Shown: piece after piece, positions 1 through 64,000 of the stretch
How the letters are laid out: every line of letters begins with the position of its first letter
Position numbering within the stretch: the stretch's first letter is position 1
Source: Streptosporangium becharense
GTDB taxonomy: Bacteria; Actinomycetota; Actinomycetes; Streptosporangiales; Streptosporangiaceae
DNA: 64,000 bases
Reading direction: 5' to 3'
Assembly: GCF_014204985.1 (NCBI RefSeq)
Contig: NZ_JACHMP010000001.1
Span: 7,130,001-7,194,000 of the forward strand
Position numbers and translations under genes: made by a program
The notes under the pieces: model-generated
What the model was told of the DNA's origin: nothing
What the model saw: the letters and a program-made list of their open reading frames with translations, nothing else
The model's database searches: none

Positions 1-1773
1 GAGCGGGCCAACCGGCTCGCGCACGCCCTGCGCGAGCGGGGCGCCGGACCCGGCCGGTGTGTGGGCGTCTGCCTGGAACGCTCGTCCGACCTCGTCGTCG
101 GCCTCCTCGGCGTGCTCAAGAGCGGGGCCGGATACGTCCCGCTCGACCCCGACAACCCGGCGGCGCGCAGCGCCCGCCAGCTCTCCGACACCGCGGCCGT
201 CGCGGTGGTCACCACGGCGGGGCTGGCCGACCGGCTGCCCGGCGGCCTGCCCGCCGTCCGCCTCGATGCGGACGCCGCCGAGCTGGCCGCCCGCCCCGCG
301 ACGCCGCCCGCCGTCCGCTCCCACCCGCTGGACCTCGCCTACGTCATCCACACCTCGGGCTCCACCGGCCTGCCCAAGGGGGTGGCCGTCACCCACGCCA
401 ACGTGGTGCGGTTGCTGCGAGGGGCTCAGGAGTCGTTCGGGTTCGGGCCGGACGACGTGTGGACCCTGTTCCACTCGTGCGCCTTCGACTTCTCCGTGTG
501 GGAGCTGTGGGGGTCGTTGCTCAACGGCGGGCGGCTCGTCGTGGTGCCGCACTGGATGCTGCGCGCTCCCGACGAGCTGGCCCGGCTGCTCGCCGCCGAG
601 GGCGTGACCGTGCTCAACCAGACCCCGTCCGCCTTCGCGCAGCTCAGCCGGGTGATCCTCCGGGACGAGCCGGACCTCGCGCTGCGTCACGTCGTCTTCG
701 GCGGCGAGGCACTCGACCCGGCGTCCCTGGCGCCGTGGATCGCCCGGTACGGCGACGCCTCCCCGCGCCTGGTCAACATGTACGGGATCACCGAGACCAC
801 GGTGCACGTCACCTACCGGCCGATCACCCGCGCCGACCTGGAGACGGGCGGGTCGCCGATCGGGGAGCCGCTGCCCGACCTCGGGCTGTACGTGCTGGAC
901 GGCCTGCTCCGGCCCGCCCTGTCCGGTGTCGTCGGCGAGCTCTACGTCGGCGGCGCCGGGCTCGCCCGCTGCTACGTCGCCGACCCGGCCCGCACCGCCG
1001 ACCGGATGCTGCCCGACCCCTACGCGGGCGTGCCGGGTGCCCGGATGTACCGCACCGGTGACCTGGCGCGGCGCCTGCCCTCGGGCGAGGTGCTCTACCA
1101 GGGGCGTGCCGACGACCAGGTGAAGATCCGCGGGCACCGCATCGAGCTGGGCGAGATCCAGGCCGCACTGGGCAGGCTGCCCGGCGTCGCCGGGTGCGCC
1201 GTCGCGGTCCGCGACGACGGCCCGGCGGGCCCGCGCCTGTCGGCCTACGTCGTCCCCGCCGACGGCGCCGCCCCCTCGGCCGGGGACCTGCGGCGCGGCC
1301 TGCTCGCCACCCTGCCCGAGTGGATGGTGCCCGCCCTGTTCGTGACCGTGGACGCGCTGCCGCTGACCCGCAACGGCAAGCTCGACCACCGCGCTCTGCG
1401 TGCCCTGGACGTCGCGCACGCCGGCCGTGAACGCCCCCACGTGCCGCCGCGCGGCGAGACCGAGCAGGCGCTGGCCGCGATCTGGCGGGAACTGCTGGAC
1501 GTCGGACGCGTCGGCGTGGACGACGGTTTCTTCGAGCTCGGCGGGCACTCGCTGATGGCGGTGCAGCTCGTCTCGCTCATCCGCGAGCGGCTGGGGGCGG
1601 AGCTCCCCATCGCGGTGCTCTTCCAGCACCCCACCCTGGAGGCCATGGCCGGGGCGGTCGACGCCGCGGCGGCCGGTGAGGCCACGACGGCCGTCGACAC
1701 CGAGGCGCTGGTCGCCGACCTGAGCGAGGCCGAGGTGGACGCGATGCTCGCCGCGCTCGGCGACGACGGCTGA
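1..1773 (+). CDS. NRPS adenylation-carrier protein, 5' truncated by the window
   Basis: This is the 3' part of an NRPS gene; the frame is open from base 1, so the N-terminus lies outside the window. The visible 590 residues hold an adenylation domain followed by a PCP. The A3 loop (TSGSTGLPKG), the FDFSVWE segment, YGITETT, RTGDLAR and the NGK lysine motif are all present. Reading the ten pocket positions against GrsA gives D-F-W-S-V-G-M-V-H-K. That differs at two positions from the classical threonine code DFWNIGMVHK, so threonine is the likely substrate. The PCP serine is at visible residue 517 (GGHSL). A short acidic helix of about 25 residues follows and could be a docking segment. There is no thioesterase. 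The C-PCP-C gene begins 56 bp downstream in the same direction and is the likely acceptor. Whether a condensation domain precedes the A domain cannot be seen. Confidence 0.9.
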   Translation, partial: ERANRLAHALRERGAGPGRCVGVCLERSSDLVVGLLGVLKSGAGYVPLDPDNPAARSARQLSDTAAVAVVTTAGLADRLPGGLPAVRLDADAAELAARPATPPAVRSHPLDLAYVIHTSGSTGLPKGVAVTHANVVRLLRGAQESFGFGPDDVWTLFHSCAFDFSVWELWGSLLNGGRLVVVPHWMLRAPDELARLLAAEGVTVLNQTPSAFAQLSRVILRDEPDLALRHVVFGGEALDPASLAPWIARYGDASPRLVNMYGITETTVHVTYRPITRADLETGGSPIGEPLPDLGLYVLDGLLRPALSGVVGELYVGGAGLARCYVADPARTADRMLPDPYAGVPGARMYRTGDLARRLPSGEVLYQGRADDQVKIRGHRIELGEIQAALGRLPGVAGCAVAVRDDGPAGPRLSAYVVPADGAAPSAGDLRRGLLATLPEWMVPALFVTVDALPLTRNGKLDHRALRALDVAHAGRERPHVPPRGETEQALAAIWRELLDVGRVGVDDGFFELGGHSLMAVQLVSLIRERLGAELPIAVLFQHPTLEAMAGAVDAAAAGEATTAVDTEALVADLSEAEVDAMLAALGDDG

Positions 1774-1829
1774 CCACCCGGGGCCCCGCAGGACCCCGAT
1801 GACGACGAAGGACCCGGAGAGGAACGGCC

Positions 1830-4800
1830 ATGGAGGATGTCCCGCTGTCCCTGACCCAGGAACAGCTCTGGTTCGCCGAGGCGCTGGAGAGCGACCGCAC
1901 GCTCTACACCGAGGGGGCCGGGCTGCGCGTGCGCGGCCGGCTCGACGTGGACGCGCTGTCGCGTGCCCTGCACGCCGTCGTGACCCGGCACGAGATCCTG
2001 CGCACGACGATCGTGACGTCCGGCGGACGCCCGGTCATGCGGATCCAGCCGCCGCCCGACGGCGCCCCGCTGGAGACGGTGAGCCTGCGCGGCGCCGCCG
2101 ACCCGGAGAAGGCGCTGGAGGAGCTCATGACGGGGTTCGTCGAGCGCGACGTGGACCTGGCCGCGGGGCCGCTGTTCCGGGCGATGCTCGCCGAGCTGGG
2201 CACCGACGACCACGCGCTCGTCGTCGCCTGCCACCACCTCGTCTGCGACGGCACCGGGGCCGTCATCGTCATGGAGCAGATCCTTCAGGACTACGAGGCG
2301 TTCCGCTCCGGCTCCCCGTCGCCGGTCGCCGAACCGGAGCTCCAGTACGCCGACTTCGCCCTGTGGGAACGGGACGTGCTCGCCCCGCACACCCAGGAGG
2401 CCGACACCGCGTTCTGGCGTGACCGGCTCGCGGGCGTCCCCGCGGTGCTGGAACTGCCCCTCGGGCGGCCCCGGCCCGCGTCCAAGGGGGTGCGGGGGAC
2501 CCGGACGGAGTTCGCCGTCGCCGACGACGCGGCCGACAGGCTGCTGGAGTTCTGCCGGGGTGCGCGCGTGTCGGCCTACGCCGCCACGCTCGCCGCGTTC
2601 GCCGCGACGGTCCGGCTCCTGACGGGCCGGGACGACTTCGTGCTGGGCACCCTGATCGCCAACCGGTCCCTTCCCGAGATCGAAGGGCTCGTGGGCCAGT
2701 TCGCCAACACGGTGCCGCTGCGGCTGCGTCCGGCCGGCGACCCCACGTTCGAGGAGCTCGCCCGCGTCTGCGCCGACGTCCTCACCGACGCCACCGACCA
2801 CGGGCGCCTCAGCCTCGGCCGGATCATCGAGCTGGTCAGGCCGGGCCGGGACCGCGCGCGCAACGCGCTCGTCCAGCACCTGTTCCTGCCCCGGGAGAAC
2901 CCGATGCGGGCGGTGCGGATGGGCGAGGCCGAGGCGGTGCCGGTCGAGGTGCCCCGCACCCGCGGCCGCCTCGACACGATCACCGAGGTGGAGGTCGCAC
3001 CCGGCAGGCTGCGGGCGTGGGTGGAGTACGACACCGACCTGTTCGACCCGGCCTCGGTCGAGGAGCTGATGGAGGTCCTGGGCGACGTGCTGCGCGCCTG
3101 GGCCGCCGACCCCTCCCTGCCGCTGTCGCGGCTGCCGCTGCCGGAGGCCGCCGGGGAGCCGCCCACACCCGTCCTCACCGCCGGCCACCGCTCGTGGACG
3201 CGGTACGCGCTGCGGCGGTCCCGTGCGCGGCGGGCGGCCGAACTGGCGCTGCCCGCCCTGACCGGCTGGGACGGGTCCGCGATCCCCGTACCGGCCGGGG
3301 ACGGGGAGACGGTCGTGGCCGGGCCGGGGCAGGACCCGCGGGAGGCGCTCGCCGCGCTGCTGGGCGGTGCGCACGTGGTGCTGGCCGCCGACACCGGGAC
3401 GGCCGAGGCCGCCGGGACCGCCGAGGCCGCCGGGGGCGAGACGGTGCCCGGCGCCGGGGACCCGGGCGGCGGGACGGCGGACGACCCCCTGCTGGGCGTG
3501 GTCCTGGAACTGTGGGCCGAGGCGTTCGAGCGGGCGGACATCGGGGCGGACGACGACTTCTTCGTGCTCGGCGGCCACTCGATGCTCTCCGCGCGGGTGA
3601 CCGCGCGCCTGCGGGAGGTGCTCCAGGTGCACGTGCCGCTGCGCGCCATGTTCGAGAACCCCACGCCGCGGGAGCTGACCGAGGAGATCCGCCGTCGCGA
3701 CCCGCAGGTGGACGGGCTGGTCCGGCTGGTCGCCGCGGCCGACGGCACGTCCTGGGCCCAGGACGCCCCCGGGGCCTCCGCGCCGGCGGCACGGGACGAC
3801 GCGGCGGCGCCGGAGACGGCCGGGCGTCCCGCGGAACCGGTGCTCATCCCGCTGCTGAAGGCCCAGCTCCAGCTCTGGCTGATGGAGCAGCTCCACCCGG
3901 GCACCCTCACCCACACCGTCCCCCTGGTCGTCGACCTGGAGGGCCCGGTCCGGATCGACCTGCTGCGGGCCGCCGTCAACGACGTGGTCGCCAGGCAGGA
4001 GGCGCTGCGCAGCACGTTCGTGGAGGTCGCGGGCGAGCCCATGCAGCGCATCGCCCCGTCGCTGGAGCTAGACGTGCCGGTGGCCGACCTGACCGGCCTG
4101 GACGAGGAGGCCAGGCAGGGTGAGCTGGCCCGGCTGACCGACGAGTTCGCCTACGGTGTGCTCGACATCGTCCGCGGACCGCTGCTGCGGGCCAGGGTCG
4201 TACGGCTCACCGCGGACCGGGTTCGACTCCAGCTCCTGTTCCACCACCTGGTGACCGACGAGGTGTCGATGACGGTGTTCATGCGTGAGCTCTCGGAGTT
4301 CTACCGGGCCCGCGCCGAGGAACGGGCGCCCGCGCTTCCCCCGCTCCAGGTGGACCTCGGCACGCTCGTCCGGGAGGAGCGGGACGTGCTCGCCTCCCCG
4401 GAGGGCGACAGGCTCCGCAGGTTCTGGCTGCGGGAACTCGCGGACGCCCCCGAACTGCTGCTCCCGCTCGACCGTCCCCGGCCCGACCGGGTCACCTACG
4501 ACGGGACGTTCCTGCGGCTGATCCGCTCCCGAGCGTCCTTCGACGCGGTGGCGGACCTGGCCCGCGCCGAGAACACCACCCCTTTCGGGATCTTCCTGGC
4601 CGCGGTGGCGGCGCTGGTGCACCGCCTCAGCGGCATGGACGACCTCCTGATCGGCGTCCCCAGCGAGAACCGCACCCGTCCCGGCGCGGAACTGCTGATG
4701 GGCTGTTTCCTCAACGTCCTGCCGCTGCGGCTGAGCTGCACCGGCGACCCGACGTTCGCCCAGCTCGTCGGCCGGGTCCGGGAACGACTGCTCGACGCCT

Positions 4801-5150
4801 ACGACAACCAACGGCTGCCCATCGCCGACATCGTCGACACCGTGCGGCCCGCCCGCGAGGCCGGCCGCCTGCCGCTGGTCCAGGTGACGTGCGAGCTGCA
4901 ACTGGCCACCTGGGCGCCGCTGGACCTGCCCGGCTGCCGTGCCGACTACGCGCTGCTCCCGCACGGCACCGCCCGTTACGAGCTGGCCTTCCACGCCCAG
5001 GCCCGTCCCGGGGACTTCTGGGTCGGCGCGGAGATCAACCTCAACCTGTGGGACGCCGAGACCGGCATGGGCTACATCGGGCGGCTCTGCGACCTCCTCG
5101 ACCAGGTCGCGGCCGACCCGTCGCTGCCGCTGTCGGCGTACCGGGCCTGA
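1830..5150 (+). CDS. NRPS protein with C-PCP-C architecture and no adenylation domain
   Basis: This 1106-residue protein starts at an ATG after AGGAACGGCC. Residues 1-430 form a condensation domain with an intact HHLVCDG motif (H135, H136, D140, G141). A Pro/Ala/Gly-rich linker of about 110 residues sits where an A domain would normally be. A PCP follows with its serine at residue 584 (GGHSM). A second condensation-like domain begins near residue 670. Its active-site motif reads HHLVTDE (H805, H806, D810), so the usual final Gly is Glu. The protein ends with that domain, with no A domain and no thioesterase. The carrier must therefore be loaded in trans, plausibly by the upstream A-PCP protein. 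The terminal C domain may transfer the acyl chain to an amine or hydroxyl of a partner, possibly the polyketide; that is inference. The gene is convergent with the acetyl-CoA carboxylase operon. Confidence 0.9.
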   Translation: MEDVPLSLTQEQLWFAEALESDRTLYTEGAGLRVRGRLDVDALSRALHAVVTRHEILRTTIVTSGGRPVMRIQPPPDGAPLETVSLRGAADPEKALEELMTGFVERDVDLAAGPLFRAMLAELGTDDHALVVACHHLVCDGTGAVIVMEQILQDYEAFRSGSPSPVAEPELQYADFALWERDVLAPHTQEADTAFWRDRLAGVPAVLELPLGRPRPASKGVRGTRTEFAVADDAADRLLEFCRGARVSAYAATLAAFAATVRLLTGRDDFVLGTLIANRSLPEIEGLVGQFANTVPLRLRPAGDPTFEELARVCADVLTDATDHGRLSLGRIIELVRPGRDRARNALVQHLFLPRENPMRAVRMGEAEAVPVEVPRTRGRLDTITEVEVAPGRLRAWVEYDTDLFDPASVEELMEVLGDVLRAWAADPSLPLSRLPLPEAAGEPPTPVLTAGHRSWTRYALRRSRARRAAELALPALTGWDGSAIPVPAGDGETVVAGPGQDPREALAALLGGAHVVLAADTGTAEAAGTAEAAGGETVPGAGDPGGGTADDPLLGVVLELWAEAFERADIGADDDFFVLGGHSMLSARVTARLREVLQVHVPLRAMFENPTPRELTEEIRRRDPQVDGLVRLVAAADGTSWAQDAPGASAPAARDDAAAPETAGRPAEPVLIPLLKAQLQLWLMEQLHPGTLTHTVPLVVDLEGPVRIDLLRAAVNDVVARQEALRSTFVEVAGEPMQRIAPSLELDVPVADLTGLDEEARQGELARLTDEFAYGVLDIVRGPLLRARVVRLTADRVRLQLLFHHLVTDEVSMTVFMRELSEFYRARAEERAPALPPLQVDLGTLVREERDVLASPEGDRLRRFWLRELADAPELLLPLDRPRPDRVTYDGTFLRLIRSRASFDAVADLARAENTTPFGIFLAAVAALVHRLSGMDDLLIGVPSENRTRPGAELLMGCFLNVLPLRLSCTGDPTFAQLVGRVRERLLDAYDNQRLPIADIVDTVRPAREAGRLPLVQVTCELQLATWAPLDLPGCRADYALLPHGTARYELAFHAQARPGDFWVGAEINLNLWDAETGMGYIGRLCDLLDQVAADPSLPLSAYRA

Positions 5151-5157
5151 CGACGCG

Positions 5158-5198
5158 CGGCCGGGGACGCCCTCCCACCGGGAGGGCGTCCCCGGCCG
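5158..5198. terminator. Bidirectional hairpin between convergent NRPS and accC genes
   Basis: Arms 5158-5176 and 5180-5198 are perfect 19-bp inverted complements around a 3-nt loop (acc). The hairpin begins 8 bp after the NRPS stop codon and lies about 60 bp from the accC stop. It is placed to terminate both converging transcripts. A second GC-rich inverted repeat (GGCCGGCC on both sides) follows near 5216-5239. Confidence 0.8.
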
Positions 5199-5258
5199 GG
5201 AGACACGGGTGGGGCGGCCGGCCGGGAGGCCGGCCGGGAGAGCAGGTGGGGCGTCCGG

Positions 5259-6629
5259 TCAGCCGGGGTGGCCGGATGACCGGGAGGCCAGGATGCCGGC
5301 GACCACCGACGTGTCGTGCTCGGCGCCGGTGAAGGCGGGGTGGTCGAGCACGCTCCGCAGGAACTCCGTGGTGGTGTGCACCCCGGGCCCGGCGGCGTGG
5401 AACTCCGCGAGCGCGCGCCGCATGCGGGCCATGGCGCGATCCCGGTCCGGTGCCCACACGACGACCTTCGCGAGCAGGGAGTCGTAGGCGGGCGGCACCC
5501 GGTACCCGGGGCGGCAGTGGGTGTCCACCCGGACGAACGGCCCCGCGGGCAGGTCGAACTCGGTCAGGGTGCCGGGGGCCGGGGCGAAGCCGCGTTCCGG
5601 GTCCTCGGCGTTGATCCGGCACTCGATGGCCGCCCCGCGCGGGACGACGTCCTCCTGACGCAGCGACAGCGGCTCCCCGGCGGCGATCCGGAGCTGCTCG
5701 TGGACCAGGTCGACCCCGGTGAGCATCTCCGTCACCGGGTGCTCCACCTGGATGCGGCAGTTCATCTCCATGAAGTGGAAGCGGTGCTCGGGGTCCACGA
5801 GGAACTCCAGGGTGCCCGCACCCACGTAACCGGCGGCGAGCGCGCCGGTGACGGCGGCCCGGTTGAGCCGGTCCAGCAGTTCGCGGGGGAGCCCCGGGGC
5901 GGGTGCCTCCTCCAGGATCTTCTGATGCCGGCGCTGCACCGAGCAGTCCCGTTCGCCCAGGTGGATCCCGTTGCCGTACCGGTCGCACAGCACCTGGACC
6001 TCCACGTGCCTGACCGATTCCAGGTAGCGCTCGACGTAGACCCTGCCGTCGCCGAGCAACGCCTGCGCGCTCGCCGTCGTCTCCCGGAAGGCGCGGTCGA
6101 AGTCCCCCGGGTCCCGTACGACGCACATGCCGCGTCCGCCGCCGCCCGCCGCGGCCTTGATGATGACCGGATAGCCGACGGCGGCGGCCAGGTCGGCGGC
6201 CCGGCGCGGGTCGGCGTCCGGCTCGTCACTGCCGGGCAGCACCGGCAGCCCGGCCCCGCGCATCAGGGCCCGCGCGGCGGCCTTGTCGCCCAACCGGCGC
6301 ATCACGTCCGGGGGAGGGCCGACGAAGGTCACCCCCAGGTCCTCGCACACCTCCGCGAGGTCCGGGTCCTCCGACAGCAGGCCGTAGCCGGGGTGGATCG
6401 CGTCCGCCCCGGACATCCGGGCCGCCTCGGCGATCGCGGCGAGGTTGAGGTAGCTGCGCCGCACCGGCCCCGGGCCGATGTGGATGGCCTGGTCGGCGTA
6501 TCTGGTGATCTCGGAGTCGCGGTCGTCGGTGGAGTACACGGCGGCGACGCGGATGCCGAGCTCCCGGCACGCGCGCGCGACACGCAGCGCTATCTCCCCG
6601 CGGTTGGCGATGAGCACGGTGCGGAACAC
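5259..6629 (-). CDS. accC: Acetyl-CoA carboxylase, biotin carboxylase subunit
   Basis: This 456-residue protein has the normal length of a stand-alone AccC. It opens with a nucleotide-fold start (ANRGEIALR) and carries the glycine-rich ATP-grasp loop AAAGGGGRGM. The ERDCSVQRRHQK segment, the MNCRIQVEHPVTE segment and the ECRINAEDP segment are all present. It carboxylates biotin on BCCP using bicarbonate and ATP. It is the last gene of the minus-strand operon KS-alpha, CLF, ACP, accDA, accB, accC, with a 13-bp gap after accB. A dedicated copy inside the PKS operon presumably raises malonyl-CoA supply during production. Confidence 0.95.
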   Translation of the reverse strand: MFRTVLIANRGEIALRVARACRELGIRVAAVYSTDDRDSEITRYADQAIHIGPGPVRRSYLNLAAIAEAARMSGADAIHPGYGLLSEDPDLAEVCEDLGVTFVGPPPDVMRRLGDKAAARALMRGAGLPVLPGSDEPDADPRRAADLAAAVGYPVIIKAAAGGGGRGMCVVRDPGDFDRAFRETTASAQALLGDGRVYVERYLESVRHVEVQVLCDRYGNGIHLGERDCSVQRRHQKILEEAPAPGLPRELLDRLNRAAVTGALAAGYVGAGTLEFLVDPEHRFHFMEMNCRIQVEHPVTEMLTGVDLVHEQLRIAAGEPLSLRQEDVVPRGAAIECRINAEDPERGFAPAPGTLTEFDLPAGPFVRVDTHCRPGYRVPPAYDSLLAKVVVWAPDRDRAMARMRRALAEFHAAGPGVHTTTEFLRSVLDHPAFTGAEHDTSVVAGILASRSSGHPG

Positions 6630-6642
6630 GGGGCCTCCCCGG

Positions 6643-7260
6643 TCAGGAATCGGGATCGGCGAGCTCGAAGAGCGGCTGGCCGAACTCCACCGAGGTGGAG
6701 TCGGCCACCAGGATCTCCGCGAGCCGGCCGTTCCGGTCGGCGACGACCGGGATCATCAGCTTCATCGCCTCCACGATCCCGAGCTGCGCACCCTTGGCCA
6801 CGTTGTCGCCGACCTCGACGAACGATTTCGCCCCCGGCGCCTCGGCCCGGTAGAAGACGCCGACCGAGGGGGCGCCCACCAGGTGCGGGGCCACCCCGCG
6901 GCGCGGGGCGGCGGAGACGCCGCGGGCCGCGCCGCCGCCTTCCCGGGCGGCGCCGTTCCAGGCGGGGCCGCCGTTCGGGCCGCCGTCGTTCCAGGCGGGA
7001 CCGGCGTCCGGGCCACCGCCGTTACGCGCGGGGACGCCGTGCTGCGCGCCGTCGTCCTGAACGGGGTCGCCGGACGCGGCGGACCCCCGGGCGGCCGGGC
7101 CGGCGTCCCACTCGACCTCCACCCGCACGTCCCCCGCCTCGACGCGTACGCGGCGGACCGGGCCCGGCAGGTGGGCGAGCATGCGCACGGCCCCGCGTCC
7201 CAGCAGGTCGAGCCGGTGGTCGAGCGGCGTCTCGGGGGGAATGTCCGCGGTCGCGGTCAA
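6643..7260 (-). CDS. accB: Acetyl-CoA carboxylase biotin carboxyl carrier protein
   Basis: This 205-residue BCCP carries the biotin lysine in EAMKL (K167) inside a C-terminal biotinyl domain (residues about 130-203). The first 50 residues form a separate small domain. Residues 52-125 are a low-complexity Gly/Pro/Ala/Asn linker containing a near-duplicated GGP-AGPAWN unit, a flexible swinging-arm region. The protein shuttles the carboxyl group between AccC and the AccD-AccA carboxyltransferase. It lies 42 bp after accDA and 13 bp before accC in the operon. Confidence 0.93.
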   Translation of the reverse strand: MTATADIPPETPLDHRLDLLGRGAVRMLAHLPGPVRRVRVEAGDVRVEVEWDAGPAARGSAASGDPVQDDGAQHGVPARNGGGPDAGPAWNDGGPNGGPAWNGAAREGGGAARGVSAAPRRGVAPHLVGAPSVGVFYRAEAPGAKSFVEVGDNVAKGAQLGIVEAMKLMIPVVADRNGRLAEILVADSTSVEFGQPLFELADPDS

Positions 7261-7302
7261 TGGTCTGCGCTCCTTCGCGAAGGCACCGTCGGTGCGGGGT
7301 CG

Positions 7303-9027
7303 TCAGTGTCGCAGCGGTACGTGCTCCAGGGAGGAGCGGTCGCCGTCGGCGGGCCGGGCGTCCGGCGGCGGGCCGGAGCCGAAGCGGCGGAACCTCGCCC
7401 GCCGCTCCCGGACCAGCCGCTCGGCGGGGCGGCGGACGAGGTCGCCGAGGCGTTCGGCCAGCGCGCGCTCCACCAGCTGGGCCGCCGCGGCGTGGTCGGC
7501 CCCCATGCCCCCTTCGGGCTCCGGCAGCACGGCGTCCACGACGCCGAGCCGGAGCAGCTCCCGGGAGTGCAGGCGCAGGGCCGCCGCGGCGCGTGGCGCG
7601 TCGGCGGCGTCACGCCACAGGATCGACGCGCACCCCTCGGGGCTGATCACCGAGTAGACCGCGTCGGCGCAGATCAGCACCTCGTCGGCCACTCCCAGGG
7701 CCAGGGCACCGCCGCTGCCGCCCTCCCCGATGATCAGTGTCAGCACGGGCACGGGAAGCGACGCCATCAGGCGCAGGTTCGCGGCGATCGCCATCGCCTG
7801 GCCGTGCCGCTCCGCCTCCAGCCCGGGGTGCGCTCCCGGCGTGTCGACCAGGGTCACCACCGGCAGCCCCAGTTTGGCGGCGAGCCGCATGAGCCTGGCG
7901 GCCTTGCGGTAACCGTGCGGTGAGGCCATCCCGAAGTTGCGCGCGTTCAGCTCGGCGCCGTCGTGCCCCTTCTGGTGGCCGATCAGCATCACCGGCCGGC
8001 CGCGGAGCCGTCCGACGCCGCCGACGATCGCGGGGCAGTCGCCGCCGATCCGGTCGCCGTGCAGCTCCTCGAAGTCCCGCAGCACCCGGCGGGCGTAGTC
8101 GAGCGTGGTGGGCCTGCGCAGGTCACGTGCCCGGCGGACCTGCGTCCAGGGGTCCATGTCGGGCAGCAGCCCGGGGTCGCGCACCAGCCCGCCGTCACCC
8201 GGCGGCGGGGGGCCGCCCGCCCGGCCCCCGGCGGCCAGCAGGCGGCCGAGGGTCGGCCGCAGCTCCGCGCGCGGCCGGACCAGGTCGATCAGGCCGTGCT
8301 CCAGCAGGAACTCCGCGCTCTGGAAACCGGGCGGCAGCGGGCTGCGCAGCGTCTGCTCGACGACGCGCGGGCCGGCGAAGCCCAGCCGGGCTCCGGGCTC
8401 GGCCACGACGACGTCGCAGAGCGTCGCGAACGACGCGGCGACCCCGCCGTAGGTCGGGTCCGTCACCAGCGAGATCGTCAGCACCCCCGCCTCGTCGAGC
8501 AGGCCCAGCGCCTGGCTGGTCTTGGCCATCTGCATCAGGGAGAGCGCGCCTTCCTGCATCCGCGCGCCGCCCGAGGCCGTCACCAGCAGCAGCGGTGTGC
8601 GCTCCTGGAGCGCGGTCTCGGCCGCCCGGGTGATCAGTTCCCCGACCGCCGAGCCCAGGCTGCCGCCGAGGAAACGGAAGTCCATGACCGCGGCCACCAC
8701 GGGGTGCCCGGCCACGGTGCCCCGGACGCAGACCACGGCCTCGGCCAGCCCGGTGGCCCGGCGGGCCCGGTCGAGGCGTTCGGCGTACGGGACGGTGTCG
8801 TGGAAGGCGAGGGGGTCGTGGTCGTCGGCGACGGCGGGCAGTTCCCGGACCGAACCCGGGTCGAGCAGGTGGGCGATCCGCTGGGGGGCGGTGAGCGGAC
8901 CGTGGTCGCCGCACTCGGGGCACACACCGAGGTTGCGGTCCAGGCGGGGGCCGTACACGGGCGCCCGGCACCGGCGGCACAGCACCCACCTGCGGCCGGT
9001 CGTCCCCGCCTGCCCGGTCCGGGTCAC
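7303..9027 (-). CDS. accDA: Fused acetyl-CoA carboxylase carboxyltransferase beta-alpha (AccD-AccA)
   Basis: This 574-residue protein joins the two carboxyltransferase subunits. The N-terminal beta part has a four-cysteine zinc ribbon (C17, C20, C36, C39) and a crotonase-fold core with [10 protein letters not shown]. From about residue 285 the alpha part follows ([11 protein letters not shown], then [12 protein letters not shown] and [10 protein letters not shown]). It transfers carboxyl from biotin to acetyl-CoA to make malonyl-CoA. The chosen start is GTG at 9027, which overlaps the ACP stop as GTGA, so translation is probably coupled. The frame stays open upstream, but that extension runs across the ACP gene and looks compositionally wrong. 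Together with accB and accC it makes a full ACC set inside the type II PKS operon. Confidence 0.92.
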
Positions 9028-9287
9028 GGGGTGCGGGCGGTGAGCGCGGTGTTGACCAGTGCCAGCAGCTCCCCGGGGGTCATCTGCGCGTCCAGCACCG
9101 TGTCGTCGGGCAGCTTGATGCCGTAGCTGCGCTCGATCACGCTGGACGCCTCCAGCAGGGCGAGCGAGTCGTAGCCCAGCGTCTCGAAGGAGGAGTGCAG
9201 GGAGCCGCCGTCCATGTCGGTGCTCTCGTCCTGCCCGGCGCACTCCTGCATGATGCGCCGCAGGTCGGTGATGGTCAGTTCCGGCAT
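9024..9287 (-). CDS. Type II PKS acyl carrier protein
   Basis: This 87-residue acidic protein has the phosphopantetheine site [10 protein letters not shown], with Ser41 as the attachment residue. That is the pattern typical of aromatic PKS ACPs. The start is the ATG at 9287, preceded on the coding strand by AGGAGAAACG, a strong ribosome-binding site; the longer upstream frame lacks ACP homology. It lies 43 bp after the chain-length factor gene, in the canonical KS-alpha, CLF, ACP order. Its stop overlaps the accDA start. It tethers the growing poly-beta-ketone chain for the minimal PKS. Confidence 0.95.
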
Positions 9288-9330
9288 CGTTTCTCCTAGG
9301 ACGTGATGGGTGATGTGTTCCGCCACCGTC

Positions 9331-10542
9331 TCAGCGCCGGACGACCAGGGCCGCGTTGAAGCCGCCCAGGCCGCGGGCGAGGACGAGGACGTTGCTGAGG
9401 TGAGCCTCGCGGGGACGGTCCACGACGAGGTCGAGGCCGTGTCCGGCACGCGGGCGGCCGACGTTGACCGTGGGCGGGATGCGCTGGTCGCGCAGGGCGA
9501 GCAGGGCCGTGGCGACGTCCAGCGCCGCCCCGCCCGAGTACAGGCGCCCGGTCATCGTCTTGGGGACGCTCACCGGCACCCCGCCCCGCCCGAACAGGCC
9601 GGTGATCGCCTCGGCCTCCACCCGGTCGAGCTCCGGCACGCCCGCGCCGTCGGCCAGGACCAGGTCCACGTCCCCGGGGTCGAGCCCGGCGTCGCGCAGG
9701 GCCGTCTCCGCGGCCCTGCGCAGGCCGGGGGGCCGCCCGGAGCGCGGGTGGGGGTCGAAGGTGGCGCCGTAGCCCGCGACGGCGCCGTAGACGGTGGCGC
9801 CCCGGTCCGCGGCGGCGGCGGCGTCCTCCAGCACGAGCAGCGCCCCGCCCTCCCCGGGCACGTACCCGCAGGCCGCCTCGTCGAAGGGCAGGTAGGCCCG
9901 GCGCGGGTCCGCCGAGCGGCTGACCCTGCCGTTGGCGAGCTGGGCGATCCAGCCCCACGGGCACAGCGAGGAGTCCATCCCGCCGGTGACCATGATCGGC
10001 GTCCCCCTGCGGATCTGCCGCCTGGCCATCGCGAACGCGTCCAGCCCGCCCGCCTGCTCGGTCACCACGACGCCGCTGGGCCCCCGCATGCCGTGCCGGA
10101 TCGAGATCTGACCGGTGTTGACCGCGTAGAACCACGCGAACGACTGGTAGGCGCTGACGTGCTCGGGCCCGCGCTTCCACAGCGCCTCCAGCTCGCGCTG
10201 GCCGAACTCGAAACCGCCGAACGCCCCGGCGGTGACGACCCCCATGCCGAACTCCGGCATCTCGGCGGGACGCAGCCGCGCGTCGTCGATCGCCCATGCG
10301 GCGGCGGCGAGCGCCAGGCGGGTCATCCGGTCCGTCTGCGGCAGCAGCCTGCCGGGAAGGTGCTCGCGGGCGTCGAAGCCGTTCACCTCACCGGCCAGCG
10401 CCGACGGGTAGCGGCCCGCGTCGAACGCGGTGATCGGGCCGATGGCTCCCCGGCCGGCGAGCGTCGCGGCCCAGTGCTCGTCCGCACCCAGGCCGGTCGG
10501 CGCCGCCACGCCCAGCCCGGTCACCACGGGGTGCGCGCTCAT
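9331..10542 (-). CDS. Type II PKS chain-length factor (KS-beta)
   Basis: This 403-residue ketosynthase-fold protein has the catalytic cysteine replaced by glutamine in VTEQAGG (Q163), the hallmark of KS-beta/CLF. It pairs with KS-alpha, sets chain length and decarboxylates malonyl-ACP. The start at 10542 forms an ATGA overlap with the KS-alpha stop, the usual coupling that yields equimolar heterodimer. A longer in-frame extension upstream would run inside KS-alpha and is rejected. The C-terminus ([11 protein letters not shown]) is family-typical. Confidence 0.95.
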
Positions 10543-11807
10543 CGTCCCGCCCCGTCCGGGCGGGCCAGCACGGCGGCGCTCTGGAAACCGCCGAACCCGC
10601 TGCCGACGCTGAGCACGACGTCCAGCTCGCGCTCCCGGGCGACCAGCGGGACGTAGTCCAGGTCGCACTCGGGGTCGGGATTGTGCAGGTTCGCGGTGGG
10701 TGGCACCACGCCGTGTTCGATGGCCAGCGCGCAGGCGGCCAGTTCGATCGAGCCGATGGCCCCCAGGGAGTGCCCGATCATCGACTTGATGGAGCTCACC
10801 GGGGTGCGGCGGGCGTGCTCGCCCAGGCTCAGCTTGAACGCCGCGGTCTCGTGCCGGTCGTTCTGTTTGGTCCCGGAGCCATGGGCGTTGACATAGTCGA
10901 CGTCACGGGGATCGACGCGTGCCTCGTCCAGCGCGGCGGTGATCGCCCTGGCCATCTCCCGGCCGTCGGGACGCAGGCCCGTCATGTGGAAGGCGTTGCT
11001 GCGCGAGGCGAAACCGCGGACCTCCGCGTAGATGTGGGCACCCCTGCGGCGCGCGGCGGACAGCTCCTCCAGGACGAACATCGCCGCACCCTCACCCAGG
11101 ACGAACCCGTCGCGGGTGCGGTCGAAGGGCCTGGAGGCGTGCGCCGGGTCGTCGTTCCTGGCGCTGGTGGCCTTGATGGCGTCGAAGCAGGCGACCGTGA
11201 TGGGGGAGATCGGCGCGTCGGTGGCGCCGGCCAGCATGACGTCCGCCGACCCTTCGCGGATCAGCTCCACGGCGTGGCCGACCGCGTCGAGGCCGGAGGT
11301 GCAGCCGGTGGATATCACCGCGGCGGGCCCCTCGGCCCCGGCGGCCCAGGCGACCTCGGCGGCCATCGGCGTCGGGGTGAGGTAGCCGTACAGGTGGGGG
11401 ACCGCGTACTCGTGGTCGACGTCCCACCGGCTGCCCCCGTCGCTCACCACGACGTACTCCTGCTCCAGGCCCGTCGTGCAGCCGACCGCGCTGCCCACCG
11501 TCACCCCCGTCCGGTGCGGGTCGCGCTCGCCCGGCTCCAGGCCGCTGTCGGCCAGGGCCTCCCGCGCGCACACCACGGCGAACTGCACCGCGCGGTCCAT
11601 GCGGCGGATCTCCTGCGGACCCAGCCCCTCCTGCGCCGGATTGAAATCACATTCGGCGGCAATTCTCGAACGAAACGGCGCAGGATCGAAGAAGGTTATT
11701 CCGCGAGTCGCCGTCTGGCCGGAGGAGATAAGCCGCCAGAAATCCTTGGTGTTCGCGCCTCCCGGTGCTCGCACGCCAATTCCGGTGATGACCACTCGGC
11801 GTCCCAA
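10539..11807 (-). CDS. Type II PKS ketosynthase alpha
   Basis: This 422-residue protein closely resembles the actinorhodin KS-alpha. The catalytic residues fall at the same numbers as in that family: C169 (STGCTSG), H309 (NAHGSGT), K341 and H346 (KSMIGHSLG). It condenses malonyl units on the ACP to build an aromatic poly-beta-ketone. The start is a TTG at 11807, with AAGGGG 10 nt upstream; it gives an N-terminus matching the family ([10 protein letters not shown]), and no ATG fits. The first ~50 codons are less GC-rich than the rest. It heads a six-gene operon and is preceded by a SARP-type operator at 11867-11909. Confidence 0.96.
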
Positions 11808-11866
11808 TGCGAATTCACCCCTTGTTGCAAATCAGCCGGCGTTCAACCGCGCGGCCTCTGTGCACC

Positions 11867-11909
11867 AGCCTGGCGGCGGTACCTCGAATCTCACTAGAGA
11901 AACGGGCGA
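11867..11909 (-). promoter_or_regulatory. SARP-type operator and promoter for the KS-alpha operon
   Basis: Read on the minus strand, three heptamers lie in exact 11-bp phase: TCGCCCG (11903-11909), TCTAGTG (11892-11898) and TCGAGGT (11881-11887). Exactly 8 bp downstream is CAGGCT (11867-11872), a -10-like hexamer. This spacing matches the known layout of ActII-ORF4/DnrI-type targets. It predicts a transcript start near 11860 and a leader of about 53 nt before the TTG start. Confidence 0.6.
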
Positions 11910-12037
11910 GCGGGGGCCGCCGCGGAGGGTGAGGGTCGGTCGCGAACGGTGACGACCTTCGTCACGGTATGGCTCATGTTGATCACGCTCCGCCAGGCGG
12001 TGAGGTGGTGGTCGGGTCCGCCCCGGAGCCCCATGCC

Positions 12038-12066
12038 ATTATGGATTGCTGATAATCGACCGTGAA
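12038..12066 (-). promoter_or_regulatory. Possible second sigma-70-like promoter toward KS-alpha
   Basis: On the minus strand TTCACG (12061-12066) and CATAAT (12038-12043) are separated by 17 bp, with 4/6 and 5/6 matches to consensus. The surrounding sequence is unusually AT-rich for this genome (TATATA near 12071). It would give a leader of about 225 nt. It may be a basal promoter upstream of the SARP-dependent one. Confidence 0.3.
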
Positions 12067-12180
12067 AACTGTATATAACTGCCGGAGACTTCACGCTTCC
12101 CGTGGTAGGGGCCCGGTGCCGCAGCCGACCCGGTGCCGGGCCGGCGGATCTCGCCGGTGTGAGGCAGTCGAAACCGGGGA

Positions 12181-12210
12181 TTGACAGCGAGGCAGATCTC
12201 TTAGATAGAT
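12181..12210 (+). promoter_or_regulatory. Possible promoter of the SARP gene
   Basis: A perfect -35 box TTGACA lies at 12181-12186. A weak AT-rich candidate -10 (within ttagatagat, 12201-12210) follows at roughly 15-18 bp. The rest of the 611-bp gap between KS-alpha and the SARP gene contains no convincing gene. The leader to the GTG start at 12419 would be about 200 nt. Confidence 0.35.
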
Positions 12211-12418
12211 GTGGAGGTCCGTATTTTTTCCCATTCCGGGAAATGTGGGGGTAGACGGAGGCCCTGGGGCGAGGGCTAACTCGGAAAGTGTTCATCGGCG
12301 TGCACCCTGGCGGAAAGATCAGATCTTTACCGTTGCAGGGGGGCTTTCTGCTGGCCGCGGCGCGCCGGCGGTCAGGCAAGGCGAGTACATGCTCGACTCA
12401 ATGTGAGGGGACCGACTG

Positions 12419-13258
12419 GTGGAGATCGGTGTTCTGGGATCGCTCGTCGTTCGCGTAGACGGAAAGTCGGCGCTGCCGTCCGCGCAGAAGCCGAGGCAGG
12501 TGCTGGCGTTACTCGTGCTCAATGCCAACCGCGTCGTCCCCATCGCCGCCCTCAGCCGGGAGTTATGGGACGACAAACCACCGCAAAGCGCCATGACGAC
12601 CCTGCAGACCTACGTACTTCACATCCGCAAGATCCTCGGCAAGGTGCTGGGGATGACATCGGCGCAGGTCGGCAGGGAGATTCTCGTCACCCGTCCGGGG
12701 GGCTACATGTTCAGGGTCGAGCCGGGTGCGCTCGACCTGCACGTCTACGAGCAGCGGCTGGCCGAGGGCCGGGCCGCGCTCGCCGTGGGCGACAACCACC
12801 GGGCGGCCCGGTTGCTGTGCGACGCGCTCACCCTGTGGCGTGACCCGCCGCTGGTGGACGTGCAGCCGGGCCGGCTGCTGGAAGTCCAGATCAGAAGACT
12901 GGAGGAGTCGAGGCTGAGCGCGCTGGAGCAACGCATCGAGGCGGACATGCGGCTCGGCCGCCACCACGACATCGTCAGCGAGCTGATCGAGCTCGCGGCC
13001 GAGCATCAGCTGCACGAGACGGTGCACGCGCAGCTGATGCTGACCTTCCACCGCTGCGGACGCCGGTCGAACGCGCTGACCGTCTTCCGGATGCTGCGCC
13101 GCTCGCTCTACGAGGAGCTCGGGCTCGAACCCTCGATGAAGCTGGAACGCCTTCACCAGGCGATCCTGTCGTGCGATCCGGTCCTCGACACGCCGTCCGA
13201 CACCGGAGCCCTGCTGCTGCTCGACCGCCTCGCCGAAGGCATGGTCCGCAGCGCCTGA
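12419..13258 (+). CDS. SARP family transcriptional activator (pathway-specific)
   Basis: This 279-residue protein is a small SARP like ActII-ORF4 and DnrI. The N-terminal OmpR-type winged helix covers about residues 1-95 (IGVLGSLVV, then LQTYVLHIRKIL). The bacterial transcriptional activation domain follows (about 100-245, including ALTVFRMLRRSLYEELGLEP). The GTG start is preceded by GAGGGG. Two leucines are encoded by TTA (12509-12511 and 12563-12565, codons 31 and 49), so translation probably depends on the bldA tRNA and hence on development. It lies divergent from the PKS operon. Candidate 11-bp-phased target repeats precede the KS-alpha, oxidoreductase, ABM, SDR and second LLM genes. Confidence 0.93.
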   Translation: MEIGVLGSLVVRVDGKSALPSAQKPRQVLALLVLNANRVVPIAALSRELWDDKPPQSAMTTLQTYVLHIRKILGKVLGMTSAQVGREILVTRPGGYMFRVEPGALDLHVYEQRLAEGRAALAVGDNHRAARLLCDALTLWRDPPLVDVQPGRLLEVQIRRLEESRLSALEQRIEADMRLGRHHDIVSELIELAAEHQLHETVHAQLMLTFHRCGRRSNALTVFRMLRRSLYEELGLEPSMKLERLHQAILSCDPVLDTPSDTGALLLLDRLAEGMVRSA

Positions 13259-13295
13259 CGGCGGCGCCGGGCCGGCTACCGCGCCGGCCACCCGG

Positions 13296-13338
13296 AAGGG
13301 GGCGTGCGTTCCTCCACAAGAGGGACGCACGCCCCCTT
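13296..13338 (+). terminator. Rho-independent-like terminator after the SARP gene
   Basis: Arms 13296-13314 and 13320-13338 pair over 19 bp, with one G-U wobble, around a 5-nt loop (cacaa). They are followed by a short TTT tail. The hairpin lies 37 bp after the SARP stop and upstream of the next operator. Confidence 0.8.
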
Positions 13339-13398
13339 TCACGTCTCACGGGCCGACCGGCCGCGCGCCGCGCGAGGAGGGGAAGCGGGAACGGGTTC

Positions 13399-13452
13399 TC
13401 CACCGGCGGTCCAGCCGGGTTGGATCGGTTCTCGAGCCGCCGTTCCTAGCGT
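13399..13452 (+). promoter_or_regulatory. SARP-type operator and promoter for the ketoreductase operon
   Basis: Four heptamers occur in exact 11-bp phase: TCCACCG (13399), TCCAGCC (13410), TGGATCG (13421) and TCGAGCC (13432). After 8 bp comes TAGCGT (13447-13452), a good TANNNT-type -10 hexamer. A start near 13459 would give a leader of about 30 nt to the ATG at 13489. It is one of the cleanest of the five predicted SARP targets. Confidence 0.65.
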
Positions 13453-13488
13453 GGATCCCATCGTGAGACGGCGACCGGGAGAGGTGCT

Positions 13489-14457
13489 ATGCGTACCGTC
13501 CGCTATGCGAGTTACGGTGACCCCGACGTCCTGCGGATCGAGGAGGTCCCCACCCCCGCGCCGGGACCGAACCAGGTGCTGATCCGCACCGAGGCCATCG
13601 GCGTCAACTTCGTCGAGACCCAGCGCAGACGGGGGCAGGGCCCGTTCCCGCCCGCCCTGCCCGCCTCGCCCAACGGCGACGTGGTCGGCACCGTCGAGGC
13701 CCTCGGCCCCGAGGTCACCACGGTCCAGGTGGGCGACCGGGTGGCGGCGACCGTGATGGACAACGCCTACGCCGACCAGGTAGTCGCCGACGCCACGTTC
13801 CTCGTCCCGCTGCCCGAGAAGCTGGACGCGGCCCAGGCCAGTGTGCTGGCCTCCCCGGCGCAGGTCGCGCTGTGCGTGCTGCGCGTCGGCAAGCTCGCCC
13901 CCGGTGAGACGATCCTGGTCCACTCGGCCTCGGGCACCATCGGTCACCTGACCACCCAGCTCGCCAAGATCCTCGGCGCCGGGAAGGTCCTCGGCACGGC
14001 GAGCACCCCGGCCAAGCGGGAGTTCGCCCTCCGCTACGACACCGACGTGGCCATCGACTACGGCAGCGACGAGTGGGCCGACCGGGTGCTGGAGGAGACC
14101 GGCGGACGCGGCGCCGACGTGATCATCGACGGGGTGGGCGGCGACACCTTCCTGCGCGGGCTCGACGCCCTCGCCCCATGGGGCCGGCTGGTCTTCTACG
14201 GCGCGGCCCAGGGCATGCCGTCGGTTCCGGCGATGCGGCTGCTCGGCATGAAGTACGTCGTGGGCAGCGCCTTCTACGAGTGGTGGCGCCACGAGCCCGA
14301 CGCGCTGCGCAAGGGCCTGAACGAGCTGATCGGGTACGTCGCCGACGGCCGGCTGCGCGTGGCCGTGCACGCGACCCTGCCGCTGACCGAGGCCGCCCAG
14401 GCACACCGCATGATCGAGGACCGCGCGCACACCGGCCGCCTGCTGCTGGTGCCCTGA
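13489..14457 (+). CDS. Zinc-independent MDR oxidoreductase (quinone oxidoreductase/enoyl reductase type)
   Basis: This 322-residue protein has the medium-chain dehydrogenase/reductase fold of NADPH:quinone oxidoreductases. It has a GroES-like N-terminal domain (about 1-130) and a Rossmann domain with a variant nucleotide loop (HSASGTIGH). The zinc ligands of alcohol dehydrogenases are absent. It probably reduces an enone or quinone-type polyketide intermediate using NADPH; the exact substrate cannot be read from sequence. It is the first gene after the SARP-type operator and heads the operon with the ketoreductase, aromatase/cyclase and SnoaL-like genes. Confidence 0.88.
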   Translation: MRTVRYASYGDPDVLRIEEVPTPAPGPNQVLIRTEAIGVNFVETQRRRGQGPFPPALPASPNGDVVGTVEALGPEVTTVQVGDRVAATVMDNAYADQVVADATFLVPLPEKLDAAQASVLASPAQVALCVLRVGKLAPGETILVHSASGTIGHLTTQLAKILGAGKVLGTASTPAKREFALRYDTDVAIDYGSDEWADRVLEETGGRGADVIIDGVGGDTFLRGLDALAPWGRLVFYGAAQGMPSVPAMRLLGMKYVVGSAFYEWWRHEPDALRKGLNELIGYVADGRLRVAVHATLPLTEAAQAHRMIEDRAHTGRLLLVP

Positions 14458-14495
14458 CCGCCTCACCGGAGAGCACCGGAGAAAGGAACAGCGTG

Positions 14496-15272
14496 ATGGA
14501 AGGTTCGCTCGCACTCGTCACCGGGGCCACCAGCGGCATCGGACTGGCCGTGACGCGACGGCTGGCCAGGGCCGGCCACCGCGTCTTCGTCTGTGCCCGC
14601 ACCCCGGACGCCGTCGAGACGACCGTCAAGGAGCTCACCGCGAACGGCTTCGCCGCCGACGGGGTGGCGGCCGACGTCCGCTCCGTGGAAAGCGTCCGCG
14701 ACTTCGTCCGCACCGCCGTCGAGCGGTACGGGCCGGTGGACGTCCTGGTCAACAACGCCGGCCGCAACGGCGGCGGGCCCACCGCGAAACTCGCCGACGA
14801 GCTGTGGCTCGACGTCATCGACACCAACCTGAACAGCGTCTTCTACGCCACCCGCGAGGCGCTCACCACGGGCGGGATGCTGGAGCGGGGGAGCGGCCGG
14901 ATCATCAACATCGCCTCGACCGGTGGCAAGCAGGGCGTCGTCCTGGGAGCCCCGTACTCCGCCTCCAAGCACGGCGTCGTCGGGTTCACCAAGGCCGTCG
15001 GCCTGGAGCTGGCCAAGACCGGGGTGACCGTCAACGCCGTCTGCCCCGGATACGTCGAGACGCCCATGGCCGAGCGGGTGCGCAAGGGCTACTCGCAGGT
15101 CTGGGAGATCACCGAGGACGAGGTGCTCCAGCGTTTCAACGCCAAGATCCCCCTCGGGCGCTACTCCACCCCCGAGGAGGTGGCGGGCCTCGTCTGGTAC
15201 CTCACCACCGAGGACGCGGCGCCCATCACCGCCCAGGCGATCAACGTCTGCGGCGGGCTCGGCAACTACTGA
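14496..15272 (+). CDS. Type II PKS C-9 ketoreductase (ActIII-like SDR)
   Basis: This 258-residue SDR resembles actinorhodin ActIII along its whole length. It has TGATSGIG for NADPH binding, N111, S141, Y154 and K158 as the catalytic set, and the family C-terminus INVCGGLGNY. It is expected to reduce the C-9 keto group of the nascent polyketide and so guide first-ring folding. The stereochemistry-associated PGG motif of ActIII reads N-G-G here (residues 91-93). The ATG at 14496 is used; an adjacent in-frame GTG at 14493 is equally possible, and AAAGGA lies upstream. It sits 38 bp after the MDR gene. Confidence 0.95.
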   Translation: MEGSLALVTGATSGIGLAVTRRLARAGHRVFVCARTPDAVETTVKELTANGFAADGVAADVRSVESVRDFVRTAVERYGPVDVLVNNAGRNGGGPTAKLADELWLDVIDTNLNSVFYATREALTTGGMLERGSGRIINIASTGGKQGVVLGAPYSASKHGVVGFTKAVGLELAKTGVTVNAVCPGYVETPMAERVRKGYSQVWEITEDEVLQRFNAKIPLGRYSTPEEVAGLVWYLTTEDAAPITAQAINVCGGLGNY

Positions 15273-15288
15273 CCGCCAGGAGGCGCAA

Positions 15289-16227
15289 GTGACGCTCCAC
15301 GAGACCGAGCACTCCGTCGTCGTCGACGCCCCGCCCAAGGTCGTCTTCGACCTGGTGGCCGACGTCACGCTCTGGCCCCGCATCTTCCCGCCGACGATCC
15401 ACGTCGAGCACCTGGACCGCGACGCGTCGCAGGAGACCATCCGCCTGTGGGCCACGGCCAACGGCCAGGTGAAGACCTGGACGTCCCGCCGGACCCTCGA
15501 CCCCGCCGGCACCAGGGTGGGCTTCCGCCAGCAGGTGTCGCAGCCGCCGGTGGCGGCCATGGGCGGAGAGTGGATCATCGAACCCCTCGGCCCGGGGCAG
15601 GTCAGGGTCCGGCTCACCCACGACTACCGGGCCGTGGACGACGACCCGGAGGCGGTCGCCTGGATCGCCGCGGCCGTCGACCGCAACAGTGGCGCCGAGC
15701 TGGAGGCGCTGAAGAGAGCCGCGGAACAGCCGCAGGACCTGGCCTTCTCCTTCGAGGACAGCGTCCACGTCGACGGCCCGATCGAGGCGGCGTACGCGTT
15801 CGTCCACGAGGCGGGCAGGTGGGCCGAACGGCTGCCGCACGTCGCCCGGGTCGACCTCAGCGAGGAGGTCGAGAACACCCAGATCCTGGAGATGGACACG
15901 CGGACCGCCGACGGATCCGTCCACACCACCCGGTCGGTCCGCATCTGCTTCCCCGGCGAGAAGATCGTCTACAAGCAGCTCAGGACCCCGGCGTTGTTGA
16001 CCGCCCACACCGGCCGCTGGACCTTCACCCGCGACGGCTCGGGGGGCCCGGGGGGCACGGTGACCTCCGGCCACACCGTCGAGATCGCCCCCGCCGCCGT
16101 CACCACCGTGCTCGGCGCCGGCGCCACCGTGGAGGACGCCCGCGCCTTCGTCCGCAAGGCGCTCGGCGCCAACAGCCGGGCCACACTCGCCCACGCCGCA
16201 ACCCACGCCCGAAGCGCCGCCCGCTGA
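15289..16227 (+). CDS. Didomain aromatase/cyclase (ActVII-like)
   Basis: This 312-residue protein consists of two START/Bet v 1-like halves. Residues about 1-150 begin ETEHSVVVDAPPKVVFDLV; residues about 160-300 have the matching FEDSVHVDGPIEAAYAFV. This is the arrangement of bifunctional aromatase/cyclases that work after a C-9 ketoreductase. They dehydrate and aromatise the first ring of a reduced polyketide. The start is a GTG at 15289 with AGGAGG upstream, 16 bp after the ketoreductase stop. Confidence 0.94.
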   Translation: MTLHETEHSVVVDAPPKVVFDLVADVTLWPRIFPPTIHVEHLDRDASQETIRLWATANGQVKTWTSRRTLDPAGTRVGFRQQVSQPPVAAMGGEWIIEPLGPGQVRVRLTHDYRAVDDDPEAVAWIAAAVDRNSGAELEALKRAAEQPQDLAFSFEDSVHVDGPIEAAYAFVHEAGRWAERLPHVARVDLSEEVENTQILEMDTRTADGSVHTTRSVRICFPGEKIVYKQLRTPALLTAHTGRWTFTRDGSGGPGGTVTSGHTVEIAPAAVTTVLGAGATVEDARAFVRKALGANSRATLAHAATHARSAAR

Positions 16228-16247
16228 GGCCACACCCAGGAGGAACC

Positions 16248-16694
16248 ATGACTCAGCCGACCGTGACCATGGAGTTCGTCCCCGCCGAGACCTACCAGCG
16301 CATCCAGCAGTTCTACGCCCGCCACATGCAGCTCCTCGACGACGGGGCGGCCGAGGAGTGGGCCGAGACCTTCACCGAGGACGCGTTCTTCGAGCAGAAC
16401 GTCAAGGACGAGCCCTGGCGCGGGCGGGAGCAGATCGGGACCCGGCTCCGCCGCGGCATCGACGCCATGGGAGACAGCGGCGTCCAGCGGCGGCACTGGT
16501 TCGGGATGATCAGCGCCCGTCCCGGTGAGGCGGCGGGGGAACTGCGCACGCGCTACTACGCCCTGGTGCTGGAGACCCCCGCCGGAGGCGCCCCCAGCGT
16601 GCGCCTGAGCATCGTCGGTGAGGACGTCCTCGTCGAGGACGACGGAGCGCTGCTGGTGAAGTACCGCTCCATCGCCCACGACGGGGCCGTGTGA
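16248..16694 (+). CDS. SnoaL-like / NTF2-fold protein 1
   Basis: This 148-residue protein has the small alpha+beta barrel pattern of SnoaL/NTF2-like proteins (EEWAETFTEDAFFEQN, and VLVEDDGALLVKYRSI at the end). The family includes polyketide cyclases and small hydroxylation partners in aromatic PKS clusters; which role applies cannot be decided from sequence. The ATG at 16248 has AGGAGG 5 nt upstream. The gene is followed by a paralogue, and the two may form a heteromer. Confidence 0.82.
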   Translation: MTQPTVTMEFVPAETYQRIQQFYARHMQLLDDGAAEEWAETFTEDAFFEQNVKDEPWRGREQIGTRLRRGIDAMGDSGVQRRHWFGMISARPGEAAGELRTRYYALVLETPAGGAPSVRLSIVGEDVLVEDDGALLVKYRSIAHDGAV

Positions 16695-16704
16695 CGGACG
16701 GGAC

Positions 16705-17208
16705 GTGCGTTCGCTGACAGAGCCGGGGGGCTACCGGGCGGTTCCGCCGCCCGGCGCCTCCGGCGCATCCATCGAGACACTCCACCAGAAGGTCAGGCAG
16801 TTCTACGTCCTGCAGGCGCAGCTGCTCGACCGGGGTGACGTCGAGGCGTGGGCGGCGACCTTCACCGAGGACGCCGTCTTCGTCCAGTCCAGCCACCGGG
16901 ACAGGGTGTTCGCCGGCAACTCCTCTCCCGAGCGGAGGGGCCGGCCCGCCATCGCCCAGGCCGCGGGCCGGGGGGTGGCCGCCCGCGCGGCCACCGGCGT
17001 CACGCGGCGCTACTGGGTCGACGCGCACACCGTGCGCCGCTCGTACGACCTGACGCTGCGCACGAGGTTCAACGCCCTGCTGATAGAGACACCGGCCGGG
17101 GGACCGTGCCGGATCTTCCTGAGCGTCGCCGGGGAGGACATCCTCATCCCGCACGGCGGCGCGTGGCAGGTGAGCCGAAGAACGATCTTCCACGACGACG
17201 CGGGCTGA
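16705..17208 (+). CDS. SnoaL-like / NTF2-fold protein 2
   Basis: This 167-residue paralogue of the preceding protein shares the pattern VEAWAATFTEDAVFVQS and a closing ISVAGED-like strand (FLSVAGEDILIPHGGAWQV). A GTG start at 16705, 10 bp after the upstream gene, is assumed. The first ~25 residues are not conserved with the paralogue, so a later start is possible. It closes the five-gene operon and is followed by a strong terminator hairpin. Confidence 0.78.
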   Translation: MRSLTEPGGYRAVPPPGASGASIETLHQKVRQFYVLQAQLLDRGDVEAWAATFTEDAVFVQSSHRDRVFAGNSSPERRGRPAIAQAAGRGVAARAATGVTRRYWVDAHTVRRSYDLTLRTRFNALLIETPAGGPCRIFLSVAGEDILIPHGGAWQVSRRTIFHDDAG

Positions 17209-17345
17209 TCCGCCCGCCGCCCGGCAGGGCCGCCCCAGGCGACCGTGCCGGGCTTCGGGCGACACCGAACGCCGGGCGACACGGAACGGGAACCCCACCA
17301 TCCCCACCGCCCCCACCGCGGCCCCGGCCGCCCGGCCCGCGGGCG

Positions 17346-17392
17346 ACACGGAACGGGGACGGTACCGCACCGGTACCGTCCCCGTTCCGTGT
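17346..17392. terminator. Long hairpin between convergent operons
   Basis: Arms 17346-17366 and 17372-17392 are perfect 21-bp inverted complements around a 5-nt loop. The hairpin lies between the SnoaL-like gene (+) and the metallo-beta-lactamase gene (-), so it can serve both. The outer arm sequence (ACACGGAACGGG) also occurs as a direct copy near 17279. Confidence 0.8.
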
Positions 17393-17394
17393 TC

Positions 17395-17487
17395 CGCGGT
17401 CACTCGCTCGCGCCGTTCTGCATCCCGCGGTCACTCACTCGCGCCGTTCTGCATCCCGCGGTCACCTGCTCGCGCCGTTCCGTGTTC
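17395..17487. repeat. Three tandem copies of a 31-bp repeat
   Basis: Units start at 17395, 17426 and 17457, each beginning CGCGGTCAC and containing CTCGCGCCGTT. The first two units are nearly identical and the third is diverged. They fill the gap between the terminator hairpin and the end of the metallo-beta-lactamase gene. No function is evident. Confidence 0.75.
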
Positions 17488-17517
17488 CGCGCATCCGCTC
17501 CGCGCACGCCGCGGCGG

Positions 17518-18453
17518 TCAGGCCGTGCAGCGCAACGGGCTCCCGCCGTTGTAGGCCACCATCTCCCGCATCACGGGTGCGGAGGGGATGCGAGCCCCGG
17601 CGGGCAGGCCGCACTCCTCCGCGTACGCCCGGTGCAGGTTGGCGACCAGCCGCTCGGCGTCCAGCAGCGCGGCGAACGGCCCCAGCTCGGCCCGCCTGGC
17701 CGCCTCCAGCGGCGGCAGGCCGGCGGCGAGCCCGGTCCGCGCGACCTCGGACAGCCAGGTCAGGTACGCCTGCGTCTCGTCGAAGACGTCCGGGCCGCGC
17801 AGCGACCCGTGGCCGCACACGACGACCTCGGGCTCGAGCGCCCGCAGCCGCGCCACGGCCGCCGACAGGCCCTGTACCGATCCCATCAGCACGAACGGGG
17901 TGCAGCCCGACAGCACCAGGTCACCGGCGAACAGCACCCGCTCGGCGGGCAGCCAGACCACCACGTCGTTGGTCGTGTGCGCCGGGCCGACGTGGAACAC
18001 CTCGACGCGCCGGTCGCCCAGGTGCACGGTGAGCGCGTCCCGGAACGTCACCGCGGGCGGTTCCACCCTGATGTCGCCCCACTCGACCCCGGGCCACATC
18101 TCACGCAGCGCGAGGCCCCGCTCCACCATCTCGGTACGGGCCAGCTCGTGCGCGATCACCGTCGCCCGGGGGGTGAACAGGTGGTTGCCGAAGGTGTGGT
18201 CACCGTGGCTGTGGGTGTTGACCACCGTGCCGACCGGGAGCGGGGTGACCGCTGCGACGGCGTCACGCAGAGCGCGGGCCCGCCCCTCGGTCGCCGCGGT
18301 GTCGACGAGGAGCACCTCGCGCTCGCCGACGACGAACCCGGCGTTGTTCAGGCACCACCCGCCGTCGGGCTGGACGTAGGCGAAGACGCCCCGGTCCAGC
18401 CGTTCGACGGCCGCGCCGTAGGCGGAGGCGGTGCCGTGGCCCGGGACGCGCAT
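17518..18453 (-). CDS. MBL-fold hydrolase, probable second-ring cyclase (ActIV-like)
   Basis: This 311-residue metallo-beta-lactamase-fold protein has the zinc motif THSHGDH (H81, H83, D85, H86). Further metal-ligand candidates lie in GPAHTTND, FAGDLV and VVCGHGS. In aromatic PKS clusters with an ActIII-type KR and an ActVII-type ARO/CYC, the MBL protein (ActIV in actinorhodin) cyclises the second ring and releases the chain, so that role is inferred. The ATG at 18453 overlaps the stop of the upstream ABM gene as ATGA, giving a two-gene operon controlled by the SARP-type operator at 18784-18840. Confidence 0.88.
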   Translation of the reverse strand: MRVPGHGTASAYGAAVERLDRGVFAYVQPDGGWCLNNAGFVVGEREVLLVDTAATEGRARALRDAVAAVTPLPVGTVVNTHSHGDHTFGNHLFTPRATVIAHELARTEMVERGLALREMWPGVEWGDIRVEPPAVTFRDALTVHLGDRRVEVFHVGPAHTTNDVVVWLPAERVLFAGDLVLSGCTPFVLMGSVQGLSAAVARLRALEPEVVVCGHGSLRGPDVFDETQAYLTWLSEVARTGLAAGLPPLEAARRAELGPFAALLDAERLVANLHRAYAEECGLPAGARIPSAPVMREMVAYNGGSPLRCTA

Positions 18454-18752
18454 CACACGACGGACGGGGAGCCCTCCAGGACGACCTCCGACAGGTGCGG
18501 ATCCCCGGTCACCACCCCCGCCAGCCGCTTGAACTGCGCGCGGAACTCGGGGTCGGCCACCGACTTCTCGAACTGCTCGCGGCTCTCCCACTCGGCGAGG
18601 TTGAAGTAGACCGAGGCGTCCTTGGTCGACCTGACCAGCTTGTACCTGATCAGACCGTCCTGCTTCATCATGAAGGCCGCTATGTCGGCGTAGATGGCCT
18701 CGAACTCCTCGGCGGAGCCGACCAGCGTGAGCTTGTTGACGAACACGACCAT
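18453..18752 (-). CDS. Antibiotic biosynthesis monooxygenase (ABM) domain protein
   Basis: This 99-residue ferredoxin-like dimeric alpha-beta protein has the ABM pattern (VFVNKLTLVG, then YFNLAEWESREQFEKSV). The ActVA-ORF6/TcmH group oxidises anthrones or phenols to quinones without a cofactor, and that reaction fits this cluster. The start is the ATG at 18752, with GAGAGAGG upstream. The longer frame upstream would run through the operator and is rejected. It is translationally coupled to the MBL gene. Confidence 0.88.
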   Translation of the reverse strand: MVVFVNKLTLVGSAEEFEAIYADIAAFMMKQDGLIRYKLVRSTKDASVYFNLAEWESREQFEKSVADPEFRAQFKRLAGVVTGDPHLSEVVLEGSPSVV

Positions 18753-18783
18753 GTGCGTACCTCTCTCGCGGGTGATCTCCTCC

Positions 18784-18840
18784 ACCTTGGGCGAGCGGCG
18801 TCGAAGCCCGATCGAGGAACGCTCGAGCCCGGATCGAGCG
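18784..18840 (-). promoter_or_regulatory. SARP-type operator with four 11-bp-phased TCGA heptamers
   Basis: On the minus strand TCGATCC, TCGAGCG, TCGATCG and TCGACGC occur at exact 11-bp intervals (18831-18837, 18820-18826, 18809-18815, 18798-18804). After 8 bp comes CAAGGT (18784-18789) as the -10. The predicted start near 18777 gives a leader of about 25 nt to the ABM ATG. TCGA is palindromic, so the array also reads in phase on the plus strand, but no -10-like hexamer sits 8 bp beyond it there. Confidence 0.7.
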
Positions 18841-19007
18841 CCGTCTCCGCCGCACCCGCGCCGTGTCACGATGCGAGGGCGGCCCGCCCTCCCGGCGGCC
18901 GGCCCTCCACGATCCGTCTTCCCCGGTGGCCGGTTCTTCCCCCGGCCTTCTCTCCCGGCGGCCGGGCCTCTCCCCGGCGGCCCGCCCCCGACGTCCGGAG
19001 GTCACCC

Positions 19008-20108
19008 ATGCCCGTGCCCCAGCAACGCGATCCCCAGCTCACCCGGCGCCGCCTGACCACCTGGCTCGCCGACCGGCTCCCCGACGCCGCTGACCTGCGC
19101 CTGACCGAGCTGACGATCCCGCCGTCACGGGGCTTCGCCAACGAGACGCTCATCGTGCGCGCGCGGACCGCCACCCGGGACCACCACCTGGTGGTCCGGG
19201 TCGAGCCGGCCGCGCACCGCGTCTACCCGCGCGGCAGCCTCGACGCCGAATACCGGCTGATGCGCGGCCTGGCCGCGACCGGCACGGTGCCGGTGCCCGC
19301 CGTCCACTTCCACGAACCCGACGCCTCCGTGCTGGGCGCCCCCTTCCTGGTCATGTCGTTCGTCCCCGGGGACGTGCCGGGCGACCTGCCCTCCTATCAC
19401 TCGGCCGGTTGGCTGGCCGAGCTGGAACCGCGGCGCCGGGCGGAACCGTGGCGTGCCGCGCTGGCCGCCCTCGCCGCCGTCCACCGCCTGCGGCCCGGCG
19501 ACCTCGGCCTGGGCTTCCTCGACCGGCCCGCCTTCGGCCCCACCGGCACCGCGCAGGAGCTCGGCTACTACGCGGCCCACCTCGACTTCTTCGGCTGCGC
19601 CGACGAGCCCGTCCCGCTCGCCGCGCTGGAGTGGCTGAAGGCGAACCGGCCGGCCGGGGAGGCGGCACCCGGCCTGCTGTGGGGCGACGCCCGGCTCGGC
19701 AACATCGTCTTCCGCGACCTGAGACCGGTCGCCCTGCTCGACTGGGAGATGGCGGCGCTCGGCCCGGCGGAGATCGACCTGGGTTGGTTCCTGTGGATGG
19801 ACCGGTTCCTGAGTGAGGGGATCGGCGTCCCGCGCCTGGCGGGCCTGCCCGGCCGCGCCGAGACCGTCGCCGAGTTCGGGCGTCTGCTCGGGCGTCCCGT
19901 GCGGGACCCGCACTACTACGAGGTGCTCGCGGGCTTCCGGTTCGCCCTGATCACCGCGCGGGTGCAGCGGTTGCTGGACACCTCCGGCACGCTGCCCCCC
20001 GGCGTCACCGTGCCCCTGCACGCCAACGCCGTCCGGCTGCTGGCGGCCGTGACGGGAACGGGTGAGCCCGCCGCGACGCGGGTCAAGTCCGGCTCGACCT
20101 CGCCTTGA
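19008..20108 (+). CDS. APH-like phosphotransferase family protein
   Basis: This 366-residue protein has the aminoglycoside-phosphotransferase/kinase fold. There is a nucleotide-binding N-lobe, a catalytic loop WGDARLGN (an HxD-type loop with Trp replacing His) and a metal-binding segment LLDWEMA. The ATG at 19008 is well supported by GGAGG 7 nt upstream. Members phosphorylate small molecules such as antibiotics, and others act in acyl metabolism. A self-resistance or tailoring role is possible but unproven. It is divergent from the ABM-MBL operon and 25 bp upstream of the flavin reductase gene. Confidence 0.8.
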   Translation: MPVPQQRDPQLTRRRLTTWLADRLPDAADLRLTELTIPPSRGFANETLIVRARTATRDHHLVVRVEPAAHRVYPRGSLDAEYRLMRGLAATGTVPVPAVHFHEPDASVLGAPFLVMSFVPGDVPGDLPSYHSAGWLAELEPRRRAEPWRAALAALAAVHRLRPGDLGLGFLDRPAFGPTGTAQELGYYAAHLDFFGCADEPVPLAALEWLKANRPAGEAAPGLLWGDARLGNIVFRDLRPVALLDWEMAALGPAEIDLGWFLWMDRFLSEGIGVPRLAGLPGRAETVAEFGRLLGRPVRDPHYYEVLAGFRFALITARVQRLLDTSGTLPPGVTVPLHANAVRLLAAVTGTGEPAATRVKSGSTSP

Positions 20109-20133
20109 GAGGCGGCTGCGAGCCTGTCGAATC

Positions 20134-20655
20134 ATGGCTGTCGATGCGAATGTCTTCCGTGAGGTCTTCGGAGCGCTGCCCACCGCCGTCGCCGTCGTGA
20201 CGGCCAACGGCCCCCACGGGCCGTCCGGGCTGGCCTGCAACACCGTCGCCGCGGTGTCGCTGCGTCCGCCGCTGCTGCTGGTCTGCGTCGACCGCGGCTC
20301 GCTCACCCTGGGAGCGATCAGGGACTCGGGCGCGTTCGTGGTCAACTACCTGCTCGCCGGCCGGGGGGAGCTGTGCGACAGGTTCGCCGGCAAACTCCCG
20401 GACAAGTTCTCCGGCGTGTCCCACGTCGCGTCGGTGGTCGCCGCGGGCGCGCCCGTCCTCACCGAGGACTCGCTGGCCGTGGCCGAGTGCGTGCTGACCG
20501 AGGCGGTCGAGACGGGGGACCACTGGATCCTCATCGGGCTCATCGAACACGCCACCGTCTACGGCGGGACACCGCTGACCTACTTCCGCCGCCGGTACGA
20601 CTCCTGGCCGGAGGCACGCCCGGCGGGCTCGGCCGCCGTCCGAGAGGTCGTCTGA
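20134..20655 (+). CDS. Flavin reductase domain protein (ActVB-like)
   Basis: This 173-residue protein has the flavin-reductase split-barrel pattern (FREVFGALPTAVAVVTA, GLACNTVAAVSLRPPLLLVC, FVVNYLL). It supplies reduced flavin to a partner oxygenase. The obvious partners are the luciferase-like monooxygenases, one of which begins 39 bp downstream. The ATG at 20134 has no strong ribosome-binding site, and the gene may rely on readthrough from the kinase-like gene. Confidence 0.88.
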   Translation: MAVDANVFREVFGALPTAVAVVTANGPHGPSGLACNTVAAVSLRPPLLLVCVDRGSLTLGAIRDSGAFVVNYLLAGRGELCDRFAGKLPDKFSGVSHVASVVAAGAPVLTEDSLAVAECVLTEAVETGDHWILIGLIEHATVYGGTPLTYFRRRYDSWPEARPAGSAAVREVV

Positions 20656-20694
20656 GAGGACGTCGCCCGAGAAGACGCCGTCCAAGGAGGCATC

Positions 20695-21780
20695 GTGCAG
20701 TTCGGCATCAGCATCTTCCCCACCATCGGACCCGAGGACAAGAGCGGCCGGGACCACTTCCGCGACGCGCTGGAGCTCGCCCGGCTCGCCGACGAGCTCG
20801 GCCTCCACCACGTCAAAACGGTGGAGCACTACTTCTTCCGCTACGGCGGCTACAGCCCCGACCCGGTGACGTTCCTGGCCGCCGCCGCGGCCCGCACCCG
20901 CCGGATCCGCCTCGTCACGGGCGCCGTCATCCCGGCCTTCACCCACCCGGTCAAGCTCGCCGGGCAGCTCGCCATGCTCGACAACCTCTGCCGCGGCCGG
21001 CTCGACGTCGGCTTCGGCCGGGCCTTCCTGCCGGACGAGTTCGCCGCCTTCGAGATCTCCATGGACGACAGCCACAGCCGCTTCCGGGAGGGCGTGGAGG
21101 CGTGCCGCCGCCTGTGGTCGGAGCAGGACGTCGTCTGGGAGGGCGGCCACCACCGGTTCGGGCCGGTCACCCTGCTGCCCAGGCCGTTCCAGGACCCGCA
21201 CCCGGGAATCCTGATCGCCACGTCGATCACCCCCGAGTCGTGCGCGGCGGCCGGCCGCGCCGGGTACGGCCTGATGATGGTGCCCTCGATCAACAAACGG
21301 GAGAAGACCCAGGAGATGCTGGCCCTGTACCGCAGGGCCCGCGCCGAGGCGGGGCACGACCCGGAGACCGGGGAGGTGCACATGAGCTACAACTGCTACC
21401 TCGCCGAGGACGGGGCGGAGGCCCGCCGGAAGGGACGCGCCTACTCCGAGGTCACCAACCGGGTGATGACGGACGCGGTCGCGGCGTGGGGACGCACCGG
21501 CAGCGCCGACTACCCCGGGTACGAGCGCGTGCTGGAGAAGGTGCGCGGCTCCGACTTCGACCGGTCCCTCGGGGAGAACAAGGTGCTCGTCGGCTCACCC
21601 GATGAGGTGGTGGAGAAGGTGCGCGTCATCCGGGAGTGGTTCGGCGACGTCACGCTCAGCCTCCAGGTCATCTCCGGGAACGTGCCGCACGAGGAGTCGG
21701 CGCGGACGGTGCGCCTGTTCGCCGAGCATGTGATGCCCCGCTTCACCGAGAGCGTGCCGGCCGGGACGCTCTCCGCCTGA
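20695..21780 (+). CDS. Luciferase-like FMN-dependent monooxygenase (LLM) 1
   Basis: This 361-residue protein is a bacterial-luciferase-family TIM barrel. Features include FGISIFPTIG at the start, HHVKTVEHYFF, TGAVIPAFTHPVKLA, and LDNLCRGRLDVGFGRAFLPDEF. It would use reduced flavin, likely from the adjacent reductase, to oxygenate a polyketide intermediate, for example by hydroxylation, epoxidation or Baeyer-Villiger chemistry. The GTG start follows AAGGAGG. A close paralogue starts at 22806, and the two probably arose by duplication inside the cluster. Confidence 0.9.
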   Translation: MQFGISIFPTIGPEDKSGRDHFRDALELARLADELGLHHVKTVEHYFFRYGGYSPDPVTFLAAAAARTRRIRLVTGAVIPAFTHPVKLAGQLAMLDNLCRGRLDVGFGRAFLPDEFAAFEISMDDSHSRFREGVEACRRLWSEQDVVWEGGHHRFGPVTLLPRPFQDPHPGILIATSITPESCAAAGRAGYGLMMVPSINKREKTQEMLALYRRARAEAGHDPETGEVHMSYNCYLAEDGAEARRKGRAYSEVTNRVMTDAVAAWGRTGSADYPGYERVLEKVRGSDFDRSLGENKVLVGSPDEVVEKVRVIREWFGDVTLSLQVISGNVPHEESARTVRLFAEHVMPRFTESVPAGTLSA

Positions 21781-21817
21781 TCCCCGCCGGGGGACGCGCC
21801 GGCGTCACGCCGCGGGC

Positions 21818-21853
21818 CCGGCGTCCGGGGCCGGACGCGTCCCCGGACGCCGG
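21818..21853. terminator. GC-rich hairpin between convergent LLM1 and SDR genes
   Basis: Arms 21818-21830 and 21841-21853 are perfect 13-bp inverted complements around a 10-nt loop. The hairpin is positioned to end the LLM1 and SDR transcripts. Beyond it, GCCGTGACGGCATGG is repeated directly at 21865 and 21886. Confidence 0.55.
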
Positions 21854-21948
21854 CGCTCCGCCCGGCCGTGACGGCATGGGCCCCCGCCGTGACGGCATGG
21901 ACGGGGCCGCCGCCGGTGCCGCAGGCCCGGCGGCGGCCCCGGACGGCA

Positions 21949-22686
21949 CTACCAGCGCAGGCCGCCGTTGACCTCCATGATGTGCCCGTTGACGTAGGAG
22001 CCCTCGTCGCCGGCCAGGAAGACCGCCGCGGCGGCGACCTCCGCGCCGGTGCCCATGCGTCCCATCGAGATCTTGGTGCCGAACTGCTCCCACAGCGCGG
22101 TGTTCTCGCGCAACGCCCGGCCCATCCCCTCCTCGATGAAGCCGGGGGACAGCGCGTTGACCGTGATGCCCTTCTCGGCGAACTCCAACGCCCAGACCCG
22201 GACGAGCATGTCCACCGCCGCCTTCGTGGCGCAGTAGCTCGCGCCGGCATACACCGGGCGGGTGCTCAGCGCGGAGGAGACCGCGACGATCCGGCCGGAG
22301 CCGCTCTTCTCCAGGTACGGCAGGGCCGCTTGCACGCAGTTGAAGACCCCGGTCAGGTTGGTGTCGACGACCTCCGCCCACTGCTGCGCCGGCATGACCG
22401 CGGTCGGCGCGGGGCGGCTGATCCCGGCGTTGGCCACGAGCACGTCCACCCCGCCGAACCGCTCCGCGGTGGCCTCCACCATCGCGCGGACCGAACCGGC
22501 GTCACGCACGTCCGCCGGGTGGAACGCCACCGCCTCCCCGTACACGTCGGCCAGCTCGGCCACCGGGGCCGCCTCGCGCGCCGCGCACATCACCCGGGCC
22601 CCCTCCGCCAGGAAGGACCCGGCGATGCGCAGCCCGATGCCCCTGGTCCCTCCGGTGACGATCGCCACGCGTCCGTCGAGTCGCAT
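21949..22686 (-). CDS. SDR family oxidoreductase
   Basis: This 245-residue classical SDR has TGGTRGIG for cofactor binding, NAG, the catalytic serine in VSSAL, YCATK for Tyr and Lys, and a C-terminal NGGLRW. It presumably reduces a ketone or oxidises a hydroxyl on the cluster product; the direction and substrate are unknown. The ATG at 22686 has AAGGAGG 7 nt upstream. The gene is divergent from LLM2 and shares with it a 119-bp promoter region with SARP-like repeats. Confidence 0.9.
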   Translation of the reverse strand: MRLDGRVAIVTGGTRGIGLRIAGSFLAEGARVMCAAREAAPVAELADVYGEAVAFHPADVRDAGSVRAMVEATAERFGGVDVLVANAGISRPAPTAVMPAQQWAEVVDTNLTGVFNCVQAALPYLEKSGSGRIVAVSSALSTRPVYAGASYCATKAAVDMLVRVWALEFAEKGITVNALSPGFIEEGMGRALRENTALWEQFGTKISMGRMGTGAEVAAAAVFLAGDEGSYVNGHIMEVNGGLRW

Positions 22687-22750
22687 GCATGCCTCCTTGA
22701 TCGAGAGCCGGGGTGAGCGCGGGATGCGATCGTCCCCGTCCGTGGGGAAC

Positions 22751-22799
22751 ATGCTGTCTATCCGCTCTTGAGTTGCGCTCGAGCCCGGCTTGCGAGGCT
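22751..22799. promoter_or_regulatory. Divergent SARP-type operator between the SDR and LLM2 genes
   Basis: On the plus strand TTGAGTT (22768) and TCGAGCC (22779) are in 11-bp phase, followed after 8 bp by GAGGCT (22794-22799), pointing at LLM2. On the minus strand TCGAGCG (22776-22782) and TCAAGAG (22765-22771) are in 11-bp phase, followed after 8 bp by CAGCAT (22751-22756), pointing at the SDR gene. The LLM2 start codon is about 7 nt after its -10, so that message may be leaderless. Confidence 0.5.
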
Positions 22800-22805
22800 G
22801 AGCGC

Positions 22806-23882
22806 GTGAAATTCGGCGTGCTTTTCTTCCCGACGGTGGGCCCGCAGGAGAAGTCCGCGGCCGACTACTACGACGAGGCACTGCGGCTGGCCGTGCTGGC
22901 CGACGAGCTGGGCTTCCACCACTTGAAGATCGTTGAGCACTACTTCTTCGACTTCGGTGGTTACAGCCCCGACCCGGTGACGTTCCTGGCGGCCGCCGCC
23001 GCGAGGACCAGCCGGATCCGCCTGTGCACCGGGGCGGTCATCCCCGCGTTCACCCATCCCGTGAAGCTCGCGGGCAAGCTGGCCATGCTCGACGGCATCT
23101 CGGGCGGCCGGCTCGACGTGGGCTTCGGCCGGGCGTTCCTGCCCGACGAGTTCGCCGCGTTCGAGATCCCGATCGACGAGAGCCGCGCCCGCTACGAGGA
23201 GGGCGTGGAGGCGTGCCGCCGCCTGTGGGCGGAGGAGGACGTCGTCTGGGAGGGTGACTTCTACCGGTTCGGCCCGGTGACGCTGCTGCCCCGTCCGGTC
23301 CAGCAGCCGCACCCGCCGGTCTTCTCGGCCGTCACCGCCAGCCCCGAGTCCGTGGAGGCCGCAGCCCGCGCCGGCCGCAACCTCCAGATCATCGCCGCGG
23401 TCTCCCCGAAGGAGAAGGTCCAGGAGATGCTGGACCTGTACCGCAAGACGCGCGCGAGCGCCGGCCATGACCCCGACACCGCCCGCGTCGAGCTCAGCTA
23501 CAGCCTCTTCCTGGACGAGGACGGCGACGAGGCCCGCCGCGGCGGGCGCCACGCCGAACAGAAGTACGGCGAGAAGATCGCCGAGGCGGTGAAGTCCTGG
23601 AAGACCACGACCAGCACCGCCTACCCCGGCTATGAGAAACTGGCCGAGGCGGCGCTCAGGCAGGGGGCGACCTTCGACGAGCGGGTCGCCGCCAACCGTC
23701 TCCTCGCGGGAACACCCGAGGAGGTGCGAGCGCAGATCGACACCCTCGCCTCCTGGTACGGCGACGACGTCGACATCAGCCTCACCGTCCACTCCGGCCA
23801 CCTGCCCTACGAGACCAGCGCACGGGCCCTGCGGCTGTTCGCCGAGCGGGTCACACCCGGTCCGGCGCCGCTGTCCCGCTGA
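22806..23882 (+). CDS. Luciferase-like FMN-dependent monooxygenase (LLM) 2
   Basis: This 358-residue paralogue of the upstream LLM has the same barrel motifs (HHLKIVEHYFF, TGAVIPAFTHPVKLA, GRLDVGFGRAFLPDEF). They diverge in the substrate-facing middle segment and the C-terminal third. It starts with GTG at 22806 and lacks a clear ribosome-binding site, consistent with a leaderless message from the SARP-type promoter. It heads the operon LLM2, MFS, P450, ferredoxin, MDR. The flavin reductase encoded at 20134 is the likely source of reduced flavin. Confidence 0.9.
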   Translation: MKFGVLFFPTVGPQEKSAADYYDEALRLAVLADELGFHHLKIVEHYFFDFGGYSPDPVTFLAAAAARTSRIRLCTGAVIPAFTHPVKLAGKLAMLDGISGGRLDVGFGRAFLPDEFAAFEIPIDESRARYEEGVEACRRLWAEEDVVWEGDFYRFGPVTLLPRPVQQPHPPVFSAVTASPESVEAAARAGRNLQIIAAVSPKEKVQEMLDLYRKTRASAGHDPDTARVELSYSLFLDEDGDEARRGGRHAEQKYGEKIAEAVKSWKTTTSTAYPGYEKLAEAALRQGATFDERVAANRLLAGTPEEVRAQIDTLASWYGDDVDISLTVHSGHLPYETSARALRLFAERVTPGPAPLSR

Positions 23883-23909
23883 TCCCCCACGGAGTCTCAC
23901 GAGGTGCCC

Positions 23910-25352
23910 ATGTCCGCAACCCGGCACTGGTGGATGCTGGCGGCCATCGCCATCGCCCAGCTCACGGTCGTCCTCGAGATGAACGTCATGCCGATCGCGC
24001 TGCCCTCCGTCCAGGAGGAGCTCGGTGTCCCGGACGCCGAGAAGCACTGGGTGATCAGCGCGTACACCCTCGCCTTCGCCGGCCTGTACCCGCTGGCGGT
24101 GCGCGTGGCCGGCCTGCGCGGCAGGCGCCGCACCTTCGCCGTCGGCATGACCGGCTTCACCGTCGCCTCCGTCGTGGCGGGGACGGCCGCGACGGCCGGG
24201 ACGCTGCTCGCCGCCCGCGCGATCCAGGGGGGCTTCGGCGCGTTCCTGCTGGCCCCGGCCAACCTCGCCTTCATCGGCGGCGCGTTCGCCGACCCGCGCG
24301 TACGGGCCCGGGGCATCGCCGTCTTCACCGCCGTGGCCGGCGGGGGAGGGGTGGCCGGCGTCGTCGTGGCGGGCCTGCTGACCGAGTACCTGAGCTGGCG
24401 CTGGTGCCTGTTCGTCGTCGTCCCCCTGGCGATCTTCTCCGTCACCGTCGCCTGGTACGCCTTCGGGCGGGACGTCCCCGCCGAGGGCCGCCGCCACTAC
24501 GACCTGCCCGGAACGCTCCTGCTCCTCCTCGGCCTCGGCGCGCTCGTCGCGGGCGTCGGCGCCTTCGCCACGGCCGGGCCGGGGCTCGCCGTCGCGGTGC
24601 TGACGGTGGCGGCGCTGCTGCTGGCCGGGTTCGCCCTGACCGAGCGGGCCTCGCCGGCGCCGGTGCTGCCGCCCCGCATCGTGCTCGACCGCAACCGGGC
24701 CGGCGTCTACCTGGCGGTCTTCTCCGCGAACATCGGCACCTTCGGCGCCTACCTGCTGCTCAGCTCCCTCATGCAGGACGTGCGCGGATACTCCCCGCTC
24801 CAGGCGGGCCTGGCCTTCCTCCCGCTGAGCGTCGCGGTGCTTGCGGGCACCGCGGTGGCCGGCCGCCTGCTGCCCGGCCTCCGGCCGCGGGTCCTGCTGG
24901 GCGGCGGGCTGGCACTGGCCGGCCTCGGTGTGGGCTGGCCGGCGCTGGCCGGCCTCGACGGGGGGTACGCCGTGACGATCCTGCCCGGCGTGCTGCTGAT
25001 GGGCCTGGGCGTCTCCTGGATCATGGTGCCCGCCAACGTCACCATCATGCAGGGCCTGGACCCCCGCGACGCCGGGGTGGCCACCCCCATGGTCAACGCC
25101 TCCACCCAGCTCGGCGGTGTGGTCGGGGCGCCGCTGCTGACCGTGGTCGCCGCGGTCGCCGCCGCCTCCGGAAGCGGGGACGGCGGCGTCGCGGTCGCCG
25201 CCGCGGCGGGCGGCGCGCTGATCCTCCTGGCCGCGGCCGTGGTCTTCGTCCTCGTCGACCGGGGACGCCTGGCCATGGGTCCCCCACCGCCTCCCGCGGC
25301 ACCCGCGGCTCCCCCCGCAGACAACCTCGTCACCCCTGGAGATCGCCCATGA
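23910..25352 (+). CDS. MFS drug exporter (DHA2-like, probable 14 TMS)
   Basis: This 480-residue hydrophobic protein has the DHA2-type start (QLTVVLEMNVMPIALPSVQ), the WVISAYTLAFAG helix and a glycine-rich antiporter-type segment (FTAVAGGGGVAGVVV). It probably exports the finished polyketide. The motif A loop reads RVAGLRGRRR, missing the usual acidic residue of DxxGRR. Its stop overlaps the P450 start as ATGA. An in-frame GTG at 23904 is an alternative start. Confidence 0.88.
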   Translation: MSATRHWWMLAAIAIAQLTVVLEMNVMPIALPSVQEELGVPDAEKHWVISAYTLAFAGLYPLAVRVAGLRGRRRTFAVGMTGFTVASVVAGTAATAGTLLAARAIQGGFGAFLLAPANLAFIGGAFADPRVRARGIAVFTAVAGGGGVAGVVVAGLLTEYLSWRWCLFVVVPLAIFSVTVAWYAFGRDVPAEGRRHYDLPGTLLLLLGLGALVAGVGAFATAGPGLAVAVLTVAALLLAGFALTERASPAPVLPPRIVLDRNRAGVYLAVFSANIGTFGAYLLLSSLMQDVRGYSPLQAGLAFLPLSVAVLAGTAVAGRLLPGLRPRVLLGGGLALAGLGVGWPALAGLDGGYAVTILPGVLLMGLGVSWIMVPANVTIMQGLDPRDAGVATPMVNASTQLGGVVGAPLLTVVAAVAAASGSGDGGVAVAAAAGGALILLAAAVVFVLVDRGRLAMGPPPPPAAPAAPPADNLVTPGDRP

Positions 25353-26557
25353 GCACCACCGGAGCCGCCACGGCCCCCGCCTACCCCTTCACCCACCGCG
25401 AGACCGTCCTGCACGCACCCAGCGCGCTCACCGAGTGCCGCCGGGAGCCCGCCATGCGGGTGACGCTGCCCAGCGGCGACGTCGTGTGGCTGGTCACCCG
25501 CTACCAGGACGTCCGCGTCCTGCTCTCCGACGAGCGGCTGAGCAGGAACCGCGACCAGCCGGACGCACCGCGCATCACCAAGGACAACTCGATGTTCCAG
25601 GACCCGAACGTGAGCCTGGACCCGCCGGATCACCCGCGCATGCGCAGGCTGGTCGCCAAGGCGTTCACCGCCGCCCGCGTCGAGCGCATGCGTCCGCACA
25701 CCCAGGAGCTCGTCGACCGGCTGCTCGACGACACCGCCGCCGCGGGCCCGCCCGCCGACCTGCACCGGACGCTGACGTTCCCGCTCGCCATCACGACCCT
25801 GTGCGAGCTGCTGGGTGTGCCGGTGGAGGACCAGAAGGACTTCCGGCACTGGACCGACGCCTTCCTGTCCGTCAGCAAGTACACCCCCGAGGAGATCGGC
25901 CGCTGCCGCGGCGAGCTGTTCGCCTACATCGAGCGCCTGGTAGAGGCCAAGACGAACGAGCCCGGCGGGGACCTGATCAGCGCGCTCATCGCGGCCCGGG
26001 ACGAGGACAGCAACCGGCTCAGCCACTACGAGCTGCTGTACTGGGCACAGGGGCTGCTGATGGGCGGGTACGAGACGACCGCCAGCCACCTCGGCGCGGC
26101 GATCGTCACGCTCCTGGCCAACCCCGGCCTGCTGGCCAGGGTCCGCGACGACCTGTCGCTGGTCCCGCAGGCGCTGGAGGAGATGCTCCGCCTGCAGGTG
26201 CTGTTCTCCTCCATGGCGGCGCTGCGCTACGCCAAGGAGGAGATTGAGGTCGGCGGGATGACCATCCCCCGGGGGGCGGGCGTCGTGCTGGCGATGGAGT
26301 CCGCCAACCGCGACGAGACGGTCTTCCCCGACCCCGAGACCCTCGACATCGACCGTCCCAGCCACCTGCACCTGGCCTTCAGCGCCGGACCCCACCACTG
26401 CGCGGGCTCGGCGCTCGCCCGGATGGAGATGCAGACGGCGATCACCTCGCTGCTGCGCAGGTTCCCCACGCTGAAGCTGGCGGTGGACCCGCTGGAGCTG
26501 CGCCGGGCCGAGGGCGGCCTGGTCGAGGGCTTCCTCGAGGTCCCGGTGACCTGGTGA
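25349..26557 (+). CDS. Cytochrome P450 (cluster tailoring enzyme)
   Basis: This 402-residue soluble bacterial P450 has the I-helix oxygen-binding stretch GGYETT, the K-helix ExxR (EEML-R) and the heme loop FSAGPHHCAG with its axial cysteine. It hydroxylates or oxidatively couples a pathway intermediate. Electrons come from the ferredoxin encoded 10 bp downstream. Its ATG overlaps the exporter stop codon, so the two are co-translated. Confidence 0.93.
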   Translation: MSTTGAATAPAYPFTHRETVLHAPSALTECRREPAMRVTLPSGDVVWLVTRYQDVRVLLSDERLSRNRDQPDAPRITKDNSMFQDPNVSLDPPDHPRMRRLVAKAFTAARVERMRPHTQELVDRLLDDTAAAGPPADLHRTLTFPLAITTLCELLGVPVEDQKDFRHWTDAFLSVSKYTPEEIGRCRGELFAYIERLVEAKTNEPGGDLISALIAARDEDSNRLSHYELLYWAQGLLMGGYETTASHLGAAIVTLLANPGLLARVRDDLSLVPQALEEMLRLQVLFSSMAALRYAKEEIEVGGMTIPRGAGVVLAMESANRDETVFPDPETLDIDRPSHLHLAFSAGPHHCAGSALARMEMQTAITSLLRRFPTLKLAVDPLELRRAEGGLVEGFLEVPVTW

Positions 26558-26567
26558 GGAGCGGACC

Positions 26568-26780
26568 GTGCGCGTCGAGGTGAACCCCGACAGCTGCTGC
26601 GGCAGCGGCGTCTGCGTCGTCTCCGCACCCGAGGTCTTCGGCGAGGACGAGGACGGGCTCGTCCGGCTGATCGACCCCGAACCCGCCGGCGACCTGCACG
26701 CCCAGGTCCGCCAGGCCGCCGACCGCTGCCCGACGGAGAGCATCCGCCTGCTGGAGAAGGATCCGGAGCCCGAGCCGTGA
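26568..26780 (+). CDS. Ferredoxin, [3Fe-4S]-type P450 partner
   Basis: This 70-residue acidic ferredoxin has a CCGSGVC cluster motif and a distal cysteine before Pro (RCPTESI), typical of the small 3Fe-4S ferredoxins next to actinobacterial P450s. It delivers electrons to the adjacent P450. The GTG start at 26568 follows AGGAGCGG. Its stop overlaps the next gene's GTG as GTGA. Confidence 0.92.
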   Translation: MRVEVNPDSCCGSGVCVVSAPEVFGEDEDGLVRLIDPEPAGDLHAQVRQAADRCPTESIRLLEKDPEPEP

Positions 26781-27787
26781 ACATGGTGAACACCCAGGTG
26801 AGGCTGGCCGCGCGTCCCGTGGGCCTGCCCGGGGACGGCGACTGGACCGTCACCGAGGAACGTCTGCCGGCGCTGGAGACCGGCCAGGTGCTCGTACGCA
26901 CCCTCTACGTCTCCATCGACCCGGCGATGCGGGGCTGGATGAGGGGCACCCCCTCCTACCTCCCCCCGCTGGGGCTCGGCGACGTCATGCGGGCCTGGAC
27001 GATCGGCATGGTGGAGGACTCCCGCAACACGCTGTTCGCCGAGGGGGAGATCGTCACCGGGATGCTCGGCGTCCAGCGGTACGCCGTCACCGACGGCCGG
27101 GGGGTGACGAAGATCGACCCCGCGGAGGGGCCGGTTTCGGCCCACCTGGGGGTGCTGGGGGTGCCCGGACTGAGCGCCTACATCGGCATGCTGGACATCG
27201 GCCGCCCGCGCGAGGGCGAGACGGTGGTCGTGTCCGCCGCCGCCGGGGCCGTCGGCAACGTGGCCGGCCAGCTCGCCAGGATCCACGGCTGCCGCGTCAT
27301 CGGCGTCGTGGGGGGCCAGGAGAAGTGCCGCCACGTCGTGGAGGACCTCGGGTTCGACGCCGCCGTCGACCGCCGCACCGAGGACGTCGCCGAGGCGCTG
27401 CGGCGCCACGCCCCGCAGGGGGTGGACGTCTACTTCGACAACGTCGGGGGAGAGGTGCTGGACGCGGCGGTCCGCTCCCTCGCCAGAGGCGGGCGGGTGG
27501 TGCTCTGCGGGGCCGTCAGCCAGTACAACTCCGAGAACGGCGTGGGCGGGCTGCCCGGCTACATCAGCCTGCTGATCAACCGTGCCCGGATGGAGGGCTT
27601 CCTGGTCTTCGACCATGCGGACCGCTACCCCGAGGCCCGTGCCCGGCTCCGGGAGTGGGTCAAGGAGGGCAGCCTGAAGGTGGTGGAGGACGTCGTGCCC
27701 GGCCGGGTCGTGGACTTCCCGCGGTTGCTGCTGCGCCAGTTCGACGGCGGCAACACCGGCAAGCTGCTGCTCCGCGTCGAGGACTGA
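26777..27787 (+). CDS. NADP-dependent MDR reductase (leukotriene B4 dehydrogenase/CurA type)
   Basis: This 336-residue MDR protein has YVSIDPAMRGWM near the N-terminus, SAAAGAVGNVAGQLA as the NADP loop, DVYFDNVGGEVLD, and CGAVSQYN. These are hallmarks of the zinc-free enone/alkenal reductase branch. It may reduce a polyketide double bond, as the ActVI enoyl reductases do in actinorhodin-type pathways; that is inference. It is the last gene of the LLM2 operon and is coupled to the ferredoxin gene by a 4-bp overlap. Confidence 0.88.
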   Translation: MNMVNTQVRLAARPVGLPGDGDWTVTEERLPALETGQVLVRTLYVSIDPAMRGWMRGTPSYLPPLGLGDVMRAWTIGMVEDSRNTLFAEGEIVTGMLGVQRYAVTDGRGVTKIDPAEGPVSAHLGVLGVPGLSAYIGMLDIGRPREGETVVVSAAAGAVGNVAGQLARIHGCRVIGVVGGQEKCRHVVEDLGFDAAVDRRTEDVAEALRRHAPQGVDVYFDNVGGEVLDAAVRSLARGGRVVLCGAVSQYNSENGVGGLPGYISLLINRARMEGFLVFDHADRYPEARARLREWVKEGSLKVVEDVVPGRVVDFPRLLLRQFDGGNTGKLLLRVED

Positions 27788-28026
27788 CGCCCGGCCGGAC
27801 GGCGTCCCCGGCGGCCCCGAGGGCGCCGGTCCCGGGTCACTACGGCGTCAGGCGGCGGGCCGGCCGCCGTCCCACAGGGCCTGGTCCGGGTGGGCGAGGC
27901 GACGTGACGGCCGCCGTCGCCCCGCCCACCCGCCAGATCGCTTGCGCCGCCGCTCCGGCAGCCCGCCCGCCGACCCGGCGGACCGTGAACCGCCGGGCCT
28001 CGCCGGTCGCCGGCGCCGCCGGTGGG

Positions 28027-29136
28027 TCAGCCGGTCTGCACGCGCATGGTGAGATCGGTCCCGAGCACGCTCCCGAGCCGGTCGGCCTCGGCCTGGAGCT
28101 GTTTGCGGGGGACGTCGCACTCCTTCCAGACGGTGACCGACAGCGCGCCGTCCTCGGCGTTCCAGGTACCGCAGACCCGGCCCCCGCTCACCACGACGGG
28201 TGAGATCCATCCGGCGGCCTTGCTGATCTCCCCGCGCCGGGCGGAGGGGATGATCGCGGTGTCCTTGGTGCCCGGCCCCAGGACGTACTGGTCGAAGGCC
28301 GGGAGCAGGCGCACCGAGGTGGAGGGGGTGGCCGAGGCCAGGTCGTCGAGGTCCTCGGTGCGCGCGTAGGCCGCCTGCCCCTCGATCTCGACCTTGGTGA
28401 GCCGGTCGCCCAGGTCGGCGACCCAGGAACGCAGGTCGGCCTTGCGCAGGGCGCCGCGGTACAGCCACTGGTCGAACGCCTCGATCGGCGCGGGCCCGTA
28501 GGCCCCGAGGTAGGCGGGGATCGCGACCGCCGCGGCCTCCGCGGGCTCCGGCATGCCCGGCCACTTGGGCAGGTAGGTGTCGGGCCGGGTGAAGGTCACC
28601 CGGCCGCCGTCGGCCGGACCGTGGCACAGCACCCCCTGGAACGCCAGGGGCTTGAGCACCGCGCCCCAGCCGGAGCTCATGTGCTCGGCGATGTTCTCGT
28701 CGCCCGTCTTCTCGATCACCTTCGCGGTCAGTTCCTCGCGGCTGAGCACCTTGCCGTCCAGGACGTGATGGACGGCCTCGCCGATGGCCTCCAGCCGGTC
28801 GAGGGTGACGAAGTTGCGCTGCCAGGAACCCTTCTCCCAGCTGCGGGTCGAGGCCAGCAGGCTCAGGTAGGCGGCGGCCTCCTCGACGGGGAGCAGGTGC
28901 AGGGTGCCGCGCATCGCCCAGGTCTTGACCAGCTTCTTGTCTTCCAGGGCGTCCTTGACGCTCTGGCGGCGCGGTTTACGCTGCCGGACGCCGACCGCCG
29001 TCTGCGCCGAGGAGGCGACCTGCGCCTGCACTCCGCACAGCCGGCTCACGATCGCCACGGCGTCGTCGGTCTCCGGTTCCTCCAGCATCTGCCGGCGCAT
29101 CCGCCAGGCGAGGACGTTGTCCCAGGTGATCTTCAC
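28027..29136 (-). CDS. AlkZ-like DNA glycosylase / winged-helix DNA-binding protein
   Basis: This 369-residue protein belongs to the HTH_42/YcaQ-AlkZ superfamily. It carries the catalytic-type Q-A-Q motif at residues 37-39 (LCGVQAQV), plus the family segments TWAMRGTLHLLP, SSGWGAVLKPLAFQG and LLPAFDQYVLG. AlkZ and relatives such as HedH4 remove bulky alkyl-guanine adducts or unhook crosslinks made by the producer's own genotoxin. The GTG start overlaps the TetR stop as GTGA. The TetR/exporter context beside a type II PKS cluster points to self-resistance and implies a DNA-reactive product. The family assignment is strong; the role here is inferred. Confidence 0.85.
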   Translation of the reverse strand: MKITWDNVLAWRMRRQMLEEPETDDAVAIVSRLCGVQAQVASSAQTAVGVRQRKPRRQSVKDALEDKKLVKTWAMRGTLHLLPVEEAAAYLSLLASTRSWEKGSWQRNFVTLDRLEAIGEAVHHVLDGKVLSREELTAKVIEKTGDENIAEHMSSGWGAVLKPLAFQGVLCHGPADGGRVTFTRPDTYLPKWPGMPEPAEAAAVAIPAYLGAYGPAPIEAFDQWLYRGALRKADLRSWVADLGDRLTKVEIEGQAAYARTEDLDDLASATPSTSVRLLPAFDQYVLGPGTKDTAIIPSARRGEISKAAGWISPVVVSGGRVCGTWNAEDGALSVTVWKECDVPRKQLQAEADRLGSVLGTDLTMRVQTG

Positions 29137-29879
29137 GTGATCTCCTCACTCGGGTGCGGGGCGTGGCGGGCGAGCCCCTCGATGATCAGATCCAGGCCGA
29201 ACTCGTAGCGGGCCTGTCCGTCGCCGGCGATCAGTTCGGCGGCGTGGGCGGTCAGGATCGGGAAGCGATCGGGCGGAAGGCTCGCGTAGTAGTCGCGGAT
29301 CTGCCCGAAGAAGTCGCGTGCGAACTCCGGCACGTCCTTGCCGCTGGCCCGTTGCTGGGCGAGGAAGAGCGACGACTCGTACGTGGCGCCGGAGATGTAG
29401 AGCAGCAGGCGGTCCATGCCCAGGGAGGCGATCCGGACCGGCAGGCCGCCGGCCAGCATGATCGCGAGCATGCCCTCGGAGAGCCGTAGCGTGCCGGGGC
29501 CGGTCGGCACGTTGGCCAGGCCCGCGGCGGCGATGTCGGCGTGCGCCATCAGCACCCGCGCGCAGTCGAGCGCCAGTTCGCGGAGCTGCTCGCGCCAGCG
29601 GGCCGGATCGGGCTCGGGGACCGGGACCTCGCTGATCACGCGCTCGTAGATCAGCTCGATCAGTTCGTCCTTGTTGGCCACGTGGGCGTAGAGGGAGGCC
29701 GCCCCCGTCCCGAGGACCTGCGCGACCTTGCGCATGCTGAGCGCCTCCAGGCCCTCGGCGTCGAGGACGGACAGGCCGGCCTCCACGATCGCCTCCAGGG
29801 TCAGCGGCTGCCTGAGCGGCGCGCGAACCCGGGTTTTTCGCCAGGGCGGCTGAGGTATGGCTGTCGCCTGGTGCTCCAT
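29133..29879 (-). CDS. TetR family transcriptional regulator
   Basis: This 248-residue repressor has an N-terminal HTH (LTLEAIVEAGLSVLDAEGLEALSMRKVA split across helices, then GTGAASLYAHVANKDEL) and a TetR_C-like ligand domain. It is divergent from an MFS exporter, with a palindromic operator between them, and upstream of the AlkZ-like gene with a 4-bp overlap. It probably derepresses exporter and glycosylase when it binds the toxic product. Confidence 0.93.
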   Translation of the reverse strand: MEHQATAIPQPPWRKTRVRAPLRQPLTLEAIVEAGLSVLDAEGLEALSMRKVAQVLGTGAASLYAHVANKDELIELIYERVISEVPVPEPDPARWREQLRELALDCARVLMAHADIAAAGLANVPTGPGTLRLSEGMLAIMLAGGLPVRIASLGMDRLLLYISGATYESSLFLAQQRASGKDVPEFARDFFGQIRDYYASLPPDRFPILTAHAAELIAGDGQARYEFGLDLIIEGLARHAPHPSEEIT

Positions 29880-29892
29880 GCGAACATCGTAC

Positions 29893-29921
29893 TTGACACG
29901 AACAGTGTTCGTTAATAAAAC
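29893..29921 (+). promoter_or_regulatory. Promoter with TetR operator palindrome upstream of the MFS gene
   Basis: TTGACA (29893-29898) and TAAAAC (29916-29921) are 17 bp apart. The spacer holds a perfect 15-bp palindrome at 29898-29912 (ACGAACA-G-TGTTCGT). A further related half-site (ACGAACA) lies at 29934-29940. Repressor binding here would block the polymerase. Confidence 0.65.
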
Positions 29922-29976
29922 GATGCTTGCTCAACGAACACCATTCGACATATCGAGCACTGATCGGAGCCTTTCG

Positions 29977-31455
29977 ATGGCCCACGATAAGAACGCGACC
30001 TCCCCGGGCGCGCAGCCCGGAGCCCCGCACCGCTGGAGGTGGGCGGCGCTCTTCGTGATCCTCGCCGCGCAGGTGATGGACCTGCTCGACGCGCTCATCG
30101 CCACCATCGCCTCGCCGGTGATCCAAACGGACCTCGGGGGTTCCTCCAGCCTGATCCAGTGGATCGGGGCCGGCTACACCCTCGCGCTCGGCGTCGGCCT
30201 CATCACCGGAGGCCGCCTCGGCGACATCTACGGGCACCGCCGCATGTTCCAGCTCGGCCTCGCCGGGTTCACGCTGGCCTCCCTGCTGTGCGGCCTGGCC
30301 TCCTCCCCGGAGATGCTGGTCGCCGCCCGGGTCCTGCAGGGACTGGCCGGAGCCCTGGTGATCCCGCAGGGGCTCAGCATGATCAAGCAGATGTTCCCGC
30401 CGCAGGAGCTGGGCGCCGCCTTCGGCGCCTTCGGGCCCGTCATCGCCCTGTCGTCCGTGGGCGGGCCCATCCTGGCCGGATGGCTGATCCAGGCCGACCT
30501 CTTCGGCACCGGCTGGCGGATGATCTTCCTGATCAACCTGCCGGTGGGGGTGCTCGCCCTCGCCGGGGCGTTCCGCTTCCTGCCCCGCCAGACCGAACGC
30601 ACCGCCTCCAACCTGGACATCCCCGGCATGCTGCTCGTCTCGGCGGCGCTGTTCATGCTGATCTTCCCGCTCGTGCAGGGGCGGGAACTGGGCTGGCCGC
30701 TGTGGACGTTCGCCTCGATGATCGGCTCCCTGGCCGTGTTCACCGCCTTCTGGCGCTACGAGATCGCCAGGCAGCGCGCCGGCCGCGACCCGCTGGTCAT
30801 CCCCGGCCTGTTCCGCAAACGGGCCTTCAGCGGCGGCCTGGTCAGCGGGCTGGCGTTCTTCACCGGAACCGTCGGCTACTCCCTCGTCTTCAGCATGTAC
30901 GCCCAGTTCGGGCTGGGCTACTCGCCGCTGAAGACGGGCATGTCGTTCCTCGCGCAGGCGATCGGCACGGTCATCGGGTTCGGCCTGGTCAACGCGGGTC
31001 TCAACGCCCGCCTGGGCCGCAAGCTGATCCACCTGGGTGCGGTGATCATCATGCTGGGCGTGGCGGGCGTCGGCCTGACCGCGTACCTGGCGGGCCGGGG
31101 AGTGACGCCGTGGCAGCTCACCCCCGGCCTGGTCCTCACGGGCATCGGCGTCGGCCTGCTCATGGCGCCGTTCTTCGACATCATCCTCGCCGGGGTGGAG
31201 GTGCACGAGATCGGCTCCGCCTCCGGCGCGCTCACCGCGACGCAGCAGATCGGCGGGGCCTTCGGCATCGCCGCGCTGGGCACGATCTTCTTCGGCCTGA
31301 CCGGCGGCGGGTGGGCTCCGCTGTCGGCCTTCCTCGTCGCGATCTCCGTCACCCTCGTCGGCCTGGTCGCCACGTTCTTCCTGGCCTTCCTGCTGCCCCG
31401 CTCGGCACGTGAGCAGCAGGACTGGCAGGGACAGGGGCAGACGCAACCGGCCTGA
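29977..31455 (+). CDS. MFS transporter, DHA2 family multidrug exporter
   Basis: This 492-residue membrane protein has DHA2 features: MDLLDALIATIASPVIQ in helix 1, WIGAGYTLALG, GGRLGDIYGHRRMF (motif A) and a proline/glycine-rich antiporter helix (FGAFGPVIALSSVGGPILAG). It likely pumps out the compound sensed by the divergent TetR. The ATG at 29977 is chosen; upstream in-frame codons would run through the operator. It is the second exporter of the cluster region. Confidence 0.92.
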   Translation: MAHDKNATSPGAQPGAPHRWRWAALFVILAAQVMDLLDALIATIASPVIQTDLGGSSSLIQWIGAGYTLALGVGLITGGRLGDIYGHRRMFQLGLAGFTLASLLCGLASSPEMLVAARVLQGLAGALVIPQGLSMIKQMFPPQELGAAFGAFGPVIALSSVGGPILAGWLIQADLFGTGWRMIFLINLPVGVLALAGAFRFLPRQTERTASNLDIPGMLLVSAALFMLIFPLVQGRELGWPLWTFASMIGSLAVFTAFWRYEIARQRAGRDPLVIPGLFRKRAFSGGLVSGLAFFTGTVGYSLVFSMYAQFGLGYSPLKTGMSFLAQAIGTVIGFGLVNAGLNARLGRKLIHLGAVIIMLGVAGVGLTAYLAGRGVTPWQLTPGLVLTGIGVGLLMAPFFDIILAGVEVHEIGSASGALTATQQIGGAFGIAALGTIFFGLTGGGWAPLSAFLVAISVTLVGLVATFFLAFLLPRSAREQQDWQGQGQTQPA

Positions 31456-31519
31456 CGACCGCCCGCCCCGCCCCACCCCGTCTCGGGGCGGCAGGCGGCG
31501 ACGAGCCGGGGAGCGGCGT

Positions 31520-31756
31520 TCAGCGGGCGGCCAGGCGGTTCGCTTCCTCCCTGGAGACGTCGTACGAGGCGCCGCAGAACGCGCACTGCATTCCGTATCT
31601 CGTGCGGACCCGGAACAGCGGCACGAAGAACAGGCTGAACCTGGTGACCCGTTCCGACAGGACCTGCGCGGCGGTGTTCCCGCAGGACGGGCAGCGCAGG
31701 GGCAGCGCTCCCAGCCGGTGGACGGCGGTGCGGAGACCGAAGATGAACAGCATCAC
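31520..31756 (-). CDS. Zinc-ribbon domain protein
   Basis: This 78-residue protein has two CxxC pairs (RCPSCG and QCAFCG) separated by a hydrophobic stretch (TRFSLFFVPLFRV). The pattern is common in small actinobacterial zinc-ribbon proteins that may be membrane-associated. Its function is unknown. It is convergent with the MFS gene, 64 bp away, with a C/G-rich imperfect hairpin between them. Confidence 0.75.
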   Translation of the reverse strand: MMLFIFGLRTAVHRLGALPLRCPSCGNTAAQVLSERVTRFSLFFVPLFRVRTRYGMQCAFCGASYDVSREEANRLAAR

Positions 31757-31831
31757 CCAGCCCTACCCCGGAACGGACGCCTATGCGCGGTCCACGAAGG
31801 CACCCGTTCCGGGGCGGGTGCCGCGCCGCTC

Positions 31832-32368
31832 CTATTCGATGAAGGTGTTCGCGACGATGATCATCAGTCCCAGCAGCATGTAGACACCCCCCACCCGGCA
31901 GGCGACCCCCCAGGTGCCGCCGGAGACCCGGGAGGCCCACGCACCCAGGCAGAACAGGACGACCGCGTTGACCACCAGGACGACGTTGACGCCGGTATAG
32001 GCGTTCCACCAGCCCGCGAAGGCCCCCAGGAGCGCCCCCATGGTGGGCAGCGTGGCCGCGACCAGGGGCCACTCGCCCAGCACCGAGCGCAGCGTCTGCG
32101 TGGTCGTCTCCTCGGTCGCGGCGTGGTGGGCCACGGCGTGGGCGTACCCGTGCGCGACGGCCGCCGCGACCGCGGAGATCAGCACCCACAGCGCGTCATG
32201 GCCGGGATCGGGAGGGGTGTCGGCCTGGTCCAGGGCCGCCGCCAGGCCACTGGCCAGAACGGCGCCATAGACGCCCCCGGACAGCAACTGCTCGGGCGGC
32301 CGGCGCAGCAGTCGGCGCAGCGCGGCCCGGAACGTGCGGGGCGTAGGACGATCGGCGCTGTCGGGCAT
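31832..32368 (-). CDS. Integral membrane protein of unknown function
   Basis: This 178-residue protein (ATG at 32368) has about five hydrophobic helices: LLSGGVYGAVLASGLAAAL, ALWVLISAVAAAVAHGYAHA, a PTMGALLGAFAGW helix, VVLVVNAVVLFCLGAW and GGVYMLLGLMIIVANTF. The histidine-rich HGYAHAVAHHAATEE segment could bind metal. The family is not recognised. An upstream in-frame start at 32497 is possible, but the extra 43 residues look non-conserved. Confidence 0.65.
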   Translation of the reverse strand: MPDSADRPTPRTFRAALRRLLRRPPEQLLSGGVYGAVLASGLAAALDQADTPPDPGHDALWVLISAVAAAVAHGYAHAVAHHAATEETTTQTLRSVLGEWPLVAATLPTMGALLGAFAGWWNAYTGVNVVLVVNAVVLFCLGAWASRVSGGTWGVACRVGGVYMLLGLMIIVANTFIE

Positions 32369-32738
32369 GGTCTCGCTCGTGGCCAAGGGGCAGGACGCCA
32401 CTACACCTACCAGCCCGTCCGCCGCGTCCGGTGGAGCCGCGCCGTCCGGTCCGCCCACCGCGTTCGGCCTGCTCACCACCCCTGGCCCGCTCGTCATGCC
32501 TGGTCCGGCCTCGCCGTCCGGCGGCCGGGCTGACCGGGGCAGGTCGGTCGGGCCCGGGCGGACCGGGCGAGGATGCGCCGACCGGATCCCGCAGTGGCCT
32601 CAAGCGGACACCGCCTCCGCGGCCGGATGCGTATTTATCCATGGTCGGCCGCACCCGGACCGGGGAACATCGCGAAATCGGCCGGGCGTGACTCCGCCCC
32701 GCCGCACGTGCGATGGACACCCGAGGGCGGGAGCGTCG

Positions 32739-33737
32739 ATGGGGCCGACAGGACAGGAGCGGGAGCGGATCCCGCTCGGCAACAGGCCGGTTTTCGACAC
32801 CGTGGATCTCGACGAGGCACGCGAGCGTGTCTCCGCGGTGTTCTGCCCGCACCGGCTGGAGCTCACCGGGGGCACGCCGGGCCTGGCCGCGCGCCTCAAC
32901 TCGACCCGGCTGGGCGGCCTGCGGGTGAACTACCTGGACTACGGGGCCGCCGTCCGCATCGAACCGGGTGAGCTGGAGACCTTCTTCCTGGTGCAGATCC
33001 CGCTGGCCGGGCGGAGCCTCATCCGGTGCGGCGGCCAGGAGATCGTCTCGGCACCCGGGCTGGCCTCCCTGCCGTCCCCATCGGAGCACCTCGACATGCG
33101 CTGGGAGGCGGGCTGCCCGCAGCTGATCGTCAAGTTCGACCGGCCCGCCGTCGAGGGTGCGCTGGAGTTGATGCTCGGGGAGCCGCTCGACCGGCCGATC
33201 GTCTTCGACCTGGGCGTGGACATGACCTCGGGCTGGGCACGGGCCTGGCGGGCGATGATCGATCTCGTGGTCGGAGAGGCCGACCACGACGACGGGCTCG
33301 CCGCGCAGCCGCTGGCCGCCGCCCACCTGGAGAATGCACTGCTCAGCTCGCTGCTCACGGGGCAGCCGTCGAACTACCGGGAACGGCTGCGCGCTCCCCA
33401 GGCCCCCGCGTTGCCGAAGGTGGTGCGCCGGGCGATGGAGTTCATCGAGGGCCACGCCGACCGGCCGCTGACGACCGAGGAGGTCGCGCGCGCCGTGGCG
33501 GTCAGCGGTCGTTCGCTCCAGGAGGGGTTCCGCCGCCACCTCGGCCTGAGCCCGATGGCCTACCTGCGGGACGTCCGCCTGGACCGGGTCCACGAGGAAC
33601 TGGCGACCGGCGACCCGGCCCGGTGCACCGTGACGGGGGTGGCGGCGCGATGGGGCTTCTCGCACCAGGGGCGGTTCGCCGCGCTCTACCGTGAGCGCCA
33701 CGGCCGGTCGCCGTCCCACACCCTTCGCGGCTGCTGA
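32739..33737 (+). CDS. AraC family transcriptional regulator
   Basis: This 332-residue protein has an AraC_binding_2-type N-terminal sensor (residues about 20-190) and a C-terminal double HTH (VRRAMEFIEGHADRPLTTEE, then ARWGFSHQGRFAALYRE and HGRSPSHTL). It lies directly upstream of the StyA/StyB-like pair in the same direction, so it is the likely regulator of that pair. The ATG at 32739 follows a GGGAG ribosome-binding site. Confidence 0.88.
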   Translation: MGPTGQERERIPLGNRPVFDTVDLDEARERVSAVFCPHRLELTGGTPGLAARLNSTRLGGLRVNYLDYGAAVRIEPGELETFFLVQIPLAGRSLIRCGGQEIVSAPGLASLPSPSEHLDMRWEAGCPQLIVKFDRPAVEGALELMLGEPLDRPIVFDLGVDMTSGWARAWRAMIDLVVGEADHDDGLAAQPLAAAHLENALLSSLLTGQPSNYRERLRAPQAPALPKVVRRAMEFIEGHADRPLTTEEVARAVAVSGRSLQEGFRRHLGLSPMAYLRDVRLDRVHEELATGDPARCTVTGVAARWGFSHQGRFAALYRERHGRSPSHTLRGC

Positions 33738-33960
33738 CGTCCCCTCGCGTCCCTCCGCGTCTCCTTGCGTCCTTCCGTGTCTCCTCACGCCCCTCCGCGT
33801 CCCCTCGTGCCCTGTCCCTTCGCGTCCTTGTCTCCTCGCGCGTCCGTCTCCTCGCGCGTCCGTCTCCTCGCGTCCGTGTCTCGTGTGCCTCCGTCTTCTC
33901 TTCGCGTCGTCCCCGCGCGTCCCCGTCTCTCACCGGCACCCGTCCGGAATCCCGCGCCGG
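33738..33960. repeat. Polypyrimidine low-complexity tract with degenerate tandem repeats
   Basis: Between the AraC gene and styA-like gene the plus strand is almost all C and T, with CGCG steps. It is built of degenerate units resembling GCGTCTCCTC. The region around 33829-33890 contains about three copies of a 17-bp unit (CGCGTCCGTCTCCTCG-like). The strand asymmetry is extreme for intergenic DNA. Together with the styA leader it makes up the 340-bp gap; no gene is supported. Confidence 0.6.
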
Positions 33961-34077
33961 ACGGACGGAACCCGCGCTGAGCGGATGGCCCGCCGGACAC
34001 CCCCCGCCGTACCTTTTCATCAGGCGCCTACCGGTCAACCCCACCCACTGCGAGACCCATGGAAAGGACAGATCATC

Positions 34078-35301
34078 ATGCGTGGAATCCTGATCGTCGG
34101 CGCCGGGCAGGCCGGGCTCCACCTGGCCCTGGGCCTGTTGCGGAACGGCTACGAGGTCACCCTGGTGTCCAACCGGACGCCGGATGACATCCGCGACGGC
34201 CGGGTCATGTCGGGTCAGGCGATGTTCGCCACCGCCCTCGGTCACGAACGGGCCCTCGGCCTGGACCTGTGGGCCGGTGACTGCCCGCCGATCGAGGGGA
34301 TGCAGGTCGCGGTGGCCGGCCCCGGCGGCGAGCCGGTGATCCGCTGGGACGCGCGGCTCGACACGCCCGCCCGCTCGGTCGACCAGCGGCTCAAGATGCC
34401 CGCCTGGATGGCCGAGGTGGAACGGCTCGGCGGCAAGATCGTCATCCACGACGCGACCGTGGACGACCTGGAGTCCTACGCCGCCCAGTACGACCTGGTC
34501 CTGGTCGCCGCAGGCAAGGGACAGCTCGCCTCCCTCTTCGAGACCGACCCGGAGCGCTCGCCGTACCGCGTCCCGCAACGTGCCCTGGCCCTCACCTACG
34601 TGAACGGGCTCACCCCGCGGCCGGGTCACTCCGCGGTGTGCTTCAACATCATCCCCGGCGTCGGCGAATACTTCGTGTTCCCCGCGCTCACCCACACCGG
34701 CCCCTGCGAGATCATGGTCTTCGAGGGCCTGCCGGGCGGGCCGATGGACTGCTGGTCGGACGTCCGCACCCCGGCCGAGCACCTGGCCAGGGGCCGGTCG
34801 ATCCTGGAGACCTTCCTGCCCTGGGAGGCTGAGCGCTGCGACGGCGTCGAGCTCACCGACGAGAACGGTGTCCTGGCGGGGCGGTTCACCCCCGTCGTGC
34901 GCAGGCCCGTGGCGACGCTGCCGTCCGGTGCCCCGGTCCTCGGCGTGGCCGACGTGGTCGTGCTCAACGACCCCATCACCGGTCAGGGCTCCAACAACGC
35001 CGCCAAGTGCGCGGCCTCCTACCTGGCCGCCATCCTGGAACACGGCGAGCGGCCGTTCGACGCCGCGTGGATGGAGCGGACCTTCGCCCGCTACTGGGAG
35101 AACGCCCGGCACGTCACCGCCTGGACGAACGCGCTCCTGGCACCCCCGCCGCCGCACGTGCTGCGGATCCTGGACGCCGCCGGCCGCTTCCCCGAGGTGG
35201 CGTCCCGCTTCGTCAACGGCTTCGACGACCCCGCCGACTTCACCGGGTGGTTCACCGACCCGGCGGCGGCGGAGGAGTACCTGACCCGGATCGGGGGCTG
35301 A
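34078..35301 (+). CDS. Styrene monooxygenase-like FAD oxygenase (StyA family)
   Basis: This 407-residue flavoprotein has a Rossmann loop VGAGQAG at residues 6-12 and the StyA-type segments LVSNRTPDDIRDGRV and LNDPITGQGSNNAAK. These enzymes epoxidise styrene, indole or similar alkenes with reduced FAD supplied by a separate reductase. That reductase is encoded 7 bp downstream. The ATG at 34078 follows GGAAAGGA. The substrate is unknown. Confidence 0.9.
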   Translation: MRGILIVGAGQAGLHLALGLLRNGYEVTLVSNRTPDDIRDGRVMSGQAMFATALGHERALGLDLWAGDCPPIEGMQVAVAGPGGEPVIRWDARLDTPARSVDQRLKMPAWMAEVERLGGKIVIHDATVDDLESYAAQYDLVLVAAGKGQLASLFETDPERSPYRVPQRALALTYVNGLTPRPGHSAVCFNIIPGVGEYFVFPALTHTGPCEIMVFEGLPGGPMDCWSDVRTPAEHLARGRSILETFLPWEAERCDGVELTDENGVLAGRFTPVVRRPVATLPSGAPVLGVADVVVLNDPITGQGSNNAAKCAASYLAAILEHGERPFDAAWMERTFARYWENARHVTAWTNALLAPPPPHVLRILDAAGRFPEVASRFVNGFDDPADFTGWFTDPAAAEEYLTRIGG

Positions 35302-35308
35302 GCACGCC

Positions 35309-35803
35309 ATGAGATCGTTACGCGAGGCCTTCGGGCAGTACGCGACCGGCGTCGCGGTGGTCACGGCCGCCCTTCCCGGGGGCGGCCGGGCCGGAGTCAC
35401 CGTCAACTCCTTCACCTCGGTCTCGCTCGACCCCCCGCTGGTCCTGTGGTGCCTGTCCCGGCGGGCGCCCAGCGCGCCGGCCTTCCTGGCCGCCGGGCGG
35501 TTCGCCGTCAACGTCCTGGCCGCCGACCAGGAGCATCTGTCGCGGCGGTTCGCGACACCGTCACCGGACAAGTTCGCCGGGGTGGAGACCGGACGCGGCC
35601 CCGGCGGAGTCCCGCTGCTGGCCGGGGCCCTGGCCCGCTTCACCTGCCGGACGGCGACCACGTACGACGGCGGCGATCACCTCATCTTCGTCGGCGAGGT
35701 GGAGCACTTCGAACGCTCCGACGGTGAACCGCTGGTCTTCCACTCGGGTGGTTACCGGGCGTTCGCCACGCCGGAGCGGACGGCGACGTGGGCGGGCGTC
35801 TGA
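35309..35803 (+). CDS. Flavin reductase, StyB-like partner
   Basis: This 164-residue split-barrel flavin reductase (LREAFGQYATGVAVVTA, VNSFTSVSLDPPLVLWCLS, FAVNVLAADQ) supplies reduced FAD to the StyA-like oxygenase directly upstream. The pair forms a two-component monooxygenase. The GTVxxH signature of many reductases is replaced by DHLIFVGEVE near the end. Confidence 0.9.
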   Translation: MRSLREAFGQYATGVAVVTAALPGGGRAGVTVNSFTSVSLDPPLVLWCLSRRAPSAPAFLAAGRFAVNVLAADQEHLSRRFATPSPDKFAGVETGRGPGGVPLLAGALARFTCRTATTYDGGDHLIFVGEVEHFERSDGEPLVFHSGGYRAFATPERTATWAGV

Positions 35804-35824
35804 CACCGCCGGGGCGTCCCGGAC

Positions 35825-35975
35825 CGGTCCCCGGCCGGGGCACCCCGCCGGGGACCTCGGGCCGGTAACCCTCGGGCCGGGGACCTCAGACTGGGAACCC
35901 TCGGACTGGGCTCCCGGGCCGGTAACCCTCGGGTTGGGAACCCTCAGGCTGGGTCCTCAGGCCGGGGATCCTCAA
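35825..35975. repeat. Degenerate tandem GC-rich repeat downstream of styB-like gene
   Basis: About seven imperfect copies of a ~20-bp unit resembling GGCCGGTAACCCTCGG or CTGGGAACCCTCGG fill the gap between the convergent StyB-like and dienelactone hydrolase genes. No gene is supported. The array may act as a transcriptional boundary. Confidence 0.55.
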
Positions 35976-36910
35976 GACAGGTGGCGGCCGAACCAGTCGA
36001 TGACCCGCCGGTATGCCTGGGCCGCGGCCCCGGCGTCGTAGCGCGGACCGGTGTCGTTGAAGAAGGCGTGGTCGGCGCCGGGGAACGTCACGATCTCGTA
36101 CTCCAGGCCGGCCCGCTCCAGCGCCGCCCTCGCCTCGTCCCGCGTGGCGTTGACCCGGTCGTCCCGTTCGGCGTAGACACCGAGGACGGCGGCTTCGGAT
36201 CCGGAGAAGTCGGCACCGTCGGGCAACGGGCCGTAGAACGGGACGGCCGCCGCCAGGCGCGGCTCGTCCGAGGCGACCAGCAACCACGTCATGCCCCCGC
36301 CGAAGCAGAAGCCGACCGCACCCAGCTTCGCGCCGGGGACGCGCCGCTCCAACTCGCCCAGGGCGGTCTTCATGTCCGCGGCGAAGCGTTCCTGCGGGAT
36401 GCCGCCCAGGGCGGCGGTGACCTTGGCCGTGTCGCCGAAGGAGCCGGTCCCGCCCTCCCTGGAGAGCAGGTCGAGGGCGAGCGCGGAGTAGCCGTCGGCC
36501 GCCAGGCGCCCGGCGACCGAACGGATGTGGTCGTTCAGCCCCCGGTTCTCATGGATGACCAGCACCGCACCGCGCGGGTTCGACGCCGCCACCCAGGCCC
36601 CCTGGAGAGTGACCCCCTCCTCCGGGCCCGGGAAGATGATCTCCTCGGTGGGCAGCGGCGACGGTCCGGGGGGCGGAACGCCACCGGTCACGGTTCCCGG
36701 CGGTGTGCCGGACGCCGCGGCCGGCGACGTGGTGCCCGAGGCGGCGGCGCTCTCCCGGCCGGCCCCGCATGCCGAGAGCAGGGCACCGGCGGCGGGCAGC
36801 GCCATCCCGAGAAGGCTCAGGCGGCGTAGCGCCTCACGACGGGAGATGAGGCCGTCGGCGTGGTCGGTCGCGATCTCCTCGACGAGGTATCGGTGGAAAC
36901 CGGTCATCAC
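35972..36910 (-). CDS. Lipoprotein dienelactone hydrolase family protein
   Basis: This 312-residue protein has a twin-arginine-like signal (SRREALRRLSLLGMAL) and a lipobox LLSAC with Cys48, so it is predicted to be a membrane-anchored extracellular lipoprotein. After a Ser/Thr/Pro linker comes an alpha/beta-hydrolase domain with the DLH catalytic features: nucleophile Cys202 in GFCFGG, E121 in IHENRG and H281 in GADHAFF. DLH proteins open lactone rings or hydrolyse esters. Confidence 0.9.
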   Translation of the reverse strand: MMTGFHRYLVEEIATDHADGLISRREALRRLSLLGMALPAAGALLSACGAGRESAAASGTTSPAAASGTPPGTVTGGVPPPGPSPLPTEEIIFPGPEEGVTLQGAWVAASNPRGAVLVIHENRGLNDHIRSVAGRLAADGYSALALDLLSREGGTGSFGDTAKVTAALGGIPQERFAADMKTALGELERRVPGAKLGAVGFCFGGGMTWLLVASDEPRLAAAVPFYGPLPDGADFSGSEAAVLGVYAERDDRVNATRDEARAALERAGLEYEIVTFPGADHAFFNDTGPRYDAGAAAQAYRRVIDWFGRHLS

Positions 36911-37097
36911 TCCACGGTAGAAGGGACGGGCGAAAGGCCGGGTAAAGGCCGATCACCGTCAGCGGGGGACGGCCGGGCCGGGGGTCTTCCGCTTTCCCCG
37001 GCACGTCCGGGGTGGAGGTCTTCCATCGGCCGAGCCTCCCACCCAGGACGTCCGGGCCATCAGGGGTCTTGCGGGGGTCGGCCCCTCCCCGGGACGC

Positions 37098-38018
37098 TCA
37101 GTTCAGCCGTTTCAGGTAGCCGTTCTGCACCAGCCATTCCACCGAGACGTCCGGGGACGACTGCGGCGCCTCGGGGATGTGCCTGCTCGTCACGTGATAC
37201 TGGGTGCCCCTGCCGGGCTGCTGGAACGCCGGCGCGGCCGGGCCCGCGTCGACCTTGAACTCCTTGACGACCTCGTACGCGTGGTAGTTGCACACGTACT
37301 GCGGTGCCCCCGCATAGGTGTTGAGGTTGCTCGGCGGCAGGGCCCGCCCGATGTAGGAGGCGCCGAGCGGGGCCAGGTAGGAACCGCGCTCGCCGCCGAA
37401 CCGGTCGAGCCTCCTGCCGGCGTACAGGGTGACGGCCCGCACGATCGGCTTGCCGTTGATGTAGCCGCCGGAGTGGGCGAACCCCCGGTCGGGCGGGTAG
37501 CGCCACCCGTTGGCGGCGGTGTCCCAGTAGCGCTCGATGAAACGGTGCGGCGGGACGCGGTTCAGCGGGACGTACCCCTTCAGGATCCCGGCGAGCGGCC
37601 CGGTCTTCGGCAGGTACTTCGGTCCGAGGTTCGGGTCGTCGTCGAGGTACGGCGGCCCGCAGACCTGGCCCTGGGCCTGCGCGTCCGCCGGGGCCGGGTC
37701 CGGATGCGAGGCCGGGGTCGGCGGTGGGCCGGACGGCGGATCGGACAGCGGGCGGGTGGAGGTGCCGGTCGGAGCCCCGATCAGGGTGCCGGTCGAGGGG
37801 CCGGTGAGGGTGCCGACCGGGGTTTCGACCAAGGCGCCGGCCGGGGTGGCAGGTCCGGCGAGGGCGGGAACACTGGGAACGCCGGGAACGGTGTCGGGGC
37901 CGGCGAGGGCCGTGGCGGGGCCGGCCGGGCCGGTGAGGGCAGCGGCGACGATGCTGATGGCGACGGCCGGTGGCGCGCTTCGTCGGAAAAGCCGCACAGA
38001 TTCTCCTGATGAGTTCAT
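37098..38018 (-). CDS. Secreted TNT-domain NAD+ glycohydrolase (toxin-like)
   Basis: This 306-residue protein starts at ATG 38018; an ATG at 38042 is an alternative. It has a signal peptide (APPAVAISIVAAALTGPAG), then a long Pro/Thr/Gly-rich spacer (about 35-115), then a C-terminal TNT-type domain. The TNT pattern is seen in LDRFGGERGSYLAPLG, RALPPSNLNTY, YHAYEVVKEF and the closing QPGRGTQY segment. TNT domains hydrolyse NAD+. No obvious immunity gene is adjacent, which fits an enzyme exported without cytoplasmic activity. The lysine-rich C-terminal tail is short. Confidence 0.85.
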   Translation of the reverse strand: MNSSGESVRLFRRSAPPAVAISIVAAALTGPAGPATALAGPDTVPGVPSVPALAGPATPAGALVETPVGTLTGPSTGTLIGAPTGTSTRPLSDPPSGPPPTPASHPDPAPADAQAQGQVCGPPYLDDDPNLGPKYLPKTGPLAGILKGYVPLNRVPPHRFIERYWDTAANGWRYPPDRGFAHSGGYINGKPIVRAVTLYAGRRLDRFGGERGSYLAPLGASYIGRALPPSNLNTYAGAPQYVCNYHAYEVVKEFKVDAGPAAPAFQQPGRGTQYHVTSRHIPEAPQSSPDVSVEWLVQNGYLKRLN

Positions 38019-38540
38019 GGGGAGCCGGACAGGTTCTTCCATCTCTTCCGGGTTCGTCGGACGGGGTGTGCGGCACCGCGAACGGGTGTTTTCCCTCCAT
38101 TTCATAAACCGTTCTGCCGGAACTCGGGCATCCGGCTTCGGAAATCCGTTCACGCCCCGTATCCCGGTCCGTGGGAGATGACCGATCCATGGTCACCCGA
38201 TCGTTCACCCGCGACGTCGATACGACGGTAAGTGGATGACAAAAACAGGACGACAAACGCTGTTGAAGCCCGCATCAGGAATGAACAGGAAATCTCTGTG
38301 GCTCGAAATCGTCTCCGGGCGGAGATGATTCCTCCCGGTGTGACGCCGATGCCGATCGCCGCCGGTCCGAAGGTCACCGATCCCCTCGGCGACGTGCGCC
38401 TTAGCGCACCGTTCGGCGTCGGCATGGGCGTCGGCGACGCGCGAGACGCGGGGAAGGCGGGGTTCGGGGCCGGCGGAGTGCGACCGTGGGGCGTGGCACG
38501 GCCGCGGAAACGCTCGTCCGGCAACCGACGATCTTTCTAT

Positions 38541-38570
38541 CGGTGCCGGTGCCGGTGCCGGTGCCGGTGC
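38541..38570. repeat. Five perfect tandem copies of hexanucleotide CGGTGC
   Basis: A 30-bp microsatellite in a 764-bp gap (38019-38782) between the divergent TNT and repeat-protein genes. No conserved gene is seen in this gap. The AT content rises toward 38640-38760, which probably holds the promoter of the downstream secreted protein. Confidence 0.8.
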
Positions 38571-38782
38571 ATTGCATCGCACTTCGGCGGAAAAGATCTC
38601 GGTTGACCGCGAAAGACAGCAGTGGGTGGAGGGGGAGTCCGGATTCACATCCCTGTTTCCAGGCGATCATCAGGTGCGCATATACGCCAATGTCACCTTT
38701 CTCGACATGTGCATCGGTGTTATAAATCAGGCGGCACGAGCGGTTCCAAATCCGATCACCCCCGTGTGCCGAGGAGACATCC

Positions 38783-39382
38783 ATGCCCACCGCCGGACCG
38801 TCCCGCCTCTTCAGACGCGTCGCCTTCGCCATCGCGGTGACGGCGGCCCTGCTCGTCACGGACCTCACCGCCGTGTCCGCGGCACCGGCGAGGCCCCCGG
38901 GCCTCGACGGAACCTGGGCGTGCACGGTGCCCGCCGGTTACGTCTACGACGAGATCCAGCACGACCACCGGTGCAGTCAGACCTCCTCGGTCAGCCCCAT
39001 CTACCATCTGCGCACCCCCGCCGACGGCTTGACGTCGTGCAGGACGGCCCCCGGATTCGTCTTCGACCAGCGCACCTTCACCTCGGCCTGCAGCCCTTAC
39101 GTGGCCGGCTACCCGGCCACGACGTTCCGCCTGCGCACCCCCGTCGACGGACTGACCTCCTGCGCGACCGTGCCGGGCTGGACCTACGACCTGCTCACCT
39201 ACACCACCACCTGTCAGTTCAGCTCGGGCATCCCGACCTCGACCTATCGCATCAGGCAGCCGGCCAACGGACTGTGGGCCTGCACCGTGCCGAGCGGCTG
39301 GACGTACACCGCGACGACCAGCGGCTATGACTGCAGCATCAACAGCGGCAGCCTGTCGACCAAGTATCAGCTGATCCACTGA
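38783..39382 (+). CDS. Secreted protein with four tandem ~38-residue cysteine repeats
   Basis: This 199-residue protein has a cleavable signal (FRRVAFAIAVTAALLV, cleavage near VSAAPA). Four repeats follow, each with a pattern like G-L-x-S-C-x-x-x-P-G-x-x-x-D, then a second Cys about 18 residues later and a closing T-x-Y-R/H-L-R. Each repeat has two cysteines, suggesting one disulfide per unit. I do not recognise the family. The ATG follows GAGGAGA. Confidence 0.8.
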   Translation: MPTAGPSRLFRRVAFAIAVTAALLVTDLTAVSAAPARPPGLDGTWACTVPAGYVYDEIQHDHRCSQTSSVSPIYHLRTPADGLTSCRTAPGFVFDQRTFTSACSPYVAGYPATTFRLRTPVDGLTSCATVPGWTYDLLTYTTTCQFSSGIPTSTYRIRQPANGLWACTVPSGWTYTATTSGYDCSINSGSLSTKYQLIH

Positions 39383-39527
39383 CCGGCCGCAGACCCGGCG
39401 CCGGCCTTCCCCCCGGCCATGCCATCGGGCATGCCGCCGGGCACGCACTCGGCGAGCCCGTCACCCGGCGGCGACACGCCAGAGATCACTGAGCACGACC
39501 GGGGTATTAGAGGGCGTATGTCCGGGT

Positions 39528-42500
39528 ATGACTCGCGGCATGGCACGGAGGAAACGGATCCTCCGCTGGCCGGTGCTCCGGCAGCTGCGGGGACAGGACC
39601 CCAGGGGTGACGCCGCGCGCTCGCCCCGCACCGACGCGCTACGCCCCCGCACCGAGGAAGCCGACACGGTCGCGCGGTCGGTCTGCCCGTACTGCGCGGT
39701 CGGCTGCGGCCAGCTGGTCTACGTCAAGGACGGCCGGGTCACCCAGATCGAGGGCGACCCCGACTCACCCATCTCGCGCGGCCGGCTCTGCCCCAAGGGA
39801 TCGGCGAGCAAACAGCTCGTCACCCACCCCGGGCGGCAGACCCACGTGCTTCACCGGCGTCCGCACGGCACCGGATGGGAACGGCTCGACCTCGACACCG
39901 CGATGGACATGATCACCGACCGGGTGCTGCGGACCCGGCGGGAGACCTGGCAGCAGGAGGAGGACGGCAAGGTCGTCCGGCGCACCCTGGGCATCGCCAG
40001 CCTGGGCGGGGCCACGCTGGACGATGAGGAGAACTACCTGATGAAGAAGCTCTACACCGCCCTGGGGGCGATCCAGGTGGAGAACCAGGCCCGTATTTGA
40101 CACTCCTCCACCGTCCCCGGTCTGGGGACCAGCTTCGGGCGTGGCGGCGCGACGTCCTACCAGCAGGACCTGGTGAACGCCGACTGCATCGTCATCCAGG
40201 GCTCCAACATGGCCGAATGCCACCCGGTGGGGTTCCAGTGGGTGGTGGAGGCCAGGGCACGCGGTGCGAAGGTGTTCCACGTCGACCCGCGCTTCACCCG
40301 GACCAGCGCGCTCGCCCACCGGCACATCCCGATCCGCGCCGGGACCGACATCGTCCTGCTCGGCGCGCTGATCAACCACGTGCTGACCAACGAGCTCGAC
40401 TTCCGCGAGTACGTGCTCGCCTACACCAACGCCTCGACGATCGTGTCCGGACGCTTCCGCGACACCGAGGACCTGGACGGGCTGTTCTCCGGCTTCGACC
40501 CCGAAAGGCGCAAGTACGACCCGTCGAGCTGGTCGTACGAGGGATCGGCCGAGGAGGAGGCGGAAGGCGAGGACCTGGAGGGCGGCCACCGGCACGCCGA
40601 GGCGGCGGGCCCCCACCAGTACGGCTCCGGCGGGCCCCCGGCATCCGCCACACCGCCCACCGACCCGACGCTGCGGCACCCCCGCTGCGTCTACCAGATC
40701 GTCAAACGGCACTTCGCCCGCTACACCCCGGAGCTGGTGGAGGAGCTGTGCGGCATCCCCCCGGAGGCGTTCGCCGAACTCGCCGACGCGATCACCGCGA
40801 ACTCCGGCCGCGAGCGCACCACCGCCTGGGTCTACTCGGTCGGCTGGACCCAGCACACCGTGGGTGTGCAGTACATCCGCACCGCGGCGATCCTGCAACT
40901 GCTGCTCGGCAACATGGGCCGCCCCGGCGGTGGCATCCTGGCGCTGCGCGGCCACGCCAGCATCCAGGGCTCCACCGACATCCCGACCCTGTTCAACCTG
41001 CTGCCGGGTTACCTGCCGATGCCCCACGCCCACCTGCACGAGGGGCTGGACGACTACCTGGCCGGGGTCGGGTCCGGCACGGGCTTCTGGGGCAACCGGC
41101 GCTCCTACATGGTCAGCCTGCTCAAGACGTGGTGGGGGGAGGCCGCCACCGGCGACAACGACTTCTGCTTCGGCCACCTGCCGCGCATCACCGGCGACCA
41201 CGGCCACTACACCACCGTGATGGGACAGATCGACGGCACCGTGAAGGGCTACTTCGTGGTGGGGGAGAACCCGGCGGTCGGCTCCTCCGGTGGCAAGGCC
41301 CAGCGGCTCGGGCTGGCCAACCTCGACTGGCTGGTGGTGCGCGACCTGACCCTGGTGGAGACGGCCACCTTCTGGAAGGACGGCCCGGAGCTGGAGACCG
41401 GCGAGATGCGCACCGAGGACATCGCCACCGAGGTGTTCTTCCTGCCCGCCGCGAGCCACGTGGAGAAGGAGGGCACCTTCACCAACACCCAGCGGCTGCT
41501 GCAGTGGCGTGAGAAGGCACTCGACCCGCCCGGCGACTGCCGCAGCGAGCTGTGGTTCTACCACCACCTCGGCAAACGGATCAGACAGCGGCTGTCCGGC
41601 GACGAGATCGACCGGCCACTCCGGGAGCTGACCTGGGACTACCCCGAGCACGGCGAGCACGCCGAACCCTCGGCCGAGGCCGTGCTGCGCGAGATCAACG
41701 GCACCGGCCCCGACGGGCGGGCACTGTCGTCCTACACCGAGCTGCGTGACGACGGCTCCACCCGGTGCGGTTGCTGGATCTACTGCGGGGTCTACGCCGA
41801 GGAGGTCAACCAGGCGGCCCGGCGCAGGCCCGGCCGCGAGCAGAGCCTCGTCGCGCCCGAGTGGGGCTGGGCGTGGCCGGCCAACCGGCGCATCCTCTAC
41901 AACCGGGCCTCCGCCGACCCCGAGGGCCGCCCGTGGAGCGAACGCAAGGCGTACGTGTGGTGGGACGCCGAGCGTAGGCGGTGGACCGGGCACGACGTCC
42001 CGGACTTCGAGCCCGGCAAACCGCCGGACTACCTGCCGCCCGACGGAGCCCTCGCCCAGGCGGCGCTGGCCGGGACCGACCCGTTCATCATGCAGTCGGA
42101 CGGCAAGGGCTGGCTGTTCGCCCCGGCGGGCCTGGCCGACGGGCCGCTGCCCACGCACTACGAGTCGCACGAGTCGCCGGTGCGCAGCACGCTCTACGGT
42201 CGGCAGGCCAACCCCACCCGCAAGGTCTACGACCGCCCCGAATCCCCCTACAACCCGCCGGGGTCGCCGCGCTTCCCGTACGTGCTCACCACCTACCGGC
42301 TCACCGAGCACCACACCGCGGGCGGCATGAGCCGGACCCTCGCCTACCTGTCGGAGCTGCAACCCGAGCTGTTCTGCGAGGTGTCCCCGGCGCTCGCCGC
42401 CGAACTGGGCCTGGTCAACGGCGGCTGGGCGACGATCGTGACGACCCGCACCGCGATCGAGGCCCGCGTCCTGGTGACCGAACGGCTCCGCCCGCTCCGC

Positions 42501-42716
42501 GTCCAGGGCCGGACGGTCCACCAGATCGGCCTGCCGTACCACTGGGGCGGGCACGGCCTGGTGACCGGTGACGTCGTCAACGACCTGCTGCCTCTCGCCC
42601 TCGACCCGAACGTCTACATCCAGGAGGGCAAGGCCACCACCTGCGACCTGCGGCCCGGCAGGCGCCCCACGGGCAGGGCCCTGCTCGACCTGATCGAGGA
42701 GTACCGGCATGGCTGA
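39528..42716 (+). CDS. fdhA: Formate dehydrogenase alpha subunit, selenocysteine-containing
   Basis: This is a single 1062-residue selenoprotein whose codon 191 is UGA (40098-40100), read as selenocysteine. Either side of the UGA the frame is continuous and homologous: ENQARI before it and H-S-S-T-V-P-G-L after it. The N-terminus binds a [4Fe-4S] cluster (C53, C56, C60, C88 in CPYCAVGCGQ...GRLCPKG), and the rest is the molybdopterin/tungsten bis-MGD fold. It oxidises formate to CO2, and Sec191 is the metal ligand. A low-complexity insert of about 45 residues follows SSWSYEGS. It overlaps the iron-sulfur subunit gene by 8 bp and is followed by an NrfD-like subunit, selD and tRNA-Sec. Standard gene calling would split it at the UGA. 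Confidence 0.95.
40098..40129 (+). promoter_or_regulatory. UGA selenocysteine codon with bacterial SECIS hairpin
   Basis: The UGA codon is followed after exactly 18 nt by a GGTCT apical loop (40119-40123). The loop is flanked by a 6-bp stem, GTCCCC (40113-40118) and GGGGAC (40124-40129). The loop sequence and the 18-nt distance are the same as in E. coli fdhF as I recall it. This element recruits SelB with Sec-tRNA for recoding. Confidence 0.85.
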
Positions 42717-43527
42717 GCGGATGGGGTTCTTCACCGACACGAGCGTCTGCATCGGGTGCAAGGCGTGCGAGGTCGCCTGCAAGGAGTGGAACGACGTGCC
42801 CGATGACGGGTTCGTCTTCCGGGCCACCTCCTACGACAACACCGGCGGCCTCGGGGCGAGCACCTGGCGGCACGTGGCCTTCATCGAACAGCCGTCCCGG
42901 GTGCGCGAAACGCAGGAAGGCCGGAAGCCTGGCGCCGCGGGCGGCGAGGAGGGCCTCGAAGGCTGGCTGATGGCGTCGGACGTGTGCAAGCACTGCACGC
43001 ACGCCGCGTGCCTGGACGTCTGCCCGACCGGAGCGCTGTTCCGCACCGAGTTCGGCTCGGTCGTGGTGCAGGCCGACGTCTGCAACGGCTGCGGCTACTG
43101 CGTTCCGGCCTGCCCGTACGGGGTGATCGAGCGCCGGGAACGCGACGGGCGGGCGTTCAAGTGCACGCTGTGCTACGACCGCCAGCTCGGTGGGCTGGAA
43201 CCGGCCTGCGCCAAGGCGTGCCCGACCGACTCCATCCAGTTCGGGCCGCTGGAGGAACTGCGGGACCGCGCCAGGGAACGGGTGGAACGCCTGCACGACG
43301 AGGGCAGGACCGAGGCGCGGCTGTACGGCGCCGACCCCGGCGACGGCGTGGGCGGCGACGGGGCGTTCTTCCTGCTGCTCGACGAGCCCGAGGTGTACGG
43401 CCTGCCGCCCGACCCGGTGGTCACCACCCGGGACCTGCCCGCGATGTGGCGTTGGGCGGGAGGCGCCGCGCTCTCCCTGGCGGGAGCCGTCGCCCTGTCC
43501 TTCCTGGGAGCGGGGAGGAGACGATGA
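42709..43527 (+). CDS. fdhB: Formate dehydrogenase iron-sulfur subunit
   Basis: This 272-residue protein has four ferredoxin-type cysteine clusters (CIGCKACEVACKEW, CKHCTHAACLDVCPT, CNGCGYCVPACPYG, and CTLC...CAKACPT). It has a C-terminal hydrophobic helix (GAALSLAGAVALSFLGA), matching the FdnH/FdoH architecture with a membrane anchor. It passes electrons from the selenoprotein to the membrane subunit. It overlaps fdhA by 8 bp, and its stop overlaps a small ORF by 4 bp. Confidence 0.94.
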   Translation: MAERMGFFTDTSVCIGCKACEVACKEWNDVPDDGFVFRATSYDNTGGLGASTWRHVAFIEQPSRVRETQEGRKPGAAGGEEGLEGWLMASDVCKHCTHAACLDVCPTGALFRTEFGSVVVQADVCNGCGYCVPACPYGVIERRERDGRAFKCTLCYDRQLGGLEPACAKACPTDSIQFGPLEELRDRARERVERLHDEGRTEARLYGADPGDGVGGDGAFFLLLDEPEVYGLPPDPVVTTRDLPAMWRWAGGAALSLAGAVALSFLGAGRRR

Positions 43528-43655
43528 CGCGCCGGGTGCGGCTCTCCGGGTGTCGCGGGGAGGCGGTGACGCGTCCGGTCGTGATCGACGGGTGCCCGGA
43601 GGAGACGACGCGCCGACCGGCCCCGGGACGCGGCCGGCGGGGGCGGTCGCGGTGA
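43524..43655 (+). CDS. Small 43-residue ORF coupled between fdhB and the NrfD-like gene
   Basis: It begins with ATG in an ATGA overlap with the fdhB stop. It ends with TGA in a GTGA overlap with a possible alternative NrfD start at 43652. The protein is Arg-rich and contains two degenerate 14-residue repeats (TRRVRLSGCRGEAV and TRPVVIDGCPEETT). It may be a real microprotein or simply a repeat-derived spacer that keeps ribosomes coupled. Confidence 0.35.
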   Translation: MTRRVRLSGCRGEAVTRPVVIDGCPEETTRRPAPGRGRRGRSR

Positions 43656-43672
43656 GGCGGGGCGAGGAGTCC

Positions 43673-44692
43673 ATGGTGCCGGAGGCGGAGTTCCGCTCCT
43701 ACTACGGGCAGCCGATCATCAAGTCACCTGTCTGGCACGAACCCCACATGCCCGCCTACCTCTACCTCGGCGGGCTGTCCGGGGCCGCCTCGACGATGGC
43801 CGCCATGGCCCGGCTCACCGGGTACGACCACCTGGCGCGCACCGCCGGGGCCACGGCTGCGCTCGGCGCGACCGCCGGCGCGGGTTTCCTCGTCGCCGAA
43901 CTCGGCAGGCCGGAACGCTTCCTCAACATGCTCCGCGTGTTCAAGCCCACCTCCCCGATGAGCATGGGCTCCTGGCTGCTGGCCGTGCACAGCGGCCTGG
44001 CCGCCCTCGCCGCCGCCCCGGCGGTCACCGCCGGGCTCCCGCGTGTCCCCATGGTCACCACCGCGTTCCCCCGTGTTCCCGCGGTCGCCACTGCGTTCCC
44101 GCGTGTTCCCGCGGTCGTCGCCGTGCTGCCCGCCGCCGGGGACGCGGCGGTCGCCGCCACGGCGGTGACCGGCCCGCTGATGGCGACCTACACCGCCGTG
44201 CTCCTGGCCGACACCGCGGTGCCCGCCTGGCACGAGGCCCGCCGCGAGCTGCCGTTCGTGTTCGCCGGGAGCGCGCTGGCCGCGGCGGGCGCCGCCGGGA
44301 TGCTGACCACGCCCCGCGCCGAGGCCGCCCCGGCCCGCGCCGCCGCCGCGCTGGGGGCGGCCGTGGAGACGGTCGCGGGCACGGTGATGGAACACCGGCT
44401 CGGCCTCGTCGGTGAGCCGTACCGGCAGGGGAAGGCGGGCCGCCGGATGCGCGCGGCCCGCGCGCTGACGGTGGCCGGTGGCCTGCTCGCCGTGGTCGCC
44501 GGCCGCCACCGCGTGCTCACCGCGCTGTCCGGCCTCGCGCTGACCGCCGGTTCCCTGTTCACCCGCTTCGCCGTCCTGGAGGCGGGCCGGGCCTCGGCCA
44601 CCGACCCCAGGTACACGGTGGTGCCCCAGCGGCGGCGCCTGGAAGCGGGCGAGCACGCGTCCGTCCCGGAGCCGGCCCGCTCGTGGCCGTAG
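43673..44692 (+). CDS. NrfD-like membrane subunit of formate dehydrogenase complex
   Basis: This 339-residue polytopic protein has NrfD/PsrC features: PVWHEPHMPAYLYLGGLSG at the start, a LGRPERFLNMLRVFKPTSPM loop and MSMGSWLL. It is the quinone-interacting anchor that takes electrons from FdhB. Residues about 122-149 are a threefold decapeptide repeat (FPRVPAV units) that enlarges one loop. ATG 43673 has GAGGAG upstream; GTG 43652 is an alternative. It replaces the cytochrome b subunit of FDH-N. It is convergent with selD, 6 bp away. Confidence 0.88.
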   Translation: MVPEAEFRSYYGQPIIKSPVWHEPHMPAYLYLGGLSGAASTMAAMARLTGYDHLARTAGATAALGATAGAGFLVAELGRPERFLNMLRVFKPTSPMSMGSWLLAVHSGLAALAAAPAVTAGLPRVPMVTTAFPRVPAVATAFPRVPAVVAVLPAAGDAAVAATAVTGPLMATYTAVLLADTAVPAWHEARRELPFVFAGSALAAAGAAGMLTTPRAEAAPARAAAALGAAVETVAGTVMEHRLGLVGEPYRQGKAGRRMRAARALTVAGGLLAVVAGRHRVLTALSGLALTAGSLFTRFAVLEAGRASATDPRYTVVPQRRRLEAGEHASVPEPARSWP

Positions 44693-44698
44693 GGTCCG

Positions 44699-45841
44699 TC
44701 AGCGCAGTCGCAGGGCGAGACCGTCGAAGGGCACCAGCTCGCCGACGATCGGAGCGCCGGGAACCTCCCCCGCGACAAGCAGCCCCCCGGACGTCTGGGC
44801 GTCGGCGAGCAGCAGCAGCTCCTCCTCGCCGAGGCACCCGGTGTCGAGGTGCGGCCCGACCCAGGCCAGGTTGCGCCGGGTGCCGCCGCTGACGTAGCCG
44901 TCCCGCACGGCCTCGCGGGCCCCCTCCAGGTACGGCACGGCCGCCGCGTCGACCACCGCCGTGACGCGGCTCGCCCTGGCCAGCTTGTAGAGGTGGCCGA
45001 GGAACCCGAACCCGGTCACGTCCGTGGCGCACCCGGCGCCCGCGGCGAGCGCCGCCCGCGAGGCTTCACGGTTCAGCGTGGTCATCACGGCCACCGCCTG
45101 CGGGAAGACCTCCCCGGTGGCCTTGTGCCGGGTGTTGAGCACGCCGACGCCGAGCGGCTTGGTCAGCGAGATCGGCAGTCCGGGCCGCCCGCCGCCGATG
45201 CGCAGCAGCCGGTCGGGATCGGCCAGTCCGGTGACGGCCATGCCGTACTTCGGCTCCGGATCGTCGACGCTGTGCCCGCCCGCGACGTGGCAGGCGGCGG
45301 CCCGCGCCACGTCCAGGCCGCCGCGCAGCACCTCCCGGGCCAGTTCCATCGGCAGCTTCTCCCGGGGCCAGCCGAGCAGGTTGACCGCGACCAGCGGCTC
45401 CCCGCCCACCGCGTAGACGTCCGACAGGGCGTTGGCCGCCGCGATCCGCCCCCAGTCGTAGGGGTCGTCCACCACGGGCGTGAAGAAGTCGGCGGTGGCC
45501 ACGACCGCCCGGCCGCCCTCGATGCGGACCACTGCGGCGTCGTCCCCGTCGTCCAGGCCGACGACCAGTTCCCCGGCGGGGGAAGGGAACGCGTACCGCC
45601 CGTCCGGGTCATGACCGGGCGGCGGCCCGTCCGGGCTGGAACCGGGTGGCCCGTCCGGGCTGGAACCGGGTAGGTCATCCGGGCCGGGACCGGGCAGTAG
45701 GCCCGTGACCATGGCCTCCAGCTCACCGGGTGGGATCTTGCAGGCGCAGCCGCCCCCGTGCGCGTACCGGGTCATCCGGATCACATCCCGTCCCGCCGCC
45801 TCGGAGGTCGCCGAGGTGCCCGGCCCTGTCATCCCCACCAT
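44699..45841 (-). CDS. selD: Selenide, water dikinase (selenophosphate synthetase)
   Basis: About 380 residues from the ATG at 45841; nearby ATGs at 45832 and 45775 are alternatives, and the N-terminal ~20 residues are uncertain. The catalytic region HGGGCACKIPPGEL has cysteine, not selenocysteine, at the reactive site. The AIRS-type ATP-binding segments are VGLDDGDDAAVV, TADFFTPVVDDPYDWG, AANALSDVYAVGG, GGHSVDDPEPKYG and TDVTGFGFLGH. A Pro/Gly/Ser/Asp repeat (PPGSSPDG units) of about 30 residues interrupts the usual spacing. It makes selenophosphate for Sec-tRNA synthesis, serving fdhA. selA and selB are not in the window. Confidence 0.93.
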   Translation of the reverse strand: MVGMTGPGTSATSEAAGRDVIRMTRYAHGGGCACKIPPGELEAMVTGLLPGPGPDDLPGSSPDGPPGSSPDGPPPGHDPDGRYAFPSPAGELVVGLDDGDDAAVVRIEGGRAVVATADFFTPVVDDPYDWGRIAAANALSDVYAVGGEPLVAVNLLGWPREKLPMELAREVLRGGLDVARAAACHVAGGHSVDDPEPKYGMAVTGLADPDRLLRIGGGRPGLPISLTKPLGVGVLNTRHKATGEVFPQAVAVMTTLNREASRAALAAGAGCATDVTGFGFLGHLYKLARASRVTAVVDAAAVPYLEGAREAVRDGYVSGGTRRNLAWVGPHLDTGCLGEEELLLLADAQTSGGLLVAGEVPGAPIVGELVPFDGLALRLR

Positions 45842-46037
45842 GCCCCGTCCCCATCGTCCGGCGTGTTCCCCGCCCACCCGTGCGTTCTCTCCACCTGGCG
45901 GGCTCCCGCTCGTCCGGCACGCTCCTCGCTCGGTGCCCGGCTCGCACGTCACGCCCGTCGTCCGCGCCGTCATCCGTCGTCGTACGACGCGGCGGGCCGC
46001 CTCCCACCCATACCCGGCTGCGGGTAGGTTCTCCCGT

Positions 46038-46130
46038 GGAGGCGTCTGGGTGCCTGGTGGCCCCCGCGGTCTTCAAAACCGTTGAGACCGAGACCCTCGG
46101 CCTGGCGGGTTCGATTCCCGTCCGCCTCCG
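46038..46130 (+). tRNA. selC: tRNA-Sec (anticodon UCA)
   Basis: The acceptor stem pairs GGAGGCG (46038-46044) with CGCCTCC (46123-46129). The anticodon loop cttcaaa (46071-46077) has anticodon TCA at 46073-46075. A long variable arm with a CCGAG/CTCGG stem (around 46088-46100) and a T-loop ttcgatt follow. The long acceptor-T stack and large extra arm are diagnostic of selenocysteine tRNA. CCA is not encoded at the 3' end. It decodes the fdhA UGA. Confidence 0.93.
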
Positions 46131-46556
46131 CTACCAGGGAAAACGTGTGCCCGGACGATCACGGTCGAGCCCTTGGGCCGGGAACTGGTGCCCTACCTGG
46201 CCGGGCATGCCGCCCGCCGGACCGGCGAGGGCAACCCGCTCGGACCTCTTGACGCACAGGAGAGCATCCGTGATGAGTGCTACGCGCTACCGATCGCCGC
46301 ATGGAGCGACACCGTGAGTTCCGCTGTCCGGAACGATCTCGGCCTCTCGGATCTCCTTGGCGACCTAAAGAATGTCACCCGCCTCGCGAGCGGTTCCCGC
46401 AAAACGCGTTCAGAGGTCGCGGACATCGCGAGTCGCCGGTGGCTCGATGGTGTCCCGGAATCCCCGCGATGGACATGTTCGGCATTCTCCGGGTGAAGCG
46501 GCCGGGCGGGATCTGGTCTCCGGCGTGCGGTGACGACCTCGTCGTTTCCTCGCGGA
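46131..46556. other. Gene-poor gap between tRNA-Sec and the SARP-AAA regulator
   Basis: A 107-codon frame (46173-46496) exists on the plus strand but resembles nothing I recognise and has no good start site. A 14-15 codon mini-ORF begins at 46271/46274 behind CAGGAG and could be chance. I see no RNA gene or repeat here beyond the tRNA. Confidence 0.4.
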
Positions 46557-49500
46557 TCACGGGGATGCCACGGCCGCGGGGGAGCCGCCCGCGCATCCGC
46601 CGATGGGTTCGCGACGGCCTTCGCGGGACCTTCGACCCTCGCTACCGCGACCGCCCGCCTGTGACGTCTCACCGGCCGGCATCACATGGCTTCCGAGCCT
46701 GTGCCGGGCCGCCAGCCGCTTCAGCGACGTCAGGTGCCAGGAGGCCGACGCGGGGTCGCCGGCGCTGAAGGCGAGCCGTGTCAGGAACCCGTCCACGGGC
46801 CCCACGCAGACCACCGCGGACCCCACGGCGATCCGCCCGGCGTAGGGCAGCAGTTTCTCGTACGTCTCCCGGCAGGCCGGCACGTCACCGACGGCGGCCT
46901 GGGCCGCCCCCTGCAGGCAGGTCATGCTCAGCCACGACCAGTCCGCCGACGGGGTCGGCCACCCTTCCCGGGTGGCGGCCCGGGCTTCGTCCACGAGGCC
47001 GCGCGCGCACAGTTCCAGTATCCGGGCGTCGTGATCCATGCTCGGATGGACGCCGGTGATCAGGTCGATCAGCGGTCCGGCGTCGGCCATCGTGCCTCGC
47101 TGGAAGCACAGCATGAGACGCCCGATCACCGCGATCGTGTCGGCGTACCACATGCCGGTCCGTTCGGCCTGCCGCTCGGCCTCGCCGTACACGATGTCGG
47201 CGTCGTCGAACCGGCCGGCCAGGGCGAGCCGGCCGGCCCGCCACATGGTGTGGTGGAAACGCAGCCAGGGCAGCTGCAGGCGTTCGAGCATGACGTCGCA
47301 GTGAGCGGCGGCCCGGTCGGCACCGGCCAGGTCGAACATCTCCAGCCGGTGGTGGGTGTACATCATCTGGGCGAGCAGTTCGAACTCCGGCGCCCGGGCA
47401 CGCAGCGCGAGTTCGTACATCTCGTCGATGACCTCCATGAGCTCGGGGATGTGGGTCGCCTGGGGCAGGAGCAGGCCGTGCACGTTGAGCGCCCGCATCA
47501 GCAGATGCGGATCCTCCAGTCTGCGTGCCATCGCGACGGCCTCGGCGGATAGGGAACGGCAGCGCGGGTTGCCGCTCCCGTCGTACAGTTCCTGGGCCAG
47601 GCCGCCCAGGAGCAGGACCCGCTCCGGGCTGTCGGTCTCGGGCAGCGCGCGCAGCACGGCCTCGAACTGCTCCACCAGCCGCGGCTCCACTGCCTCGCAT
47701 GTGTTGCGCAGCCCCAAGCTCGACGGGGCGGACAGCGCGGTGAGGGCCCGGGCGGTCAGCTCGGGGTGCGTGTCGGCCCGGTCGGTGACGCGTACGGCCT
47801 CGGCCCGGACGCGCCGGGCGCTCAGCGCGTCTCCGGCCTGCAGCAGGGTGTGGGCCTGCCGCGACAGCAGCTCCACGTGCTCGGCCGGGTCGCCGGCGCA
47901 GGCGCTGTGCGCGGCGACGGCCCGGCCCCACCATGTGGCGGCCTCCCCGTACGCCATGCGCCGGCTCGCTTGCCGGGCCGCCGCGCGGGCCCAGTGCACC
48001 GTTTCCCGGTACGCCACCGGGCCGGCCCCCGCCGCGTGATGGGCGATGACGGTCACGTCGGCGGCCGGCTGGGAGGCCAGGGCGGTCATCACCTCCCGGT
48101 GGAGCATCGCCTTGCGCAGCGGCGGGATGTCACCGATCAGGGTCTCCCGGACCAGGTCGTGGGTGAAAGCCATGGAACCGCTCCTGGAGATGATCAACCC
48201 GGTCTGGACGGCCCGGTCCAGGACGTGGTAGGCCTGCGACGGTTCCGCCCCGGCGGCCCGGCACACCTCGGCGACCATCCCGGGGTCGAAGTCCCGGCCG
48301 ATCACCGCGGCGGTCGCGAGCACTTCGACGGCCCGGGATCCGAGCGCGGCCAGCCGACGACGGATCAGATCGGCCACCGCGTCGGGTACCGCCTCCCGGC
48401 CCCGGCCCTGGGCCAGCAGCCGGGCGCTTTCCCGGACGAAGAACGGGTTGCCGCCGGTCCGCTCGGCCAGCCATCTGGCGGTGGAGTCGTCCACCTCGAC
48501 GCCCATCGCGGCCGCGACCACCCGTACGTCCTCGATTTCCAGCCCGGTCAGGCGGATGCGCAGCAGGTCGTAGCAGGCGAGTTGTCCCAGTACGTCGTTC
48601 ACCGACAGGTCCGAAGCGCAGCCCGGGAAGTCACCGCCGTGGATGGCGATGTCCCGCAGGGCCGTCTCGCGGAAGGCGGTGACCAGCGTCAGCGGGACGG
48701 CCTCGGCCAGTCCTCCGGTCAGCACGGTGACGTCCCTGAGTAGTTCGAGCGAGGCCGGGTCGGCCCCGTGCAGGTCGTCCAGGATGATCACCAGGGGCCG
48801 GGATCGCGTGGTCGCGACGAGCCACTGCGCGATGGCCTGGTTGCGCTGGAACAGCGTCACCCCGGTGGCGCGGTCGGGCCGCTCGTCGTCCAGCAGCCCG
48901 GCCAGCGCCTGACGGTCCGGTGGCGCGGAGGTCTCGGCCAGCGTGCGCAGCACCTGCAGCCAGGGCCACAGCGGCGGGACTCCCTCGGCGTCGTGGCAGC
49001 GGCCCCACAACACCAGATATCCGAGATCGACGCAGTGATCGTGGAACGCCTCCAGCAATCGTGTCTTGCCGATACCCGGCTCGCCGCTGACCGCGGCGGT
49101 GGCCACGCCGTTGCGGCCCATGCGGAGCGGCAGCGTCGTCAGCTTCGCGAGCTGGCGTTGCCTGCCGATCATGATCCGGTGTCGGGAGGAGAGCGGTGCC
49201 GGCGGCGCGACCAGGGGTACCGGGGCGGTGGGCAGGGGCGGGAGGGCGAGCGAGTCGGACTGCCGGAGGATGTCGTTCTCCAGCTTCCGCAACTCGGAAC
49301 CGGGGTCCAGACCCAACTGAGAGGTCAGGATGTCGCCGGCCCGGCGCAGCGCGGCCAGGGCGTCGGCCTGGCGGCCGGTGCGGTACAGGGCCAGGGCCAG
49401 CAGGCACCACAGACGTTCCCGCAGCGGGTGAGCGGTGGTCTCGGCCTCCAGGTCGGTGATCACTGGTTGCGGGCGGCCGCAGTCGAGCAGCGCCTGGGCG

Positions 49501-49988
49501 CGTCGTTCGATCGCGACCAGACGCAGTTCGCACAGCCGGTTGACCTCGGCGGTCGCCCATGGCTTGTCGGCGAACTCACCGTAGGGCAGGCCCCGCCACA
49601 GCCGCAGCGCCTCCTCCAGGCGGGCGAGCGCTTCGCCGGGCGGGCACGATTCCGCTGCGGTGACCAGTTCGGCGAACCGGATCGCGTCCACGTCGGCGGT
49701 GGGCAGCAGGTAGCCCGGAGCCCGGGTGACGAGTATCCGGGGAGAGGCGCGGTCGGGTTCGATGGCCCGGCGCAGGTTGGACACGTACGTGTAAAGCGCG
49801 GCAAGCGCGCTCGCCGGGGGAGCGCCGTCGTACAGGTCGTCGATCAGTGTGTCCACGGGGACGACGGCCCCGTGGGCGAGCAGCAGCCGCGCCAGCACCG
49901 CACGCTGGCGTGGGCCGATCAGGTCGATGGGGACTCCGTTGTCGTGAGCCTCCACTGAACCCAGAACCAGGAACTCCACCCTCATCAC
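46557..49988 (-). CDS. Large SARP/AAA-ATPase transcriptional regulator (AfsR/BTAD-ATPase type)
   Basis: This 1143-residue protein has four parts. A winged-helix DNA-binding domain (1-95) starts VEFLVLGSVEAHDNGVPI. A BTAD domain (about 100-245) follows. An AAA/NACHT-like ATPase has Walker A GEPGIGKTRLL and a Walker B-like LVIILDDLHGADPASLELL. A long helical, TPR-like C-terminal half runs to about 1115. The last ~30 residues are Arg/Gly-rich. Such regulators integrate signals through the ATPase/TPR part to control secondary metabolism. Adjacent target candidates are the lanthipeptide genes, transcribed divergently about 1.4 kb away. The ATG is at 49988. Confidence 0.9.
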   Translation of the reverse strand: MMRVEFLVLGSVEAHDNGVPIDLIGPRQRAVLARLLLAHGAVVPVDTLIDDLYDGAPPASALAALYTYVSNLRRAIEPDRASPRILVTRAPGYLLPTADVDAIRFAELVTAAESCPPGEALARLEEALRLWRGLPYGEFADKPWATAEVNRLCELRLVAIERRAQALLDCGRPQPVITDLEAETTAHPLRERLWCLLALALYRTGRQADALAALRRAGDILTSQLGLDPGSELRKLENDILRQSDSLALPPLPTAPVPLVAPPAPLSSRHRIMIGRQRQLAKLTTLPLRMGRNGVATAAVSGEPGIGKTRLLEAFHDHCVDLGYLVLWGRCHDAEGVPPLWPWLQVLRTLAETSAPPDRQALAGLLDDERPDRATGVTLFQRNQAIAQWLVATTRSRPLVIILDDLHGADPASLELLRDVTVLTGGLAEAVPLTLVTAFRETALRDIAIHGGDFPGCASDLSVNDVLGQLACYDLLRIRLTGLEIEDVRVVAAAMGVEVDDSTARWLAERTGGNPFFVRESARLLAQGRGREAVPDAVADLIRRRLAALGSRAVEVLATAAVIGRDFDPGMVAEVCRAAGAEPSQAYHVLDRAVQTGLIISRSGSMAFTHDLVRETLIGDIPPLRKAMLHREVMTALASQPAADVTVIAHHAAGAGPVAYRETVHWARAAARQASRRMAYGEAATWWGRAVAAHSACAGDPAEHVELLSRQAHTLLQAGDALSARRVRAEAVRVTDRADTHPELTARALTALSAPSSLGLRNTCEAVEPRLVEQFEAVLRALPETDSPERVLLLGGLAQELYDGSGNPRCRSLSAEAVAMARRLEDPHLLMRALNVHGLLLPQATHIPELMEVIDEMYELALRARAPEFELLAQMMYTHHRLEMFDLAGADRAAAHCDVMLERLQLPWLRFHHTMWRAGRLALAGRFDDADIVYGEAERQAERTGMWYADTIAVIGRLMLCFQRGTMADAGPLIDLITGVHPSMDHDARILELCARGLVDEARAATREGWPTPSADWSWLSMTCLQGAAQAAVGDVPACRETYEKLLPYAGRIAVGSAVVCVGPVDGFLTRLAFSAGDPASASWHLTSLKRLAARHRLGSHVMPAGETSQAGGRGSEGRRSREGRREPIGGCAGGSPAAVASP

Positions 49989-50718
49989 CTAAGAGTCGGC
50001 GCAGCGGACGGATCCGATGCGGCGGGAGAAACCGCCGCATGTGCGACGGGTTTTGTCATGTTTCCTACAGGGGGGCTTTCAAGGCCGCCCCTCCTGACCG
50101 AAGCCTTCGGAGCCGGAACGGCGGTTCAACCGGCGTCAGGCCGGACCGGTCGACGGTGCGGTGCGGACGCGGCTCATCGGTGGTCCGGCGGTGTGTCCGG
50201 ATGGACGTGAGAGAAGGTCTACGGGATTGCTACGGCCTCTGCGGGCGGTGTGGCCCGCCTTCGGCGGCGAGGGGATGTGATCGATGGGGAGAGCCGGGGC
50301 GTGGGATGGGCGAGGTGGGGCCTCAGGCCGGAGACCGGGGCGGTACGCCTCCTGGGGGAACGGGAGAACCGATCGTGCCGGCCACCGGGGATGCGGAGGC
50401 CACGGGGCCGGCTGCCGCGGTGGGCGTGGAAGCGTGCCCACTCTCGTCAGGCAGGCTCATGCGAATCCTTTGCCGTGTGCGGAAAGAGAAACCGGTGCGG
50501 TCAGGCGACCGCGGTCATGAGACGACCGCTTCGATGAGCATGCCCGGTACGACTTGTCAGCGGCTTGGTCCCTCTTGGTCTTCTCCCCGGAAGACCCGGC
50601 GATCATCGGATCGTCCGGCCCGGCGCCGGCGGCGCGGCACCGGGCCCGGGACCCCGAAACGGGCAGGGCGCCGCCGTGCCCGTCCCGGCCGGTCACAGCG
50701 GTGGCCGCAGGGTTCTCC

Positions 50719-50868
50719 CACCTTGAGCGGTGCGTTGTCCTGGCGGCAGCGTACGGTCACGATCGGGCCGCCGAAGGCGTGGCGTCCGCCGTACCGGCGG
50801 AGCCGCAGTTCGCAGGGGTCGAGCTCCTCACCCCGTTCGTCGTACAGGTCCGCGGTCACGATGATCAT
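50719..50868 (-). pseudogene. Truncated RraA-like fragment
   Basis: About 50 residues starting at ATG 50868 ([16 protein letters not shown], then [18 protein letters not shown] and QDNAPLK) match the N-terminus of RraA/RraA-like aldolase-family proteins. After that the frame continues into unrelated Arg-rich sequence, and the remaining two thirds of the fold are missing. It sits in a 1.4-kb stretch (49989-51398) with no intact gene, so it looks like a decayed remnant. Confidence 0.55.
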
Positions 50869-50880
50869 GATGCGTCTTTC

Positions 50881-50916
50881 TCGGTGCTCTCGGTGCTCTC
50901 GGTGCTCTCGGTGCAC
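50881..50916. repeat. Four tandem copies of a 9-bp repeat (TCGGTGCTC)
   Basis: Copies start at 50881, 50890, 50899 and 50908, and the last ends in CAC. The array lies just upstream of the RraA-like fragment. The array is short, with no spacers. Confidence 0.8.
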
Positions 50917-51263
50917 GGACTACGGATCCAAGGAGACACCCGATCCGCCGGTCCGCGGGTGGTCGTCGCGTGGTCGCGCCGCCCGGCCCGGGATGGGCAC
51001 GCCCGCGGCGGCGCCGGGAGATGGGACGGGCCGGGCACGGGACGAGGCCCATGATGGCCCACTGGACGATCGACCCCGGGCCGGCGGCACGGAGATGTGC
51101 CGCCGGGACAGGACGAGGGTGCCCACGCTGAGTCCGCGGCGACCGGATGGGCATCCTCGCGACCGCGCCTCGCGCGCGTGCGGGTGATGTCACGTCTCTC
51201 CGCAGGCTTCGGATCTCCCCGGTGGGGCACGGCGTCCCGTGGACGAAGCCCCAGGTCAGGAGC

Positions 51264-51300
51264 CTTAACAAAATATCTACAAGATAACCTTCAACTCTCC
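51264..51300 (+). promoter_or_regulatory. AT-rich putative promoter/operator upstream of the P450 fusion gene
   Basis: An unusually AT-rich stretch (ttaacaaaatatctacaaga) contains the small palindrome TATCT-ACA-AGATA. It lies about 110 bp before the ATG at 51399. No clear -35/-10 pair is assigned. Confidence 0.35.
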
Positions 51301-51398
51301 TGATCGGCCGCAAGATCATCATTAGGTCCGTAGGAGAGGCATGCCCCAACCAGACGAGGTGTTCTGGATTGCCGTGGTACCGCAAGGGGTGAGCCGAT

Positions 51399-53093
51399 AT
51401 GACAGCAGGCGCCGACAGCGCCGTCGAAACCCTGCCTGTTACGGCCTCGGGGGATGACGAACCGGGCATGGACGCCGGGGACCGGGTCGTGGTGATCGTC
51501 GGCCGGTGTGCCGGGGACGAGCGCCTGGAGGACGAGCTCACGGCCCGGGGCTGGCAGGTACGAGTGGCGGGGGTGCCGGCCGGTGATCATGCCACGTGCC
51601 TTGAGGGGATCACGGACTTCCTGGCCGCGCCGGAGAGCCCGGACCGTGTCGTGCTCCTCGGCCGCGGCGAGGCCGGGCCGACGGCGATGGAGTTCGCGGA
51701 CGACCATCCGGAGCGGGTGGTCGCCGTGGTGGCCGTGGACTCGCCCGGCGTCGAGGGCCACACGCCCGGAGACCCCGTCCCGGAGCCGCCCTGCCCGGCG
51801 CTGGTGGTCACCGCCGCTGATCCGGGGGCGACGGCCTCGGCGGTCGTCTCCTTCCTGGCCGGGCTGGACCGGCAGGCGGTCATTTCCGCGAGGCATTGGG
51901 CAAGGCTTCCGGCGCTCACCCCCGCGCTGCTCAACGCCCCCGAAGTGATCGAGCGGCTACGGCAGATGGGGCCGGTCCACCGGATCAACGCGGAAGGTGT
52001 GGCGACGACCTGGATCCTGACCGGACACAAGACGACCACCGCGACCCTCGCCGACCCGAGGTTAGCCGGGGAGGTGGAGATCACGGCCGGGTTCCGGCTC
52101 CAGTCCGATGATCCGGCCCTCGCGCACCGGGGCGAGCAGGACCTGATCACGATCGATGCGCAGGAGCACACCCGGCTGCGCCGGCTGGTCGGCCATTACC
52201 TCACGCCGAAGCGAGTGGAGGCGCTGCGCCCGCGCATGCAGCGCGAGGTCGACGCGCTGCTGGACGCGATCCCCACGGGTGAGGAGGTCGATCTCCTGGC
52301 GAGGTTCGCACTTCCCCTGCCGGTGATCGTCCTGTGTGACCTGCTGGGAGTGCCCGAGCGGGACCGCGGCTACATCCACGAGTGGCTGGTGGAGAGGATG
52401 CGCGCCACACCGCCCAGCGCGCACGGCGACATCGACGACTACCTGCGCGTCCTGATCGCGGACAGGAGGAATCGCCCCTCGGACGACTTGCTCGGCTGGG
52501 TCGTCGAAGCCGAAGGCGACGGCCTGTCCGAGAACGATCTCGTCTCGGCGGCCAGGTTCCTCATGGTGGGCGGGCACCGGGCGCCGACCACGCTGCTGGC
52601 GAGCGGTGTCGCCGCCCTGCTGCGGGAGCGCGAGCAGTGGCGGCGGCTCGTGGACGATCCCGCGCTGGTCGTGCCCGCGGTCGAGGAGCTGTTGCGGTTC
52701 GTCACTCCGTTCCCGGTGGGGCTGGCCCGTAACACGACGGCACCGATCGACGTGGAGGGCACGTCGATCCCGAAGGGCAACCTCATCGCCGCGTCGCTCG
52801 TGGCCGCCAACCGGGATCCGTCCATGTTCGCCGATCCGGACACGCTCGACATCGGGCGGGCGGTCAATCCCCATCTCTCCTTCGGGTACGGCCACCATCA
52901 CTGCCTGGGGGCGGCGCTGGCCAGAGCCCAGGCGCAGATCGCCATCGGTACGCTCGCGCGGCGCTTCCCGGACGTGGAGCTCGCCCGTGACCCCCGAGAT
53001 CTGCATTACCGGCAGAGCCGTGTGCGCTATCTCCTCCAGCTGCCGGTCGTGCTCGAACCGGACCGTCACCGGTCTCCGGCGGCCGGAGCGTGA
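51399..53093 (+). CDS. Cytochrome P450 fused to a degenerate alpha/beta-hydrolase domain
   Basis: This 564-residue protein has two parts. Residues about 25-155 read like the core of an alpha/beta hydrolase (VVVIVGRCAGDERLEDEL, then RVVLLGRGEAGPTAMEFA and HPERVVAVVAVDSP). The nucleophile elbow is G-R-G-E-A-G, with Glu in place of Ser, and the catalytic His region is missing. Residues about 165-555 are a P450 with I-helix GGHRAPTT, K-helix EELLR and heme loop FGYGHHHCLGAALA. No frame change occurs between the parts. It lies 79 bp upstream of the lanthipeptide synthetase in the same direction, so it may oxidise the peptide; that is inference. AAGGGGTGA precedes the ATG. Confidence 0.85.
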   Translation: MTAGADSAVETLPVTASGDDEPGMDAGDRVVVIVGRCAGDERLEDELTARGWQVRVAGVPAGDHATCLEGITDFLAAPESPDRVVLLGRGEAGPTAMEFADDHPERVVAVVAVDSPGVEGHTPGDPVPEPPCPALVVTAADPGATASAVVSFLAGLDRQAVISARHWARLPALTPALLNAPEVIERLRQMGPVHRINAEGVATTWILTGHKTTTATLADPRLAGEVEITAGFRLQSDDPALAHRGEQDLITIDAQEHTRLRRLVGHYLTPKRVEALRPRMQREVDALLDAIPTGEEVDLLARFALPLPVIVLCDLLGVPERDRGYIHEWLVERMRATPPSAHGDIDDYLRVLIADRRNRPSDDLLGWVVEAEGDGLSENDLVSAARFLMVGGHRAPTTLLASGVAALLREREQWRRLVDDPALVVPAVEELLRFVTPFPVGLARNTTAPIDVEGTSIPKGNLIAASLVAANRDPSMFADPDTLDIGRAVNPHLSFGYGHHHCLGAALARAQAQIAIGTLARRFPDVELARDPRDLHYRQSRVRYLLQLPVVLEPDRHRSPAAGA

Positions 53094-53117
53094 CGTCAGG
53101 AAACGACGTCAGGAAAC
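53092..53117. repeat. Tandem duplication of a 13-bp unit after the P450 stop
   Basis: GACGTCAGGAAAC occurs twice back to back, at 53092-53104 and 53105-53117, in the short gap before lanKC. It overlaps the last bases of the P450 stop codon. Confidence 0.8.
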
Positions 53118-53172
53118 ACGGCCTGATCCGAACAGTTCCCCTCACGCTTTCAGCACCCAGGAGTTCGACCAG

Positions 53173-55747
53173 ATGGACGACGCATTTCCGCAGCTGCTGG
53201 CCTTCTGCCATGCAGATCCGCTGTTCTTCGAGCCGGTTGAGCACATGCGACGACGACAGCCGGTTCCCGGCGACACGCCGGCCCCTCCCCGCCGGATGGC
53301 GCTTCAGAGAGCACGATCTGTGGTTCGCGCTGCACCCGCCCGGCGTCACGCTCCCGGAGCAGGGGTGGAAGATCCACGTCTCGGCGGCCGACGCCGACGC
53401 CGACACCGTCTGCGACCTGGTGGTGGACTTCTGCCTCGACCGGAACATCGCCGTCAAGTTCCTCCGGAGCAGGGCCGCCATGCGGCTGCTCAACAACAAG
53501 TACGCCGACCGGGGCAGCAGCGGAAAGCTGATCACGATGTACCCGGTCGACGAGGACCCGCTGGCCGGGGCGCTGCCCGCGCTGGCCGAGCTCCTGCGGG
53601 GCTTCAGCGGCCCGTACATCCTCAGCGACCTGCGGTACGAGGACTCACCGGTCTACGTGCGCTACGGCGGGTTCCGCCGGATGACATACCAGGGACCGGA
53701 CGGTGAGGTGATGTACGGGATCCGGGACCCCGACGGGCAACTGGTGCCGGACGACCGCTCCCCGGTGTTCACCCTGCCGGAATGGGTCACCGTCCCCGAG
53801 GTGCTGCGCGCATCGGTCGAGAGGTACGGTTCGGGCGGCGAGGAGGAGTTCCCCTGGCGGATCGAGCGGCCGCTGCACTTCTCCAACGGCGGCGGGGTCT
53901 ACCTCGCCCGGGACAAGGCCGCCGACGGGTACGTGGTGCTGTCGGAGGCCCGCCCGTACGCGGGCCTGGACCGGGACGGTGCCGACGCGGTGGCCCGGCT
54001 GGCGCGCGAGCGCGACATCCTGGAGCGGCTGAGCGGTCTGGAGTGCGTGCCCCGCCTGCTCGACTACACGGTGATCTGGGAGCACCACTTCCTGGTCGAG
54101 GAGTACATCGAGGGCAAGAGCTTGATGGAGGAGGTGTTCGAGCGCTACCCCCTGGTCGGCCCCGAGCCGTCCGCCGAGACACTGGCCGCCTACACCCGGT
54201 GGGCGACCGATGTCCTGGCCAGGATCGACCACGCGCTCATGTCCATCCACGCCAGGGGGGGTGCGCTTCACCGACCTGCACCCCGGAAACGTCATCGTCC
54301 GCCCGGACGGGCGCGTCGCGCTGATCGACTTCGAGATCGCCTCCGATCTGACCGACCCGCAGCCTCCCGGGCTCGCCACTCCGGGATTCGCCGCGCCGGG
54401 CAGCCTCTTCGGCCGCGAAGCCGACGACTACACCCTGAACTGCCTGCGGCAGTGGATGTTCCTGCCGATCACTCCTCTGCAGGAGCGGGACCCGGTCAAG
54501 CTGGCCACCCTCACCGAGGTCATCAGCGGGCACTTCCCGGTGCCGCCGGGATTCGGGACGCGTATGGTGCGGCGGTTCGCCAAAGCCCGGGGCCCCTGGG
54601 CGAGGACGGGCCGGCCTGGATGTTCGACACCGAGAACCTCGACTGGCCGGCCATCCGCGACTCGCTCGTGGCGGGGATCACCGCGAGCGCGACGCCCGAC
54701 CGCGAGGACCGGCTCTTCCCCGGAGACCCGCAGCAGTTCGCGACCGGCGGGTTCACCGTGGCGACCGGCGCCGCCGGGGTGCTGTGGGCGATGCACCAGG
54801 TCGGTGCCGAGGTGGCGTCCGAGCATGTGGACTGGCTCGTCGCGGCCGCCCGCCGGGCCACCGACCCGCGGCCGGGCCTCATGGACGGGTTGCACGGCGT
54901 GGCGGCGACGCTCGAGTCGCTCGGACGTCGTGACGACGCCCTCGACATGCTCGACCGTGCCCGGAAGCTGCACGACGGCCTGGTGGTACCCGGAGTGCAC
55001 AGCGGGCTGGCCGGAGCGGGTCTCAACCTCCTGCACTTCGCCGAGACCACCGGAGACGAAGGGCTGTTCACCGAGGCCCTGGACATCGGCGAGCGGCTGG
55101 CCGCGGAAGTCGTCGACGGCGAGTCGCGGATGTTCAGGCCGGAGGAAAGGGGCGGCCTCCAGTACGGGCTGACCGGGGTGGCCTCCTACTTCCTCAAGCT
55201 GCACGACGTCACCGGCGAGGTCCGTCATCTCGACCTGGCCGGGCAGGCGCTGCGGCGCGAGATCGACCGGGGCCAGGTGCTGCCGGACGGCACGTTCCAG
55301 CTGCTGGAGAACAACCGCTACCTCGCCTATCTCGGCACCGGCAGCGGCGGTCTGGCGCTGGTCCTGTCCCAGTACCTGGCCCGGCGTGACGAACCGGATC
55401 ACCACAGCGTCATCGACGGTGCCCGGCGTGCCTCCCGGTCGCCGTTCATCCGTCACCCGGCCCTGTTCATGGGACGGGCGGGCGCCATCGCGACTCTTCA
55501 CCTCCTCGGCCTGCCCGAGGACCGGCCCGTGGTCCGTGGCCACGTGCGCCGACTCGCCTGGCACGCCCTGTCCTACCAAGGCCACCTGGCCTTCCCCGGC
55601 AACCAACTCCTGCGGCTTTCCCTGGACCTGGAAACGGGTTCGGCCGGAGTCCTGGTCGCCCTCAGCGTCGCGTTCGACCAGAGCGCGTCGATCATCCCCG
55701 TTCTCGATCTGCGGTCTCCCGCACTCGAGATGACAGAAAGGAAGTAA
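53173..55747 (+). pseudogene. lanKC: Class III lanthipeptide synthetase LanKC, interrupted by three frame changes
   Basis: The family order is intact. A lyase domain (FCHADPLFFEPVEHM, then TRRPLPAGW and QGWKIHVSA) comes first. A Ser/Thr-kinase domain (HFSNGGGVYLARD, FLVEEYIEGKSLMEEV, FTDLHPGNVIV, LIDFEIASD) is second. A LanC-like cyclase half (MDGLHGVAATL, GVHSGLAGAG, YLGTGSGGLAL) is third and lacks the zinc Cys/His ligands, which marks class III. The reading frame changes near 53246-53252 (+1), at a G7 run 54255-54261 (+1), and near 54588-54600 (-1). Start is ATG 53173 with AGGAG upstream. Either the gene is decaying or the assembly has indels, two of them at GC homopolymer sites. It would dehydrate and crosslink the LanA peptide. 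Confidence 0.85.
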
Positions 55748-55751
55748 AAAC

Positions 55752-55886
55752 ATGGCTTTCGTCCTCCAGCTCCAGGGGCTCCAGGCTGCCGCGACCAAGG
55801 GTCCGCGCACCTGCTACAGCCACGTCACCTCGTACAACAACACGGAGTGCCGGATCGTCACCCAGGCCCAGACGCCGGACGCCTGA
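55752..55886 (+). CDS. lanA: Class III lanthipeptide precursor peptide
   Basis: This 44-residue peptide starts 4 bp after the LanKC stop. Its N-terminal leader holds the class III recognition pattern LQLQGL (residues 5-10). The core after KGP runs RTCYSHVTSYNNTEC and then RIVTQAQTPDA, with Cys21, Cys33, two Ser and several Thr. The canonical labionin motif SxxSxxxC is absent; the nearest match is S23-x-x-T26 with Cys33 six residues further on. GAAAGGAAG upstream is a good ribosome-binding site. Confidence 0.82.
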   Translation: MAFVLQLQGLQAAATKGPRTCYSHVTSYNNTECRIVTQAQTPDA

Positions 55887-56024
55887 TCAGTGACCCGGTG
55901 CCGGGGGTTCTGCGACGGCCCCCGGCACCGGTCGAACCGGGGCCGCCGCACCGGTGCTCCTCCCCGGAGCCCGATGCGGTGGCCCCGCGCCATCCCCGGT
56001 TCCGAACGTTATTGCGAGGCAGTT

Positions 56025-57874
56025 GTGGACACGCAGCGTGATCAGCCCGACGCCCCGGTGGGGGCCGCGACGGCCGGGCCCGGCGTCTCCGGGTCCGGAG
56101 AGCCGGTCCCCGGCGGTGACGGTGCCGGTGCGCCGCCCGGCCCGTCGCCCGTCTGGCGGGTGCTGCTGGGTTACATGCGCCCGTCCTGGCGCTGGCTCGT
56201 CCTCGGCGGGCTGCTGAGCCTGGCGGCCGGGGCGGTCGGGCTGATGCTCCCGCTGACGGCCAGGCGGCTGGTCGACGACCTTGGCGCGGACCGGCCGTTG
56301 GCCGGTGTGCTGGCGCTGATGGGCGTCCTGGTCGTGGTGACCGCGGTGGCCGGCCCGCTGGGGGCGTACGTGCTGCGCCGCACCGGCGAGTCGATCGTGC
56401 TCACGGCCCGCCGCCGCCTGGTCTCCCACCTGCTGCGGCTGCGGATTCCGGCCGTCGACCACACCGAGCCCGGTGATCTGATATCCCGGGTCACCTCCGA
56501 CACCACCCTGTTGCGTCAGGTCACCACCGACTCGCTCGTCGGCGCGGTCACCGGCGGGCTGATGCTCCTGGCGACCGTGGCGGTGATGGCCGTGCTCGAC
56601 CCGGTGCTGCTGGCGGTCACGCTGGCGGTGCTGGCCCTGTCCGGGATGATCGTCCGCGTGGTCATGCCGTGGGTCAGCCGGGCGAGCGGAGACGCCCAGA
56701 AAGCGGTGGGGCGATGGGAGCGGCCCTGGAGCGGATGCTCGGGGCGTTGCGCACCGTGAAGGCCTCCGGCGCCGAGCACCGCGAGGAGGCGGTCATCCAC
56801 CGGGCCGCCGAGCGGGCGTGGCGGGCCAGCGTGCGCGCAGCCAAGTGGCTGGCGATCGCCGGGCACACCGCCGAGTTCGCCCTGCAGGTGGCCTTCTTCA
56901 CGGTCCTCGCGGTGGGCCGGGCCCGGGTGGCCTCCGGGGCGATCGACGTGGGGACGCTGATCGCGTTCCTGATGTACGTGTTCTACCTGGTGCTGCCTCT
57001 TCAGCAACTCATCAGCGCGGTCGGCCAGTACCAGGTCGGGGCCGCGGCGGTCGCCCGCATCCAGGAGGCCGAGCGGCTGCCCGCCGAGCCGTCGCGTCCG
57101 GCCGCGGCGCTTCCGGTGCCCGGTGCGGCACCGGCGGAGCTGGAGTTCCGGGAGGTGCACTTCCGTTACGTGCCCGATCTGCCGCCGGTGCACCGCGGGG
57201 TGAGCTTCGCCGTCCCGCCACGGGGCATGACCGCGTTCGTCGGACCCTCCGGCGCGGGCAAGACCACCCTCTTCTCCCTCATCGAGCGCTTCTACGACCC
57301 GACCGGGGGAAGCATCCTGCTCGACGGCCGTGACCTGAGCGAATGGGACATCCCGCAACTCCGGTCCGCGATCGGGTACGTCGAGCAGGACGCCCCGGTC
57401 CTGTCGGGATCCCTGCGCGACAACCTCGTGCTCGGCGCCCCCGAGGCCACCGACCACGAGATCCGGCGGGTGCTGAGCGTCGCCCGTCTCGACGACCTGG
57501 TGGCACGGCTGCCCCGGGGCCTGGACACCCTGGTCGGCCACCGCGGCACCAAGCTCTCCGGCGGTGAGCGCCAGCGCGTGGCCGTCGCCCGCGCGCTCCT
57601 GCGCCGCCCGCGCCTGCTGCTGCTGCTGGACGAGGCCACCTCGCAGCTCGACGCGGTCAACGAGGCGGCGCTGCGGGACACGGTCGCCGAGGTCGCCCGG
57701 ACGACGACGGTGCTGGTCGTGGCGCACCGGTTGTCCACGGTCACCCTGGCCGACCGGATCGTGGTGGTGAACGCGGGCAGGGTCCAGGCGGTCGGTACCC
57801 ACACCGAGCTGGTCGCCGCGGACCCGCTCTACGCCGAGCTCGCCGCCACCCAGTTCCTCGCCGCCACCCTCTGA
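56025..57874 (+). pseudogene. ABC transporter (permease-ATPase fusion) of the lanthipeptide locus, one frameshift
   Basis: The 5' part (GTG at 56025) encodes a Pro/Gly-rich N-terminus and the first membrane helices (WLVLGGLLSLAAGAVGLML, etc.). The 3' part encodes later helices and a complete ATPase: Walker [11 protein letters not shown]-loop YVEQD, signature [13 protein letters not shown], Walker [10 protein letters not shown] and the H-loop VAHRLS. The frames join at a GGGG run near 56708-56711, where one G appears to be missing. It probably exports the lanthipeptide, as a homodimeric half-transporter. No peptidase C39 domain is present, so the leader is removed elsewhere. Confidence 0.85.
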
Positions 57875-58013
57875 GACGCCGGAGGAGGCCGCTGCCGCCG
57901 GGAATTCGGCCGGAGACATGGCTTGTCCGGCAGCCGGAACGGATCCGCCGGGGAACGGGGAGAAGGTCCCTATCCCGAGGACGGGCGCCGCAGGGAACCG
58001 GCCCGCCCGGCGG

Positions 58014-59741
58014 TCACGGTGCCGCGTCCCCGGCGTCCGGGGACTCCCGCCGCCACTGCTCGTAGGCGGCGACCGCGGTGGGCAGGGTCGGGAAGATGCG
58101 GCCGGGGCCGACGCGCGCGGTCAGCCCGAAGGCGTCCAAAGCGTCGCGCAGGTCCTGCTTGACGCGGGCCATGGCGAAGACGACGCCCCGGCGCTCCAGC
58201 TCGCGGCGGAGGGAGTCGACGGCGTCCAGGCCGGTGAAGTCGACCTCGACGTTGGACTCGGCGTTGAGCACGAACCAGGAGACGGGGCCCTCCTGCTGGT
58301 CGACCGCGGCCAGCGCGCGGCGCCGGAAGTCCTCGGCGTTGGCGAAGAACAGCGGCGAGTCGTAGCGGTAGACGACCAGCCCCGGCAGCGTGCGCGCCTG
58401 CGGGTAGTCGTCGACGTCGTGCATGCCGGCCAGGCCGGGAACGGTGCCGAGGATCGCGTCGTGCGGCCGGGCGATGCGGGAGAGCATCTCGGCGACCGAC
58501 AGGCCGACCGCGGCCAGCACGCCGTACAGGATGTCGAAGGCGAGCACGCCGGAGAATGCGCCGAGCGCGAGCAGGAACTCGCTGCGCCGGAACGCCGCCA
58601 GACGCCGGAACCCGGCGACGTCGATCAGCCGTGCCGCGGCGTAGACGACGATGGCGCCCAGCGCCGCGGAGGGGAAGGACGCCAGCAGCGGCCCCGCGAA
58701 GAGCAGGACGGCGATCACCGCTGCCAGCGCGACGAGGGAGAGCACCTGGGTCCGGCCGCCGGCGGCGTCGCCCAGAGCGGTGCGGCTGCCGCTGCTGCTG
58801 ACCGGGAAACCGCGCAGGAGGCCCGCACCGATGTTGGCCGCGCCCAGGGCGAGCAGTTCCTGGTTGGCGTCGATCTCGTAACCGCGCCGGGCGGCGAAGG
58901 ACCGAGCGGTGAGGATGTTGTCGGTATAGCCCACCAGCAGCACGCCGGTCGCGGGCAGCAGCAGGGACGCGAGGTCGGCGGCGGTCGGAGGCGACGGCGC
59001 GGGGAGTCCCGAGGGGATCGCACCCACCACCCGGATGCCGTACCGCTCCAGCCCGAACACCGCCACGGCCGCGGTCGCCATGAGCACCGCGAGCAGTGGG
59101 GCGGGAGCCCGGGGGAGGAACCACCGCAGGGTGAACAGGAACGCGAGGATCGCTCCGGCCAGCAGTAACGTGGCGGCGTGGACGTGCGGCAGCCCGTCCA
59201 CGAAGGAGGCCAGCTGCGCGAAGAGGCTCTCCCCGCTCACCGGGATCCCGGTGAGCTTGCCGAGCTGGCCCACGATCATGATCAGTGCCACCCCGGTCAT
59301 GTAGCCCACCAGGATCGGTCTGGACAGCAGGTCGGCGACGAATCCGAGCCGCATCGCCCAGCAGAGGAGGCAGAGCAGCCCGACGAGGACCGCCAGCGCG
59401 GCCGCCAGCGCGGCGTACCGGGCCGGGTCTCCGGCGGCGAGCGGTCCCACGGCGACGGCGGTCATGAGCGCGGTCGTCGACTCGGGGCCGACGGAGAGCT
59501 GCCGGGACGACCCGAGCAGCGCGTACAGCGCCAGCGGGGCCAGGATCGCCCACAGCCCGGCCACGGGCGGCAGCCCGGCCACGGTGGCGTAGGCCATGAC
59601 CTGTGGGATCAGGTAGGCCGCCACCGTGATCCCGGCGACCAGGTCCCCGCGTAGCCGGCCGCGGTCGTACCGGGCCAGAAGGACGGCTCCCGGCAGCAGC
59701 CGGTGGGCGAGGCGGTTCACGCGCGGTCTGGCCACGATCAC
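58014..59741 (-). CDS. SulP family anion transporter with STAS domain
   Basis: This 575-residue protein has the SulP core (VAGITVAAYLIPQVMAYATVAGLPPVAGLW near the N-terminus in pieces, and SVGPESTTALM). About 10-12 hydrophobic segments follow, then a C-terminal STAS domain from about residue 445 (YRYDSPLFFANAEDFRRR, then LNAESNVEVDFTGLDAVDSL). It imports sulfate, bicarbonate or a similar anion. It is convergent with the ABC transporter gene. The start at 59741 (ATG) has no strong ribosome-binding site. Confidence 0.92.
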   Translation of the reverse strand: MIVARPRVNRLAHRLLPGAVLLARYDRGRLRGDLVAGITVAAYLIPQVMAYATVAGLPPVAGLWAILAPLALYALLGSSRQLSVGPESTTALMTAVAVGPLAAGDPARYAALAAALAVLVGLLCLLCWAMRLGFVADLLSRPILVGYMTGVALIMIVGQLGKLTGIPVSGESLFAQLASFVDGLPHVHAATLLLAGAILAFLFTLRWFLPRAPAPLLAVLMATAAVAVFGLERYGIRVVGAIPSGLPAPSPPTAADLASLLLPATGVLLVGYTDNILTARSFAARRGYEIDANQELLALGAANIGAGLLRGFPVSSSGSRTALGDAAGGRTQVLSLVALAAVIAVLLFAGPLLASFPSAALGAIVVYAAARLIDVAGFRRLAAFRRSEFLLALGAFSGVLAFDILYGVLAAVGLSVAEMLSRIARPHDAILGTVPGLAGMHDVDDYPQARTLPGLVVYRYDSPLFFANAEDFRRRALAAVDQQEGPVSWFVLNAESNVEVDFTGLDAVDSLRRELERRGVVFAMARVKQDLRDALDAFGLTARVGPGRIFPTLPTAVAAYEQWRRESPDAGDAAP

Positions 59742-59893
59742 CTTTTTATCCCAGCTCGGAGGGGGACGGCCTCATCGTTTCCCGGTGGTCGGCTCCGCGA
59801 ACCAGCGCTCGACCAGGTCCGGCCAGGATGAGCCGCGTGCCGAATCGGCGCAGGACGAATGATCGGCTGCGGGGAGACATACGGCACCACGTG

Positions 59894-59931
59894 ACGGATC
59901 CCGTCCGGTCCGCTGACCGGACGGGATCCGT
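59894..59931 (-). terminator. Terminator hairpin 1 downstream of the PKD-repeat gene
   Basis: Arms 59894-59910 and 59915-59931 are a perfect 17-bp inverted repeat with a 4-nt loop. It lies about 105 bp past the stop of the minus-strand PKD/HAF gene and upstream of the SulP gene. Confidence 0.75.
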
Positions 59932-59943
59932 GATACGACGCCC

Positions 59944-59989
59944 CGCTCCGACCCGGGCCGCTGTACGAGGAGCGGCCCGGGGCGGAGCG
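59944..59989 (-). terminator. Terminator hairpin 2 downstream of the PKD-repeat gene
   Basis: The inner stem pairs 59952-59962 with 59971-59981 (11 bp). The outer stem pairs 59944-59950 with 59983-59989 (7 bp), separated by a one-base mismatch. With hairpin 1 it forms a tandem terminator for the large secreted-protein gene. Confidence 0.7.
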
Positions 59990-60035
59990 TCCCCGGGGCC
60001 TCACCTCGAAGTGCGGCCCCGGGGAACTGCCGGCA

Positions 60036-63000
60036 TCAGCCGCTGACGCGGACGACACCGGTCACGGTCGGCGCCGAACCGGCCGGCTGGTTGTCGTAGA
60101 CCAGCTTCCTGTTCTCGTCCCATGCCTTGACCCGCAGCTGGTCGGTGCGGTCGAACGGCTTGCCGGAGTCGACCGCGGTGATCTCGAAGGTCACCTCCGT
60201 GGTGGTGTTGACCCGCCCGGTGCCGCGCAGGATCGCGGTGCCGTCGGCCGCGGCCAGCACCGTGTAGGCGCTGTCGCGCAGGGTGAAGCCCGGGGCGTGG
60301 TAGGTCAGCACTCCGGAGGGCGTGCCGCCCTTGCGCGGGTAGCGGGCGGTGACGGCGAAGGTGGCCTTGCCCGCCCCGCCGCAGCCGGCGCTCAGCCGGC
60401 AGGAGCCGGCCGGGGAGGCCACCTGGCCGGCGCCGACCAGCGAACCGGCCGGGTCGTGGACCAGCACGTAGGCATTGTCGCCGTCGGCGGCATCCGCCGT
60501 GGTGGCGGCGCCGTCGTCATCGGTGACCGTCACCGCGATCGGGTACCGGCCGGCCTTGGTGAAGGTGTGCGTACCGGTGACCGTGCCCGCGCCGCCGGTT
60601 CCGGCCACCGCGGCGGGGAGCTGCTGCCCGCCGATCTTCCAGGTGGCGGTGTGGGTGTCGGCGGTGCCCGGATCGGTGAACGAGGCGCTCAGCGACACCG
60701 GGACGCCCACCGCGACGACCTTGGCCACGGCCGGCTCCTTGATCGACACCTCGGGTGCCCGGTTGGCGACGGCGACCGTCAGCTCGGCGGTGCCGACGGC
60801 GCCCTTGTCGTCGGTGACCGTCACGACGACTTTGCGGTCGCCGTTGTCGGCCGCCACGTGCTTCAGTGTCAGCCGCCCATCGGTCACCGGCAGCGGCTTG
60901 GGCCCGGCGCCGTCGCCGTAGTCGACGGTCGCGGTCCAGGAGGTGGAGTCCGCATCGGTGACGGTGCCCGTACCGGTCCAGGCCGTTCCCTCCTCCGCGG
61001 TGCCGGGCCCGGTCAGCTTCACCTGCGGGGCCTGGTTCGGAGTCTGGGCGGGAACCACGGTGGCGAGGAACGTCGCCGAGGTCTGCAGGCCGCCGTCGTC
61101 GCGTACGGTCACGATGACCGGGTACGTCCCGGCGGTGGCCCACCGGTGCTCCAGGGTGATCTTCTGCCCGGCCGGGGTGACCGGTGCCGGGCCGGCGCCG
61201 TCGCCGTAGTCGACGGCCGCGGTCCAGGAGGTGGAGTCGGGGTCGGCGAAGGACACCACCCGGTGGAGCGTCTCGCCCATGGTCAGCTCGACGTCGGGAC
61301 CGGCGGTCACGACGGGGGCGGTGTTGGGCGCCGCCTTCTCGATGACGTAGGGCACCGGCTGCCCGGTGGTGTCGCCCTTGCTGTCGGTGACCAGTACCAC
61401 GGCCGCACCCTGGCGGGCGGCGGTGAACGTTCGGGTCGCTGTGACGGTGCCACCGCCGGGCCCTTGCGTCACCCCGGCCGGGACCGGGGGCCCGTCACCC
61501 CACGCCACCTGCGCGGTGTGGGTGTCGGTGGTGTCGGCGTCGCTGAACTTCACGCTCAGCGTGAACGGCTGATTCACCTCGCCGTGAAGCGGCGCGGCCG
61601 GCATCTCGATGACCGGTCTGGCGTTGGCCGCCGTGCCCTGCCCGGTCAGGGTCACCACATGGGCCGGGTCGGCGCCCCGGGCGGTGGTGAAGGTCAGCTT
61701 GCCCGCCGCGTCGCCTTCCCGGGCGGGGGCGAAGGTGACCTCCGTGACGCAGGAGGCGCCCACCGCCAGTTCCACCGGGCAGTCGTTGCGTTGCGCGAAC
61801 GGCTCCTCGGCCGCGATGGCCGTGATCGGCATGGGGTCGTTGCCGCGGTTGGTCAGCTTCACCGCGACCCACTCGCCGCTCTCGCCGACCCGCACCTTCG
61901 GCCAGTCGATCGCGGTGCGATCCAGCACGTGCCGGACGGTGGCGGTGGCCGAGGCGGTGTTGTCGCCCGGGTCGGGGTCGGTGACCGCGAGGCTGGCCGC
62001 CCGGACCTGGGTCTTCAGCTCGGTGCCGTCGGTGATGCCGGCCGGCAGGGTGGCACTCACCTCGACGGTGGCCTTCCAGCCGGGCTCCAGCAGCTTGACC
62101 GTGTTGCGGAACCCGTCCTTGATCGGCGCGCAGACGCCCCGCCAGGTGTCACAGGTCGCCGTTCCGGCGGCCTGGGGGACCATCACGTCCAGCCGCACAT
62201 CGGTCGCGGCGTCGTCGCCCTTGTTGGTCACCGTGGTGGTCCAGGTGACCTTCGAGCCCGGTCCGGGCTCGGTGACCGAGACGGTGTGGGTGACCTCCAG
62301 ATCGGCCCGCGCGCTGGTCGGGCTCAGCAGGAACGAGCGCTCCTCCTGCGGGAAACCGCCCGCGGCCGGCGACCGGTCGCGCACGAAGCCCTGCGCCAGG
62401 ATCTGGCCGGCGGAGTTGACATCCAGCAGCGAGGTCAGGCCCATGCACGGTTCGGTGGTCTTGGCGGCGTCGGCCGGGCACAGCGGCCGGGGCAGCAGCT
62501 CGGCCAGCTTGTAGACCTTGCCGTCCAGCCACAGCGCCGGCGCCGCGACGGCCGGCCCACCGGACATGCCGGCCACCAGGCCGTGGTTGTTGACCGCGGT
62601 CGCCACCCCTTCGCCCAGATCGGTCCGCTCACCGTCCTGCCAGGTGTAGGCGTGATGGGTGACCGTGCTGCCCGTGTTGCAGGTCCCGCCGCCGGCCACC
62701 AGACCGGTGTCGTTGACATCGTGCGCGACACCGGCCTGAATCCTGCAGACGGGGACCGCGAGCTTGGTGATCACCCCGTCCTGGTGGACGGCCGGCTCCC
62801 ACAACTGGGGACCGGAGGCCACCTCACTCGTCACATGGGCACCGGCCACCGCGCCGCGGGCGTTGATCCGGCCGGTCGGCATGACCCCCGTCCAGAACTT
62901 CGGCATGCCGGGCAGCCGGACCATTTTCCCCTTCTCCCACAGCACATGTGAGTTGCCCGTGGAGTCCGACATATTGCCGAACACCTGGCCGTTGTCGTTG

Positions 63001-64000
63001 AGGTCATAGGCATGGCCGGTTGTGGACGACGACTGCAGATCGGTCACCGCGCCGTCGTTGCGATAGACCACCGCGTGCTCGTCGACGGTGCTGTCCCGAT
63101 TGACGGTGGCCCAGCCGGAGACGTCCCCGGCCTCGTTGATGCCCGTCGCCGCCGCCCGGCACTTGCCGGCGGAGCCAGGGCCGTCGGTGCACGGCAAGCC
63201 GCCCAGATCGGTCACAGTGCCGTCCTGCCAGCGCACCGCTCGGCTGCGGTCGTCCTTGTCGACCGCGGTGGCCGCGACCTGACTGCGGTCGTTCAGCGCG
63301 ACCGCCTTGGTCTTGGACGCTTTCCCGCCCGGCAGCCCGCCGATCTCGGCGACGGTGTAGGACCCGAACCGGGCCACCACCGTGTGCGGGCCGTCCATGA
63401 CCAGCCGCAGCGTCCCGGCGGGCCGCTCCTGTCCGTCCACGGTCCAGCCGGTCGGGACGCGTCCGGCCTCCGGGGTCGCGGTCACCGTCACCTCGGTGCC
63501 GGCCCGGTACTTCTCCTGCGCCGGCGACGCGGTCACCGACCCGCCCGGCTGCGCCGACAGCTCCAGCTCGAACTCGCGGGTGTCCGGCTTGGCGACCTTC
63601 ACGGATTCGAGCGTGGTCCGCACGCCCTTGGCGGTCTCGGCCAGGACCGTGACGGGGTACACCCCGTCGGCCAGCGCCTCGGTCACGCCGCCGTACGTCC
63701 CGTCCCCGGCGGCGCCGTCCCCGCTGTCGCCGTCGTCGGCCAGCGTCACTTCCTTCCGGGTGCCGTCCCCCAGGGTCGCAACGGCCCGGGCCGAAGCGCC
63801 GGTGACCGGTTCGCCGCCGTCAGCGACGGTGGCCGTCACCGTCACCTTGCCCTCCTCGGACGCCTCGGCCGTGGCCGTCACCGTCACCGGGTTGCCGGCG
63901 ATCCAGGCGCCCAGAGCGGCCTGGACCGGCTCGGCACCGGTGTTGGTGATCTCCAGCTTCCACGCCCCCGCCCGCGGAGTGGTGACGCTCAACCCCTGGA
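60036..64000 (-). CDS. Large secreted PKD/HAF-repeat protein, N-terminus beyond the window
   Basis: About 1320 residues are visible; the frame is open to the right edge, so the 5' part and any catalytic or signal region are outside. From the visible N-terminal side there are Ig-like/invasin-type beta domains (about 30-210). HAF-type repeats follow (about 215-500; units such as TDLGGLP, AVVYRNDGAVTDL and GVAHDVNDTGLVAGG). Next come a DUF11-like domain (TVTNKGDDAATDVRLDVMVP), a choice-of-anchor-type domain (VKLTNRGNDPMPI) and three or more PKD domains (VDYGDGAGP occurs twice). The architecture is typical of large secreted actinobacterial proteins, possibly peptidases, with adhesive domains. Confidence 0.85.
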   Translation of the reverse strand, partial: QGLSVTTPRAGAWKLEITNTGAEPVQAALGAWIAGNPVTVTATAEASEEGKVTVTATVADGGEPVTGASARAVATLGDGTRKEVTLADDGDSGDGAAGDGTYGGVTEALADGVYPVTVLAETAKGVRTTLESVKVAKPDTREFELELSAQPGGSVTASPAQEKYRAGTEVTVTATPEAGRVPTGWTVDGQERPAGTLRLVMDGPHTVVARFGSYTVAEIGGLPGGKASKTKAVALNDRSQVAATAVDKDDRSRAVRWQDGTVTDLGGLPCTDGPGSAGKCRAAATGINEAGDVSGWATVNRDSTVDEHAVVYRNDGAVTDLQSSSTTGHAYDLNDNGQVFGNMSDSTGNSHVLWEKGKMVRLPGMPKFWTGVMPTGRINARGAVAGAHVTSEVASGPQLWEPAVHQDGVITKLAVPVCRIQAGVAHDVNDTGLVAGGGTCNTGSTVTHHAYTWQDGERTDLGEGVATAVNNHGLVAGMSGGPAVAAPALWLDGKVYKLAELLPRPLCPADAAKTTEPCMGLTSLLDVNSAGQILAQGFVRDRSPAAGGFPQEERSFLLSPTSARADLEVTHTVSVTEPGPGSKVTWTTTVTNKGDDAATDVRLDVMVPQAAGTATCDTWRGVCAPIKDGFRNTVKLLEPGWKATVEVSATLPAGITDGTELKTQVRAASLAVTDPDPGDNTASATATVRHVLDRTAIDWPKVRVGESGEWVAVKLTNRGNDPMPITAIAAEEPFAQRNDCPVELAVGASCVTEVTFAPAREGDAAGKLTFTTARGADPAHVVTLTGQGTAANARPVIEMPAAPLHGEVNQPFTLSVKFSDADTTDTHTAQVAWGDGPPVPAGVTQGPGGGTVTATRTFTAARQGAAVVLVTDSKGDTTGQPVPYVIEKAAPNTAPVVTAGPDVELTMGETLHRVVSFADPDSTSWTAAVDYGDGAGPAPVTPAGQKITLEHRWATAGTYPVIVTVRDDGGLQTSATFLATVVPAQTPNQAPQVKLTGPGTAEEGTAWTGTGTVTDADSTSWTATVDYGDGAGPKPLPVTDGRLTLKHVAADNGDRKVVVTVTDDKGAVGTAELTVAVANRAPEVSIKEPAVAKVVAVGVPVSLSASFTDPGTADTHTATWKIGGQQLPAAVAGTGGAGTVTGTHTFTKAGRYPIAVTVTDDDGAATTADAADGDNAYVLVHDPAGSLVGAGQVASPAGSCRLSAGCGGAGKATFAVTARYPRKGGTPSGVLTYHAPGFTLRDSAYTVLAAADGTAILRGTGRVNTTTEVTFEITAVDSGKPFDRTDQLRVKAWDENRKLVYDNQPAGSAPTVTGVVRVSG

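Follow-up and report, generated by a model that had tools for sequence, protein, structure and literature searches.

An AlkZ-like DNA glycosylase gene at the edge of a putative azinomycin-type aziridine and type II polyketide gene cluster in Streptosporangium becharense

AlkZ-like (AZL) DNA glycosylases include AlkZ of Streptomyces sahachiroi, which serves self-resistance to azinomycin B. The azabicycle of azinomycin is described as being formed from glutamate, either acetylated or bound to an amino-group carrier protein, by phosphorylation, reduction, transketolase extension, amination, sulfation and ring closure (PMC9570651), AziU3/U2 being described as functionally an aziridine synthase (PMC12559475), and the azinomycin synthetase AziA2 is reported with a C-PCP-C architecture (PMC3778384). 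Further AZL glycosylases, namely HedH4, TxnU2/U4 and LldU1/U5, are described for producers of aromatic polyketides (PMC9040887, PMC8934636) and are compared here by description. The mensacarcin enzyme MsnO8 forms an epoxide, and by analogy the same is proposed in rishirilide biosynthesis for the luciferase-like monooxygenase RslO1 (PMC8093152).

The window, i.e., the whole stretch of 64,000 nucleotides from S. becharense that was analysed, contains at 28027..29136 (reverse strand) an AZL DNA glycosylase gene with a GTG start and 369 codons for amino acids. The Pfam profile PF06224 (HTH_42, AlkZ-like) matches residues 30-355 over profile positions 1-327 of 329 (E 3.8e-48, 165 bits against a cut-off of 25.9), and the top PDB match is AlkZ (5uuj; E 2.1e-106, query 1-359), with a blastp identity of 48.9% over 362 positions to the S. 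sahachiroi protein; the window glycosylase is an additional member of the already known AZL family. The Q-A-Q motif at residues 37-39 (codons at 29020..29028, reverse strand), which a sequence-only reading of this locus had named as the catalytic pattern of AlkZ, does line up with the Q-A-Q of 5uuj. The protein exhibits the (Q/H)-aliphatic-Q motif of AZL glycosylases, and the Q-aliphatic-D motif of YcaQ-like (YQL/AlkX) housekeeping glycosylases is absent. In an alignment of 65 proteins, most of them picked by similarity to the window glycosylase, the motif site reads QAQ in 59, QSQ in three and QID or QLD in three. Among the three PF06224 genes of the own genome, the window gene alone is close to AlkZ, the others reaching 26% and 17%. 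QAQ alone was rejected as diagnostic evidence, as the paralog at C1:708 kb, with 24% identity, carries it too. The third gene, at C1:2755 kb, encodes a QLD protein and is situated near a gene read as ComF-like, which fits the neighbourhood described for YcaQ-like genes in PMC9040887.

Genes resembling the aziridine pathway lie mostly to the left of the window, adjoining the type II polyketide synthase (PKS) genes, in a segment designated L122 (G000:C1:7110001-7130000, G000 being the own genome; the window coordinate is the L122 position minus 20000). A sulfotransferase gene (L122:5775-6683, reverse strand; Pfam) is followed by genes for a thioesterase, a P450, a free carrier protein and, according to Pfam, the two transketolase halves, and then by a DegT-type aminotransferase gene (L122:10545-11831, reverse strand). 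The next two genes, both on the reverse strand, encode homologs of AziU3 (L122:11828-12790; Azi29 E 5.5e-58, AziU3 E 6e-58) and AziU2 (L122:12814-13416; Azi28 E 8e-41, AziU2 E 9.5e-41), and the Azi29/AziU3 and Azi28/AziU2 chains are their sole PDB matches at E<=0.01. A gene for LysW (L122:13592-13768, forward strand) is followed, in this order, by those for LysX, LysY, LysZ, LysK, an SDR and a nonribosomal peptide synthetase (NRPS) of C-A-PCP type. The LysW, LysZ and ArgC-like proteins exceed NCBIfam equivalog cut-offs, whereas LysX (256.9 vs 275.6) and LysK (360.7 vs 363) remain just under theirs. The C-A-PCP gene starts at L122:18408 and its 3' part occupies 1..1773 of the window (forward strand; A and PCP domains by Pfam on 61-1773); it is succeeded at 1830..5150 (forward strand) by a gene with the C-PCP-C architecture of AziA2, in which Condensation is matched in two stretches together with PP-binding.

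Thus both AziU3 and AziU2 homologs are present, as well as the kinase, reductase, transketolase, aminotransferase and sulfotransferase of an azinomycin-type azabicycle pathway in its LysW/LysX version, and the presence of LysW favours the carrier-protein variant of the route. The iterative type I PKS for the naphthoate, which characterizes the azinomycin B cluster proper, is lacking, and KS-alpha, KS-beta and an acyl carrier protein (ACP) of type II are found instead; no type I PKS occurs among the cluster proteins scanned, a scan that stopped short of L121:5418-9413 beyond the cas genes. These CRISPR-cas genes (Cas3, Cse1, a CRISPR-associated protein and Cas1) are located left of the aziridine block at L121:14340-18957 and L122:1498-3160.

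The type II PKS set comprises KS-alpha at 10539..11807 (Pfam; match to the actinorhodin KS with 4.1e-197), KS-beta or chain-length factor at 9331..10668 (Pfam; open reading frame, its true start probably later) and an ACP with the motif LGYDSL at 9024..9287 (PF00550, 2.1e-7; translation), all on the reverse strand; the ACP was missed by a regular-expression search and recovered with PF00550. Acetyl-CoA carboxylase genes (biotin carboxylase, biotin carrier, carboxyltransferase; Pfam) span 5259..9243 on the same strand, and given the ACP gene the true start of the last of these reading frames is probably lower. On the forward strand follow a SARP-type regulator (BTAD) at 12419..13258 (Pfam), a ketoreductase (SDR) at 14496..15272 (Pfam on frame 14073-15272, start read from the sequence) and an aromatase/cyclase at 15289..16227 (Polyketide_cyc2); SnoaL-like proteins also belong to the set. 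A metallo-beta-lactamase-fold protein and an ABM-type monooxygenase are encoded at 17518..18869 on the reverse strand (Pfam). The forward-strand frame at 18495..20108 encodes an APH-fold protein (PF01636, 6.5e-30) whose domain begins at about residue 210, the true start being later. It is a possible second resistance gene, and azinomycin AziR, to which it is likened by description alone, is described as an aminoglycoside transferase (PMC9570651). Further forward-strand genes are those for a flavin reductase (20062..20655; Pfam), for two luciferase-like monooxygenases, both with RslO1 (PDB 7bip) as top match, at 20695..21780 (a candidate epoxidase; 3.6e-164) and 22713..23882 (2.9e-141), and for a cytochrome P450 with ferredoxin (25352..26780; Pfam), the P450 being 68-69% identical in two sister clusters. 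The placement of the glycosylase gene at the edge of a type II PKS cluster, as claimed in the sequence-only reading, is borne out by the KS-alpha, KS-beta, ACP and aromatase/cyclase genes. Its further prediction of a DNA-alkylating or crosslinking metabolite gains support from the homologs of AziU3/AziU2, of LysW/X/Y/Z/K and of the C-PCP-C protein. The AZL gene adjoins aziridine and type II PKS genes of a cluster whose product is predicted to be DNA-reactive.

From these homologies and this gene order we infer the following pathway. Glutamate, probably on the LysW-like carrier, would be phosphorylated, reduced, extended by transketolase, aminated and sulfated, and AziU3/AziU2 would close the sulfated intermediate to the aziridine. 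The other half of the product would be a type II polyketide modified by the RslO1-like, possibly epoxide-forming, monooxygenases, and the C-A-PCP and C-PCP-C proteins would join the azabicycle and polyketide halves. The glycosylase would cleave the bond between alkylated purine and sugar by means of its Q-A-Q residues, and the abasic site left behind would pass to base excision repair. The adjoining cluster probably makes a new DNA-damaging compound, and the glycosylase most likely gives self-resistance to an azinomycin-like aziridine compound that also contains an aromatic part of type II polyketide origin.

Two sister clusters are found in genomes G1004 and G1096. Their genus, that of G363, is presumably Streptomyces, because an AZL of its member G809 shares 98% identity with AlkZ. 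The left block of G1004 contains the AZL, C-PCP-C, C-A-PCP and SDR genes, LysK to LysX, AziU2 and AziU3 (both 61%), and continues with homologs of the aminotransferase, transketolase, carrier, P450, thioesterase and sulfotransferase, and then with NRPS genes. Its polyketide part comprises the P450 (68%), KS-beta (64%), KS-alpha (72%), an ADH (65%) and the aromatase/cyclase (58%), and SARP (49%), APH (52%), flavin reductase (47%), MFS1 (45%) and both luciferase-like monooxygenases (70% and 67%) are present as well, such that the azabicycle and type II PKS halves are found within one 80-kb stretch. In G1096 this left block recurs, together with the P450 (69%) and, where the fetched stretch ends, KS-beta (58%). 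The queries run on these clusters comprised neither ACP nor LysW, and neither the window TetR nor the second MFS has a match in the stretches read of G1004 or G1096. Both clusters were met through their AZL genes, so the presence of AZL in them is no independent count. The window AZL is situated at the cluster edge, whereas the sister AZLs lie next to the C-PCP-C gene.

Concerning its phylogeny, the window AZL groups with AlkZ, apart from E. coli YcaQ (100/100, the outgroup branches being long), in a tree without HedH4, TxnU and LldU; a placement with housekeeping YcaQ, which the sequence-only reading had named as evidence against itself, is not observed, and the nearest relatives have other neighbours. 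Sinosporangium siamense provides its sister AZL (support 100/98, 69% identity), and both belong to a small group made up of same-family members and one Acidimicrobiaceae MAG. Around the closest AZL relatives (59-67%), no aziridine or PKS matches occur in what was fetched; this applies to the six group members examined (Sinosporangium, G019 and G018 among the nearest), the Sinosporangium locus being read on one side, with the contig ending 103 bases beyond the gene. In this and the following comparisons, an AZL outside a cluster means that the query genes have no match in the stretch fetched. The AZLs of G1004 and G1096 share another lineage: a single clade of these two with the window AZL is rejected (AU p 4.8e-5), i.e., the sister clusters do not keep one glycosylase lineage. 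Lineage conservation across sister clusters is no published criterion for such AZLs, and AZLs are known to vary. A single clade of nine aziridine-linked AZLs is likewise rejected (p 1.8e-76); the first tree was already at hand when the groups of both AU tests were named, which makes these p-values indicative. The aziridine-linked AZLs are scattered, well-supported branches forcing at least four label changes in the first tree and at least three in the second. The trees leave out L015, which duplicates the locus L044, and those AZL matches that lack a locus; L041 (internal stop) was omitted from both, and own708k, L014 and L045 also from the second; L138 was labelled as non-aziridine in the first tree and left unlabelled in the second. 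We read this distribution as repeated and separate recruitment of AZLs into aziridine clusters, chance adjacency in this strain being the main rival. As the sister AZLs are no orthologs of the window gene and the fetched surroundings of its closest relatives contain no match to PKS or aziridine genes, this gene was probably recruited separately.

The glycosylase gene is preceded by a gene for a TetR-family repressor (TetR_C_1) at 29133..29879 (reverse strand; Pfam), with which it overlaps by four bases, the GTG start of AZL and the TGA stop of TetR sharing bases in gtga; this suggests translational coupling. Divergent from it lies the gene of a DHA2-type MFS exporter (MFS_1, EmrB- and TcmA-like) at 29977..31455 (forward strand), for which 29977 is the probable true start, not the 29857 from which the reading frame is listed. 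The link to a TetR gene divergent from an exporter agrees with the sequence-only reading. Between the divergent genes, the palindrome CGAACAGTGTTCG at 29899..29911 is a probable TetR operator; it has one match in the window at up to one mismatch, against 0.10 expected, and exact copies exist in two of nine TetR/MFS intergenic regions of the genus (L193 and L194). No sigma-70-like promoter or terminator was found in 27700-31600. TetR probably represses the exporter together with its own operon, including the coupled glycosylase, and the aromatic product would release it, such that export and repair would rise together. MFS homologs at E<=1e-100 are found in 14 of 16 genus genomes (own included), and TetR homologs of 38-57% identity adjoin the MFS gene in all nine other genus loci examined, none of which has an AZL match (about 1.5 kb of flank). 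As this pair is common in the genus and stands without AZL in the nine other loci, AZL seems to have joined an efflux unit that was already resident. The TetR/MFS partnership was rejected as evidence for a genotoxin, and as a pointer to a genotoxic product the cassette is weaker than had been claimed, being an ordinary genus-wide efflux unit.

Across the family, AZL at E<=1e-110 is found in 48 of 341 genomes (best five candidates scored per genome) and AziU3 homologs at E<=1e-20 in 18, both together in seven (own included in each count; Fisher one-sided p 0.0067, kinship ignored); by genus, both occur in six, AZL in 15 and AziU3 in 11 of 68 genera (p 0.011, kinship again ignored). The two genes are linked in G000, G052 and G106 and unlinked in G019, G229, G232 and G237. 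Both G052 and G106 have an azinomycin-like cluster that repeats the window's gene order from sulfotransferase to C-A-PCP; a C-PCP-C gene adjoins, and about 27 kb separate AZL and AziU3. The G052 block has no carrier-protein match (queries without LysW), and the KS match of 28-29% in both agrees better with a PKS of type I than with one of type II. Around the 17 other AziU3 loci of the family no AZL is found within about 20 kb, where contigs allowed, and the azinomycin-like aziridine cluster of G228 (L176, L177, L209, L210) has none on its whole 69-kb contig. As a control, ten neighbourhoods of KS-alpha from other genomes of the family, each covering about 35-40 kb in two stretches of up to 20 kb, gave no AZL match. 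Conversely, aziridine-pathway or C-PCP-C genes accompany AZL in seven (L085, L087, L232, L233, L234, L237 and L238) of 37 AZL neighbourhoods (20 plus 17, up to about 10 kb a side) and are not found in the other 30.

In a separate sample of 126 genomes from the genus of G363, nine possess AziU3, three of them (G808, G809, G818) with an AZL within 8 kb, and the other six show no AZL among the best five candidates scored per genome. G052, G106, G1004, G1096, G808, G809 and G818 likewise pair AZL with aziridine-pathway genes; these were met by looking around AZLs and show recurrence, not a rate. AZL at E<=1e-110 occurs in three of 396 genomes of a phylum sample (own included; again the best five candidates scored per genome). 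A scan of named genomes gave five AZL loci, and a plasmid collection has ten records with an AZL match (best 49%) and two records that match 2-4% of the stretch 15289-27787. In G022, an AZL with 61% to AlkZ lies beside a P450 46% identical to that of the window (L095:9460-11987), without other query matches in 20 kb.

Taken together, it is quite probable that the gene encodes an AZL-family glycosylase which protects its producer from a DNA-alkylating, possibly crosslinking, product of the adjoining cluster. The window and the two sister loci would, somewhat less securely but with the balance of probability in favour, represent an undescribed cluster family that combines an azinomycin-type azabicycle (aziridine) with an aromatic type II polyketide, possibly bearing a second reactive epoxide, as an intercalating DNA crosslinker, in which the self-resistance glycosylase has been swapped for another AZL lineage, here under a TetR that also controls efflux. 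Alternatively, a general-purpose AZL repair gene might have been caught in a resident TetR/MFS drug-response operon that guards against outside alkylators and lies beside the cluster by chance. This explanation agrees with the absence of PKS or aziridine matches from the fetched surroundings of the nearest AZLs, with genus TetR/MFS pairs, two with the identical palindrome, that have no adjoining AZL, with the rejection of a common clade with the sister-cluster AZLs, and with AZL and AziU3 being unlinked in four genomes and the G228 cluster having no AZL on its contig. We nevertheless regard it as rather unlikely, since the only AlkZ-close one of three PF06224 genes is found in the stretch with the aziridine cluster, outside the backbone common to the examined genus relatives, and seven other genomes pair AZL with aziridine-pathway genes. 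The product prediction of the sequence-only reading is supported by the aziridine genes, whereas the AZL gene by itself would be no proof of a genotoxin, its closest relatives showing no PKS or aziridine matches in what was fetched around them.

That the glycosylase confers self-resistance to a type II polyketide epoxide alone, of hedamycin or trioxacarcin type, the azabicycle genes forming a separate abutting cluster, would be in line with the two RslO1-like monooxygenases and the flavin reductase, and AZLs are described as serving the hedamycin and trioxacarcin producers (PMC9040887, PMC8934636); G1004 keeps both halves in 80 kb, however, and G1096 combines the azabicycle half with the P450 and KS-beta, which makes this very improbable. 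Least probable of all is that the protein shares the winged-helix fold but has a non-catalytic or regulatory role: some AZLs are described from clusters with products that are not known to alkylate (PMC9040887), but here Q-A-Q is intact and the similarity to an active enzyme extends over nearly the full length.

To the right of the cassette, in the segment 31832-35803 that possibly belongs to the cluster, a styrene monooxygenase-like flavoprotein and a flavin reductase are encoded beside an AraC-type regulator at the right edge (33691-35803). Formate dehydrogenase genes (39528-43527, 76-89%) are conserved in the six genus relatives examined, and in one of these (G013) a 70% homolog of the dienelactone hydrolase at 35972 lies beside them. 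The formate dehydrogenase alpha subunit (39528-46129 region) exhibits an in-frame TGA at residue 191, which is probably read as selenocysteine, because a selenophosphate synthetase-like gene (AIRS domains; 44699-45973, reverse strand) and a selenocysteine tRNA (46038-46129, forward strand) are nearby. Elsewhere in the window, a TNT (tuberculosis necrotizing toxin) domain is matched in the protein encoded at 37098-38153 (E 2.9e-30), and at 51399-57874 a RamC-type lanthipeptide synthetase-like gene is accompanied by genes for an ABC transporter and a P450.

These results replace a guess based on a motif by a concrete prediction: a DNA-alkylating natural product of a new type, for which both the warhead pathway and a repair enzyme to match it can be named. 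The sister clusters, with presumably related products and differing AZL lineages, would moreover constitute a natural test of the origin of AZL specificity. In the literature searched, open-licence papers alone, no hybrid of azinomycin type and type II polyketide was found.

The aziridine of azicemicins derives from aspartate and is not known to arise via the LysW/AziU3 route. Like the predicted window product, azicemicins are described as combining an aziridine with a type II polyketide (PMC4384478). The products guarded by HedH4, TxnU2/U4 and LldU1/U5 alkylate through epoxides, whereas an aziridine is predicted for the window cluster. With the azinomycin B cluster, as described in PMC9570651 and PMC3778384, the window locus shares AziU3/U2, glutamate phosphorylation and reduction, transketolase, sulfation, C-PCP-C and AZL, and its predicted chemistry varies the known azinomycin scheme by drawing on a PKS of type II: the azinomycin B cluster uses the iterative type I PKS AziB, whereas the window possesses type II KS-alpha, KS-beta and ACP as well as luciferase-like monooxygenases. 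AlkZ itself resembles the window AZL in near-full length, in Q-A-Q and in its association with a cluster containing AziU3/U2 and C-PCP-C, whereas the window AZL belongs to a different lineage, marks the edge of its cluster and is coupled to TetR, with an MFS gene alongside.
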